NCBI RefSeq assembly: GCF_029873635.1
Contig: NC_080419.1
Coordinates: 80,398,931 to 80,462,930, forward strand
Length of the DNA: 64,000 nt
Source: Malania oleifera
Taxonomy: Eukaryota; Streptophyta; Magnoliopsida; Santalales; Ximeniaceae
Direction: 5' to 3'
In this document: one piece after another, positions 1 to 64,000 of the stretch
Numbering within the stretch: the first letter of the stretch is position 1
Layout: every line of letters begins with the position of its first letter
Position numbers and translations under genes: made by a program
The notes under the pieces: model-generated
Seen by the model: only the letters and a program-made list of their open reading frames with translations
Told to the model about the DNA's origin: nothing
Database searches by the model: none

Positions 1-2477
1 ATAAATAAATTAGTTAAGATTATTAATCAATTAATTAGTTAAACATTATTAAATTAATGTATTAAATAAACAAGTAAAAAGAAATAGTATAAAAAAAGAG
101 TTAAGAGTAATTATTAATTAATTAAATATTATTAAATAAAATAAATAAAAAAATAAAAACAAATAGTTAAAAAAATTTGGAATAAAGATATATATATATA
201 TATATATATATATAAGTTTATTATAATATGTTTATATAAGTTAAAGTATATATATATATAAGATTTAATAATATAATAATATATATTATTTTTTTATAGG
301 AAGTAAAAACTTCCTTTCTTCCTCAGGAAGATCAACATGCTCTCCATTGGCTTCTCTTTATGTCCGTCCACTCCTTCGTTTCCATCTCTCTTTCTTCTCA
401 ATTTCTCAATCGATATTCGACTGATCAGGAAACGGAATGTGCCGTTGGATTTCTAACTCCGCCACTGACATTTCTACTGGAACGGATTTGTCGCGAGAGC
501 GGCGTACGTACCACTCCTGAGGAAAGGTATATTTCCTCTAAATCCTTAATTTCTCCTTAAATCTGCCGTTAAATCAACGATCAGACACCATTATGGGGTC
601 CTAGTCGTGATCGTCATCATTTTGGTGTGAGTAAATTTTCAATTGGAGTTTTCTAGACCCCACTTTAAAGCGAAAGTGAGATTTGGGAAATTAGGTAAAT
701 TGGTTATATTTGAGGGTATAATTATTTCTTTAGAATTTATAGTTCTAGGAAATGTTAAAATAGTATTTTATTTAGGGTTGATTTAATAGAATTAGGATTT
801 TTGATTCAAGGTCCGGGTGAGCGCCGCAAGTATTTTTTGGGGTCCTTATTGGCATAGTTCAAGAAACCAGATAAGGGAAAAAATATATATTAAACCAGAA
901 TTTTTATGAATTTCATGGAAAATGAATTGTGTTATATATACGTGTATATGTTTCGGTATGTGTTTAAAATGCCAATCATTTAAATTATGTTTTTCAAGTT
1001 TAGGACTGTTTATTATATACGTATATGCGAAAATGAACTGATGAAAGTGGAAATATTTTCAAGATAATTATGTACGAAATGAAAAGTACTTTAAGTATAT
1101 AAACGTTAAATGTTGGCTGGCTTATTTTACAGGCAATATATGAATTTTATTGCTAAATTTTGTGACATAAGTAAATGTACATTCTGTGCAGATATATGTT
1201 AAATGTATGAGATGTAGGTTATTTAAGTAAAGCATTAAGAATGAAATATGATATGAACCATGCTGCTTGTGAGTGTTAATGCAACCATGTGAAACAGTTG
1301 AAAGATGTTGGGTAAAACAGTTGAAAAATGTTGGATAAAACAATTAAAAGATGCTGGGTAAAACAGTTGAAAGATGCTAGGTATGTAATGAAATGAAATG
1401 AAAATAGAAATGAATGAAAAAAAAATGAAATGTAAAATGTGAATAGTAAAATGGGAAAGAGTCACTTAAAGTGAAATGAAATGAAATGTTAAAGTTATGA
1501 ACATGAACATATGTGAATGTTTGAATAATGATAGAAAGAACAATGTATTATGATACTAGAAGTATCTATGTTCGTAGAACATGTTACGATTGGGCGGGGC
1601 GTACTCTTCTCCTGAGGGCTTACTAAGAAAGGTGAGTGCGCTAGTAACTTTAGATGTAGTAGTAGTTGCATAACGTGCTAGGGTAGAGAGAACCTACTTA
1701 TATGGGCGGGTAGATTTCCCTACCCTTGGGGCTTTCGCTGGTAAACCTTTGTTTGAACTTTGTGAGTACAAGATCAATCTAATACTTAAGGACTTACTGA
1801 GTAAGGTGAGTGCCCTGGTATGCTTCAGTTGTGACCTTCGAGTTGTCAAATGTATTAGAGTAGAGGGGTGCTACTTGTATGGGCAGGTAATCACCCCTAT
1901 CCTTGGGTAATCTCGTGGATTAAATCTTTTGCATGTGTTTGATTAGGTTCAGAGAATGATTTCAGAAATTATGTTAACAATTTTGAAATGTTAAATATTA
2001 TGTTGTTATATAAACTCATGTTAGCCACACGCTGTTTTAATATATTGTTTCTTCCCTTACTGATATGTGTCTCACCCGAATATGAATTTATCTTTTTCAA
2101 GATTTCCTTGAGATTGAGCTTAGAGAGCTCGAGGTTTTATAGCATTTTTGGGAAATAGAAAAAAAAAAGGGTATATTTTTATGTTAATTTTGAGATGTAT
2201 ATTTTATGTTTTATGTTTTATGTATTGAAGTCTTCAGATAGGTGAATAGTTGTGAATACTGATATTTGAGGATTATGTTTTGGAGACATGTATATATGTA
2301 ATTACAGGTGGTGAATAGTTAATTTGGATTATGGATAGGAATAGTAAACTCCGGTATTATAATTATGGAGATTATATTTATATTTTCTATTGTGTACATG
2401 ATATTAGTATGTGGATTATCAGGTAAATGAATGGATTAGTAGCACTCCGGGCCCACGTAGAGGGTCGGGGCATTACA
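1..2477. mobile_element. Ty3/gypsy-type LTR, left end outside the window
   Basis: The stretch begins with AT-rich simple sequence and has no sustained coding potential. It ends in a GGGTCGGGGCATTACA-like terminus that resembles the ...GGGGCATGACA ends of the chromovirus LTRs at 6684 and 13568. Immediately after it, at 2478, Copia RNase H coding begins in mid-domain, so this LTR interrupts a Copia element whose earlier part lies left of the window. It is either a solo LTR or the right LTR of a longer element. The small open frames inside it look like chance. The family assignment rests on the terminus and the position, so it is moderate only. Confidence 0.55.
1570..1960. repeat. Diverged tandem duplication inside the LTR
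   Basis: Two blocks spaced about 175 bp apart share AAGGTGAGTGC, a following GTA-GTTG segment, and a TACTT-TATGGGC(G/A)GGTA-ACCCCTA-CCTTGGG segment. They differ at many positions. It is an old tandem duplication within the LTR, with no coding capacity seen. Confidence 0.6.
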
Positions 2478-2927
2478 GGTTTAGTCTCTAGTTTCACTAT
2501 CTACTACTGAGTCAGAGTATATAGTAGTGGCTAAGGCTATCAAGGAAGCTTTGTAGCTTATAGGGTTGGTCAAGGAGCTGGGTATCTAGTAAGTTGGAGT
2601 TTAGTTGCATTGTAATAGTCATAGTGCTATTTATTTGGCAAAGAATCGGGTGTATTATGTGAGTACCAAGCACATATATGTGAGGTTTCACAAGATTAGG
2701 GAATTGGTTTCTTCTGGTGAACTACTATTTGAGAAAGTTCACACTTCTAAGAATGTAGTAGACATGTTGACAAAGTTTGTTACCATAGATAAGTTCAAGC
2801 ACTGCTTGGACTTGATTAACGTTTCTAAATGCTAGATGGAAGGCGACCCAACCTATTTGTCCCAGGTGGAGTTCTAGGTTATGTTTTATTTTTCTCCTAA
2901 GGGTTGAATATTTGCCAAGGTAGAGAT
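2478..2927 (+). mobile_element. 3' end of a Copia pol region (RNase H), fossil
   Basis: The translated remains show the Copia RNase H signature STTESEY followed by KEAL, then a C-terminal block containing AKNRVYYV, TKHIYVRFHKIREL and KFKHCLDLINVSKC. These are typical of Tnt1/Tork-like elements and match the same block in the elements at 47756 (- strand) and near 60000. A purine-rich stretch (AAGGTAGAGAT) precedes the LTR that follows. The element is broken with several breaks, and only its end is in the window. Confidence 0.85.
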
Positions 2928-3352
2928 TGTTGTAGTATGTGGCTTATATCGTGTAGAACACGTGTAGAAAGAAAGCAGGTTGATGCGGGAAGTGAAGCAA
3001 AGCAGAGTGAGGGGAGCGTAGCGTATCGAGTGGAATGACGACATCTACCTTTTGGGCTTGTAATTTATTGTTTTATTGGTTGGGACGATTAATAGGTTGG
3101 GGGTACGGGGGCAACGCCCTTGCGGTTCGATGCAGAGGTATTTGAGAAATTTTTCTAATACCTCTGTACGACTAGGGTTAGTATAAATACATATAATGTA
3201 ACCCTAGTTTGATATAGTGAAATTCAGTCACCGCTTGCTCCTATGGATGTAGGCATACTACCGAATCATGTTAAATATGTGTGTTTTTGTTGCTTTATCT
3301 ATCTCTTTGTTTTTCTATACTATTCATCATAATTGCCACATGCTTCACAACA
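2928..3352 (+). repeat. Copia 3' LTR (425 bp)
   Basis: It starts TGTTGT and ends ACAACA, directly after the polypurine tract. It carries the GGATGTAGG...CCGAATCATGTTAAAT hairpin motif at 3245-3274 (outer stem near 3243-3246/3266-3269, inner stem GTAG/CTAC at 3249-3252/3258-3261). Its partner LTR is not in the window. Confidence 0.8.
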
Positions 3353-3751
3353 AAAGTAAATACTCAAATTAGCTCACAGAACATGCAATTATGGAAGCAG
3401 CTCACAAATTGAACCTATCGGGAAATCAAAGCAGGTAAATTGCAAATGGCTGTAAAACCACCTAACCAAACAATACTCGTTCCTACAAGCTCGCGTTCCA
3501 AACGACACATGTCAAGATGAGATGCAAAAGAGATCAACCACCACTACTCGCTGTCCTCACAAGCTCATTTCACTTGTTTATCACTCCTTGCCATTGAACC
3601 AATATTTGAGAAGCATAAAAGAAAGAGGGCATGGTTGAATTTAGGAGCAGGTAAATCACCCCAAGCCTAGGTTTTTAGGTTGTCTTAGGGTATAGAGGAC
3701 AAGTGTAGGGAATAAGTAGGGAAGGTGGAAGAAGGGATGGGGAAATTGAAA

Positions 3752-3792
<41 letters not shown>

Positions 3793-4004
3793 CCATCCAC
3801 ACCCTAGAGAGAGGGAGTGGTCCATTCTGGAAGGAGGGGGTTGTGGCGAAGAGATAGAAAGGAGGAAAAGGAAAAGAAAAAAAATCAGGTAAAAAAAACT
3901 TGGTGAAGACACGTATCCCACCAAGGTTCAATTTTAATGTATAGTATAGACATTCATAAACTAAATTATGAGATTCTATTGTTATTTTTTTAAATATATA
4001 TTTA
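3353..4004. other. Non-coding spacer with GA microsatellite
   Basis: No gene is seen here. A (GA)n run lies at about 3752-3785. The open frames across it on the - strand are low-complexity Ser/Leu/Phe translations of the microsatellite and its flanks. Confidence 0.6.
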
Positions 4005-4481
4005 TGTTATGAAATTTGTTATGAAATATAGGTGGATGTCCCCCATGTCTACTTTGAACCTGCCTCATATATCTATACTAATTCATGTCCTATGTGAACC
4101 TACCCCATATGTTTGTACTAATCAAGTGTATGTCACCCCATCTTCCACCTCTTAGACTTTTTCCCCAATTATTGCTTAGCTATCCATATTGTCTTAGAAA
4201 AGGGCACCCTCCTCTCCTCATTTTGGACACACATTTGATGCTTTCATGTAAGTAGACATATAGTGAGGATAAGAGAAGAGGAGAGATAAAGTGAAGAAGG
4301 GATAAAGAGAAAATAGAGATATCTTGTACAAGGCCAATTTCATATCATATTGTAATTCCTCCCATGACAGTGAAGTTTTGATCTCATCCGACCATGAAGT
4401 AGGCATAGTCAAATCACGTAAATTTCTGTCACGTTTCTATTTATTTATTTTCCTATTTATTTTTTAGTATATTTTATAACA
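4005..4481 (+). repeat. 5' LTR of the outer Copia element
   Basis: It starts TGTTATGAAAT and ends ATTTTATAACA. It aligns along its whole length with 20685-21156. A TATCAGCAC stretch just downstream is the likely remnant of a Met-tRNA primer-binding site. The LTR hairpin region (AGTAGGCATAG...CACGTAAAT) at about 4395-4423 is partly decayed. Confidence 0.9.
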
Positions 4482-4610
4482 CATTATCAGCACAAGATTC
4501 TAACCAACTAACATATTTCTTTAATTCTTATTTAATTTATGAGATTCTAACTGACTGATATATTTTTGTATATTTATACCACCTTAATGAACGATTTTAT
4601 TTCTGTACCA

Positions 4611-4614
<4 letters not shown>

Positions 4615-4671
<57 letters not shown>
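4615..4671. repeat. (TA)n microsatellite
   Basis: A nearly uninterrupted TA dinucleotide run in the untranslated leader of the outer Copia element. Confidence 0.95.
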
Positions 4672-4672
<1 letters not shown>

Positions 4673-4691
4673 AATTTTTCGTATATATATA

Positions 4692-5055
4692 TCTCCCGAA
4701 GAGAAAGTCCTCCTGAAGAGACAATATATTTAAATTTCTCGTCTACATATTTAATCTCCCGAAATGATAGACCTCCTGAAGAGGCTATGTATCAAATTTC
4801 CAGAAGAGATGATAAATATTTACCTCCTGAAGAGGGTATATTTTTTAACCTCCCAAAAAGATGTTAAATTCGACCTCCTAAAGAGGTGAAACATTTATCC
4901 TCCAAATGAGGTAGTATATTTAACCTTCGAAAGAGGTGGTAAATTATTATCCAATTTGATATTGAAAAAATGGAATCATACTCCTGAAGAGTATAAATTG
5001 AGGAAAATAAAATAATGTTCCTGAAGAAACATATTTAAGTACCCTAGAAGGGTGG
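4692..5055 (+). repeat. Array of small inverted repeats in the Copia leader
   Basis: About a dozen variants of CCTCCTGAAGAGG occur at irregular spacing of 20-45 bp. Each is a short inverted repeat (CCTC...GAGG or CTC...GAG around TGAA) that could form a 4-5 bp stem. The variants differ from each other, for example CCTCCTAAAGAGG, CCTCCAAATGAGG and CCTTCGAAAGAGG. They sit between the LTR and the gag start at 5141. Confidence 0.8.
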
Positions 5056-5140
5056 AAATAATATTATATTATTATCTCAATTTTATTTCAACTTTTACAT
5101 TTTGTTTTCTAAATTGCTTTATTATTGTAAATTTATTTAG

Positions 5141-6140
5141 ATGTCGAACCTAAGTAAAGTTGAATTTGCTTCCCTTGACATCAAAGGCAACAATTATTTA
5201 TCATGGATTCTTGATGTTGATATCCATCTAAATGCAATGAAATTGGGAGATACTATTTTAGATGGAAATACTGCATTCCTGTAGGATTGCGCAAAAGCTA
5301 TGATCTTCCTCCGTCATCATTTAGATGAAGAATTAAAAACTGAATATGTCATTGTTAAAGATTCACGTATCCTATGGAAAAATTTAAATGATATATTTGA
5401 CCACCAAAAAACTGTGATTTTTTCAAAAGTTCGATATGAATGGTTGCACCTGAGGTTGCAAGATTTTAAAACAGCCGGTGAATATAACTCAGTCATCCAT
5501 AAGATTAGCTCGAAGCTAAAATTATGTGGAGAAAATATTATTGATGAAGACATGTTAGAAAAAACTTTTTCTACTTTCCATCTCTCTAATGTGCTCCTGC
5601 AGCAGCAATATAGGGAGAGAAAATTTACTAAATTTTCTGAATTAATATCATGTCTTCTTGTCACTGAGTAAAATAATAAGTTTTTGATGAAAAATCACCA
5701 TACTCGTCTAACTAGTTTGACCCCATTCCTTGAAGTGAATATAAATACATCTCGTGGTCGAGGAGGAGGCCGCAGGCATGGTCATCAACATGGTCGTGGC
5801 CATGATCGAAATAATCACTGGCATCAACATGAGGTTGTAATCCCCCAAAAGAGAGATGACCCCCAGAATCGGGTTAATGATCAAAATTAACGACCCATGC
5901 AGCATGAAACTGAATGTTACAGATGCGGAGGATAAAGGTCATTGGTCGTATGCCTATGCCCAAGCACTTGGTAGATCTATACCAAGCATTTATAAAAGAA
6001 AAGGAAAAGACTAAAGAAGTTGAAACAAATTTTACCGATAATGTTGTTCCAAAAGATTTTAATGTTGGACCATCAAACTCTGTTTATTTTGATGTTGCTA
6101 ATTTTCTTGTAAAACAAGATGAAAATAATGATGTAATATT
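5141..6140 (+). mobile_element. Copia gag region (outer element), fossil
   Basis: The first codons read MSNLSKVEFASLDIKGNNY, followed by LSWILDVDIHL, a widespread Copia gag N-terminus. A UBN2-type gag core follows, then an Arg/Gly/His-rich stretch near 5750-5870 and a region where the zinc knuckle would lie. The start follows the hairpin array in the leader. The region is broken. Confidence 0.85.
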
Positions 6141-6229
6141 TTAAGATAGATCGTAAGTAATATTCTATTTTGATAAATTGCTACTATGATCAATTATAGT
6201 AATAATTTTTTTAAATATTTGTTGTAGTG

Positions 6230-6683
6230 TGAATTGTTTTAAAGTTTTGATTGATTTTAATATGTTTTCGGAAGAAATTTGTTTAGTTGATAGTGTTACA
6301 ACACACACAATTCTTTGAGATAGGAAATATTTCCATTACTTGGATATATCTTCAAGAAATGTTAATACAATATCTAGTTTTACAAATTTGATTGTAAGTT
6401 TTGGAAGAACTAATATAAAGTTACCTAATGGTACTTTATTACAAATTGATGAAACTTTATATTCTAGCAAATTCAAAAGAAATCTGTTAAGTTTTAAAGA
6501 TTTAAGATTTAATGGATATCACATTGAAACTACAAATGAAGATAGTAAAGAATTCCTTTATATTACTTCTATTTTTTCTAGGAAGAAACAAATTTTAGAA
6601 AAACTGTCAACTTTATCTTCTGGATTGTATTATACAAAGATTAAAGTAGTTGAATCATATACTGTCTTGATCCAGAAGTGCAA
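6230..6683 (+). mobile_element. Copia protease/pre-integrase region (outer element)
   Basis: Translated remains include NGTLLQIDETLYSSKFKRNL and ITSIFSRKKQILEKL, as in the segment between protease and integrase in Copia polyproteins. The reading is cut by the chromovirus at 6684 and resumes at 15385, just before the integrase zinc-finger region. Confidence 0.75.
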
Positions 6684-8493
6684 TGTAAGAACCCGAACCA
6701 TGAAATATGTGTTTAATTAATTAAGAGAGGGGCAAAAAGGTAATTAAGCAAGCCTCGTCGACAAATCCAGAGTTCGTCGACGAAATCTTAAGAAAACTCG
6801 ATGACAAGTTTCAGGGGGCTCGTCGACGAGGAGAAGCCTAGGGGTTTTAGAAATTTGAAAATCTTAGGCTCATCAATGAGGTCATGGTCTCGTCGATGAG
6901 AAAAATATAGGGGCTCATCGACGAGGGCACAATTCGTCGATGAGAGCTGCTGAGTTAAGGGTACTATAAATAGAAATTTTCATTACTTCTCAACTAAGAA
7001 ATCTCATTTCTCTCTCTATCTCTCTAGAAACTCAACCTGCTCTCCATCTCTCTAGATTTCTTTGTCATAGGAAGCGAGAATCATTAATCCGAGATTACCA
7101 CGAGGATCGTGGAAGGATTCTCTACAAGTTCTACAGATCAGATTTTTGCTTCGGCCATTTTCGGGTTTTGGCGTAAAATTGAGGTAGGGCTCTGTTTTTT
7201 ATTCTGTTCCAGTAGTTTTGTAGAGAATGGAGTCGTGAGTATACTTTGTACTGTATGTTGTAGGTTTTGGAACTCAGTTCGCTATTTAGGGAGCTTGGAG
7301 TTCAAGTTTTGTCATTTAGGGAAAAGCTAAGGGGAATCAATTTATGTCGGTTATTTTCGAAATCGAACTTGGTGGAATTGTGATCCACGGTCCTGTGTGT
7401 GTTTTCACTAATCATTTGGGGGGATCTAATGGAGAAAACTATGGGTTTTTCATGATTACAGTTTTGGGAAAAAAGGGGGTATTGGGTTGCATCCCTGATT
7501 TTGTTGGAAAAACCATATGTATATGTTGATTTTTACTGTGTGATAGGGATGGTCGTGCCTTGACTTTATTTAAACTGTATGCGTTTGGAAAACCATGATT
7601 TTAGATTACCAAATGGGTGTGGTATGTTTGGTTATATGAGCATGCACAATTGTGTTTTGTGGAATGCAATTGGAATTGGGTTCTAAGTTGTTCCAAGTAC
7701 TGAGAGTGTCCGGCTCTATATCCGTGGGCGTATGAAATCGCTAGGCCATGTTTGGAAAGAGTGTCCGGCTTTATATCTGAGGGTGTGAGCCTTATTGCTT
7801 GATCATCGAAGGGTGTGGATCGACCAGATTGTACCGATACGATGCCATGGGAGTTTGGGACTTGCCATGTACTAGGGACCCCAGATACTGTGGGTCGGCC
7901 ATGAGTTGGACGCCGGGTATCGCAGGCCGACTTTGAGCCGAGGGATGTGATGACACCGGATTTGATCATGTGTGTGTGTGCGCTTGTACGCACTGTGTTA
8001 AAATTAGTACTGGAACTACATTTAACTATGTATGTATTGTGTATCATGATAACACTTGAATGCCATACACCGATATAACTGTGTATGTATATGTCTCACC
8101 CCTGCTGTACGTACATATTTTTCAGGTCCTTCGGGTAACCGGAGCTAGCTTCTGAGTGTAGAAGCGTAGTGGTCGGTGATTGGCGGGAGGTACCTCGGTA
8201 AGTCTATATTTGTGCTGGGTGGTCTTTTGAGAGTTTTGACTGCCACTTGGGATTGTACTGTTTTGGGGAGTTTGACTCCTTTGTATAGACTCTAGTATGG
8301 TATCATGTATGTATAGAATGACTTTTTTCGCTGCAATTATTCTATTGTGTATGGATGTGTATAGGGTTCTTGAGAACAACACGAGGTTGGACCCTCATTC
8401 ATTGTACTGTATCTTTGGATGATTTGTAAGATACAGGGACAGTTTAGATACATTTTCACCCCTGGATCCCATTTTTGGGTTTGGGGCATGACA
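6684..8493 (+). repeat. 5' LTR of the chromovirus
   Basis: It starts TGTAAGAACCC and ends GGGGCATGACA. A TATAAATA box at 6965-6972 directly follows a cluster of CTCGTCGACGAG-like palindromes (6754-6944). Downstream are pyrimidine-rich sequence and a long untranslated part with small chance frames. Confidence 0.93.
6754..6944. promoter_or_regulatory. Palindrome cluster upstream of the LTR TATA box
   Basis: Eight copies or near copies of the 12-bp palindrome CTCGTCGACGAG lie at about 6754, 6773, 6796, 6819-6830 (perfect), 6869, 6889, 6914 and 6933. They end about 20 bp before the TATAAATA box. The matching cluster in the other LTR spans 13638-13829, with a TATA box at 13848-13855. A regulatory role is inferred from position only. 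Confidence 0.7.
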
Positions 8494-8496
8494 ACG

Positions 8497-8509
8497 TGGT
8501 ATCAGAGCT
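8497..8509 (+). other. Primer-binding site (initiator Met tRNA)
   Basis: TGGTATCAGAGCT lies three bases after the 5' LTR. It is complementary to the 3' end of initiator methionine tRNA, the usual primer of plant gypsy and Copia elements. Confidence 0.9.
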
Positions 8510-8649
8510 AACCAGGTTGTTAGGTCTTGTAGACTTGGTTAGGCTTAGTTGTGAGTACATACCAGAGTGTAGGATGTTGGATGTGGGTATAGTTGGTTAA
8601 GGGTTGTCCCGTTGCTAGACTGAGACTTGTCGGTGGTATTTTGTGTTTT

Positions 8650-9720
8650 TCCTAGAATGACGATTTCAGTAAAAGCAAGGCAGACCATTGATAACTTTCA
8701 TGTCGGTGTGATAGGATAGACCTGGACCTAGTAGGGAGTAGTTAACATGATTAGTACTAGATAATGGTGTTAACTATACGTATGAACATGTTATAGGAGT
8801 CTTGATAGAATTCTATTGAGTATGCAGCATGGAGCCCAAGGATAATGACTTGGGAAGTAGCTCCGAGGAGACTACGAGTGATAAGTCTCCTACTATGCTT
8901 TGAGGACTGACGAGGTAGGTTTTGCGAGAGATCGGGGAGTGTTAAGAGGTTTGAATGCTCTCCTACGCCTGCGGGGTGCACCATTGAGAGGTTCACACGT
9001 ATGCATCCTCTGACGTTCTCTAGAGGACATGACCCAATAATAGTAGAGGACTAGGTAGAGAAGACTAAGAGGATTTTGGAGGTCCTGCACTGCATGGATA
9101 GGCAGCAAGTCCTCTATGCTACCTTCCAGTTATCTGGGGAGGCAGGTCGATGATGGACTGTGGTGAGTCTGCTGGAGAAACAGAGAGTCGGTCCAGTGGA
9201 GATGACGTGGAACCACTTTATGGAGGTATTCTTCAATAAATACTTCCCGACTTCTGTACATGATACTAAGGCGGATGAGTTTTCTACTCTAACTCAGGGG
9301 AGTATAACGGTGTAGAGGTATGCTGCTCGGTACATAGAGTTGTCCAAGTTTGCGCTGTGTTTGATCTCGACCGAGTATGAGAAGACTCGGAGATTCAAGA
9401 AGGGCCTGAGAAGAACATCCGTAGATTAGTAGGTATGCTTCAGATCCGCGAATTCTCAGTTTTGGTGGATAAAACCACTATGATTGAGACTTGAATCTGA
9501 GAGGATGAGGTGGATTAGGAGCCGAGGAAGGGGCCAATGGATCAGGATCTGAGGAAGAGGCCAGTGGATCAGGAGTTGAGGAAGAGGCCAACACCTTCTG
9601 GTTCTCAGTCTGGATCTCGTCAGGGATCGTGGAGAAGAAGGAATAGGGGCTCGGGTTACCGTCAGAACACCGAGCGTCATAATTCTTAGGCGAGCCAGTC
9701 AAGTGATCATTGTACCAGGT
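8650..9720 (+). mobile_element. Chromovirus gag region, fossil
   Basis: The core shows the plant retrotransposon gag pattern, with a W-NHFMEVFFNKYFP block near 9200, then LTQGSITV and ARYIELSKFAL, followed by a Lys/Arg/Gly-rich tail near 9520-9690. It lies between the primer site and the protease. Confidence 0.8.
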
Positions 9721-9789
9721 ACCGTAGATGGCACAGTGGTGAGTGCCCACCATTTGGGGGTAACTATTACAACAGTAGCCAATCAAGTC

Positions 9790-10340
9790 ACATGGCTTGG
9801 GATTTTCACGTGCCAAAAAGGGTTACGCCTTCTTCGAGTCAAAATTGGGAAAGTAATCAGGTTTTCCAGAGGACGTATCAGGCGAACATAGCTCCGGCAC
9901 GCATGTATTCGCTTACTCCAGTGAATGCCGAGCATGCGGGGAATGTGGTGATAGGTACTTTGATGTTACTTTTGAATAGAGCTGTAGTTTTATTTGATTC
10001 GGGTGTGACCCACTCTTTTATCTCTATAAATTTTGTGAAATTGTGTGGGGTGGAAACCCAAGTCATGGATGAAAAGCTATCGGTAGCCACACCATCTGGG
10101 AGCGTATCATTCGGTAGGAGGATGTTGGAGGACCGGCTAGTGGTAATTTAAGGGAAGCTACTACCAGCAAACCTTGTGGTATACGACATGTCGGGGTTCG
10201 ATGTTATATTGGGGATGGATTGGTTATTCTCCAGTTATGATGTGATCGATTGTCATAGAAGGGTGGTAGTGTTCAAACCTTCTGGAGAACAGGAGTACGA
10301 GTTTATAGGATCATGTGTGCGTTCGACGCCACAGATTCTA
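9790..10340 (+). mobile_element. Chromovirus aspartic protease region, fossil
   Basis: The active-site motif LFDSGVTHSFIS lies near 9988-10023, a form of the DSGA(T/S)HSFI signature of gypsy proteases. The downstream FDVILGMDWL motif near 10198-10227 is the second hallmark of this domain. Confidence 0.9.
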
Positions 10341-10429
10341 TTAGCACTGCAGGCGAGGAGATTACTCTCAGACGGATGTCAGGGGTGTCTAGCTTGCATG
10401 AGGGAACCACCGCGGGACAAGTTGAGGCT

Positions 10430-11580
10430 GGAGGATATTTGGGTGGTCAGCGAGTTCCCGAACGTGTTTCCAGATGATATACCCGGTTCACCTTTGGATC
10501 GTAAGGTGGAGTTCACTATAGAGTTGTTGCCTGGCAAGGCACTGATCTCTAAAGCTCCGTACCAGATGGCTCTAGAAAAACTTCAGGAGTTAAAGGAGCA
10601 GTTGCAAGAATTACTAGACAGGGAATTCATTCGACCTAGTGTTTCGCCCTAAGGAGCTCTAGTATTGTTTATGAAGAAGAAGGACGGGTTAATGCGTATG
10701 TGCATTGATTATCGTGAGATTAATAAGGTGACTATGAAGAACTATTACCCTTAGCCTCGTATAGATGATCTATTTGACCAACAACAGGGTACACAAGTCT
10801 TTTCGAAGATCGACCTACGGTTAGGGTATCATCAGGTGAGGGTCAGATCTGAGGATGTTGCGAAGACTGCTTTCCAAACCAGATACGGCCACTACGAATT
10901 CTTGGTTATGCCTTTTGGGTTGATGAATGCTCCGACAGTATTTATGGATCTTATAAACAAAGTTTTCCATGAGTACCTAGACCAATTCATAGTGGTATTC
11001 ATTGATGATATTCTAGTATACTTGAGGAGTTCGGAAGAGCATGAAGGCCATCTGAGGTTAGTGTTATAGATTCTACGGGAAAAGAAGTTGTACGCTAAAC
11101 TGAAGAAGTGAGAATCTGGTTGAGTCAGATTGCATTCCTATGTGATGTGGTATTTGGAGACAGTATATCAGTTGATTCTAGCAAGATTGAAGTTGTGATT
11201 AACTGGATAAGGCCGAAGAATGTGTAGGAGGTTTGGAGTTTTCTAGGACTGGCGGGTTCGTGGAGGGGTTCTCTAAACTGTCTGGGCCTCTAACTCGATT
11301 GACCACGAAAGGGGTGAAGTTTGAGTGGACTAGTGATCGCGAGCAGTGTTTTCAGGAATTGAAGCACCGGCTGGTTACTGCTCCAGTTTTGACCATTCCT
11401 TCGGGGGATGGCGGGTTTGTGATTTATAGCAACACGTCTTTGAAGGGTCTGGGGTGTGTGCCTATGCAGCAGGGTAAGGTATTTGCTTATGCTTCTTGGC
11501 AACTAAAAGACTACGAGAAGAATTACCCTATGCACAATCTGGAGTTAGCTGCTGTTGTTTATGCACTGAAGATCTGACCA
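10430..11580 (+). mobile_element. Chromovirus reverse transcriptase and RNase H region, fossil
   Basis: The segment FPNVFPDDIPG, the fingers motif near 10690, the MPFGLMNAP motif near 10908 and the catalytic FIDDILVY near 10999 mark a gypsy reverse transcriptase. RNase H follows with the [15 protein letters not shown] and [13 protein letters not shown] motifs near 11480-11575. Confidence 0.92.
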
Positions 11581-11589
11581 CACTACTTG

Positions 11590-13310
11590 TATGGTGTGTG
11601 AGATCTATACTGACCACAAAAGCCTCAGGTATTTCTTCACACAGAAGGAGTTAAATATGAGGCAGAGACGGTGACTTGAGTTGATCAAGGACTATGATTG
11701 CATGATCAGTTATCACCTGGGAAAAGCTAATGTGGTGACTGATGCATTGAGTTGGAAGTCGGAACCTGTGACTGTATCTGCATTTGTAACTCAGCATCAC
11801 ATCAGATAGGATTTAGAGAGCTCGGGTATATATCTTGGGATCATCAGACTTTCTTTGCTAGTTTGGTGGTCCAACCAACTTTGTTTGAGCGTATAAAAGC
11901 CGTGCAGGCTAGTGATGCAGAGTTAGCTGAGGTTATGGAGAAGGTATAGCAGGAGTTGACTACAAAGTCTAACATCTCTGAGGGAGGTGTATTGAGGTTT
12001 GGGACCAGGTTGTGTGTTTCGAACGATGATGGGATCAGAAGGACGATTCTGGAGGAAGCGCATCATTCGTTGTATATGGTACATCTTAGTAGTACAAAGA
12101 TGTATCGGGACTTGAGCGAGACCTTCTGGTGGAGTGGTATGAAGAGGCAAATTGCTCAGTTCGTGGAGTAGTGTCTGACGTGTCAGTAGGTGAAAACTGA
12201 ACATTAGAGGTCGGTAGGGCAGTTGCAGCCTTTGCCTATTTCGGTGTGGAAATAGGAGCATATTTCCATGGATTTCGTTACCGAATTGCCAATAGCTCTT
12301 CACGGGCAGAATGCCATTTGGGTGATCGTGGATAGATTGATGAAGTCTGCTCATTTCATAACGATAAAGGTTAGCTATCCTTTGAATAGGCTAGCAAACA
12401 TGTATGTGCAGGAGATTGTGAGGATGCATAGAGTACTGGTGTCCATTGTATTAGAACAAGATTTGAGGTTTACTTCTCGATTCTGGTCAAACTTGCAGGA
12501 AACATTAGGGACAAAGCTTACTTTTAGTACAGAGTTTCACCCCCAAACTGATGGACAGTCAGAGAGGACAATACAAATCTTAGAAGATATGTTGCGAGCT
12601 TGTGTATTAGACTTCGGTGGCATCTGGATAGAGTTTATGCCACTAGTAGAGTTCACTTATAATAACAGCATCCAGGCTAGTATCGAGATGGCACCGTTCG
12701 AGGCTTTGTATGGTCGGAGGTGTCAATCTCCTTTGTATTGGGATAAGGTTGGTGAACGTCAAGTATTAGGGCCTGGACTTGTTCAGTAGGCATCTGAGAA
12801 GGTGGGTTTAATCTGAGAGAGGATTAAATCAACTCAGAGTCGGCAGAAGAGTTATACAGATATTCGCCGCTGTGAGTTAGAGTTTGAGGTGGGGGGTAAG
12901 TATTTCTGAGAATCGCCCTGATGAAAGGGGTGATGAGGTTTGGGAAGAAGGGCAAGTTGAGCCCGAGGTATACCGGACCATTCGAGATTCTTGAACGGGT
13001 GGGTTCGGTAGCCTACAGGATTGCACTACCCCCAGCACTCTCGAGGATCCACGATGTGTTTCACGTATCCATGTTGAGAAGGTATTTGTTGGATCCTTCA
13101 CATGTTATTAGTTACGAGGATATGGAGATTGAGGATACTTTAGCGTATGAGGAGATACCTATTCAAATTTTGGACTGTAAAGTTTAGAAGCTTCATATCA
13201 AAGAAATACCGTTAGTAAAGGTATTATGGCGAAACCACGAGGTTGAGGAAGCTTCTTGGGAACTGGAAATGGAAATACGCCAGAAGTATCCACAGTTGTT
13301 CTGAGTATAT
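11590..13310 (+). mobile_element. Chromovirus integrase and chromodomain region, fossil
   Basis: The remains include an HH-CC type zinc region near 12060-12190 and an integrase core with WVIVDRLMKSAHF near 12319 and FHPQTDGQSERT near 12537. The [10 protein letters not shown] module near 12976 follows, then a chromodomain ending EEASWELEMEIRQKYPQLF near 13304. The chromodomain is thought to guide integration to marked chromatin. Confidence 0.92.
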
Positions 13311-13567
13311 GTATTATATCCTACTTTGGGTCGGAATAGGTGGTTAGTCATCGGGAGTGTGTGTTTTGTGAACTCTTGAAACAGTTTGTATATGTAACCA
13401 CGGTGTTCCTCCGCCATAAGTGAGGGTATGTATATATTGTGATGGGGTTGCGTTGTAGCAGTCGTCAATTTCTTGCTGGAATTGCGTATATGTATTTGCT
13501 AGTATGTTGAGTTTGTGAACGAGAGATGACAAATTTCGAGGACAAAATTTTTGTAAGGAGGGGAGGT

Positions 13568-15384
13568 TGTAAGAACCCGAACCGTGAAATATGGGTTTAA
13601 TTAATTAAGAGAGGGGGAAAAAGGTAATTAAGCAGGCCTTATTGACGAATCCAGAGTTCGTCAACGAAGTTTTAAGAAAACTCGGCGAAAAGTTTCAGGG
13701 GGCTCGTCGATGAGGAGAAGCTGAGGGGTTTCAAAAATCTGAAAATCCCAGGCTCGTCGACGAGGTCATGGTCTCGTCGACGAGAAGAATACAGGGGCTT
13801 GTCGACGAGGGCGCAATTCGTCAATGAGAGCTGCCAAGCAAGGGTACTATAAATAGAAATTTTCATTACTTCTTAGCTAAGAAATCTCATTTCTCTCTAT
13901 CTCTCTAGAAACTCAACCTGCTCTCCATCTCTCTAGATTTCTTCACCATAGGAAGCAAGAATTGTTAATCCGAGGTTATCATGAGGATCGTGTAAGGATT
14001 CTTTACAAGTTCTATGGATCGGATTTTCGATTCGGCCATTTTTGGGTTTTGGCGTAAAATCGAGATAGGACTTGATTTTCGATTCTGTTTTAGTAGTTTT
14101 GTAGAGAATGGAGTCGTGAGTATATTCTATACTGTATGTTGCAGGTTTTGGAACTTGGTTCACTATTTAGGGGCCTTGGAGTTTGGGTTTTGTCATTTGG
14201 GGAAAAGGTAAGGGAAATCAGTTTATGTCGGTTATTTTCGAAATCAGACTTAGTGGAATTGTGATCCACGGTCCTGTGCGTGTTTTGACTACTCATTTAG
14301 GGGGATCTAACGGGGAAAAATATGAGTTTTTCATGATTATAGCTTGGAAAAAAAGGGGGTATTGGGTTGCATCCCTGGTTTTGTTGGAAAAATTGTATGT
14401 ATATGTTGATTTATACTGTGTGATAGGGATGGTCGTGCCTTGACTTTATTTAAACTGTATGCATTTGGAAAACCATGATTTTAGATTACCAAATAGGTGT
14501 GACATGTTTGGTTATATGAGCATGCATAGTTGTGTTTTGTGGAATGCAATTGGAACTGGGTTCTGAGTTGTCCCAGGTACTGAGAGTGTCCGGTTCTATA
14601 TCTGTGGGCGTATGAAATCGCTAGACCATGTTTGGAAAGAGTGTCCAGCTATATATCCGAGGGCGTGAGCCTTACCGGCTGATCATCGAAGGGTGTGGAT
14701 CCACAAGATTGTACCAGTATGATGCCATGGGAGTTTGGTACTTGCCATGTACCGGGGACCCCGGATACTGTGGGTCGGCTACGGGCTGGACACCTGGTAT
14801 CGCGGGCCGGCTTCGGGCCGAGGGGTGTGACGACACCGGATTTGATCATGTGTGTGTGTGTGCTTGTATGCACTGTGTTAAAAGTAGTACTGGAATTGCA
14901 TTTAACTATGTATGTATTGTGTTTCATGATAACACTCGAATGCCACACACCGATATAACCTATATTCTTCCTTACTGAGCGGTGTCTCACCCCTGCTATA
15001 CGTACATATTTTTCAAGTCCTTCGGGTAACTAGAACTAGCTTCTAAGTGTAGGAGCGTAGTGGTTGGTGATTGGTGGGAGGTACCTGGGTAAGTCTATGT
15101 TTATGCGTGGTTGTCTTTTGAGAGTTTTGACTGCCATTTGGAATTGTACTGTTTTGGGGAGTTTGACTCCTTTGTATAAACTCTGGTATGGTACCATGTA
15201 TGTATAGAATGACTTTTTCCGCTACAGTTATTCTGTTGTGTATAGATGTGTATAGGGTGCTTAAGAACCCCATGGGGTTGGACCCTCATTCATTGTACTG
15301 TATCTTTGGATGATTTGTAAGATACAGGGATAGGTTAGATACATTTTCACCCCTAGGTCCCATTTTTGGGTTCGGGGCGTGACA
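13568..15384 (+). repeat. 3' LTR of the chromovirus
   Basis: It aligns full length with 6684-8493. It starts TGTAAGAACCC and ends GGGGCGTGACA, and is followed by the TGCAA target duplication. Its palindrome cluster spans 13638-13829 with TATAAATA at 13848-13855. Confidence 0.93.
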
Positions 15385-17453
15385 TGCAATGACCTAAAGT
15401 TATTTACACTTTGGTATGATCGTCTTGGACATCCTGGATATGTAATGATGCGTAAAATCATAATGAATTCACATGGTCATCCACTAAAGAACTAGAAGAT
15501 TCTTTTATCAAATGATTTCATGTGTACTCCTTGCTCTCAAGGAAAATTAATTGTGAAACCATCTGTTTCAAAAGTAAGTCTTGAATCACCTAGTTTCTTA
15601 CAAAGAATTCATGGTGATATATGCAGACCAATACATCCACCATCTGGACCATTTATATATTTTATGGTCTTAATTGATGCATCAATTAGATGGTCACATG
15701 TTTCTTTACTTTCTACTCATAATATTACTTTTGCTAGACTTCTTTCTCAACTAAATAGATTACGAGCTCATTTTCCCGATTATCCAATTAAATCAATTCG
15801 TTTGGATAATGCTGGTGAATTTATATCATAAACTTTTGATAACTATTACATGTCACTTGGAATAGATATTGAACATCCCGTTGCTCATAACCATACACAA
15901 AATGGTTTAGCTGAATCTTTTATTAAAAGACTTCAACTCATTGCTAGATTTATGATTATGAGAACTAAATTGCCTTTATCTGTTTGGAGACATGTTATTC
16001 GTCATGTTGTATGTTTAGTCCGTATAAGACCAACTGCTTATAATAAATTTTCACCCATATAATTAGTTTCTGGGCAACAACCTGATATTTCTTATTTAAG
16101 AACTTTTGGTTGTGCAGTATATGTTCCTATTGCCCCTCCACAAAGAACTAAAATGGGTCCTCAATGTAAGCTTGGTATCTATGTTAGTTTTGATTCCCTT
16201 TCTATTATTAGATATCTTGAACATTTAACAGGTGATTTGTTTAAAACACAGTTTCAAGATTGTCATTTTGATGAAACAATATTCCCTTCATTAGGGGGAG
16301 CAAAATTAATGCTTAAAGCACAACAAGAAATTACATGGAATGCCATAAGTTTATCTCATTTAGGTTCTCGCACAAATCAAAGTGAACTTGAAGTTCAGAA
16401 GATTATCCATTTGCAAAGGATTGAAAATCAATTACCAGATTCTTTTGTAGATACCAAGGCCATAATAAAATCTCATATACTTACTGCAAATATTCCAGTA
16501 TGTATTAATGTCCCTAAAGGACAACAGTCGGTCAATGAACCTAAACCACAAGTTAAGTGTGGAAGACCTAGTGGTGCAAAAAATAAAACTCCCAAAAGGA
16601 GAAGATTGGAATCTGTAAACACTATAGAAGAGGTTACAGAGGTGGATAATCCATTCGACATTCACAAACCCGTTTCTCCTGAAAATGAAATCCATATTGT
16701 GGAAACTTTTGAAGAGGAACCTCCTAAAAAGGAATCTCTTGAAGAGAAAACTCCTAAAAAGACATCCCTTGAAAAGGGACAGATACCTGAAAAAAATAAT
16801 AAGATCTCAATTCATTACACAGGGGAAGTATGGGATAGAAATAAAGTTGTTGTCAACAACACATTTGCATATGCAGTAGCTACTGACATTAACAAAAGTA
16901 ATGAGGATCATGAACTAAAATTAGTTAATGAATGTTAAAATAGAAGTGATTGACCAAAAAGGAAAGAGACTATCACATCAGAATTAAACTCTTTATAAAA
17001 AAGAAAAGTTTTTGAACCTGTAGTACAAACATCAGAAGATGTCTAACCCGTTGGATACAAATGGGTATTTGTGTCCAAGTGAAATGAAAATCATGAAAAT
17101 ACTCAATATAAAGTAAGGCTTGTGGTACAAAGTTTCTTGCAGGACCCGAAATTAATTATAATGAGACATATTCTCCTATAATGTAATGGATGGAATCACT
17201 TTCAGATTTTTAGTTGGGCTAACAGTCATTGAATGACTGAGCATGCGTCTTATGGACATAGTAACAACATACTTATATGGATCATTAGATAACGAAATTT
17301 ATATGAAAATCCCTAAAGATTTAAATTTCCTGAACCAAAACCCATAAATTTATATTCAATTAAATTCTAACGTTCTTTATATGAACTAAAACAATCTAGA
17401 TGCATTGGTATAATTGTTTAAGTGAGTACCTTGTGAAAGAAGGATTCATAAAT
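15385..17453 (+). mobile_element. Outer Copia pol, integrase to early reverse transcriptase, fossil
   Basis: It begins within a gag-pre-integrase block (LWYDRLGHPG), then shows a CTPCSQGK zinc motif and integrase core pieces HGDICRPI, FMVLIDASIRWSHV and IKSIRLDNAGEF. A long charged linker (about 16150-16940) contains repeated KK-SLE-K units. The reverse transcriptase start follows from about 17030. The nested solo LTR cuts it at 17459. It is broken, with several breaks. Confidence 0.88.
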
Positions 17454-17458
17454 GATCT

Positions 17459-19610
17459 TGTTGATTAAGGTGTAATCCCAAAAGGAGGGGGGAGGGGGTG
17501 AACTGGGTATTTAAAAAAAAAATTCTTTGAAACCTATTTACCAATCAATCCCTATATCTAAGTTTAACTAGTCACTTATCAAGTTGGTTTGAAATTATTC
17601 AACAAACACAAGCAAGCTGGAAATTGAAATACGATGCGGAAAATAAAAAGATAAGGGAAGAGAGAATGCAACCACGATTTTACGAGGTTCAGCCTACCTA
17701 ACCTACGTCCTCGCCTTGAGCAACCACTCAAGGATTCACTAACCCTGCTCCTTAAAGTGGGACGGAGCTTCCCTTACAATCCGTTGCTTACAAAAGGCAC
17801 AACTTCCTTTTACTCCGCTGCTTACAAGAGATACAACTCTCTCATCTCACACCAGTTCACATATCAAACGGTGTATACAATAGAATCTGGAAAATACACT
17901 AAAAAACAATGCTTCTAACAAAAGTTGGTGAGTACAATTCAAATTCCTAAAACATTGACATATGATATAACTTGAAGCTCGTAAATGAATGAAAACGATA
18001 AAATCGTTTTATGTATGGTATGCCTCAACACACAAATCCCTTTTTAACCAAAACTTTTAAGTAAAAATAAATTCAAAACGTTTTGGAATAATTTAGGGTT
18101 CTTGGTTCACTTTGCAAAAATGCAAACTTATATAATTGAAGTGAACTTGTTGGCAAAAACTTTGTCTTGAATAAACACTCAATCAAAATTACAAAGTTTT
18201 ATTTCAAGAACTCAACCACAAAACTGAGTATATTAATTTGCAGAAAAATATCCTTCAATTAAAATTATATTTATAAGTATCAAGGGTATTCAATCAAATT
18301 CTAATGTATCTAAAGATAGATCCTTTTAGAAACCACACACTTGAATCAAACCTTTCAATGAGTCACACACCATAAAACAAATAACGATCTAGTTCAAAAA
18401 ACTTGATATATATAAAGATACTTTCAAGATCACTCTTTTAATCAAAAACTAGGTTTTTTAATAAGAAGCCCTTTGAGACAATATATGTATATTTATATAC
18501 TCTTGAACCAAAATTTAATCTACCAAGTTAGATAAACTTTCTCAAGTAATGTTCTCTTAGAAAATTAATTTTTGTACAAAAAGCACACTCAAGATCAATA
18601 CTTTTCAATACTAATCAAGAAACAAACAATGAGATGATATGCAAAAATCACAAGACTAATAACTTGAAAGATCAAACCTCAATACTAGATTAAAGTACAG
18701 TAGAGTAAACAAGTTCCTTTTGAAAATTGGAATTGATTTGCCCAAGCTTGAAGATATGCGATTGATGTATAGGCAAACGAATAGCACTAAGAGTAGATAA
18801 TTAACAAACTTGCAACAAGGTGTGTTCTTCTCTTTCTTGTGTGTGTCTCTCTCTTCTAGGGTTTAGATATTCATAATATATAGTATATTATCGTTAGAAT
18901 TGATCTCAGCCGTTGGATCAATAAGATACCTCGCGTGTCTTTTTAATAAAGAACTGATTTTTAGGTTTTCCCGCAAGTTCAGACAACCGACCTTGACTTC
19001 AGGCTCCTAAAGTGTCAAATTCAAGCGCTTGAGGTTCCAAGGTCAGGCGACCGAGGTACCTCTGCCAGATTCTGTCTTTCCCATTTAATTCTTCAGGCTA
19101 CCGAACTTAATCTTTAGGCTACCGAAGAAATTCTTCAGGCGCCTGAGGTTAACTTCAGGCTACCGAAGTCCCTTTTTCACACATATTCATTTCCAATTTA
19201 AAATTCTACTTTGATTCTTTGCTTGGGCCTTTTACAAAACAAGTTTTCACAATTTTAAACACATTTCTAAGCCCATGTAAGTACTCTAATGATGTACATG
19301 AAATGCATGAATTTTAAAATCATTCTAAGTTATATTGAGCTTCAAGATAAATCATACGAAAATGTAGATATATGAGTTCTAAATACCCATTCCTAAGACA
19401 TTCTTGAACTTTGCCGCTTGCATTTTGATTCTCATACTCTTTAAGTTCCATGGTACTTTCTAACATGTATAAGCTTTAATTTATGGCATCTATAACTCGT
19501 TATCTTTCCATGCATACTCAGTGCAAGTCCTGGTCACAAACTCAATGCACAGATCAAATATCAAGTGATTTGTCATTATCAAAAACTGGATTGGACTCGT
19601 ACAGTCAATA
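17459..19610 (-). mobile_element. Solo LTR (2.15 kb), Copia-type, inserted in Copia pol
   Basis: Termini are TGTTGA and TCAATA (expected TCAACA), flanked by GATCT (17454-17458) and GATCC (19611-19615), a target duplication with one change. There is no coding sequence. The - strand is chosen because only there does the Copia LTR hairpin appear (stem CGAGG/CCTCG at 17683-17687/17709-17713) downstream of a TATA-like run near 18866-18890. It shares the AGGAGGGGTGAATTGG-like end and several internal blocks with 52855-54712, so both are one family. No second LTR or internal region is present. Confidence 0.8.
18978..19168. repeat. Cluster of CAGGCGCCTGA-like words in the solo LTR
   Basis: About eight variants of CTTCAGGC-(TA/GC)-C(C/T)GA(A/G), including one with the perfect palindrome CAGGCGCCTG near 19136-19145. 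On the - strand they lie upstream of the TATA-like run. Confidence 0.6.
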
Positions 19611-19615
19611 GATCC

Positions 19616-20640
19616 AATTTGTCCATGCGTTTTTATTAAAGGATCAGAATTTAGATTTGCTATAATTGTTATTTATGTTAATAATTTGAATTTAGTTGGG
19701 ACTCCTGAAAAGCTCACTAAAGTTGCTAATTATTTAGTGATGGAATTTGAGATGAAAGATTTAGGAAAGACAAAATATTGTTTTGGCTTATAGATTGAAC
19801 ATGTAAATGGCGGAATTCTTGTTCATCAATCTAAATATACCGAAAAGGTATTAAGGCAATTTTATATGGACAAAGTTCATCATTTGGGATCTCCAATGAT
19901 GGTGCGATCACTTGATATTAAGAAGGATCCATTTGAACCTCATGATGAGAGGGAGGAATTACTTGGTCTTGAAGTACCATATTTAAGTGCTATCGGCTCT
20001 CTAATGTATCTGGCCAATGATACAAGATCCGAAATTACATATTCTGTAAATCTGCTAGCAAGATACAACTCTGCTTCTACTCGGCGGCACTAGAATGAAA
20101 TTAAGCACATTCTGTGCTATTTAAGAGGTACATCTGATTTGAGTCTATTCTACTCATTTAATTCCAAATCTCAATTAGTAGGATATGCAGATACTGGATA
20201 TCTATCTGATCTTCACAATGCTAAATCTCAAACTGGATATGTATTTCTTTACGGAAAAACTGTTATATCTTGGAAATCAGTAAAGCAGATGATTAGATCA
20301 ATAATTTCATGAAACTAGTAGAGAATGTGTGTGACTTAGATCAATAATTTCTCATATCCAAGCAAATTGTGGTCTTCAATCAATCAAGGATATTCCAATA
20401 ATTTTATACAAAGACAATGTTGCATGTATAGTTTAACTAAGAGATAGATACACAAAAGTTGACAGACTAAAACATATCTCTCCAAAATTCTTCTATACAC
20501 ATGAACTCTAGAAGAATGGTGATATAGATGTTCAGGAGATCCGATCAAGTGATAATTTAGTAGATTTGTTCACCAAAGTTTTACCTACTACAACATTCAA
20601 GAAATTAGTTCATTTTATCAGAATAAGACATTTTAAAGAT
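19616..20640 (+). mobile_element. Outer Copia late reverse transcriptase and RNase H, fossil
   Basis: The remains include a degenerate YVDD-type site (IVIYVNNLNLVG), MEFEMKDLGK, SAIGSLMYLANDTR, ADTGYLSDLHNAKSQTGY and the end of RNase H with a TKHI-type block. The polypurine tract CCAAAGGGGGAG at about 20672-20684 leads into the 3' LTR. Confidence 0.88.
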
Positions 20641-20684
20641 TTTAACAGAATGAGTTAATATATGGGTGACATCCAAAGGGGGAG

Positions 20685-21156
20685 TATTATGAAATATGAT
20701 ATGAAACATAGGTGGATATCCCCTATGTCTACTTTGAACCTGCCCCATATATCTGCACTAATTCATGTCCCATGTGAACTTGCCTCATATGTTTGTACTA
20801 ATAAAGCGTATATCACCCCATCTTTCACCCCTTAGATTTTTCCTTCAATAAATGCTTACTATCCATATTATCCTATAAAAGAACACCCTCCCATTCTCAT
20901 TTTGGACACACATTTGATGCTTTCATGTAAACATATAATGAGGATAAAAGAAGATGGGAGATAAAGTGAAAAAGAGATAAAAAGAATATAAAGATATTTT
21001 GTATAAGGTCGGTTTCATATTATATTGTAATTTCTCTCGTGATAATGAAGTTTTGATCCCATCCGCTCGTGGAGTAGGCATAGCCGAACCATGTAAATTT
21101 TTGTCTCGTCTCTATTTATGTATTTTCCTATTTATTTTTCAGCATATTTTATAACA
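20685..21156 (+). repeat. 3' LTR of the outer Copia element
   Basis: The pair of 4005-4481. It carries the hairpin with outer stem CGTGG/CCATG (21068-21072/21089-21093) and inner stem GGC/GCC (21077-21079/21083-21085). It ends ATAACA and is followed by ATTTA. Confidence 0.9.
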
Positions 21157-21161
21157 ATTTA

Positions 21162-21591
21162 AACTTTATTAAGAATTACTAAAATATTTTATATAACATT
21201 ATTCATATGTAACCACTTGTTTATATAATATATAATATATAATATATAATATATATTCATATGTTTATAATACATGAACATATATTACTGAACTGTCAAC
21301 TAAAAAAAATTAACTGATTTCTTGTTCCATATTTTAGTTTTTGAAGGAACCATTGTATTTTAGTTTTTCAACTGCACATCCAATGTCACTACTTTGAAGT
21401 TTGAAGTTTGTTTGAATCCATATCCAAGTATGGATCCATTTCCGTATAACCCAAAACGAATAGTCCAGTAGAACCCTTAGGCTTAACACAACCTCTCATT
21501 CCTTCTCTCTCCTTCTCTAAAACCCTAGGCTCAGGGCAGCGACCTCACACACACACACCAGAGAGAAAGAGAGAGGGAGGAAGCTTCAGCC
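21162..21591 (+). promoter_or_regulatory. eIF3l promoter-proximal region and 5' UTR
   Basis: This is the 430 bp between the Copia LTR and the eIF3l start codon. It contains short AT repeats (21225-21260), a pyrimidine-rich stretch (21495-21518), the telo-box AAACCCTA at 21520-21527 and a CA run at about 21546-21560. Telo-boxes in 5' leaders are common in plant genes for ribosomal proteins and translation factors. No convincing TATA box was found. Confidence 0.6.
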
Positions 21592-24500
21592 ATGGCGGCG
21601 TCGTACGATTACGAAGAAACCCCAGGCTACGACGATTCGCACCGCTCCCACCACCACCATGCGCAGACGCAAGATCTAGGCTACGACCCTAACTTCGTCC
21701 CGGATTCCGTCAAGAGCTTCGTCGGCCACCTCTACCGCCACATTCGCGAGAAGAACGTATACGAGATTCACCAGATGTACGAAGGCTCCTTTCAAACCCT
21801 AAGCGACCGCATGTTCAAGGAGAGCCCCTGGCCCTCTGTCGACGCCGTCGCGCAGTATGTGGACAATGATCACGTCTTCTGCTTGCTTTATCGCGAGATG
21901 TGGTTTCGGCATCTCTATGCGAGGTTGTCGCCAACGTTGAAGCAGAGGATTGATTCTTGGGACAATTACTGTAGCTTGTTTCAGGTGGTGCTGCATGGAG
22001 TTGTTAACATGCAATTGCCGAACCAGTGGCTGTGGGACATGGTGGATGAATTTGTGTACCAGTTCCAGTCATTTTGTCAGTACCGTGCAAAAATGAAGAG
22101 CAAAACTGAGCAGGAGATCGCCCTTCTTAGGCAGTTTGATCAGGTTGGTGTTTTGATATAACATTTTTCTTGTTCACAAGCAAATTGAGCTAAATTCTGA
22201 TCTTATACTAATATCTTAATCGATGAGAAAGGTGAGCAAAGCAAAAAGAGATTTATTTTTCTTACCGTTCGATGAAAATATCAAGAGAAAAAGGAAATGG
22301 ATTTGACAATGTAGAGGAATGTGGATTATGCAACGGATGAACTCATGAAAGAGGAATTCATTTTCATTGCTTGTAGTAAAGATAACGAGAGAGGTCATAT
22401 CACTGTAAAAAATTATCAAAACAAAACCTAAAAACCAAAATAAAAGCTAAAGACTGAAAAATGACGACCTTCTTGTTTTTGTTTGCAAAACTAAAACAAA
22501 TTTAAAAGCTAATTAGGTGATCAATTTTGTCCATACAGAAAATTGCAATTAAAAAATACAATTAGAATAATGAAAATGCAAAAAAAAAAAAGAGTAAAAA
22601 GTTATAATCAGAATAAGATTTAATTAGAATCATTTTAATTAATTATCCGAGGTAGTACAGAGGAGAGGAGAGCCTTCGTCTGGTTTGTTTGGAAGGAAAG
22701 AAACAGGAGAGCCTATGAAGGGTCTATTTAAATATCCATCGGAATTTTATTTTAATTTTTTTTTTTCATTAAAGAATTATGTACAAAATGTTTTAATACA
22801 CAAAAGCAAATTCTTGTTCTATGGCTATAAGTTGTCACAACAATTGAAAATCATGAAATTTGGTTTTCAGTTTTTGTCACAACTGAGAACCGACAACAAA
22901 ATTGAAACTAGCAGTGCAGACAGATGCCTTGTTGCCACATGTGTCTTCAATATACTACAGCAAAAACAGAAAATAGAAATGGCTCCAAACTGCCCCTAGA
23001 GACTTCTCAAACCGGGAAGTTTGTTTGAGGGAGTGGAAGGAGGTAAATGGATGATATGAGCCAGGGGCTGGAGCGTGCCACCATTTTGGGTGGATGTGGG
23101 TGGGGGTAATGTACTCTCATCGAAGAAATAGACACTCCCAATGATACCTGACTGGCCAAATTAAAGCAGAAGTGAGCAGATTGATCAACTAGAAATTTCA
23201 GCTTTTGCTGTGATGATGATTTAGAGCAGCAGGATGTGGACTTTTGCTTTGTTATGCAACAACTTTTGCTTATTTTCCTCCTGAAGGTGCCTAGCTTTTA
23301 TGTTTTAACTCATGCATCTGCCAGGAAAGTAAGTCCAAAAGCCAAAGTGTTGGGTGCCCACCCGAAGCATTCTTGGGCAAGTAAACATCTTACCTGCTAA
23401 TTTGCTGTTTTTATAGAATGATATATATTGGTATGAATATTTAATTATTTTTCAGTTTTAAAATTTGAAAAACATGAATAAAATGGTGCTGTTTCGCCCT
23501 CTTGCATTGGCCCTACAAATATTTTCTCTTCCCTTTTCTAAAATTGCATGTCCAAGCTGTAATGTTTTCTAGTTTTATTTGATTGCAACATTTGGTTATT
23601 TTACTCTTTTCCAGGCTTGGAATGTGTATGGTGTGCTCAACTACTTGCAAGCACTTGTTGAGAAGTCCACAATCATCCAAATCCTTGAGCAGGAGAAGGA
23701 AGGCCTTGAGCAGTTTACTGCCACTGATGGGTATGATTACAATGGTGGAAGTAATGTCCTCAAGGTTTTAGGGTATTTTAGCATGGTGGGATTGTTGCGA
23801 GTTCATTGTCTGTTGGGTGATTACCATACTGGTCTGAAGTGCTTGCTACCTATTGACATAAGTCAACAAGGTGTTTATACAAGTGTTATTGGAAGCCACA
23901 TTACCACAATATATCATTATGGATTTGCCAATCTTATGCTGAGGAGGTATGCTGCTTTACTATGCCTACGTATGCTGCTTTGACTGGTTACTGTGTGTTT
24001 GGACATTTTCTATTATCATTTTTCATTGTGATGTGAAATTATCTGCCCCCATATTCTTCAGAAAGCCATAGTGATATTATCTCCGTAACTGTTTATAACG
24101 CGTGCAAGTCTATATATATGTTTTGCAAACATATGTGTGTGTGTGTGTGTGTGTGTCTCGTGTTTTGCATGCACATCCTTGGCTTGAAAATCTTCATTTA
24201 CTACTTTGCGGGGAAAAAGACGAGGAAAATCTGAAAATCCATTGCATTTAATTTGTGAATGAATTGGCATTTTGCTTTCTGTTTTTAAATCATTTAGCTA
24301 AATTTTTTGTTAGGGAAATTGACTGGCATTATTTTGTTAAGTAGACACTCATGAAAAAGTAAGTTGTTTATGAATTTTCAGGGTTTCTCATCAAATATCA
24401 GAAAAAAATATTTGCATATTTTTTAAATTCGAGAATAACACCTTTTACCATGAGTTCTTTTGGAAATTTGAATGAGCTTCATGTTCAGGAGAGATGCTTA

Positions 24501-27500
24501 ATTCATCTAGTGAAGATGGATGCTTTTCAGCAAAGGTTCTTAATTAACTAATGTTACAGTGCTTTGACCCACATGAAGTGATTTCCTGATAATATTGTCA
24601 TGATGGAGAATCGGTTGGTCATCTCCTTATTGTAAATGGGCTAAGGAACTTTTGGAGGCAGTACTGTTGTGATTCTCTCTTGGATGAAGGTTGGTTTTAT
24701 TACTCAAGAATTGTGGGCCTGGTTTGGAATCGAAGCTTGTAAAGAAAGGAAAAAACTGCACAGCCGATCCCCCTCACTACTTTTTGGATTGTGTAGAGGA
24801 GCGAAATAGAAGAGCCTTTCGAGGAGACAAAACCTCCCTTGTTAGGCTCAAGGGAAGATGGTTAAAAATTCAACTTCTTGTTATACTTGTAAGTGGGATA
24901 TGGATGTACATGCTAGCTAAGATCTTGTTTGTACATGCTAGCTAAGATCTTTTTTTCTTTTCCCTTTCCAAGTATTTGTATTTGGGCTCGTCCCATCTTT
25001 GTGCCTTGCTAAAAATTTAGAAAAGAGAGTAGTGCCATGATTGGTATAAAATAGTCAATGAAGATGTATTTAAGAGTCATAATATGTAAAGTTTATTTTG
25101 ATTCTAAAACTTCTGCTTGGTGTTTAGACATGTACTTCTTTTTTAGGCTTCTCTTGAGAAGGGTTGGCATGTCTCTCAAAAATTACTAGTCATTGACATG
25201 TCTTGTCATTCTGGCTCTCTGATCTAATGGATATCCTTTTTTTAGCTTCTTCTGATTGAATTTACAAGAATTTCAGTTAGATGTGGACATGTTAGATTCA
25301 CTTCCTCTTCATATTTTAAGGATTTTCCTACTTAGATCCAGGAGAACTATCTAGGCTTATATACCTTTGAGCATTGACTGGGTAAATTTAAGAAATTTGG
25401 TTACTCTTTATTGTCACGTTTTTGCATATCTATACTATAAATAGTCAACTATATCTTTTCTTCCATTGTTTCTGCACTTGGGTGCAGCACATTGTGTTTT
25501 GTGAGAGCTGGTGGAAATTGGCAAGGTTTGATTTTGAGGCCTGTGGGATTTGGATAGGTATTTGCTTCTCTACTGTTTTTAAAGTGTTTTGAGGCATATT
25601 ATTACTTTTGTCATGCATCATTTGTTTGTTTCTCTCACTTTTCTAAATTCTAATATTATTTAACAGAACCCTTTAAAAATTTCTGTCACTTCTCTGAGGA
25701 AAGCTGTTAAGTGGTCTGTTTGGGGGAGACTTCAATTTCAGTGAAGAATAGTGGCTTTGAAGGTTATAATTAAACAACAAAACTATGAATTGGCCATAAC
25801 ATCTCTTAAGTGAGCATTTTAAAAGCAATCAAAACATTTTTGGAGAAGACTTAAAGCAAGGAACATTTGAAGGGATTGGATGAAAATTTTGGCAAAATTG
25901 GAGGCTAGCAGGAGTCAAAACTGAAGGTCAGGATTGTTAAAGAAGATGGTGTGAACTCTTTATTCTTTTACTCAATGCCCTAGAGGACAGTTTTGGTAGA
26001 ATTTCCAAGAGTGAATCTTTTAATTTTGTGGTATCTTTTGAGCTTAAAGTGGGGATAAACCTTCGGTGGAAGGTCAGATTGAGTGTGCCATTACAAGAGA
26101 AGCATTGTTGTTTCATTTGGAAGGCCTTTTGTCATGGATGAAATACGGGATGATTACTTTGGGATGAAAATTTGTTGTTCGTACTGTTGTGTTTATGAAT
26201 TGGTGAGTCAAAATGACTACTTTGTTGCTGTGGATGATGAGGCTAGTGTTGTTATATTTCTTATTATTATTATTATCTTAGTGGAGAAAAAAGGCTGCTT
26301 TAGTTTGTATAGGTGTCTTTCTATTGTAGATTTGTAAATTCTTAGCTTTTAACTAAGATTACTGGGGTTATTTTGTGAAGTCTTGCTATTAGCTTATGAT
26401 GGCTATTGGGTGTTAGACAAACACACAAATTTCTTCTTATTTTACTGGTTGTGTGAATAAAATAAAACAGCAGTTTCTGTGTTTACATGCATGATTTGCA
26501 TTAAAAAATAGGTACTTTTTTTGAGGTAAGTTCTGTTCTTAAAGAAAGTGCAGAACCAAATCCAAACCCTCCCCCGACACACACACACCCCAAAAAAAAG
26601 GGAAAAAGATATTTCGATCATGAAGAGAATATTTTTAGCCAATGAAGGGGGAGACGAGATTTCCTCAATCACAAAATCTTTCATCAAGGGAACAAATTTT
26701 CCTAAAAAAAGGTGAAGTTGTATGCTATTTTTTTTTCCCAACTGCTGCTCTTGCTCCAACTCTTTCCAGTATACTGATTTAAATTTTATACCAACAGGAG
26801 TCCAATTTGATATCTGAAGGGAAGTGCATGCAGAGTGTTTTATTTTATTTTGTTTTCTCTTTAATTTTGGGTGAAAATTTAAGTTATAGCTGAAGTTGGA
26901 AAAATATATATCACAAACAGTAAATCGTAAAACACATATGCATTGAAGGGAAGATGGTAACTTCTTGTACAACCCTAGAAATACGAGGAGAAGTGGGTAA
27001 TCAACAGTTTAGTTCCTCCATTTTTATGATATTTTGTAGTGGTGCTCCTTGTCTAAATTTTCATTTTCACCATCTCTCTTTGCAAGAGTTGGTGGTGGGA
27101 TAAAAATGTACAAAAAATCATAAAGACAAAAAGAATTTGGTATAAAACGTGGCAAAAATGTAGAAACAAAGATAACTTTGAAAAATATAAAGAGGCAAGA
27201 AAAGATGCAAAAAATACCGTTAGTGAAGCTAAATATAGATCATTTAATAGTTTGTATGATAGATTAGGTACAATAGAAGGGGAAAGAGATATATTTAAAC
27301 TTGCTAAAGTTAAAGAAAGGAAGAGGAAGGACTTAGGAAATGTAAAATGTATAAAAAGTGAGGATGATATTGTTTTGGTTATGGATAAAGACATTAAAGA
27401 AAGATGGCGAAAGGATGAAGACATTAAAGAAAGATAGTGAAGTTACTTTAGTAAGTTGTTTAATTAAAACCAAATAGAAGACTTAAACTTAGAATTGTTA

Positions 27501-30500
27501 AATAAGGAAAAGACTAAAAATATGAGATTTATTTGCAAAATTAGAGTTAACAAAGTTAAGTTTGCACTAAAAAAGATGAAAAATAGGAAAGCTTTCGGAC
27601 CAGATAGCATCCCAATTGAAGTTTGGAAATGCTTAGGTGATAATGAAATTATATGGTTAACTAATTCATTTAATACAATTGTAAAAACTAAGAAAATGCC
27701 AGATGAATGAAGGAAAAACACTTTAATACCTATATACAAAAATAAAGGAGATATTCAAAATTGTAATAACTATCATGGAATTAAACTTATGAGTCATACG
27801 ATGAAATTATGGGAAAGGGTAGTTGAACAAAAAATTAAGGTTAGAAACAAAGGTCTCAGAAAATCAATTTGGTTTTATGCCTGGGAGATCTACCATAAAA
27901 GCTATTTATCTTTTAAGAAGATTAATAGAAAAGTTTAGGGAAAAGAAGAGAGACTTGCATATGATTTTGATTGACCTTGAGAAAGCATATGATAGGATAC
28001 CTAGGGAAGTTCTATGGTGGGTTTTAGAAAAATAGGTGTATGTAGTAGGTATACCGATGTCATTAAGGATATGTACGATGGAGTAATGACTAGTGTAAGG
28101 ACTATAGATGGAGCACCTAGAGAATTTCCAATCACCATAGGTGTAGATCAAAGATCTGTTTTGAGTCTTTATTTTTTTGCTTTAGTGATAGACCAATTGA
28201 CTGAGAGTATTCAAAAAGAGGTTCCATGGTGTATGTTGTTTGCAGATGATATTGTATTAATTGATGAAACTAAGGACAAAGTAGAAGCTGAGTTAGAATT
28301 ATGGAGAGAAGTTTTGGAATCTAGAGGCTTTAGGATAAGTAGAAATAAGACGAAATATATGAAATTTAATTTTAGTAATGATAGGAGGAATATTGGGGAC
28401 AAAGTTAAACTTGATGTTGAAGAAATAAATAGCACTTGTAGATTTTGATACCTTGGATCTATTATGCATGCTGAAGGAGAAATTGAAGATGATGTAATGC
28501 ATAGAGTTAAAGCAGGTTGGGTAAAATGGAGAAATGCTTCAAGTGTGCTCTGTGATCGTAAAATACCCTTATAATTGAAAGGGAAGTTTTATAGGACAGC
28601 TATAAGACCAGCAATGCTATATGGATCGGAATGTTGGGCAACGAAGAAACGTAATATCCAAAAAGTAAAAGTTATCGAGATGAGAATGCTTAGATGAATG
28701 AGTGGTATAACATTAAAAGATAAATTAAGGAATGAACATATTCGTGGTAAGTTAGGTGTAGCTCCTATAGAAGATAAGATAAGGGAGGGACGACTCAGAT
28801 AGTATGGACACTTGCAACGTAGGCCACATAGTGCACCTGTGAGGAAGAGTGACTTAGTTATTGTGGGGGGCAATAAGGGGTAGGGGTAAACCTAAAATAA
28901 CTTGGGAGAAGATAGTGAGTAAGGATTTAATATCCTTGAATCTATCAAAAGAAATGGTCCATAATCGCATAAATTGGCGGAAAAAGATTTATATAGCCGA
29001 CCCCACCTAATGTGACTAAAGCTTGGTTTTGTTGTTGTTGTTGTACCATCTCTCTTTGCAACTAGGTGGTTATACTCAACTTCCTCTCCCTTCACCCCTA
29101 CCCACTGTTGTTGTTGTTTTTTTTTTTTTTTAAAAAAATATATTTAATAAATGCTAATTCAACTGCTGTGAAATTATATTTTGTGTTGATAGTATCTTGT
29201 TTGCTTATATTTTCTTAGCTTAATGCATTCATTAGCCTTTTACAGATATGTGGAGGCAATTCGTGAATTCAATAAGATTCTCCTATACATCTACAAGACC
29301 AAACAATATCATCAAAAGTCTCCACAGTATGAGCAGATACTAAAGAAGAATGAGCAGATGTATGCCTTGCTGGCAATTTGCCTCTCTCTATGCCCCCAGG
29401 TGAAGCTAGTTGAGGAGACTGTGAACTCTCAATTACGAGAGAAGTATGGTGAGAAGATGCTAAGGATGCAGAGATATGATGATGAGGCATTTTCACTCTA
29501 TGACGAGCTCTTTTCATACGCGTGTCCTAAATTCATTACCCCTTCAGCTCCAATTTTTGAGGAGCCACTAGTAAATTACAACCAGGTATGCATGTAGCAT
29601 GTTATTCGAGTCTTTTTGTTTATAGGATGCCAACTCATATTGGGGTCTCTGAGAATGGGGGAGCATAGTTCAAATCAAGATTTGAATCGTGAATTGAAAT
29701 CCAATTTTGGGAATCCAGATTCAAGAATTGAATTTAATTGAATCGAATTGTATGATTCAGACTGGTCTGTACAAAGTTCCAAATTCTATTCTAAATGACA
29801 TGCATGTGTTGAATGTTGATCTACAAAGGCAGGCAAAATAGTAAAATACATTTAAATTTGGATAATAAAAAAAGGGAATGAGTCGAGAAATATTAATAAT
29901 AAAAAAATGAACTTTTGTGATGTTTTGGGAAAGGAATCAAGAAGAAATAATACCAAAAAAAACGAGGGTTCGTTTGGTATCACTGTCAAAAATTAGAGAA
30001 ACGAAAACTAGAAATGAAATTCAAAAACCAAAAGCAGAAACTAGAAATTATAAACCAGCAACCTATTTGGTTAACATTTATAAAACTAATACAAATTAAA
30101 AATTGAATTAAAAAATGCTCATTTTCATATTTAAATCAACTAATATTATAAGAATATAATTAAAATAATAAATTTACAAATAATACATCAATACATATTA
30201 AAAAAATTACTATAATAAAAAAAAGTTATTATAATAATTTTACTTAATTGATTTACTTTCAAAACATATTTTACAATAAAAATTTTATTGGACTTGATAG
30301 TTGGAAAATAGTAAAAGTAGTTTGTAATTTGTTTTATTATTATTTTTTTGAAATTTATGTATATTTTTATTTTAATTATATTTAAAATCAGATGATCATT
30401 TATTTTTTATTTTAATTTTAGAGTGTATAAAATGAATAATTTAATCCAAAAAGAACTATTTTTGGATTTTTTGGATATTAAAATTTTTGGCAACATGTTG

Positions 30501-32597
30501 CCAAGACAATTGAAAACCATAAAATTTGGTTTTCAGTTTTTTGACAAACAAATAAAAATTGGCAACAGAAACAGAAAACTAACAACATAAATAAATGTAT
30601 TTTTATAATCTGTTTTTTCTCTGTGGAGAAATAGAGAACAACGACAACACCAAATAAGCCCTAAACAAACACGCTTTTATAATATGTTTCTTCACTGTTG
30701 AGAAACAGAAACACAGACAGAAAACGACAATGTTACCAAACAGGCTCTGAACTTTCATTGTTAATCAGCAATTAAAAAAATTACTATTTCATTCATATTC
30801 TTTCTTGAATTTGAAAGAAGAAATAATTAACATGAAAAAATGATAATGAATGAACAAACTACTCGAAAAACCAACTTTTGAATCTTCAAAACACAATGAA
30901 ACATGAGTACCACCTTAGCTGATGAGTGTTCTGCTCTTTCTCAATGGTAGAACACTACTCCTCAAGAGCGAAGAATGGTTTTGTGGAGGCAACATTAGAC
31001 CTGAAGTTCTGTTTTCTCCTTTTTTCTAGCACAAAACTGATGCAGACAAGGAATGGAATGTAATTGTGTAAAAACAAAAGCAATAAAAAAAATGTTGCTT
31101 TTGGGATTTTAACCTAGTTGAGCCTGTCAAGATATGATAGGTCCAGAACCGTGTTCGGATTGATTCATTAGATTCATGAGGTAAATTTGATAGATTTGGC
31201 AACACTTCAAGTGTTTTTCCATTCACCAGTAAGGTTTGAATCAATTTAGTGCAGAATTGATACGAATTGTATGAATCGAATTGGGAATCATGAGATTCTA
31301 ACAACTGTGGGGGAGATAATAACTCCCTTCCATCTTTAGGAATATTGTTTACACATGGATTTTTTTTTTAAATATCTTAGAATCCTATAAAATGGACAAA
31401 TTTTCATCATTCTATTTAATTTTCCTAACATAAGTAAAATGATCAGACTATTCTGTCTGGATTTTTTTTTTTGGGGTATTTGTTTTCTTGAAGTAACCTT
31501 TCAACAGTTAAGGAATCACATTAAAAAGATCCATTTCTTTGTTGCCAACGAAGAAAATTACTCAGGACAATCCAGATTTTCTGTAGTGTTAGAAAGAACC
31601 AACAGGCCCAGCACCCAAAGGAGAATACATATAAGCATTGGGAAAATAGATTCAATTGTTTTAGTGTTTGCTTTGCACACAATGTATAGGATAGGAGACA
31701 AAATTCTGTCTTGTTTGTCATTCTTCTTGATGGGGTTTCTCCCTAGTGATTTTATCTTTGGTTGGAGAAAAATGGAAAGACAAGAAACTTCAGTCATTTA
31801 TCTCATTTGGCTTTTTAATGAGAAGAGCAAAGAAACTTAACCTGTGTCTGGGAACATGGAATTTGGACCTTGGATTTGGATTTGTGTAGATTTGGACAAA
31901 ATGTAGCATAAATTATATTGACTTTGTTTCAAATTTACTCAAATCCAAATCCAAGCCTTGAAATCCCTGCTCCCAAACAGCACCTTAAGGCATTTCTCTC
32001 CACTGCTCTTGTTTGGTTCCTTTGTGAGAAGGGGAGGAAAAAAACTGTGGAGAGGCGTGAGAGAAAATAGATAGGAAGGGGACTTAAGTTTCTCCCCAAT
32101 CTTGAGATGAATGGAGAGGAGATCCAAACTTGAGGGAAAGAAATGGGCATTATAGTTTCTTTTCTCCTCTCTTCTCCTATCTATAAATCTGCTTTTATCT
32201 TCTATCTAGGAAGCAGGGGTACCAACATGAGGTGTGGATACCATATAACTCTGACACAGCAAAACAACAATTTCTAAAAACTGAAGATACAACCTGGTAA
32301 GGATACATTAATTAATATATATACACACACAGGCACACACAGGCATGTTCTCCCTTTTAGATGGCAAATATTGTGGTAATTTTGATTCAAACTGAAATAT
32401 ACACACCATTGATGCAAAATTATCAATTACACATTGTACAATCTACACTTATCATCTGCATTAATATTACAGAATATTGGTCCAATAACAATGAAACAGC
32501 TCAAGGGCATGGCTGATGGTGGGAAATGGGTATGGCTCATCAAGAATTTTTTGAAAAATAAAACAGGTTAACAGAGTGGCGAACTATCTATGGCTAT

Positions 32598-32630
<33 letters not shown>

Positions 32631-35536
32631 ATTATGGGCCTGGGAGGTCCAATGGTGTTCTACAAGGTTGGTGCTGTGGTGCTAAAGACCAACCACTCTG
32701 ATGCCAAAGAGCTTCTTTATCTGTCTCTCGACTTCTAATCCTTTTTGGTTTCCTAACAGGATTAATGGTGGGAACAAAATGCTGTGTTTTGGTGCAAAAG
32801 TGTCTCAGAGGTGTCCTCACTGTGTCTCAGAAAATGTCTCAGCTGTGTCTGAAATTAAAAATAAGTTAACTAATTTCCGACACATGTTGCATACATGTCG
32901 GGGAGTGTTGGGTATGTGTCGTTATCTAGCACATGCCGGACACCAACACTGGCTTCCAGGTGCATATGAGATGGCAGGAATGAGAATGTTAAAAGGGAAA
33001 GCATGTGTTCATTTAAGGATACATGTTAGGCACAACTTATGAGAAGCATGTTAAGAAAACAAGATGTCTAAGATGGTTTGGGCATTTGTAATGTAGAACA
33101 TGTGGTGCACCATTGAGAAAGAGTGATTTGTTTGAGAAATAGATGTAGGGTGGAGAGGGGGTGGATCTTGAAAAATATGGATTTAGGCAGTTGGAAGGAA
33201 TTGATTGCGCTTCAACTTTTGGAGAGGTGCAGACCTTGAAAAATATGGATTTAGGCAATTTGAAGGATTTTGTGATCCTCTTATCTTTTGTAGGATGTTG
33301 CCTAAATTATGTAGAATGGTGGAAAATAATTTATATAGCCAATCCCATGCTGTGTTACCTGAGGCTTTCTTCTTGTTACTGTTGTTTCATGAAAAGTTTA
33401 TGAATACAAGGGAGTGAGAAATTTTAGAAGCCAGATTATTTGGATCCAATAACTAGCACATTGTTCAGTTGCTAACTCTCTATAAAGTAATACTCCTATC
33501 ATGAGCATTATATGAGGATTTAATGGCTCATAGGGATGGAGTCAGATATTCTTGAACAAGTTATAGCCTAGCTGGCTTGCTGACAAGGATCAGTTTGATC
33601 ATGTATTCAGCAAGCAATGCTTATTACATCTAGGATTTTCATGTGCGATAATTCCATAGCTTATTCAGTACTTCATGTACCATATCCATTGCTCATTCAG
33701 TATTTGCAACATTTGAAATGAGAGATTTGTATTTCCCAGGGTAAACATGATTTGCTCGGTTTTGTGTTTGTGTGCATCCTTGAGACAGTAGTGATCATTC
33801 AACTGCTTCATTTCTAGCATAAATTTCAGCAGACAATCTATCTCTCTCTGATAATTTGTATAATGACATTTGTCTTTTCCAGGATGCCTATAGGCTCCAG
33901 TTGAAGCTGTTCCTTTATGAAGTCAAGCAGCAACAGTTATTATCAGGTGTTCGGGCCTTCTTGAAAGTTTATTCAACCATTTCACTAGCGAAGCTTGCAA
34001 GTTACATGGAAGTGGATGAACCTACTCTAAGGTTATTGGCTTTATATGAGTTATCTTTTACTTGCATTTTTTTCCCACTTACTGGTAGTATTAATTTTTT
34101 TTTTTTTCTTTTTTCAGCAAACTTAATAGTGATCATCTGAGCTCCTCTTATTCATGTGTTACAGGACAATTTTGATGACATACAAGCACAAAACGCATTC
34201 TGTTGACAGTGATGGAAAAATAATATCCAATGCTGATATTGAGTTCTACATTGATGATGTATGTCTATTCTGATTTTTGCTTCTAGGTTTGTTGAGAACT
34301 AAATGGCCCATTCAGTTGTAGAAAACAGTGTTCATTTTCCACTTTCAGTGTTTCATAGAATCACAAAAAATGCCACTATGTTTTCCAATCTTCTGACATT
34401 CATATAATTTGCAAGAGAATAAAAAATGGTTTTCCAAGTTTACCATAATATTGGGAAACTGGGCAAGGTGGCAGTTTTGTAATTCTTCCAAAAACTGAAA
34501 AAATGGAAATTTAAAAACTCATTTCCACAACTGAACAGATTTTGTGAGGGAAAGGAAAGTAAAAGAAAATAAGGAGACTAATTTTCCAATGTATTTTCTT
34601 TCTAACTCAAATAGAACAAAAATTTAATCAAACATGACTAGAAGTTAAAGAAAAATCAAAGGCTAATGGTATGTGGGAAAAAAAGTTATTGGTTATTGAT
34701 TTATTATATATTAATTTTATTTCTCGTTTTCCTCAATTTGTGTCTATTTCAAATAGAGTGAGAACTTAATTAAACATGACTAGAAGTCAAGAAAAATCGA
34801 AGTATAATGGCATCAGGACAAATCCTCTTGGTTATTGATTTATTATATATTATTTAATCTCTCGTTTTCTTCAATATCCAAAAAAGGACGTACCTTTGAA
34901 ATTTTCTTTCCTTTCATAATCAGTTTCCAAGTTTAAAACAATGCCTAAATGCTTGTTTGGAAGGTTCATCATCAAGCTCAAGTTGGTTAGTTGGCTTGAA
35001 TCAGATTATGATTTTTAGACAACTTGGAGCACTGAACCCCATGGGTTTGGGTAATTAGTGATTAGAGATTTGACCTTACATCAGAGTAAAATGGCAACCT
35101 AGCCATCCTTAGCCATTTCTACTAACATTCATGAATTTTGTGTACATACTGTTCTTTTATTTGAATTCCACATTTGAAGCATTCATTTTTAAAAAAAAAT
35201 TTTTTTTGGTAATATATATATATATATGGAATAGGGGAGCCCTTATGCACCATGGGCCACAACACAATCCACTAACATATTTGAGTCACCCTGTTGATGT
35301 TGCAGGACATGATTCATGTAGTCGAATTCAAACCTGCTAAGCGGTATGGTGATTACTTCTTGCGTCAGATTGTTAAGGTATTGCCTCTTCTTACTTATTA
35401 TTTAATATTTATTTACTTTTATTGTTAATAAGGTAGCTGTTTCTCATGTTTTAAAATTTTAAATAACCTGTGTTATGATATTATTCTGCAGCTCGAAGGG
35501 GTGATAAATGATATGGACAGGGTAAAGCTGGACTGA
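21592..35536 (+). CDS. eIF3l: Eukaryotic translation initiation factor 3 subunit L, seven exons
   Basis: This is the L subunit of the cytoplasmic eIF3 complex, which binds the 40S ribosomal subunit and helps recruit mRNA. Exons are 21592-22143, 23615-23946, 29246-29585, 33883-34031, 34165-34258, 35306-35377 and 35492-35536; all six introns are GT-AG and phases fit. The sum is 1584 nt, 527 residues, close to the plant family length. The protein begins MAASYDYEE and contains [97 protein letters not shown] and [16 protein letters not shown], all diagnostic of eIF3l (Paf67 family). The start lies in a good context (GCCATGGCG). No frame damage is seen. Introns 2, 3 and 5 are swollen with transposon DNA, so 1.6 kb of coding sequence spans 14 kb. 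Confidence 0.96.
22392..22935. mobile_element. MITE-like relic in eIF3l intron 1
   Basis: Two blocks, one near 22392-22450 and one near 22836-22905 (AATTGAAAATCATGAAATTT then GGTTTTCAGTTTTTGTCAC), resemble 29975-30050 and 30494-30560 in intron 3. They therefore look like two copies of one non-autonomous DNA transposon family. The ends were not resolved. Confidence 0.45.
24691..24950 (+). mobile_element. Possible L1-type LINE fragment in eIF3l intron 2
   Basis: A short open frame contains [19 protein letters not shown], which resembles the (W)ERN-R-F-G segment near the zinc-binding C-terminus of plant L1 reverse transcriptases. No other LINE motif was found next to it. Just downstream a 21-bp word, GTACATGCTAGCTAAGATCTT, is repeated in tandem at 24906 and 24931. 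The identification is weak. Confidence 0.3.
25400..26440. other. eIF3l intron 2, unassigned stretch
   Basis: The open frame at 26083-26337 and the surrounding sequence show no recognisable domain. Some phrases hint at an old LINE or processed fragment, but nothing could be named. Confidence 0.3.
27086..29044 (+). mobile_element. 5'-truncated RTE-type LINE in eIF3l intron 2
   Basis: This non-LTR retrotransposon moves by target-primed reverse transcription. The 17-bp word ACCATCTCTCTTTGCAA flanks it exactly (27069-27085 and 29045-29061), so both ends are certain. It ends in a (TTG)n tail, as plant RTE elements do. The translation has the LINE reverse transcriptase set: [64 protein letters not shown], the catalytic [10 protein letters not shown] near 28233-28262 and the C-terminal [12 protein letters not shown]. 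The endonuclease domain is missing by 5' truncation. Several stops and frameshifts occur, for example after MPDE near 27708 and after CRF near 28446. A 30-bp tandem duplication lies at 27389-27436. It is dead. Confidence 0.93.
29664..31307. mobile_element. hAT-type non-autonomous element in eIF3l intron 3
   Basis: The 8-bp word TGGGGGAG lies at both ends (29656-29663 and 31308-31315), the duplication length of hAT transposons. Termini begin CA(T)AGTT on one side and, read inward from the other, CAGTTGTTAGAATC. Subterminal repeats of GAATCGAATTG and its complement occur near both ends. No transposase coding was seen. A second element appears nested at about 29964-30747. Confidence 0.72.
29964..30747. 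mobile_element. MITE nested in the hAT-type element
   Basis: Terminal inverted repeats of about 22-24 bp are at 29964-29987 and 30726-30747 (core GTTTGGTAnCAnTGTC). The interior is AT-rich and AAAC/GAAA-rich without coding. An 8-bp repeat, TGAACTTT, at 29908-29915 and 30748-30755 could mean that the left boundary lies further out, so the left end is uncertain. Confidence 0.6.
31841..31984. mobile_element. PIF/Harbinger (Tourist-like) MITE in eIF3l intron 3
   Basis: 144 bp with inverted ends: left CTGGGAACATGGAATTTGG..., right complement TTTGGGAGCAGGGATTTC..., both running into TTGGATTTGGATTTG. It is flanked by TTAA on both sides (31837-31840, 31985-31988), fitting the TTA/TAA preference of PIF/Harbinger elements. 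A decayed relative lies at about 36296-36430. Confidence 0.75.
32602..32630. repeat. (GA)n microsatellite with G run
   Basis: A GA dinucleotide run passes into a short G run within eIF3l intron 3. Confidence 0.85.
32985..33350 (+). mobile_element. Decayed RTE-type LINE 3' relic in eIF3l intron 3
   Basis: Translated scraps [15 protein letters not shown] and a final [12 protein letters not shown] parallel the C-terminal end of the LINE at 27086-29044 ([24 protein letters not shown]). Within it a segment (CTTGAAAAATATGGATTTAG) is repeated at about 33169 and 33235. It is older and far more diverged than the other LINE. Confidence 0.6.
34614..34880. repeat. Diverged tandem duplication in eIF3l intron 5
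   Basis: Two copies about 142 bp apart share AAACATGACTAGAAGT, then TTGGTTATTGATTTATTATA, then CTCGTTTTCNTCAAT. Similar A/T-rich sequence in tetraspanin intron 2 (about 41560-41700) may be a relative. Confidence 0.6.
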
Positions 35537-37045
35537 GTTGGTTCTTTTGACGCTCATAGATTCACCCATATCATCATCATCTTCCCTCCTTCCCAGTTGT
35601 TTAGTTTGGTAGTCAGCAGAGAATTATATTTTTAATATTTATGCCATTTTGTTGGTTAGTGAAATCTTGGCATAGTTTTGCAATTTCCATTTTTGTTTTT
35701 CTCAGTAGAAATGTGAACTTGAATAGAAGCGCACTGCTGTCAAGAGGTCACCGCCTATCTATGATGGGGATTACTGTTGCAGATGCTGGGCTGCTGGATC
35801 TTGATTTATCTGATTCATTCAAAAGTGTCGGATAACATACTTCTGTATTTCTGCGTCTTCTTTGTGTAAATTTAAATCTATCATTATAATGGTAGTAGCT
35901 TCTGTGTCTCTATGCATTATTTTTGGATATTATTGAATGCTATTAATTTGATACATGACTTCTCCAGCGATAATTGATCATTGTGATATGGAAGAGAGCT
36001 GTTGGTACTCATTCAAAGGAGTCCAACTACTTGGGACGATTTAATCAATCAGGGGCTATTGGGTCAGTAGAATTGTCCCTCTGGGCTAACGTCTTTTACA
36101 AGTTGCAGCCTTCTCTCAAAGTGTTGATTTCTTCATTATTGAAGTCCTTAATTTGAAATAAACCTGCCTAACATGCCAGAAGTTTCAGAGATTCCAAGCC
36201 CGAAGAGGCTACTTGATGGCCTTTCCAACACCCAAGTAAAATTAATTTGACACTATTGCTTGGTGCGAGGCTAAAACAAGGTACATGCATCATAGGCTCT
36301 GGAGACCTGTGACTTTGGATGTGAGTTGGTATAGATGTGGATAAAATGTAATGGAAAATTATATTAATATTTACTCAAACTTATTTGAATTTAAATTCAA
36401 GATCTAAAATTCATGTTCCTGAATTGCAGATAATAAATATTTTTCTCATCAGTTTAACACAAGAAATCTAGTGAGTGATTTTCGGATCCGGTATTTTCAG
36501 AAATCTACTGCATTACCTAGTGAAATATTTGCAATTGTTTCCCTTTTATTTTTGGTTCATTGGATGCCTACTGATCGAGTCTAGGATAGATAATTGGACT
36601 TCTGTCTCGTGCCTATTCCTCCCCCCTCCCAGTATTCAAACAGAGACTGATCGTTCTAAATTTTAACATGCAATTTTTCTTCTATTCTTATCCTCTGGGT
36701 GCAAATAACATCTGCCAGTGCAAGGATGCTTTTCGTGACTATATACTTGAATGTTAGGTGTCTTGAGCATGTGATGGCACAATATGTCCAGCTATAGAAC
36801 ATTCAACAGGCTCCAACCCTTTCTTCTCTCAATAATGCAGGAATTGCCCACATGAGTTCACCCCTGTGGCCATTAATTAAACACGTGCAAAATTCAAACC
36901 ACCCAACCTTCCCTTGGGGAACCACAAATTTACATGCTTTAGTCTATTCAAAACAGGTGAAGATGTTTGACGAGAAAGTGTGGTTTCAAACACAGTACAG
37001 CTGTTTACCGAATCCTGAATTGTAGAACAAGCTAGAGTTGTAGCA
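35537..37045. other. Spacer between eIF3l and the tetraspanin gene
   Basis: It includes the eIF3l 3' UTR (probably to about 35900), a decayed PIF-like MITE near 36296-36430 (shared ATGTGGATAAAATGTA and TTTACTCAAA words with the one at 31841) and the tetraspanin promoter. No further gene is supported. Confidence 0.55.
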
Positions 37046-40000
37046 ATGGCACGGGGCCGCACAGGGTGTTGCTTGCACAGCTCTCTCAGGACAGTCAACT
37101 TCATAGTGAATGTCTTTGGGGTTGGAATGATAGTATACTCACTCTGGCTCCTCAAGAAGTGGAAGGAAGGGATTGCTGAGCTGCCTTCTATGTTTTCTCT
37201 TCCACACCCATGGTACTCAATTCACTTGTTTTATCTACACACACACACCCAAATTTTGAAACTTCATTAAATCTCGGATTTGTGTTTTCCAGTGAATTTG
37301 TGTACTACTTCTGGTATACTCCGGAATACGGATTTTATTATTTGCATGGAACGTGGAAATATTTTTGCAAAAAAGATGAAAGCACTGCTTAAAAGAAGTA
37401 GTTAGGTAAAAAAAAAAAATGAATGACTGAAATTCTATGTATATGTTATTGATCATCAAGTGGAGATTGAGGGATTCAGATTGTAAAGAACGGAGAGAGA
37501 ATTCAGTGCATGTAATGACGTGATGTGCTATGCTAATGTTGGTTTACAACGCAATTGTTAGAGATGGATCTAGAAGACAGCCAAGAGATGACGCGTTGCT
37601 GAGTTAGAAAACGCATAGAATTATATCTCAATTAATCTCTCCATTTTAAACTTCCAATTGTGATTAATTTGATTGATTTGTATTTAATTATGATGTAAAT
37701 TCCAAGCCTATATAAAGAGAGCTGTGGAAAGTGTATCATATAGCATAGTATAGTGCAGAGTGAGCACAGAGAAGCTCAGGAGAGCAGGAGAGCTGAGAGG
37801 AAGAAGGGAGGAAGAGAGAGACAGAGAATTGTAACATTTTCCGGTGAGTTAGTGAATTTTGGTGTGTGCTCCGTGGACGTAGGTCATTATTGACCGAACC
37901 ACGTAAATTTCTTGGTGTCACTTTGATCTGGATGCTCACAGGTTCCTAACAAGTTGTATCAGAGCCCGGTTGGAGCAGAAAAGCCAGATTGGAAGTGATC
38001 CTGAAATTTAGAGCTTTGTCTAGTAGATCAAAACTGTGTTTTGAGGCCACCATCTCATTCAGCTTGCCGAGACAAAGAGAAGGGTGTCTGCTGGAGCTCG
38101 AACGGAGTTCAGATAAGCCTACGCACGCCCACATGCGCCTTGCTGAAGAAAGACGTCTCTCCATGCGCCGGCGACGCGCCGCACGCGTCTTCCTCGCCAA
38201 AACCGCCTCGACCTGACCCGGAAAAACTCTTAGACCCGGGTGAACCTGAGATCCGACTTCACGACCCGGATCCGACCCGCCTTTTCAGAACCGGCCACGC
38301 AGCTTCGCCACGTTAGCAGGTCCCACCACGCCATCCGCCACGGCATCAGTGGGCCCCACCCCGCCACGTTAGGGCCACGTCACCAGGTGGGTCCCACTTT
38401 GCCATGTCAGCAGTAGGTCCCACCTCTATCACGTCAGCGGAGGTGCCACGTCAATAGTGCCACGTTAGCAAGCTTGACCAAGTTTGACAAGGTTTGATCA
38501 AACTTTGACTTAACTTTTCGGAGTCGTTTTGGGTCCGTTTTTTGAGCGACTCGAACCATTTCTAAGATTTTTGATCATTCTGGATCCAACCGTGCTATCC
38601 ATTTGAGCTAATTCCATCTCTAGATTAGCAAATCGAGATTTTGAATGAAAAGAGCCCAAAAATCGAAATGTTCAACGGGAACAATTTCGATTTCTGGAAG
38701 ATGCAGATAGAAGACTATTTGTTTGGAAAGGAATTGCACTTACTGTTGAAGGGTAAGCCCACATCCATAAATGAGGACAAGTGGGAGCTGTTTGATTGAA
38801 AAGCCCCTGGAGTCATCAGAATGACATTGTCAAAATCTATGGCGTTCAATATCAAGCATATAACATCCACAAAGTCTCTAATGGATGCGCTCTCTAATAT
38901 GTACGAGCAGCCTTCAGCCGCAAATAAGGTACATCTTATGAAAAGACTATTTATGATGAACATGTTTGCAGGTGAGAGTTTCAGCAAGCATTTGAATAAC
39001 TTCAATAAGTTGTCTTATCAACTCGCCTTAGTCGGGATAACATTTGATAATGAGATTTGGGCCTTACTAATTCTCAGTCAATTGCCTGAAAGTTGGAATG
39101 GTGTCGTTACTGTCATCAGTAGCTCCGTAGGAAAATCGAAACTTGGATATGATGTGGTCGTCAGTATGATTTTGACGGAGGAGATAAGAATGCAGTCTAA
39201 CCATGGTTTCACTTCGAGTTCAACCTTGAACATGGAGAGTCGAGGCAGAGGAAACAGGCATGGACGATTAAACAACCGAGGCAGATCTAGGCCCAGAGAG
39301 TCTAAATCCTGAAATCCCAGAGGTACTCAGGACATAGGTTCTCAGAGCACTGTGGAAAGACTAGTCATTACAAGAACCAGTGCAAGAGTCAGAAGAAAGA
39401 ATTCGAGACGAGGGAAAAGACAGAAGCAAATATTGCTTCTGAGAATGATGAGATGTTGATCTGCTCTTTGGAAAGCAAGCAGGAGTCTTGAGTCTTAGAC
39501 TTCGGAGCCTTATTTCTTGCCACATGCTGCAGAGATTGCCTAGAGGAGTACACACCAGGTAATTTTGGTAAGGTGTACCTTGGCAACGATCAACCTTGAG
39601 ACGTAACCGGTAAGGGAGTTGTGAAGATCAATATAAATGGGTCAGTATGGAAACTGAAGGATGTCAGGTATATTCCATACCTGAGAAAGAATTTGATTTC
39701 AGTTGGTCAGCTAGCAAATGAGGGATACACAATGAAATTCATTGGCTATAAATGGAAAGTCTCAAAGGGTGTACTAATGATTGCGCGAGGTAAGAAAAGC
39801 GGAACACTTTTTCTAACCTCCAGTGCCTCTATGTCTATTTCAGTTGCTGCAGGAAATGATGACAGTAACATCTGGCACCAACGACTTGATCACATGAGCG
39901 AGAAGGGACTCAGGGTGATGCACTCAAAGGAAAAATTGAGTGGTCTACAGTCAGTGCAGGTTGACATATGTGAGGATTGTATAGTCAGGAAACTAAACAG

Positions 40001-43000
40001 AATTAGTTTCTAGATAAACACCTATGCTCCAAAGAAGAAGGGACTAGAATTGGTCCACTCAAAATGTGTTGGGCAAAATACCGAGAATCCTCAGGTGGAG
40101 GAACCAGTGGAGCAAATTGTCGCACCACCGTCTCCTACTCCAGCTCCGGAGCTTAGGAGATCTACTCGGTCCCATATACCAGATAGAAGGTATATTGATT
40201 ACTTACTTCCTATAGATGGAGGAGAGCCTGAATGCTATGATGAAGCATGTCGGGTGGTAGATACGAGCAAGTGGGAGCTTGCGATGAAGGATGAGATGAA
40301 GTCCCTCACCTCCAACAGAACGTGGAAGTTGCCTAAAGGCCTTCACAACAAGTGGGTGTATAGAATTGAAGAGGAGCATGACGGCTCCAAAAGGTACAAG
40401 TCTCGGTTGGTAGTCAAAGACTTCGAGCAGAAAGGGATTGACTACACTGACATTTTTACACCAGTTGTGAAGATGACAGCTATCAAATTAGTCCGCAGGA
40501 ATCGAGCAGACAGGAAGATGGCGACTACAAAGAAGTAGAAGTTGTGTTCAACTTCAGTTGGTCTTTATGCTTGAAAACACATATTATGAGTACATCATTT
40601 ATTCATGATACTCTGGTTGAGAAGGTGTCTCTGTCTCCAAGTGGAAGATAGTTAGAGATGGAGCCAGAAGAAAGCCAGGAGATGATGCGTTGCTGAGTCA
40701 GAAAACGCGTGGAATTATATCTCAATTAATCTCTTCATTTTAAACTTCCAATTGTGATTAATTTGATTGATTTGTATTTAATTATGATGTAAATTCCAAG
40801 CCTATATAAAGAGGGCTGTGGAAAGTGTATCATATAGCACACTACAGTGCAAAGTGAGCACAGAGAAGCTCAGGAGAGCTGAGAGGAAGAAGGGAGGAAG
40901 AGAGAGAGAGAGAGAGAGAGAGAGAAAATTGTAACATTTTCCGGTGAGTTAGTGAATTTTGGTGTGTGCTCCATGGACGTAGGTAGTTATTGACCGAACC
41001 ATGTAAATTTCTTGGTGTGACTTTGATCTGGATGCTCATAGGTTCCTAACAACAATTGATTAACTTTTGATTGATTTTTAGTTCATGAAAGAAGGTAGTG
41101 TATGTAAATAAATAAATAAAATAAACAAAAGCAACCAAAATTGCATGTTTAAGAAGAGTTCCACTTTCCTCTTTCTCCTGTTTTCTTTTCTTTTTTAGAA
41201 CATACCTGGCAAGGAGAACTTCCTCTGCATTTCATTTTGGACATGTCAAACTTGGTTTTCGGCTAGTTAGCATTGTATTTCTGAGTAACTGATATATAGA
41301 TTTTACTCCTCAGGTTCATCTACACATGTTTAGGTGTGGGAATTGTTGTGTGCCTGAGCACACTCTCTGGCCACATGGTTGCCAACTGTATCAGTAATTC
41401 TATCCTATGCATCGTATCCTTTCAAATGAACTGCTCAACTGCCTCCTTTTTTGCATCATTAAGAAGAGAAAAGGATAGAATCTTCACAAACTGTTTGGAT
41501 CAAGGAATTTGTTTGAAGAAAGGAAAATAAGAGGGAAATATATTTTTTATTATATTTTCTCTCCGCATCAAATAGAATTACAAATAAATATTTATTTTAG
41601 CACAGCTAAGAATTAAGAAAAATTAAATGTTTATCAAGTATAAAATCATGTATAAAATAAAAAAATTATTCATTAATTAATTATATATATATATTATTTT
41701 CTTTTTCACTTTCCTTGCTAACCAAACATGAAAAAGTGGATTTTTTTTAATATATATTTTCCTTTATTTTCTCTCATATTTTTCAATTTCCATACTGACC
41801 ATTAAGGTTTTGTTGGTGCATATGGAAATCATTTCCTGTCAACAAATTTGTGTTTGAATCGCTAAGCTTGCTGGAAAACAAATAATTTGTCAGTAATCTT
41901 TCCCATAATATGGCCAAATTCTGCATTATACTTTGTGCATACATATATTTTGTGCATGTGTGTGTGGGTGTAAAGAAAGGCAGAAGTTGCTTTCGCCATT
42001 TTGGTCCAGCATGAAGATAAAAACATGCATAACTAATTTTCAGGAAATGATTTCCATATGGGCAAATTGAGCTAATTTTTTTTTTTAAAATTAAATTTAA
42101 TATAGTATTTATCTTATTTTTTTAGTTTTCAATTTTTCACGGCATAATCCTTGACATTTTCCAAGTATATTGTTTCCATATACTCCCTTCTTTTCATCCA
42201 AATCGGAGTGATTGTCACAATTTTCTTCAAGATAGACTGGGAATCAGTATGTCTTCTTAAGCTTGTTGCATCTATTATGTTTGTTTGGTAATATCATAAT
42301 AAAAGTAGTAAAAGAATGAATGCAGTGTGGATTATAAGGTTATCAAACTTTGTTTCTGGATTGTATCATTGCTCAATTACCCTAAACAAATTTCTTTAGG
42401 AGTGACTACAATAGAAAGAGATGCCACCTGCTCTAACGAAAATGTTAAAAAGGAATACATTACCAAGTTCGAAATTTTTTTTTTTATGTTGAACGTTATT
42501 GCCTGGAGCGATTGGCTTCCTTAGATTTTGTGTGAGTATAAAAAATAAGGATGAAAACCACTAAATCCTTCACCGATGAAAAAAATCATCATATGATTGG
42601 TATTCTAGTCACCAAAAATCACCTAACATATCTTAGCCATGTAGTAACAAGTTCTTTCAATAGTTACGGTAATGTTTGGAAAAAAGAGAGAGAGGGAGAC
42701 AAAAAGTTTGTATCTGCTGGTAAATCTCATCCAACTAAGATTTGATTTTTGGCATGCTCTTCCTCCTAAATTGAGTAATTCGAATGATCTAATCCAATCT
42801 TATTAACTATTAATATTCACCTCTTATCCAAAAAGAGAAGAAGAAAGAGAATAAAGGCTCAACATACTGCAGTGATGGTGATTGCTAGTCATTCTTTTAT
42901 GAAGTTGCTTCCTAATGCACCCTCATTCCCTCTTAGCATTTAAATGTGTTGGTATTCTTTTGTAGCTTACTTTCCTCCCTTGGTCTCCCTTGTGACAGCA

Positions 43001-44334
43001 ACTTACCAAGTACATTGATGAGCACCACGAAAAATTTCAGAGATTCATTATCTTCCACCTGAAAATGTGTCGCTTGATTGTGCTATTGGTCGTGGTGGCA
43101 CAGGTAATCCTCCGGGTTTTACTTATATTTTGTGCAAAATCAGGGAACAACAATTTCATACACTCAAAATTCATCTACACCAACTAAAACTTCAAGAAAG
43201 ACAAATATCTGATAATAGATTTTGAGTAGTCTTCTTGCATAGTTTTTAAGTGTGAATCTCTTCCTTTATGATTGTAATATCATGAATGAAGGGATAATTG
43301 GTCAAACTCAGAAACACTTGCTGTAGTTGGAAAGAGCAGGACAAGCATTGTTGGGAGCAATTTTTATGCAAATTAATTCAAATAAAAAAAAACCCTTGCT
43401 ATGATGCAAGCTAACCCCTCTGCAGCAATTCTTTTTCTTGAAAACAGTTTGTGCTTGCTTCGATCCTTTTTTTTTTTTGGCTGGACTTCCTTCCCTTATT
43501 TCTTCCGGGGAAAAAGCATTTTCCTGGAGAAGTTACTGGTTTTTGGATCTGGTTAAACATTGGGAAATTCTTTCCAAAAGAAATCTGCAACGATATAAAA
43601 ATGTTCTGCCTTTGTTCAAAAGCATGTATTTCTGATTTGACAAATAAATGGTATTCAAGACTGAGAACTAAAACCACGTATCTGTATAATTGTTTTGAAT
43701 AGGTTCAACAGTTCAACCATGTGCTATGTGCTTTTTAGATGCAATACACAATTATTAACTTTAGTTTCTAGAAATTCTATGAAAACATAAATTTTATGTT
43801 GTTTACTTTGTAAAGGGTCCTCAGAAAATACATTTGAAGTACCTCAAATTAGCAGGTTTTGGGATGAATATATGATAAAAACAAGTTATCTATAAACTCA
43901 AATGACTAATTTTTCATAGCAATTTATGTGACTTTGGATCCAAATGAAAATGTAAATTATTTGAATGAAAAAAAATCACATAAGTCATCCCAAAGAGGGA
44001 AAGACATTCTTAGAAATGAGCATGTTACTAGCTATTAGGTTTCATCTTTCCTTAAACTAAATGATACCTTGCCCTTTTCCAGGTCAATGTTGGTGTGCCT
44101 GCAAATATTCTTTGGGCTGTAGGCACTGAGCCAAGGCCTCGTTCAGACCTTCCAAATCCACCTGCTCTTGATCAATCTTTTTTGGTGATACCCAACTCAC
44201 CTCTACCAGTTGACCTGAGCCAAAACAATAGAAAGTTTGATGTTTCACCAGGAGGGAATACACCCAGAAGCTTCCTCTCACAAATTCATCAATTTCTCAG
44301 AATGCAGATTCAAAGAAGAATTGTTTGTACTTAA
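37046..44334 (+). CDS. Tetraspanin, TOM2A/TET18-20 type, five exons
   Basis: A four-pass membrane protein of the plant tetraspanin group that includes TOM2A, a host factor used by tobamoviruses for replication complexes at membranes. Exons are 37046-37212, 41314-41413, 42166-42246, 42999-43103 and 44083-44334; all introns are GT-AG and phases fit, giving 705 nt and 234 residues. Membrane segments are near residues 14-35 (VNFIVNVFGVGMIVYSLWLL), 56-78 (WFIYTCLGVGIVVCLSTLSG), 88-111 (IYSLLFIQIGVIVTIFF) and 138-152 (CRLIVLLLVVVAQ). GHMVANC after segment 2 and ILWAVGTEPRPRSDL after segment 4 match the family. The loop between segments 3 and 4 is short. A Copia derivative sits in intron 1. The start context is GCAATGGCA. 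Exon 5 was carried to its first stop; another 3' end is possible. Confidence 0.88.
37556..37951 (+). repeat. Left LTR of the intronic Copia derivative
   Basis: It starts TGTTAGAG and ends TCCTAACA. A TATATAAA box lies near 37709-37716. Downstream is the two-stem hairpin: outer CGTGG/CCACG (37872-37876/37899-37903) and inner GGTCA/TGACC (37882-37886/37891-37895). Confidence 0.92.
38300..38475. repeat. Repeats with CACGT cores in the Copia leader
   Basis: Six CCACGT(C/T) or TCACGTC cores plus one CCATGTC occur within variants of GCCACGTCAGCAGGTCCCACC. On the complementary strand these read TGACGTGG, the plant bZIP-binding hexamer type. They lie in the GC-rich leader before gag. Confidence 0.7.
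40649..41051 (+). repeat. Right LTR of the intronic Copia derivative
   Basis: The pair of 37556-37951. The hairpin outer stem is CATGG/CCATG (40972-40976/40999-41003), still fully paired although two bases differ from the left LTR. A (GA)n run lies near 40900-40925. Confidence 0.92.
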
Positions 44335-44467
44335 ATTCTTGTTGATAAATATGGAAGTCTCTTTTTTTCACAGTTTCTTAGTTGTTGCTTCAATAATTCA
44401 AAAAGTGATGCAGCCCATTGATTATATGAGAAGGCAGGTGATGCTGTAACCTTCAGTCATTACAATT

Positions 44468-44680
44468 AAAAAAAATAAAAAGAAAAAGAAAATGGCAGCT
44501 TGGTGTACAAAGCTCTCGTATATGCGGGGTCTGGGGAACGGACGAACCACGATGGATCTATAGGACGCAACCTTATCTTACCTTTTTACAAGAGGCTATT
44601 CCCATGCCTCAAATCTTTGACCTCTAGATCACATGGCAATAATTTTTCGTCATTACCTCAAGTCAGAGCACGAAGCTCCC
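44468..44680 (-). mobile_element. Au-type SINE downstream of the tetraspanin gene
   Basis: Read on the - strand, the body (44680 to 44494) follows the plant Au SINE: GGGAGCTTCG start, a B-box-like region near 44609-44622, AGCCTCTTG-like sequence, CTTACC/AAGGTTGCG, CCCCAGACCCCGCATA and a terminal GAGCTTTGTACACCAAGCTGCC. A T-rich tail corresponds to the A-rich run at 44468-44493. It is tRNA-derived and non-coding. No clear target duplication was found. Confidence 0.8.
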
Positions 44681-44800
44681 ATGCCATCTGGGGAAGGCAA
44701 GAATGCATGTGGTCTCATCTCCACGCATGAAGAGATGACAGTTTATTTGGGCAGTCACATACTAAAAACAAGAGAAGAGAATCTCTCTTCAGCAAGAATG

Positions 44801-44877
44801 TTTTTTGTGACGCCCTGTAGAATATCAAATCTTCAACAAGAATGTTTTTTGTGACGCCCTGTAGAATATCAAATGTA
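44801..44877. repeat. Short tandem duplication
   Basis: An approximately 38-bp segment (AAGAATGTTTTTTGTGACGC followed by CCTGTAGAATATCAAAT) occurs twice in a row. Flanking TCTTCANCAAG words suggest a recent duplication. Confidence 0.8.
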
Positions 44878-45099
44878 TAAAATGCTGTAGAATAGAAAAC
44901 GCTTAAAGACAAGTTACAATGTCGTTTTCCTTAAAACATTATTTGCCCCCACCATATCGGTGTGTATTGAGTCAGCAAATATGTTTCTAGGATATAATGA
45001 AGCCCAAAATATAATCTGTAATTAGTTTGCGTTATACACAAACGAAAAAATGATCATAAACACCTTTGTAGTCATCTGAACAAATTTCTTAATTCTATT

Positions 45100-45880
45100 T
45101 TTGTAGAAAACATAACTCAAGATTGAATAAAATATAATTTGTGAAAGCCTTATAAGAGAAAGAGAGAATGATTGAATATTTTTATATTCAAGGAGTAAAT
45201 TATGTCTTTAAATAGACATAATTATGCCTTTTTCGAAAGGTTACATCTGTTCAAATTTGTTTCATTAATAGCCATTCGCAAAGCAAATTTCTGAAGTCGA
45301 CTAGGCATCAACCTAGTCCCACCCTTGTCAAGCCTTGGTTGACACAGTCTAAAATATATTTAATTCTTTCTTTGTGTTCAGTAGACCTGATTGCACTTCC
45401 AAGGTCTCCTGGTCGCACCTTAGTCGTGACATTCTGGAAAATCAATTATTCTGACCGTTAGATTATTTATATGGTTTAGATCGTACCACTTGATCTTATA
45501 AAAAATATAAAATTAATTTTATGCCATCTGATCATGATCAATGGTTATGATCTTACAATGATACAAGCATATTGCTAAGTGCTTGTGCGCCAACTAATTG
45601 CACCCTACAGCCCACGCCACGCGCACGTATGCGGACACTGCGAAGCACCGTCCTAGGGTGCACTAGAGTATACAGTAGTACTATCTCTTAACCAACTTTA
45701 AGAGATTATTCCACCGTATCATTTATTAATGACTTTTCCTTTTCCACTCTTTCCAATGTGAGACAAACCCACATAGCATTAAATACTACTCATGAATGCT
45801 TTAGAGATTTCATAAATGGAAGACTTTGAAAATCTATAAATAAATTATTTTTAGAAAAAATTTCAACACGCCTTAGAAAG
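45100..45880 (-). repeat. LTR-like non-coding stretch
   Basis: There is no coding sequence. Four imperfect inverted repeats lie at 45299-45318, 45327-45343, 45384-45406 and 45412-45430. On the - strand a TATTTAAA box (45207-45214) follows them, the layout seen in the confirmed LTRs of this window. A TTCAACA terminus lies near 45871-45877. The ends and family could not be fixed, and no target duplication was seen. Confidence 0.4.
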
Positions 45881-46240
45881 AATCAAGTTCAAGTGGCGAC
45901 TCAAGACCAGAGCCACTGCTACTTGAATCAAAATTAGAAGCCAAAGGGGAAGGAGTTCTAAGATGATCCAATTAAGTAGTGATCTACCCAAAAGCATGAA
46001 ACTTCATGGACCCTCTAATCTAACACCAACTTGTCCATTGGCAAGTTGCAAAGACCAACTCAAAGACTTGCATTAGGAGCCTATTCATAAATGGCAACAC
46101 CCTAACCCTAGCACAAGTTTTGCTTGTGCAACTTGCTATTGAGTGTAGGGAAATTATCACGAAATTCCAAAAACAAAACTTGTGAAAAACAAAATAGAGG
46201 AAAAAAACACGCCAAAGAAAAAGAAATTAATCACACGCAC
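45881..46240. other. Unassigned non-coding stretch
   Basis: Nothing recognisable is seen between the LTR-like stretch and the TRIM. Confidence 0.4.
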
Positions 46241-46246
46241 AATACA

Positions 46247-46857
46247 ATATTTACATGGTTGGGCCCATGACCTAATAGACTTAAACTTTTGAGTCAAGTT
46301 GGTATTCACCAATGTGTATCAAGCCCGCTCATGAGCTCCTCTAGTGCTATCGAGTGGTATCAGGGCCAACAATTTGTAACTTTGAGTGAGTAACATCATA
46401 AAAGTCGAGACTTGAAGCCAATTCTCCTAATATGCTAACAGTTGGAGGACCAAGTGTGTGACCGAGGCCAATAATGATTATCTAGGCCTGGGATGGATTT
46501 GAATAGGGTTAAGAAATGAGAGGTAGGATTGGTTCGGAGGCACGTGGAATGCAATCTGAGGCATGTACGCTAGTGGTAAGGCTCACTTGAGCAACTGTTG
46601 GGGAATTAGACTTACTCTCATAAAGGAGATGGTTTCCGTTTAAGGGGGAGCAGTTGGAACTCATAAAAAGGGGGGAGGGGGGAGGAAGATTGTTGAGAAT
46701 TCCACTTGTGAGCTTGTCCCACATGGAAAAATTTGAGTGGATGATGGGTGCTTATATACATGGTTGGGCTCAAGATCCAATAGGCTTAAGCTTTTGTGTC
46801 AAATTGGTGTTCACTCATGTGTATCAAGCCCACCTATGGGCTCTTCCGATGCTATCA
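46247..46857 (+). mobile_element. TRIM (miniature LTR retrotransposon)
   Basis: A direct repeat of about 100-110 bp, beginning ACATGGTTGGGC and ending GATGCTATCA or similar, occurs at 46247-46352 and 46752-46857. A primer site TGGTATCAGGGCC (46355-46367) follows the first, and a polypurine tract (GGGGGGAGGGGGGAGGAAGA, about 46670-46689) precedes the right LTR, which starts TGTTGAGAATTCC at 46691 (167 bp). The interior is only about 340 bp and non-coding. The left LTR lacks a recognisable start, so the element is incomplete on that side. Confidence 0.72.
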
Positions 46858-47101
46858 TTGAGTTGATGGAAATAACAATTATAATGATTATAGTAATAGT
46901 AATAATAAACATCATGTCATTATTATCATGTTTGGTTCAAGATATGGAATGGAATGAAAAAATTGAAGGAAAAATAAAGTGATAATTTAGATTCCACTCT
47001 ATTCTTATGTACCAAACATATAGTGAAAGCATTCCCTCTTTTCTATTATGGACACAATAATAGGGGGCTAATTTGCAGACTTGGCTTAACCAACTGGCAT
47101 C

Positions 47102-47650
47102 TGTTGTGATATGGATCGAATAATTAAGATGCACAGTGGAATAAACACAAGTAAATAACACAACCAGAACAAGAACAACAACAAGATTTACGTGGTTCGG
47201 CAAAGTACACAATACACTTCTCAAATGATCACACACACTCTCAATACATGCCCATAATGACATATATAACACTCTCTCAGATGTTTCCTACCGTTTACCC
47301 AACCATCCTGATGTTCAAATTCAAAATTCAAAGAACTGCTTGCAGCCCAGAACTTCTCGTCAACGAGAACAGGGGACTCATCGATGAGACCAAGAATATT
47401 CATGGACAAATCTATCCACTCGTCGACGATCCCATTTTTCTGCTCTCGGTATCTCAAATACTCTGAACTTTTGGGCCTTTCAGGATCTTCTCGTCGACGA
47501 ACACAGGACACTCGTCGACGAGTCCTTGCTATCTCCTCGTTGACGAGCACAGGGCACTCGTCGATGACCCCTGCTGTGCTGCCCCATCATGTTTTTCCTT
47601 CTTCCTTCTTTGCTTAGGAAAAAAACAAAATATAAGAGTGACAAACAACA
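47102..47650 (-). repeat. 3' LTR of the - strand Copia element
   Basis: On the - strand it starts TGTTGTTTGTC and ends CACAACA. It contains seven CTCGTCGACGAG-like palindromes (47356-47568) upstream of a TATATA box (47263-47268). The CCGAACCACGTAAAT half of the Copia LTR hairpin is at 47187-47201; the other half has decayed. Confidence 0.85.
47356..47568. promoter_or_regulatory. Palindrome cluster in the - strand Copia LTR
   Basis: Seven copies of CTCGTCGACGAG or one- to two-base variants are at 47356, 47377, 47419, 47490, 47511-47522 (perfect), 47536 and 47557. It is the same word as in the chromovirus LTR at 6754-6944. A regulatory role is inferred. Confidence 0.7.
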
Positions 47651-48565
47651 ATCTCCACCTTGGCGATTATACGCCCCTTAGGAGAATCCTAAAAAACATG
47701 TTTAACTTATCTACCTTGAACTTGAAAACGTTTGGTTGGGTATGTCTTGCTTCTATCACTTGGAGACATGAAGTAAGTCCAAGCAATGCTTGAACTTCTC
47801 TGAAGTAACTAATTTCGTCAGAATATCTGCTGCATTTTCAGACGTGTGAACTTTCTCCAACACAAGCTCACCCGAAGCAATTAATTCCCGAACCCTATGG
47901 AACCTCACATCAATGTGCTTGGTTCTAGGATAGTATATCTGATTCTTTGCCAAGTAAATGAAACTCAAACTATCATAATGTAGCACCACTCCATCTTACT
48001 GCAACCCTAGCTCTCTGACTAAACCAGTAAGCCATAAGGCTTCCTTTGCAGCTTCGGCAACTGCTATATATTCCGCTTCAGTCGTGGATAATGCTACCAG
48101 AAACTGTACCATGGATCTCCAACATACCGGTCCTCCTACAAAGGTAAACACATATCCCGTTGTAGACCTTCTGTCTTTCATATCTTCAGCATAATTAGCA
48201 TCAACAAACCCCATAACGAAAGGACACTCCTGTTGCTTGTCGAACATGATGCCATATCCTAATGTATCCCATAAGTATCTAAGTATCCATTTGACGGCTT
48301 CCCAATGTTGCCTTCCTGGATTAGAAAGAAACTTACCACGCTCATTTCATGAGCCGAATTTGGCCTCGTACACACCATGACATACATCAAACTCCCCACA
48401 GCACTAGCATAGAAGACCTTTGACATGTCCCGAATTTCCTCATCCGTATGTGGGCAATCTACAGTAGACAACTTGAAATGATTCGCTAGAGGTGTACATA
48501 CCGGTCTTGCATTAGCCATGCTAAACCTCTCTAACACCTTCTGTACATAATTGCCCTGAGATAAC

Positions 48566-48595
48566 TGTAGACACCCCATTTTTACCCAGGCAAAA

Positions 48596-48635
<40 letters not shown>

Positions 48636-50686
48636 TTCTATTATTATTAATATTTTTATTATCTTTAAATATTATTATCATTATTTTTTTATTAGTATTT
48701 TTAATAATAATAATAATTATTATTATTTATTATTTATTATTTTGGCCTAGGGTTTTGGGGTTGGAGCCTATTTAAAGGCTCCTTCCCACAACCAAGCGGG
48801 GGGCGCACACACAATAGGCAGCGGAGACCAAAAAAAAGAAACATAAAAAAAAAAAAACCCTCTCCTCTCCACGCAGCAGCGCCCCCTCTCCGTCACTCTC
48901 TCCCCTCTCCCGTCCTCTTCCATCTCTCATTCTCCCAGCTCTGGCCAGCTTTCAGCAGCAGCCTGAGCACCATCCCAGCAATAACCACCCTCTGCACCAC
49001 CAGACATCAGCAACCGAGACCCGAGACCCTCCTCTGCAACCTTTATCCTCTCACGGCCACGACTCCACGACGCCACAACCATCTTCTCCATCCCCTGCAA
49101 GCCACCTCAGCCTCCCACGGCCAACACCAGTGGCCTCCCCTGCTACACCGATCACCCCCACAGCAGACTCCTACAAACGCACCCGTTGCTACTCACGGCC
49201 ACGACCCCATGATGCCGCAACCATCTTCTCCATCCCCTGCAACCACCCTCACGCCAGCACAACCAGATCACGACCTCCTCTGTTTTTGTCATTGCCGGCA
49301 CGCTTGGCTGATCTCCTAGTCTCTCCAGTGATCCCTCTCCGGCCATCTACTTCCATCACGGCCACGTTTACATTGGATTATTTTTTTTTGTTTTTCATCT
49401 TTTCGTAATAATATTTATTCACGTTTTATATATATATTTGATGTTCATTTGTTTATTTATTAATTAATGAATTTATTTATTTATTTTTCTTTTTCTTTTC
49501 TTATTTTGACTCGTTTTAATATTTAAAGCATAAGACTTCATTGTATAGGTGTTTATATTAATATATTATTTGTCGTAGTATGTAGTTAATATTCGCATTT
49601 AGTCTTTTTGTTATATATATGTTAAATTTTTAAATATTATGTTCACAATCTCATTTAATCGCAGTGATGTTTGTTTAAATTTTTTTTTGTGATAATTACT
49701 GTAAATACTAATTGGTTTTCTCTCATTTTTGTAGGTTTCCTTTTTATTTGTTGGGGTTGGTTTCAATTTTAAAATTTTGAATTGTACATATGTTAAATAG
49801 GTAACATTATGGTTGATTGAATATTATTGTTAAAGTTTTAATTTTCTTATTGTCATATATTTATTTAATAAATAGTATATTACTATTTAGGGTTGTAATT
49901 ATGTTTTATTATTATTTAAGCATGTTTAGAGTTTCGATTGGTTTCTACGTCTAAGATTTAATTTATTTCTATATGGCTTGTATACTAACTTTAGAGATTA
50001 CATGTATATTGATCTTAAGTGATTCTATAATTTCATTATCTTGGTGTCATCTTCATAATCGTGTAAGTACCTACTAATTTTAGAATTGATTTGTCTTCAT
50101 ATTGTATAGCTTGCACATTAATTGTAGGATTGGATTGTTTCCCAATTTCATTAATGGTTTTGCATATTAGTTTTAGGGTTGATTTGTCTCCTTAATTGCA
50201 TTAGTTGCTCCCATACTTATTATTGTATTTGGTATATTAATTTTAGGATTGATTTGTTTCCATATGTAGTATTGTATATTTACATATTAATTTTAGGGCT
50301 TTACGTGTTTCCATGTATATATATTTTAGGGTTTTGATCAGTTTACATTATTTTAGGTATTTTTAGGGTTTCCTTTATTACATGTAGTTGTTATGGTATT
50401 ATAATTATGTATTGTGATATTTTTTTTGTTTTATCTTAAAATATTTAGTACTAATTATTTTTGGTATCTTAATATATTCAGTATTAATTATTTTTAATAT
50501 CTTAATACATTTAATATTAATTATTTTTGGTATCTTAATGTGTTTAGTATTAATTATTTTCAGCATCTTAATATATTTAGTATTAATTATTTTTTTTAGT
50601 ATCTTAATACATTTATGTTAATTATTTTTGGTATTTTAATATATTTAGTATTAATTACTTTTAGTATCTCGATATATTTAGTATTA

Positions 50687-50734
<48 letters not shown>

Positions 50735-51430
50735 TTTATATAGTATCTTTAGTGTCTTAATATATATAGTATCATGGTATTTCATTACTTACTTTGATAT
50801 TTGTAATCTTTTAGCATATATGTATCCCTATTATTATTACATGTATTATGGTAATTTAATTTCTTAGTTTATTATCTTATTAATATATATTAAAACCTCC
50901 CATACTAGTATTTTCCTATAAAATTTTTATATACAATTTCAAAATTTGGGAGTGTATTTTCTTAATTATTATCCCTGTGATTTTAATGCTGGGGTATGAG
51001 CCTTTGAGCTTCACGTACCTTTAGTTCTGAGGGAATATGTAAATATTTAGATTTTACATATTTTTGTATTATTTATTTACTTATTTATTTATTTATTTAT
51101 TTATTCACTTTGCACGTGTATTAATAAATTTACTGGATGAGTAATTTTAAAAACTTTTTAGATTAACTTAAGGATAATTCTAAATTAATTAGGTACCGTT
51201 CGTAAGAACAGGCGCGTAGGGGGTGCTCGTACCTTCCTCTTGTGTAACCGAACTCCCGACCCCAGCTCTAGTAACGTAGACCCCTTCTACCCCTAACGGG
51301 GTAGTAATCATGTGTTCTAACCACACTAAAAGGTTAGTGGCGACTCTGATATTTCCTATTTTTTCTTGAAAATTAAAATTAATTTTTATTTTGCCGCCCG
51401 GGGTACACGCGCTCCCGGGACGTCGCGACA
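48566..51430. mobile_element. Solo LTR (2.87 kb), gypsy-like, inside Copia pol
   Basis: It starts TGTAGACACCCC and ends GACGTCGCGACA, flanked by ATAAC on both sides (48561-48565 and 51431-51435). It contains several ATT/TTA microsatellites (48598-48632 and 50689-50732), a Pro/Ser/His-coding low-complexity stretch near 48860-49400 that looks like chance, repeated TATTAATTATTTTTGGTATC units (about 50440-50690), and a GC-rich right end with GGTTAGTGGCGACTC. Long LTRs of this kind occur in Tat-lineage gypsy elements; the lineage is uncertain. No internal region or second LTR is present. Confidence 0.9.
50440..50690. repeat. Tandem array within the solo LTR
   Basis: About seven units of roughly 36 bp built on TATTAATTATTTTTGGTATC followed by TTAATATATTTAG, with small differences, end in an (ATT)n run. 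Confidence 0.75.
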
Positions 51431-52854
51431 ATAACGATAACCTCCCTGCAGTTCTGTCAAGGAAAATCTTCATCCCAAGTATTTTCTTGGCTGAATCAAG
51501 ATCCTTCATGTCAAATTCCTTATACAATAAGTCCTTTAACTGATTCACCTCAGTTAAATCCTTCGCAGCTATTAACATGTTATCGACGTACAATAACAAG
51601 AAAATAAGAGAGTCATCCTCAAGCTTGTTCACATATACGCAGCAGTCATACTCACACCTTTTGTAGCCAATCTTGATCATGTAAGAATCAAACTGTTTAT
51701 ATCATTGCCTTGGAGACTGTTTCAGCCCATAAAGAGATTTCTTTAACCTACAAACAAAATTTTCTTTTCCCGATTCAATGAATCCCTTCGGCTGTACCAT
51801 GTAGATTTGTTCCTCGAAGTCACCATGAAGAAATGCCGTCTTCACGTCCATTTGTTCCAAATGAAGATCATAATGGGCTACCAACCCCAACACAATTATG
51901 ATAGAAGTATGTCAGACCACTGGAGAAAAGATCACATGCATAATCTATACCCTTCTTCTATGAGTATCCTTTTTCCACCAACTGTACCTTGAATTTCTCT
52001 CCTTCCTTGTCTGAAATTGCCTTTTTCTTCCTATATACCCATTTGTAACCTATTGGTCTCTTTCCATTTGAAAGCTCCACCAAATGCCAAGTTTGGTTCT
52101 TATGTAGTGATTCCATCTTCTCAATCATCGCACCCATCCACCTATCTTTCTCTTGGCCATGCACTGCCTCTTGAAAAGTAGTTGAATCGTTGCAACTAGT
52201 AAGGAAAGCATAAGATACTAACTCTTTCGAACCCATGTGCTAATGTACATAGGGGAGAACAATTATATCTTCTACTTAGAACCCATGCAAACTCCACCAT
52301 ACAAAAGGAGTACCTCAAAATTTTGCAAATTCCATAGGGATGATAGGCACGACACAGAAGAGTGCGTCCCCTTGAAAAATGAAATGGAAGCTTTAATAAG
52401 AAGGGGATACTTAAAAAAATTTATAAAAAAAGGAGTGATCGCCGAGATGAAGCACACCCACAAAAAACCAGGGGTTAAGCAAAAAGTAGAACACGTTGTA
52501 GGAGAAATTGCTGTGATTTTTGGAGGACCAGCTAGTAGAGGGGATAACAGGGGAGTAAGGAAAAGATATGCAAAGAAGGTTTTTCTAGCTGAGGATCAAC
52601 AATGTAATAGAAAAAAGCAGAAGCATAAGGAGATCATTACCGTCATGGAGGAAGATATGGAAGGTGTACAACAACCAAACAATGATGCTTTGGTGGTATC
52701 ACTACTTGTTGCCAATTATTAGGGTAAGAAGAAAACTGATAGACAATGGAAGTTTGATTGACATAATATTTTGGTTGGTTTTGCATGAAATGAAGATGGG
52801 AAGGGAACTTCCTAAAGTCTGTCTCAATGCATTTAGTCAGACTTAGAGGAGATG

Positions 52855-54712
52855 TGTAAAAAGTAAGGTGTATTCCCAAGAGGAGGGGTGAATTGGAATT
52901 TAAAAATTTCTTTTACGCACTTTTTGTAAATTCTTTCTCAACTAATTTTTGGATTCAACAATCACACATGTATGGTTTGATTTTCAATCACAAATTCAGT
53001 CACGACACAACTTAATTTAACTCTTTATAGACGAGTATATCAAGTTTAATGTTTTGCAAGTTTCTCAATATTTCATTCAGCAAATTTATTTAAAACTTAA
53101 TAGGACAATTCAATCAATCAAGATAATGCTTCACAATGTGAATTGCTATAACAATTCTAGCAAGTTTCCAAGATTCGGTCTTTTGATGTTGAGCTATAGC
53201 TGATGAACGACCTATTTAATGAACGTACTCCCTTAGAAGGTTTTAGCAAGATTCAATCGACATACTCCCTTTTTTAAGGTTTCCGCAATTCCAAAACAAA
53301 AGATGATTTTCAGCAAATTAAATAAGCATCCATGCAGTATATATGTGCTGAAATTTAAAGAGTAGGGAAGATAGTGACACCGAGATTTTTACAAGGTTCA
53401 GCTATACCCGCTTACGTCCTCGCCTTAGGTACACCACCCAAGGATTGCACTATACCACTCCTTTAACCGGGCGGAGCAAACCGTTTATACACTCCTTCAA
53501 ATAGGATGGAGCCCTCCTCTCCAAGCGATACCCCACACTCAGTAATCCAATGATTCAACAACCTGAACCATAAAAAACAACAAGAAACAAGAACAATTCT
53601 TGTGTACAAAGACACTTTCAAAACAGAGCTGATTAGTACAAGTTAGAGCACTAATATACTTCAAATTAAAATAAATAAAGAATGAATTTGAAGCTCAAGA
53701 AATTAATCACTGGGTTTTTCTTTAGATTGAAAAATCTCAGTAAGAACAAAAGAACCGTGTAGTTGTGTCAGCAGAAACTCAGTAGAACTTCAGCAAGAGT
53801 GAGTGAGCAAGAAAGCTTTTGAAGAGTATGAGAGTTAGAGACTTTGATTGCTAATTATAAGTAGTTGTGTAATAATCCTTTGGTTTTCCATGTATTTATA
53901 GAGTTTTAAAAGTAATATTTCCCAAGTTTATACAAAGTTTGGAGCCCAAGCAAACATTTTTGGAAACTTTCCCACACTGCTTTGTTTCAAAATTTACGAA
54001 GCTTATTCGCCTGATAAAAAGGTGTTAGTCGCCTGTCACTTTAAAAATCTAGCGTTTTTAAAAAGTCAGTACTCTGTCAGGAGCCTGAGAGTGTTCAGTC
54101 AGTCGCCTGACTCAACCTCATAAACCTGTCAATCGCCTGATATGGATCTGTGAGGCGCCTGTCACGGTTTTGTTTGCATTTCTTAAAAACCATATAAAAT
54201 GTCAGTGGCCTGACAAAATTCACTCAGTCCCCTAAGCATGCATTTTTACTGTTTTTAAGATTTTGTTTCTGAAAACTCTTTTAGCTTTTAATCTTAGAAT
54301 ATTAGATTTGAAATTTGAAAAATATATTTTCCAGGGTTTTAAAAATAGGTCTCTAAGTCTATAATCATTCCTAACGAGCTTCAAAGCATCCATATTGACT
54401 TTAAATGAAGTACTACACAAGACTTTTTTAAGACTTAAACATTCTAAATGTGAAGTCTTAATGTATGTCTTTCTTTGAGTCCATCCTGACTTTGAGCTTC
54501 AATATTCTTTAAGCTATCATAAGATTTGTCAAACTTTGATCTGTGTAGCTTTCTTTTGATCACTTGTTTGGAATGTAGGCTATCAATGTACTCTTGATCT
54601 TGAACTCTAATGCTTGATTCCTAAAATATCATCACTTTAACCAAAACATGTTAAATTCCTTTGATTTTTTTTTATCATCAAAATAAGATTCATAAGCCTT
54701 GATAGGCCAACA
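52855..54712 (-). mobile_element. Solo LTR (1.86 kb), same family as 17459-19610
   Basis: The left end is TGTAAAAAGTAAGG, running into GAGGAGGGGTGAATTGG; the right end is GGCCAACA. The flanks AGATG/ACGTG match only in part, so the ends are good to a few bases. On the - strand, TATAAATA (53900-53893) precedes the hairpin (outer CCTCG/CAAGG at 53418-53422/53392-53396 with one wobble pair; inner GCT/AGC at 53410-53412/53400-53402). Words around CAGTCGCCTGA repeat about seven times at 54005-54236, upstream of that TATA box. There is no coding. Confidence 0.75.
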
Positions 54713-55266
54713 ACGTGATTCATCCCCTAGGTACAATCACACTTCCGCTAACTATGGGGACACCACCACAGCAAGTCACCTTCATAACGAACTTCTTGGT
54801 GGTAAACTGTTCTTTGATCTATAATATAATATTGGGATGCCTTGCACTCAACACAACATGGGTTGTAACTTCTACATATCATTTGAAGGTCAAATTTTCC
54901 ACCTCGAATGGAGTGGGAGAAATAAAAGGAGAGCAGATGGTGGCATGCAACTGGTTACTGATGGATCTGAAGGGAAAAATAAAAGGCTGGGAGGCCTTGA
55001 CCATAGAAGACCTAGAGGTGAGGGGTGAATACCCATAGATTAGCACACCAGAAGAGGAGTTAGTCAGCACTCCAATAAAAAAGACAACCAGGAAAAATGC
55101 ATCCAGATCGGGGCCTAGTTTCCAGACTTATTGAAAATAGGACTTGTGAGATTGTTGAGTGAGTATGCAGATGATACATTAGGAATTGATCCCATAGTTA
55201 TCAAGCACAGACTACAAGTGGACCCTAGCCACCATCCAATAAAATAGAAGAAAATGAGCTTTGCTT

Positions 55267-55800
55267 TGTTGTTTTTGTCCCATATTGGTAGAATACTTCC
55301 ACCTTAGTATAAAAGGTTGTTTTGAATTTTTTATATTATTTGTCCCACATTGGAGAGAAGTGTTTTTTAGACTTGAAGTTGAAGCTATATAAAAGCTCAA
55401 CTCTTCATTTGTAAAATACACCTCAAAGTTGTACTTTGTCAAGAAGTAGTGGATTGATCATCGGCGCCCGAGGACGTAGGTAATTTTATACTGAACCTCG
55501 TAAATTTCTTGTCTTGTTCTTTTTATTACTTTATTATTAGTTTCTGCATTGCTTTAAGTTCTTATATATTTAATAGCAATAGTTGTAGTATTTGTATTTG
55601 GCACAAGTGGGGTGCCTGGCACAACAATTGATCATCGGCACCCGAGGACGTAGGTAATTTTATACCGAACCTCGTAAATTTCTTGTCTTGTTCTTTTTAT
55701 TGCTTTATTATTAGTTTCTACATTACTTTAATTTCTTATATATTCAATAACAATAGTTGTAGTATTGGTGTTTAGCACAAGTGGGGTGCCTGGCACAACA
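55267..55800 (+). repeat. Left LTR of Copia element A, with internal duplication
   Basis: It starts TGTTGTTTTTGTCCC and ends GGCACAACA. TGTCCCA(C/T)ATTGG occurs twice in U3 (near 55275 and 55347). A TATATAAA box lies near 55386. The hairpin occurs twice (55469-55500 and 55643-55674), because 174 bp are duplicated. Confidence 0.93.
55453..55800 (+). repeat. 174-bp tandem duplication in the left LTR of element A
   Basis: Two units, 55453-55626 and 55627-55800, each begin ATTGATCATCGGC and end GGCACAACA. They differ at several scattered positions. Neither the right LTR of A nor the LTR of copy B has the duplication. Confidence 0.95.
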
Positions 55801-58800
55801 ATTGGTATTAGAGCCAGGTTGAATAGTGTTGATACAAAGGTGTTCCTCTATTAGGATCCTTGATTCCATGTTCGATGCTTAAGAAAGACCTTGTCTAAGC
55901 GAGTGCTCAGAGACCATTGCAGCTAAGTCGCTCCCTGGAGGTCGGCCTGGTCAAAGCGGAATTTCATAGGATAAAACTGAGTAGACACTGTTGGTACATA
56001 CTATTCACCCTAGGCCTTTTGTTTTGTTGGTTGCTATTGAATATATAGAAGATGACAGAAACTAGTGCAGCAGTAGAAGAAACTTTGTCCACACAAACTC
56101 CAACCCCTTTGGCTTCGACATCATCATCGAAGACAATAGCTAATGCTCGGTTTGAGGTGGAGAAATTTGATGGTACCAATAATTTTGGTATATGGCAATG
56201 TGGGGTAATGAACATCTTGTATCAACAAGAACTAGATATTGCTTTGGATGATAAACTGGTAGATATGGGTGACAGAGATTGAGAAAATATCAATTGTCAG
56301 GCATGTGGTACGATTCGTCTGTGTCTCCCCAAAAATTAGAAATATTGTGTTATGAGGGAGACATCTGCAAAGAAATTGTGGAAGACATTGGAAGATATAT
56401 TTATGACCAAGAGTCTGGAAAATTGGCTCTATTTGAAAAAGAAATTGTTTCGCTTCCAGTATCAACCAGGTGTTTCGATTAATAACCACATAAATGCTTT
56501 CAATAAAATTTTGGCTGATTTGTTAAATTTGGATGAAAAGGTGAAAGATGAGGATAAAGCCATACTGTTACTGAATTCTCTCCCAGATGAGTATGAACAT
56601 TTGACCACCACTTTGTTGTATGGGAAAGATAAAGTTACTTATGATGCTGTTTGTACTGCATTGATTAGTACTGAATACAGAAAGAAGGATAAGAGGGTCC
56701 ATAAGGAAACAGCAGAAGCACTAACAATAAGGGGACGTTCTTAGAGTCGTATGCCTAGAAGGAAGAGTAAATCTCATGGGAGGAGTAAATCTTGTGAGAG
56801 ACCTGCTAAAGATGAATGCACCTTTTGTCGTGAGAGAGGGCATTGGAAGAAAGACTGCACTAAATTACAGCAGAAAAAATAAGGGCAAAGCACATTCTAA
56901 TGCCAATATAGCCAATGATGATGGAAGTGAGTCAGATTTTTCTCTTATTGGAACATCTTCGTCACATTATTTTGGCGAGTGGATTTTGGATTCTGGTTGT
57001 TCCTATCACATGTATCCCAATAGGGAATGATTTTATAATTTTGAAGAATTAGATGGTGGGGTTGTTTTTATGGGAAATGATAATACATGTAAAACAATTG
57101 GAATAGGATCAATACAGTTGAAATGTCAAGATGGAACTATTAAGACCTTGACTGATGTTAGGTATGTTCCAAGCCTAAAGAAGAATTTGATTTCATTGGA
57201 TGCCTTAGAATCTAAAGGGTTTACTATCACTTTGAAAGATGGAACCTTAAAGATTAAATCAAGTGCACTAGTGGTGACGAAAGGAATAAGGAAAAATAAC
57301 TTGTACTATTTAGAAGGTAGTACAGTTATGGGCTTAGCAATTATTGTTTCTGAGAAAGATGCAGGTTCAGTTACAACCAAGTTATGGCATATGCGATTAG
57401 CACATGTAGGAGAAAAATCTTTGCAATAATTAGCTAAGCGAGGTTTGTTAAAGGGTGCAAAGGTGTGCAAACTTGAATTTTTTGAGCATTGCATTCTGGG
57501 AAAACAAACCAGAGTGAAATTTGACACAACAAATCACCAAAATGAAGGTATTCTAGACTACATCCATACAGATGTATGGGGGCCCACAAAAAGCGCTTCA
57601 TTGGGTGGTATGCATTATTTTGTCACATTTGTTGATGATTTTTCCAGAAGAGTTTGTGTGTATTCTACGAAGCATAAAAATGAAGTGTGTGATATTTTCC
57701 TTAAGTGGAAAAAATTAGTTGAAACTCAAACTGCTAAAAAGATTAAACGGCTCAGATCGGATAATGGTGGTGAATACACGAGTGACCCGTTTATGAAGGT
57801 ATGTCAGGATGAAGGTATTGCTCGACACTTCACAGTTCGAAATACACCACAGTAGAATGGGGTGGCAGAGTGCATGAATCAGACTTTGCTGGAGAAAGTT
57901 TGATGTATGTTGTCTAATGCTGGGTTAGACAAAAGGTATTGGGCTGAGGCTGTTAGATATGCGTGTCATCTTGTCAATCATCTACCATCATCTGCAATAG
58001 GGGGAAAAACACCCTATGAGGTATGGTATGGAAAGCCTGCTAGTGATTATGATTCTTTACATGTATTTGGTACTATGACTTATTATCAAGTTAAAGAATC
58101 TAAGTTGGATCCAAGGGCCAAGAAAGCAATATTCTTGGGGATAAGTGCAGGAGTCAAAGGATACCGTCTTTGATGTCTAGAGATGAAAAAAATGATTTTA
58201 AGTAGAGATGTAACTTTTGATGAACTTGCGATGATGAAGAAAACAATACGCAAGGAGTCACGTGTTGAAGAGAAGACCCGTGGTACTCAACAACAGGTGG
58301 AGGTTGAGACAATTTTGGGAAACCCAGTGAGAAATGAGACTACACAAGGTAACTCTCCAGTTACGGTGGGGAATAGTGTTCAAGGAGAGGAGATTTCAAT
58401 TCGAGAATCTTCACAGCAACAAGAATCAATTTTTTCTCAAAGGCCAAGACAAGAAATTCGAAAACCTGCTCTGTATATTGATATGGTGGCCTATGCACTT
58501 CTAGTTGTGGATGATAATGATTCTTACACTTTTAAAGAAGCAATGAGGAACTCTAAATTAGACAAGTGGAAAAAAGCAATGGATGAAGAAATGCTGTCTC
58601 TTCATCAAAATCAGACTTAGGAGCTAGCCCAGCTGGCTAAGGGTAAGAAAGCAATTGGTTGTAAATGAGTTTACGTAAAGAAAGAAGGATTTCCAGATGC
58701 AAATAATGTTCTCTTCAAAGCTAGATTGGTAGCTAAGGGATACGCATAGAAGGAAGGCATTGATTATAAAGAGGTATTTTCTCCAATCGTTAAACATTCT

Positions 58801-60172
58801 TCCATTCGAATTTTGTTGGCTTTGGTAGCATAATTTGATGTTGAACTAGTCCAACTAGATGTAAAAACTGCATTTTTACATGGTGATTTGGAAGAGGAAA
58901 TCTATGTGACTCAGTTAGATGGATTTTAGGTTGCTGGAAAAGAAAATTGGATATGTAAACTGGGTAAATCGTTGTATGGTTTGAAACAGTCTCCAAGACA
59001 GTGGTACAAACGATTTCATCAGTTTATGATGGGTTAGAAGTACATTAGAAATAAACATGATCATTGTGTTTATTTTCGCAGACTACAAAATGGATCTTTT
59101 ATATATTTACTCTTGTATGTTGATGATATGTTGATAGCTTCAAAGAATAGGGAAGAAATCAACAAGTTGAAAAGTCAGTTAAATCAAGAGTTTGAGATGA
59201 AAGATCTTGGTGAAGCAAAGAAGATACTTAGCATGGAGATTCGCAGAGACAGAATGAGTGGAAGAGTTAGTTTGTCTCAAAAACAGTATTTGAAGAAGGT
59301 AGTATAGAGTTTTGGCATGTCTGAGCAGTCAAAACCAATAAGCACTCCTCTTGCTCCTCATTTCAAAGTTAGTGCTACTTTATCTCCTAAATCAGATGAG
59401 GAACGTGTCACAGGTTCCTTATGCAAGTGATGTTGGTAGTCTGATGTATGCAATGGTTTGCACTAGACCCGATATTTCACAAGCTGTTAGTATGGTGAGC
59501 AGGTATATGCATGATCTGGGTAAAGGACATTGGCAAGCTGTGAAATAGATTTTGAGATATATTATGAATACGATTGATATTGGTATAGTATTTGAGAAAA
59601 ATAATACTATTGGTCAACGTGTTGTTGGATATGTGGATTCGGATTTTGCAGGTGATTTGGATAAACGTCGATCAACTACTGGATATATTTTTACATTTGC
59701 TAATGGTCCAGTGAGTTGGAGGTCTACCTTATAGTCTACCATTGCTTTGTCTACAACAGAAGCAGAGTATATGGCAGCTTTAGAGGCTGTTAAAGAAGCT
59801 ATTTGATTCCAGGGTTTACTTGAAAATTTGGGAGTTGTTCAGAAGCACATGGTTGTATTCTATGATTGCCATAGTGCTATTCACTTGGCAAAGAACCAAG
59901 TCTACCATGCATGAACGAAGCACATAGACGTTTGGTTTCATTTTATGTGGGATATTATTGATGGAGGGAAGATACTTCTTCAGAAGATTGCTACAACTGA
60001 AAATCTCGCACATATGTTGACCAAGATTGTGACAACAATCAAGTTCAAACATTGTTTGGACTTGATCAATGTCCTGCAAGTCTGAATAATTTTGGAAGGC
60101 GCCAATGATGTGGAACTGCAGAAAATGTTGGTGACTGAAAAATTTGTTGAATTTATCGTCAAGATGGAGATT

Positions 60173-60536
60173 TGTTGTTTTTGTCCCACATTGGTAGAAT
60201 ACTTCCCATCTTAGTATAAAATGTTGTTTTGAATTTTTTATATTATTTGTCCCACATTGGAGAGAAGTGTTTTTTAAACTTGAAGTTGAAACTATATAAA
60301 GAGCTAAACTCTTCATTTGTAAAATACACTTCAAAGTTGTACTTTGTCAATAAGTAGTGGATTGATCATCGGCGCCCGAGGACGTAGTTAATTTTATACC
60401 GAACCTCATAAATTTATTGTCTTGTTCTTTTTATTTCTTTATTATTAGTTTTTGCATTGCTTTAATTTCTTATATATATTCAATAGCAATAGTTGTAGTA
60501 TTGGTGTTTGGCACAAGTGGGGTGCCTGGCACAACA
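60173..60536 (+). repeat. Right LTR of Copia element A
   Basis: 364 bp, starting TGTTGTTTTTGTCCC and ending GGCACAACA, with a single copy of the U5-side segment. The hairpin is at 60377-60408. Confidence 0.93.
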
Positions 60537-62045
60537 TACTGTTGAACGAACCAAGATAATCGATGAGGTGGTAACCAAACTCTTGAAAACTAACTTTATT
60601 AGGGAAGTTAGCTACCTAGAATGGCTTAGCAAAGTAGTACTAGTAAAGAAGTCAAACGGCAAGTGGTGGACCTGCATTGACTTCATGGATTTGAAAAAAA
60701 CATATCCCAAGGATAGCTTCCCTCTTCCATGAATTTTTCAGCTGGTAGATTCGGTCATGCAATCCTAAGTTTAATAGATGCATACTCAGGCTACAATCAA
60801 ATCCACATGCATCCGTAAGACGAAAGGAAAACTTCTTTCATCATAGAAAAATGGTTGTAATGCTATGGTGTAATGTCATTTATCTTAAAAAATGCAGAAG
60901 CAACTTACTAGTGGCTGATGAATAAGATTTTCAAGGATCACTTGGGGAATACTACGGAGGCTTATGTGGATGACATGCGGGTGAAAAGTTTAAAATCTGA
61001 TGATCATGTAAGGGGATTTGGGAAGAACATTTGAACTGCTACATAAGTACGTGGTGAGGTTGAATCCAACCAAATGTACATTCGGTGTTTCAGTAGGAAA
61101 ATTCTTGGGATTCATGGTGATCCACAGAGGGATAGAATTGAATCTTGATAAAATACAGGCTTTGATGGAGATGCATGCCCTATAGACTAAGAAAGAAGTG
61201 CAAATTCTAATGAGAAGGGTTGAATCTTTGAGCATATTTGTCTCTAACTCTAGAGATAAATGTTTTCCATTCTTCCAGGCACTATGCAAGGTAGGGAAGT
61301 TTCAATGGGGTGAAAAGAAAGATAAAGCCTTTACATAGCTAAAGTAGTACCTTGGCTCTCCACCCCTCTTGACCAAGGCAGGTACTGGAGAAGACTTATA
61401 CTTGTATCTAGCTTTTACACGTTGTACAGTGAGTTCAACACTTGTCCGAGAAGAAAACAGGCAGCACAAACCTATATACTACACCAACAAGGTGCTACGA
61501 CGGGCAAAGATATACTACTCACCAGCAAAGAAGGCTTCTTTTGGGGTTCTTTGTACAACTAGCAAACTGAGGCCTTACATTCGAGCACACAAAGTCACCA
61601 TATTAACCAACATGCCTTTAAGACAAACCCTCCAATGATCAGAGATATCAGGAAGGATGATGAAGTGGTTAGTCGAATTAGGAGAATTTGACATCCTTTA
61701 AAAGCCAAGGCCCGCAATCAAAGCCCAAGTTCTAGTTGATTTTATCGTTGAGCAAACCATTGGAAAATTGGAAGATATAGAAGTTTGGGTGCTGCATGTG
61801 GACGAATCTTCGAATGGAACGGTAGGGGGAGCAGGTTTGATCCCTACATCCTTAGAAGGATTTGAGGTGTAGTATGCACTACGGTTGAAAATCACAATGA
61901 CAAATAATGATGCAGAGTATGAAACCTTATTGGTAAGGTTGCGGCTCTCAATGTAACTTGAGGTGAGAAAGCTCCAAGTTTTAAGTGACTCCCAGCTAGT
62001 GGTAAAACATGTGAGAGCTGATTTTGAAGCTAGAGAGCCAAACAT

Positions 62046-62544
62046 GTGGAAGAATTCATGTAAATGCTATAGGAGAGATCAAGAGCGACAAGGGAAGAAA
62101 AATTGACATGAGAAAGAGGAAGATTATGGCCGAGGGAACAACCACTCAAGAGCAACGTGGATAAGTAAGGGAGGATGTTCATTGCCTGAAGCCATTTATT
62201 AGATGCCCAGCTAAGATTGACAAAGATCATGTCAAGGGATTCAATTGAGCAGAGATTAGAAATCCATCTTACGTCATCTGTAACGTACAAATCGTAATTC
62301 CTTCCAAGATCAAGATAATGCAAGCTTGAAAGATTCCCAAGTTAAGGAGGAATGGGGCCCACAAATCCCGCAGAAGAAAGGTTAAGATAAGCGAGATTGG
62401 GGAGGGAACCAAAGAATTGTGGAATCTGAAGTCCCTAAAAATCATTGAGACTCAAGTCCAGTTGCTGAAGATGTTTCAATTGCAGCAAAGAGCCGCTTAT
62501 GTTCCCACCCAAACAAGACCTTATGTATGCAGCAGAAAATGACC

Positions 62545-62598
<54 letters not shown>

Positions 62599-62701
62599 CA
62601 ATAGGGGATGGATAGAATATTGGATTGGAGAGGTTGAGATGGATGACATGGCCAGTGGTGTTGTGGCAGCAAACTCCTGTCCACTTGCAGCAATCTTCAC
62701 C
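62046..62701 (-). pseudogene. LRR receptor-like protein gene fragment (EIX2/Cf-like)
   Basis: On the - strand the translation begins in an LRR N-cap (GEDCCKWTGVCCHNTTGHVI then HLNLSNP). Leucine-rich repeats follow: GGNISGSLLQLKHLQQLDLS, IPQFFGSLPNLAYLNLSSAG, LGNLSSLHYLDLGRN, MNILPYLSTLLLSGCSLGHN and FSSLVALDLSY. This is the order found in plant LRR receptor-like proteins, cell-surface immune receptors. The signal peptide side is cut off by Copia copy B at 62702, and the C-terminal side ends at the gypsy fragment near 62045, so most repeats and the membrane anchor are missing. Stops occur after LSLNDF and after GPIPP. A (TAT)n expansion codes about 17 Tyr (62546-62597) between the N-cap and the first repeat. 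It is a dead host gene fragment. Confidence 0.85.
62546..62597. repeat. (TAA)n microsatellite within the LRR fragment
   Basis: About 17 TAA units on the + strand, read as Tyr codons on the - strand. Confidence 0.95.
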
Positions 62702-64000
62702 TGTTGTTTTTTTTTTTTTTTGTCCCACATTGGTAGAATACTTCCACCTTAGTATAAAAGGTGGTTTTGAATTTTTTATATTATTTGTCCCACATTGGAG
62801 AGAAGTGTTTTTTAGACTTGAGGTTGAAGCTATATAAAGAGCTCAACTCTTCATTTGTAAAACACACCTCCAAGTTGTACTTTGTCAAGAAGTAGTGAAT
62901 TGATCATCGGCGCCCGAGGACGTAGGTAATTCTATACCGAATCTCGTTAATTTCTTGTCTTTTTTTTGGTATTGCTTTATTATTAGTTTCTGCATTGCTT
63001 TAATTTCTTTTATATTCAATAGCAATAGTTGTAGTATTGGCGTTTGGCACAAGTGGGGTGCCTGGCACAACAATTGGTATCAGAGCTAGGTTGAATAGTG
63101 TTGATACGGAGGTGTTCCTCTGTTAGGATCCTTGATTCCACATTTGACGCCTAAGAAAGACCTTGTCTAAGCGAGTGCTCAAATACCATTGCGGCTCAGT
63201 CGCACCCTGGAGGTCGGCCTGGTCAAAGCGGAATTTCATAGGATAAAACTGAGTAGACACTGTTGGTACATACTATTCACCCTAGGCCTTTTGTTTTGTT
63301 GGTTGCTATTGAATATATAGAAGATGACAGAAACTAGTGCAGCAGTAGAAGAAACTTTGTCCACACAAACTCCAACCCCTTTGGCTTCGACATCATCATC
63401 GAAGACAATAGCTAATGCTCGGTTTGAGGTGGAGAAATTTGATGGTACCAATAATTTTGGTATATGGCAATGTGGGGTAATGAACATCTTGTATCAACAA
63501 GAACTAGATATTGCTTTGGATGATAAACTGGTAGATATGGGTGACAGAGATTGAGAAAATATCAATTGTCAGGCATGTGGTACGATTCGTCTGTGTCTCC
63601 CCAAAAATTAGAAATATTGTGTTATGAGGGAGACATCTGCAAAGAAATTGTGGAAGACATTGGAAGATATATTTATGACCAAGAGTCTGGAAAATTGGCT
63701 CTATTTGAAAAAGAAATTGTTTCGCTTCCAGTATCAACCAGGTGTTTCGATTAATAACCACATAAATGCTTTCAATAAAATTTTGGCTGATTTGTTAAAT
63801 TTGGATGAAAAGGTGAAAGATGAGGATAAAGCCATACTGTTACTGAATTCTCTCCCAGATGAGTATGAACATTTGACCACCACTTTGTTGTATGGGAAAG
63901 ATAAAGTTACTTATGATGCTGTTTGTACTGCATTGATTAGTACTGAATACAGAAAGAAGGATAAGAGGGTCCATAAGGAAACAGCAGAAGCACTAACAAT
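62702..64000 (+). mobile_element. Copia element copy B (same family as A), cut by window end
   Basis: The left LTR is 62702-63072 (371 bp, starting TGTTGTTTT and ending GGCACAACA), followed by a primer site (TTGGTATCAGAGCT, 63074-63087) and the leader, then gag from 63324. It aligns with A at a constant offset of 7272. From 63205 to the window end I see no difference from 55933-56728, including the same damage. Left of 63205 the two copies differ at about one base in nine. It has a single-copy LTR without the duplication of A. It is inserted in the LRR gene fragment. Confidence 0.93.

Follow-up and report, generated by a model that had tools for sequence, protein, structure and literature searches.

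Short structured elements in the transcribed part of LTRs can act at the ends of the RNA, as is the case for HIV-1 TAR, the poly(A) hairpin and the folded poly(A) region of HTLV-1. The two-stem hairpin of plant Copia retrotransposons described here differs from these retroviral R/U5 hairpins in element group and loop letters and, unlike theirs, it lies at a variable distance from the TATA box, between 84 and about 960 nt; the comparison is one of descriptions. In foamy virus, according to the available part of PMC3694450, RNA structure together with U1 snRNP decides poly(A) use in the LTR, but this is a retrovirus and was compared with the Copia elements by description as well. Structured RNA is also found in the retrozymes, plant LTR elements with hammerhead ribozymes (PMC4918200, part of the text available), whereas the present hairpin had no ribozyme match in Rfam. 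None of 4227 Rfam families matched the window (the whole 64-kb stretch of DNA analysed) at the gathering score, and the best weak matches in two LTR stretches had E values of 4 and 9.1. With no match, an Rfam family or a known ribozyme was rejected.

Two published accounts concern plant LTRs directly. The accessible part of Bousios et al. (2010, PMC2829016) describes a TATA box, a PBS junction, a polyC integrase signal, CGG-CCG repeats and a PPT inverted repeat for Sireviruses. Three sets of LTRs from the searched genome (L274/275, L276/277 and L282) resemble that description in their long LTRs, TATA box, polyC near the 3' end and iMet-type PBS, but none of the motifs in the accessible part is the present hairpin, and the strings ACGTAGG and CGAACC are absent from the main text. 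The LTR models of Benachenhou et al. (2013, PMC3601003) are similar to the LTRs studied here in that plant Copia LTRs show TATATA, TGTAA and T-rich poly(A) surroundings, but the part available has no such hairpin, and no word in it begins with GTAGG. No description of the hairpin was found among the open-access full-text papers listed, and an earlier description elsewhere is possible; the available parts of PMC3561071, PMC3443450, PMC9097378, PMC1698483 and PMC10458927 had no bearing on it.

An initial annotation of the window had listed ten sites with a recurring sequence frame, and the frame was found at all ten coordinates, on the strands given. These sites belong to five families, F1-F5. 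The hairpin (hairpin B, as distinct from a second hairpin directly 5' of it in some copies) was located as follows, with scores from a model, R1, built from 34 copies, among them five window sites that match by construction.

3242..3270, + strand: hairpin B, F1, decayed, with ATGTA, outer arms TATGG/TCATG, two of the outer pairs being G-U, inner stem of 2 bp (R1, 24.1 bits)
4393..4418, + strand: hairpin B, F2, second and more decayed copy, absent from the initial annotation (R1, 14.4 bits, E 0.14)
17683..17713, - strand: hairpin B, F5
21068..21093, + strand: hairpin B, F2, CGTGG-AGTA-GGC...GCC-GAA-CCATG, in an LTR 3' of a Copia RT match
37872..37903, + strand: hairpin B, F3, 5' LTR, CGTGG-ACGTA-GGTCA...TGACC-GAA-CCACG (fold z -3.76)
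40972..41003, + strand: hairpin B, F3, 3' LTR of the same element as 37872, CATGG/CCATG, inner stem partly broken
53392..53422, - strand: hairpin B, F5
55469..55500, + strand: hairpin B, F4, first copy in the 5' LTR, CGAGG-ACGTA-GGTA...TACT-GAA-CCTCG (R1, 51.8 bits)
55643..55674, + strand: hairpin B, F4, second copy, produced when 174 bp on the 3' side of the LTR were duplicated in tandem
60377..60408, + strand: hairpin B, F4, 3' LTR, decayed, with one outer and one inner pair lost
62915..62946, + strand: hairpin B, F4, 5' LTR of the next element copy, which runs off the window

A loose pattern matched the window 10 times against 2.04 expected, and two of its matches (13002 and 36554, both on the - strand) fall outside the ten sites of the initial annotation. 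A descriptor that left the letters of both stems free, asking for 5 bp in the outer and 3 bp or more in the inner one around the internal loop A(N)GTA/GAA and tolerating at most two G-U pairs, found eight window sites, all among the ten; in 100 dinucleotide shuffles it found 0.06 sites on average and never more than 1. When the loop strings of the descriptor were permuted, the remaining 35 of 36 yielded 0 or 1 site. The bases between the stems had been described as nearly fixed, which is correct for ACGTA facing GAA in the large classes but not for F2, which has AGTA.

The initial annotation had also proposed that the outer stem changes between families. The stems do differ among families, but one of the contrasts offered, CGTGG/CCACG versus CATGG/CCATG, is CpG decay inside a single element. 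A single F3 element carries the hairpins at 37872 and 40972, one in each of its LTRs (91% identical), and the difference between the hairpins therefore arose after insertion, at CpGs. As stem changes at CpGs between old copies are decay, it is the family-level changes that count as evidence.

The 174-bp tandem duplication in the F4 5' LTR covers 55453-55626 and 55627-55800 and includes the hairpin; its joint is ATTG, common to the LTR-PBS junction, and it resembles the outcome of a template switch in reverse transcription. Another copy of the F4 element (62898-64000), 97% identical to 55626-56728, extends past the window end. An ORF with a Paf67 domain, presumably of the eIF3 subunit L family, lies just downstream of an F2 LTR (21529-22158) and is a host gene.

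Within the window alone, covariation over the five families was not significant (permutation P 0.07 to 0.13: inner stems 0.13 with G-U pairs and 0.07 for Watson-Crick pairs, outer stems 0.07), and genome data were therefore needed. The addition of two citrus primer strings gave inner-stem P values of 0.006 and 0.016, which became 0.0008 and 0.004 when the other F5 copy represented its family.

The genome that is the source of the window (C3:80398931-80462930), 1,494,336,490 bases in all, was searched with several patterns. The core pattern, GGACGTAGGN{4,20}CGAACC, had 25,560 matches (12,626 + 12,934) against 15 (11 + 4) for the reversed control. A pattern without stem constraints, anchored on AGTGAA, ACGTA, GAA and TAAA, had 9,848 (4,806 + 5,042) against 314 (153 + 161), and a pattern with GTGGAATCC, ACGTA, GAA and ATAA had 6,801 (3,350 + 3,451) against none; among the 100 matches listed of these 6,801, many carried CGGGG/CCCCG outer arms, as judged by eye. 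Because all three patterns fixed ACGTA, part of the loop conservation among their matches is built in. The loop is supported independently by the window sites found by eye, the descriptor control and the AGTA class, for which a variant pattern had 213 matches (102 + 111) against 1 in the control. Loop E, or the bulged-G internal loop, consists of AGUA facing GAA, and the same arrangement is present in F2 and in the 213 AGTA matches, whereas the large classes carry an extra C (ACGUA); this is a likeness of letters alone.

Pieces of the motif were also found in 4 of 14 citrus LTR primer pairs (PMC7876178), where the available part makes no remark on structure, and the motif is thus probably not limited to this plant. 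In IMG/VR, the strict pattern had no match and no relative of the F4 integrase was confirmed; one match lay in a bacterial- or phage-like contig, and a motif scan by eye of the matches listed for two looser patterns (at least 120 per pattern) revealed nothing plant-like. In GTDB, two matches lay in contigs titled bacterial and were judged by context to be chance.

The first genome set was drawn from 100 listed matches of the 9,848, of which 94 could be parsed and 93 were distinct. Watson-Crick pairing was in clear excess at outer pair 3 (88 copies vs 56.6 expected), inner pair 3 (75 vs 62.0) and inner pair 4 (82 of 91 vs 38.4), with P at the floor of 0.0002 in each case. Outer pairs 1 and 2, which when intact carry CpGs on both arms, were paired about as often as expected (61 vs 59.8 and 71 vs 68.8), and no excess at P 0.05 was seen for inner pairs 1, 2 and 5 or outer pairs 4 and 5. 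Since the CpG pairs behave as expected and the non-CpG pairs are in excess, the copies have decayed neutrally, whereas the differences between families consist of matched changes.

A second set of 73 rows combined 30 loci of the core pattern, 39 of 40 fetched stretches (L332 was not parsed) and four window sites. The fetched stretches were hand-picked for varied strings rather than at random (19 from the stem-unconstrained and 21 from the core pattern), and the set shares at least 27 copies with the 93-copy set. Outer pair 3 was AU in 30 rows, UA in 25, GU in 10, GC in 4 and otherwise in 4, that is, Watson-Crick in 59 against 27.7 expected. Inner pairs 3 and 4 were again in excess (57 vs 43.7 and 40 of 71 vs 20.7), and outer pairs 1 and 2 were again at expectation (50 vs 49.2 and 52 vs 50.6). 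Among the AU/GC-type copies alone, inner pair 3 gave no significant excess (31/44 vs 27.4, P 0.13). The 10 G-U against 1 A-C at outer pair 3 would fit a plus-strand RNA, although the G-U copies may be one subfamily; Sirevirus-type copies with G-U there include L257, L262, L270, L325, L330 and L333.

Grouping by a simple edit-distance rule on the flanks defined 19 families. At this level, outer pair 3 was UA in 10, AU in 7, GC in 1 and GU in 1, with 18/19 Watson-Crick against 8.3 expected (P 0.0001). Inner pair 3 was paired in 19/19 (14.0 expected, P 0.0015) and inner pair 4 in 11/19 (6.4 expected, P 0.0185; P 0.11 with G-U), outer pair 2 was marginal (17/19 vs 13.9, P 0.037), and inner pair 5 showed no signal. 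In the 34-copy alignment, in which the F2 row is misaligned, the covariation score was 0.352 against 0.219 shuffled (0 of 500 shuffles as high), and 90.5% of cells were paired, compared with 23-38% when the partners were slid. Two of five measures remained at shuffle level in this alignment, namely both-side changes (5 vs 4.6) and further pair types (16 vs 15.0). Because the rows are related, the shuffle P values overstate significance.

Single-copy folds (n = 20) had the two-stem form as the minimum in 11 cases and z of -1.5 or lower in 11, and several preferred another register. The competing register ACGU(A)GG/CCACGU was rejected, with a covariation of 0.059 against 0.060 shuffled, though some single copies fold so. 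Since the middle outer pair and inner pairs 3 and 4 covary and the competing register does not, the hairpin looks like a selected RNA structure with covarying stems, and we hold this with high confidence. The proposal of such a structure in the initial annotation thus survives the CpG objection, as at copy level the CpG pairs decay independently while the non-CpG pairs covary.

The landmarks around the hairpin, including hairpin A directly 5' of hairpin B in the Sirevirus-type copies, are as follows.

17714..17733, - strand: hairpin A, Sirevirus-type copy (CCTTGAG...CTCAAGG), directly 5' of hairpin B
37554..37952, + strand: F3 5' LTR (partner LTR 40648-41052)
37709..37716, + strand: TATA box, F3 5' LTR, 163 nt upstream of the hairpin
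37829..37834, + strand: TTGTAA upstream of hairpin B, F3
37850..37857, + strand: conserved TAGTGAAT element upstream of hairpin B, F3
37954..37965, + strand: primer-binding site, F3 (TTGTATCAGAGC, one mismatch to TGGTATCAGAGC)
53423..53443, - strand: hairpin A, Sirevirus-type copy (CCTTGGGT...ACCTAAGG), directly 5' of hairpin B
55386..55394, + strand: TATA box, F4 5' LTR, about 83 nt upstream of the hairpin (-84 in F4c)
55447..55454, + strand: TAGTGGAT, F4 counterpart of the TAGTGAAT element
55803..55814, + strand: primer-binding site, F4 (TGGTATTAGAGC)

Seven LTRs were measured, representing six elements or solo copies (F3a and F3b come from one element). All seven have a TATA-like box upstream of the hairpin, as the initial annotation had it, at 84-194 nt in five classic LTRs and at about 915 and 961 nt in two Sirevirus-type LTRs. 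In L274/275, the aligned LTR opens with the TATA-like string, and further TATA runs occur at about -440; the TTGTA and T-rich search there started at -930. As the hairpin lies in the LTR downstream of the promoter, it should be present in the genomic RNA. The distance from the hairpin to the LTR end was 45-247 nt in the seven LTRs, and in L282 the PBS lies about 490 nt from the hairpin start. An iMet-type PBS follows the 5' LTR at 37954, 55803 and 63075; it is exact in L278 and L282 and has one change in L274/275 and L276/277.

The surroundings of the hairpin are also patterned. TTGTA occurs 25-90 nt upstream in 7/7 LTRs; of the 17 TTGTA strings that lie between the TATA box and the end of the LTR, 9 fall into this zone, where 2.8 would be expected. 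In the five short LTRs, the 30-nt window richest in T begins at +31 to +45, where the hairpin ends or shortly beyond; in the two long Sirevirus-type LTRs it is not at the hairpin. In F3, only 244 nt separate TATA and LTR end, with a single TTGTA 43 nt before the hairpin. Beyond what the initial annotation had noted, all five window families have a TAGTGAAT-like element that precedes the hairpin by 22-28 nt and is itself preceded by a string resembling TTGTAA. Across the 19 families, TTGTA was present upstream in 13 (2.9 shuffled mean), TAGTG[AGC] upstream in 15 (1.3) and [GT]GTGT downstream in 12 (2.9).

The arms of hairpin A were readable in 64 of the 93 rows, and pairs 5 (58/64 vs 31.1 expected) and 6 (61/64 vs 39.2) covaried. 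Copies L313, L320, L323 and L327-L329 have hairpin A together with a U-A type outer stem (CGTGG/CCACG and decayed forms), and the outer stem type is thus not tied to the presence of hairpin A. A third candidate hairpin further upstream in Sirevirus-type copies (GTTCC...GGAAC) was rejected, with a mean fold z of -0.2 (40 of 42 selected rows).

Hairpin B is a cis-acting RNA element of Copia (Pseudoviridae) retrotransposons. It is present in both LTRs of the F3 (37554-37952/40648-41052) and F4 elements and of the L274/275, L276/277 and L278 pairs, which were fetched because two matches lay close together. We take F4 to be a Tork-type Copia element from the features named here, and F5 to be Sirevirus-type from its hairpin A and LTR similarity. 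The F4 element has RVT_2 and Retrotran_gag_2 matches, gag/PR matches lie inside F3 and RT beside F2b, and Copia-type matches were found at L275, L278 and L282. Among 18 stretches around hairpins, seven had a Copia-type match to pol or gag, six had a Ty3-type match only (L281, L283, L284, L286, L288 and L290) and five had neither pol nor gag near the hairpin (L276/277, L285 and L291-L293); the Ty3-type matches are taken as probable neighbours of the hairpin element. Integrase fragments share 31-42% identity between the Tork-type (F4, L278) and the Sirevirus-type (L275, L282) elements, and the hairpin occurs in distant Copia lineages. Moreover, L282, L274/275 and L276/277 carry a polyC signal (ATTCACCCCCCC...) shortly before the PBS, which fits the description in the available part of PMC2829016.

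No LTR ends were found for F5 in the window. Tork-like RT fragments (51432-52224, - strand) lie 1.2-2 kb downstream of the F5b hairpin, and their RT2 part is 56% identical to F4; they may be nested, neighbouring or a point against the Sirevirus-type label. The window also contains one Ty3-type element with 1.8-kb LTRs (6684-8493 and 13568-15384, 89% identical), a PBS at 8497 and RVT_1 at 10755-11066, and this LTR pair, the only one of its type in the window, had no hairpin model match up to E 1. Very short, TRIM-like LTR-like repeats of 104 bp (46248-46351 and 46753-46856, 81%) enclose a PBS-like site (46355) and nothing that matches Copia or Ty3; they have only a chance-level hairpin match on the other strand (E 0.32).

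As for function, our preferred reading is that the hairpin takes part in 3'-end formation of the genomic RNA at the R-U5 boundary, to which we assign a probability of roughly 0.37. The outer stem of 5 bp and the inner stem of 2-5 bp would hold a near-fixed internal loop, A(C)GUA facing GAA, marking the R-U5 boundary region. UUGUA upstream and the U-rich tract downstream would act as ordinary poly(A) signals, UUGUA/UGUA being presumably the plant far-upstream element, and the folded hairpin would set or regulate cleavage near them. We infer the placement in the poly(A) region from the UUGUA before the hairpin in seven LTRs, the U-rich tract after it in the five short ones and the little room in F3. 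A hairpin in R would sit at both RNA ends and could help the first strand transfer.

Several search results speak against this reading. AATAAA was absent from all 19 families both upstream and downstream of the hairpin and from all seven LTRs, and weaker A-rich variants suffice in plants according to the available part of PMC3601003. A candidate cleavage string chosen by eye was rejected (strict form 0/19; loose form 5/19 vs 2.6, with 52 of 500 shuffles as high). Genome searches for A-runs 32-62 nt after the hairpin gave two overlapping rows at one place against none in the control, and there the LTR continues past the A-run; with a gap of 3-33 nt, 10 rows at two places against 8 control rows showed no excess, one place being unrelated by context and the other ambiguous. 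These searches provided no clean poly(A) copy and hence no support for a 3' end. In L334, a Sirevirus-type LTR, a run of 13 A stands about 50 nt after the hairpin, where F5b has CAGCACATATATA; it could be slippage, L311 being likewise A-rich there, or the trace of a poly(A) site.

A role in the U5 leader is practically as likely, the 3'-end reading being hardly ahead. In this alternative, itself tentative, the hairpin would be confined to the 5' end of the genomic RNA, where it would serve the Gag or RT of the element itself in packaging, dimerisation or the start of reverse transcription. It agrees with the position of the hairpin, which in the elements examined precedes the LTR end (by 45-247 nt in seven LTRs) or the PBS (by about 490 nt in L282), and with its occurrence beside Copia-type pol of distant lineages; moreover, Ty1 Gag promotes RNA dimerisation and the start of reverse transcription (PMC8396678, part available). 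In the available part of PMC3601003, the short-LTR 'Sire' model has its poly(A) site close to the TATA box and an R of about 10 bp, and with so short an R the hairpin would be in U5. However, the distance between hairpin and PBS varies about tenfold, a packaging signal need not sit inside the LTR, and the cluster of UUGUA and U-rich tract would be left unexplained. It is unlikely that the hairpin is primarily a strand-transfer element in R, guiding or pausing the first template switch: it does lie in the transcribed part of the LTR, and the F4 duplication starts about 16 nt upstream of it with the ATTG joint that a template switch would leave, but this is a single duplication with its break point outside the hairpin, and the location in R is putative.

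Still less probable is an element acting as DNA, that is, an inverted repeat bound by integrase or by bZIP factors, which bind ACGT. The large classes do have ACGT in their loop, and undecayed U-A families have it a second time, in the right arm, but the right-arm ACGT is missing from the A-U and G-C families and the F2 loop has none; furthermore, stem letters swap with pairing kept, and the distance to the LTR end ranges from 45 nt to several hundred. The absence of any selected structure, with pairing due to CpG decay and shared descent, is the most improbable of these readings. At copy level it does account for outer pairs 1 and 2, and it also accounts for the difference between 37872 and 40972; it draws further on the relatedness of the rows and the overstated shuffle P values, but as a full explanation it was rejected because non-CpG pairs covary, swapping by double transversions between families (UA 10, AU 7, GC 1, GU 1), and because sliding the partners or adopting the competing register removes the signal. 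A 5' splice site at GTAAAT was rejected as well, since Sirevirus-type families in which ATAAC follows the hairpin lack a GT at that place.

Little is known of the RNA signals that act in cis in plant LTR retrotransposons, though these elements make up much of plant genomes. A hairpin common to distant Copia lineages is a landmark for the R/U5 part of the LTR, might help in the annotation of degenerate LTRs, and offers a place to test RNA ending, packaging or template switching of Copia elements. We tentatively suggest that it might represent an undescribed RNA family older than the split between Tork-type and Sirevirus-type elements, present in at least two plants and marking the R-U5 boundary, in which one conserved partner (Gag, RT or a host cleavage complex) would read a nearly fixed, loop-E-like internal loop and the two arms of each stem would drift in step. 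If this is true, few structured RNA motifs of the plant would be as common as this hairpin, whose exact core is present in more than 25,000 copies.
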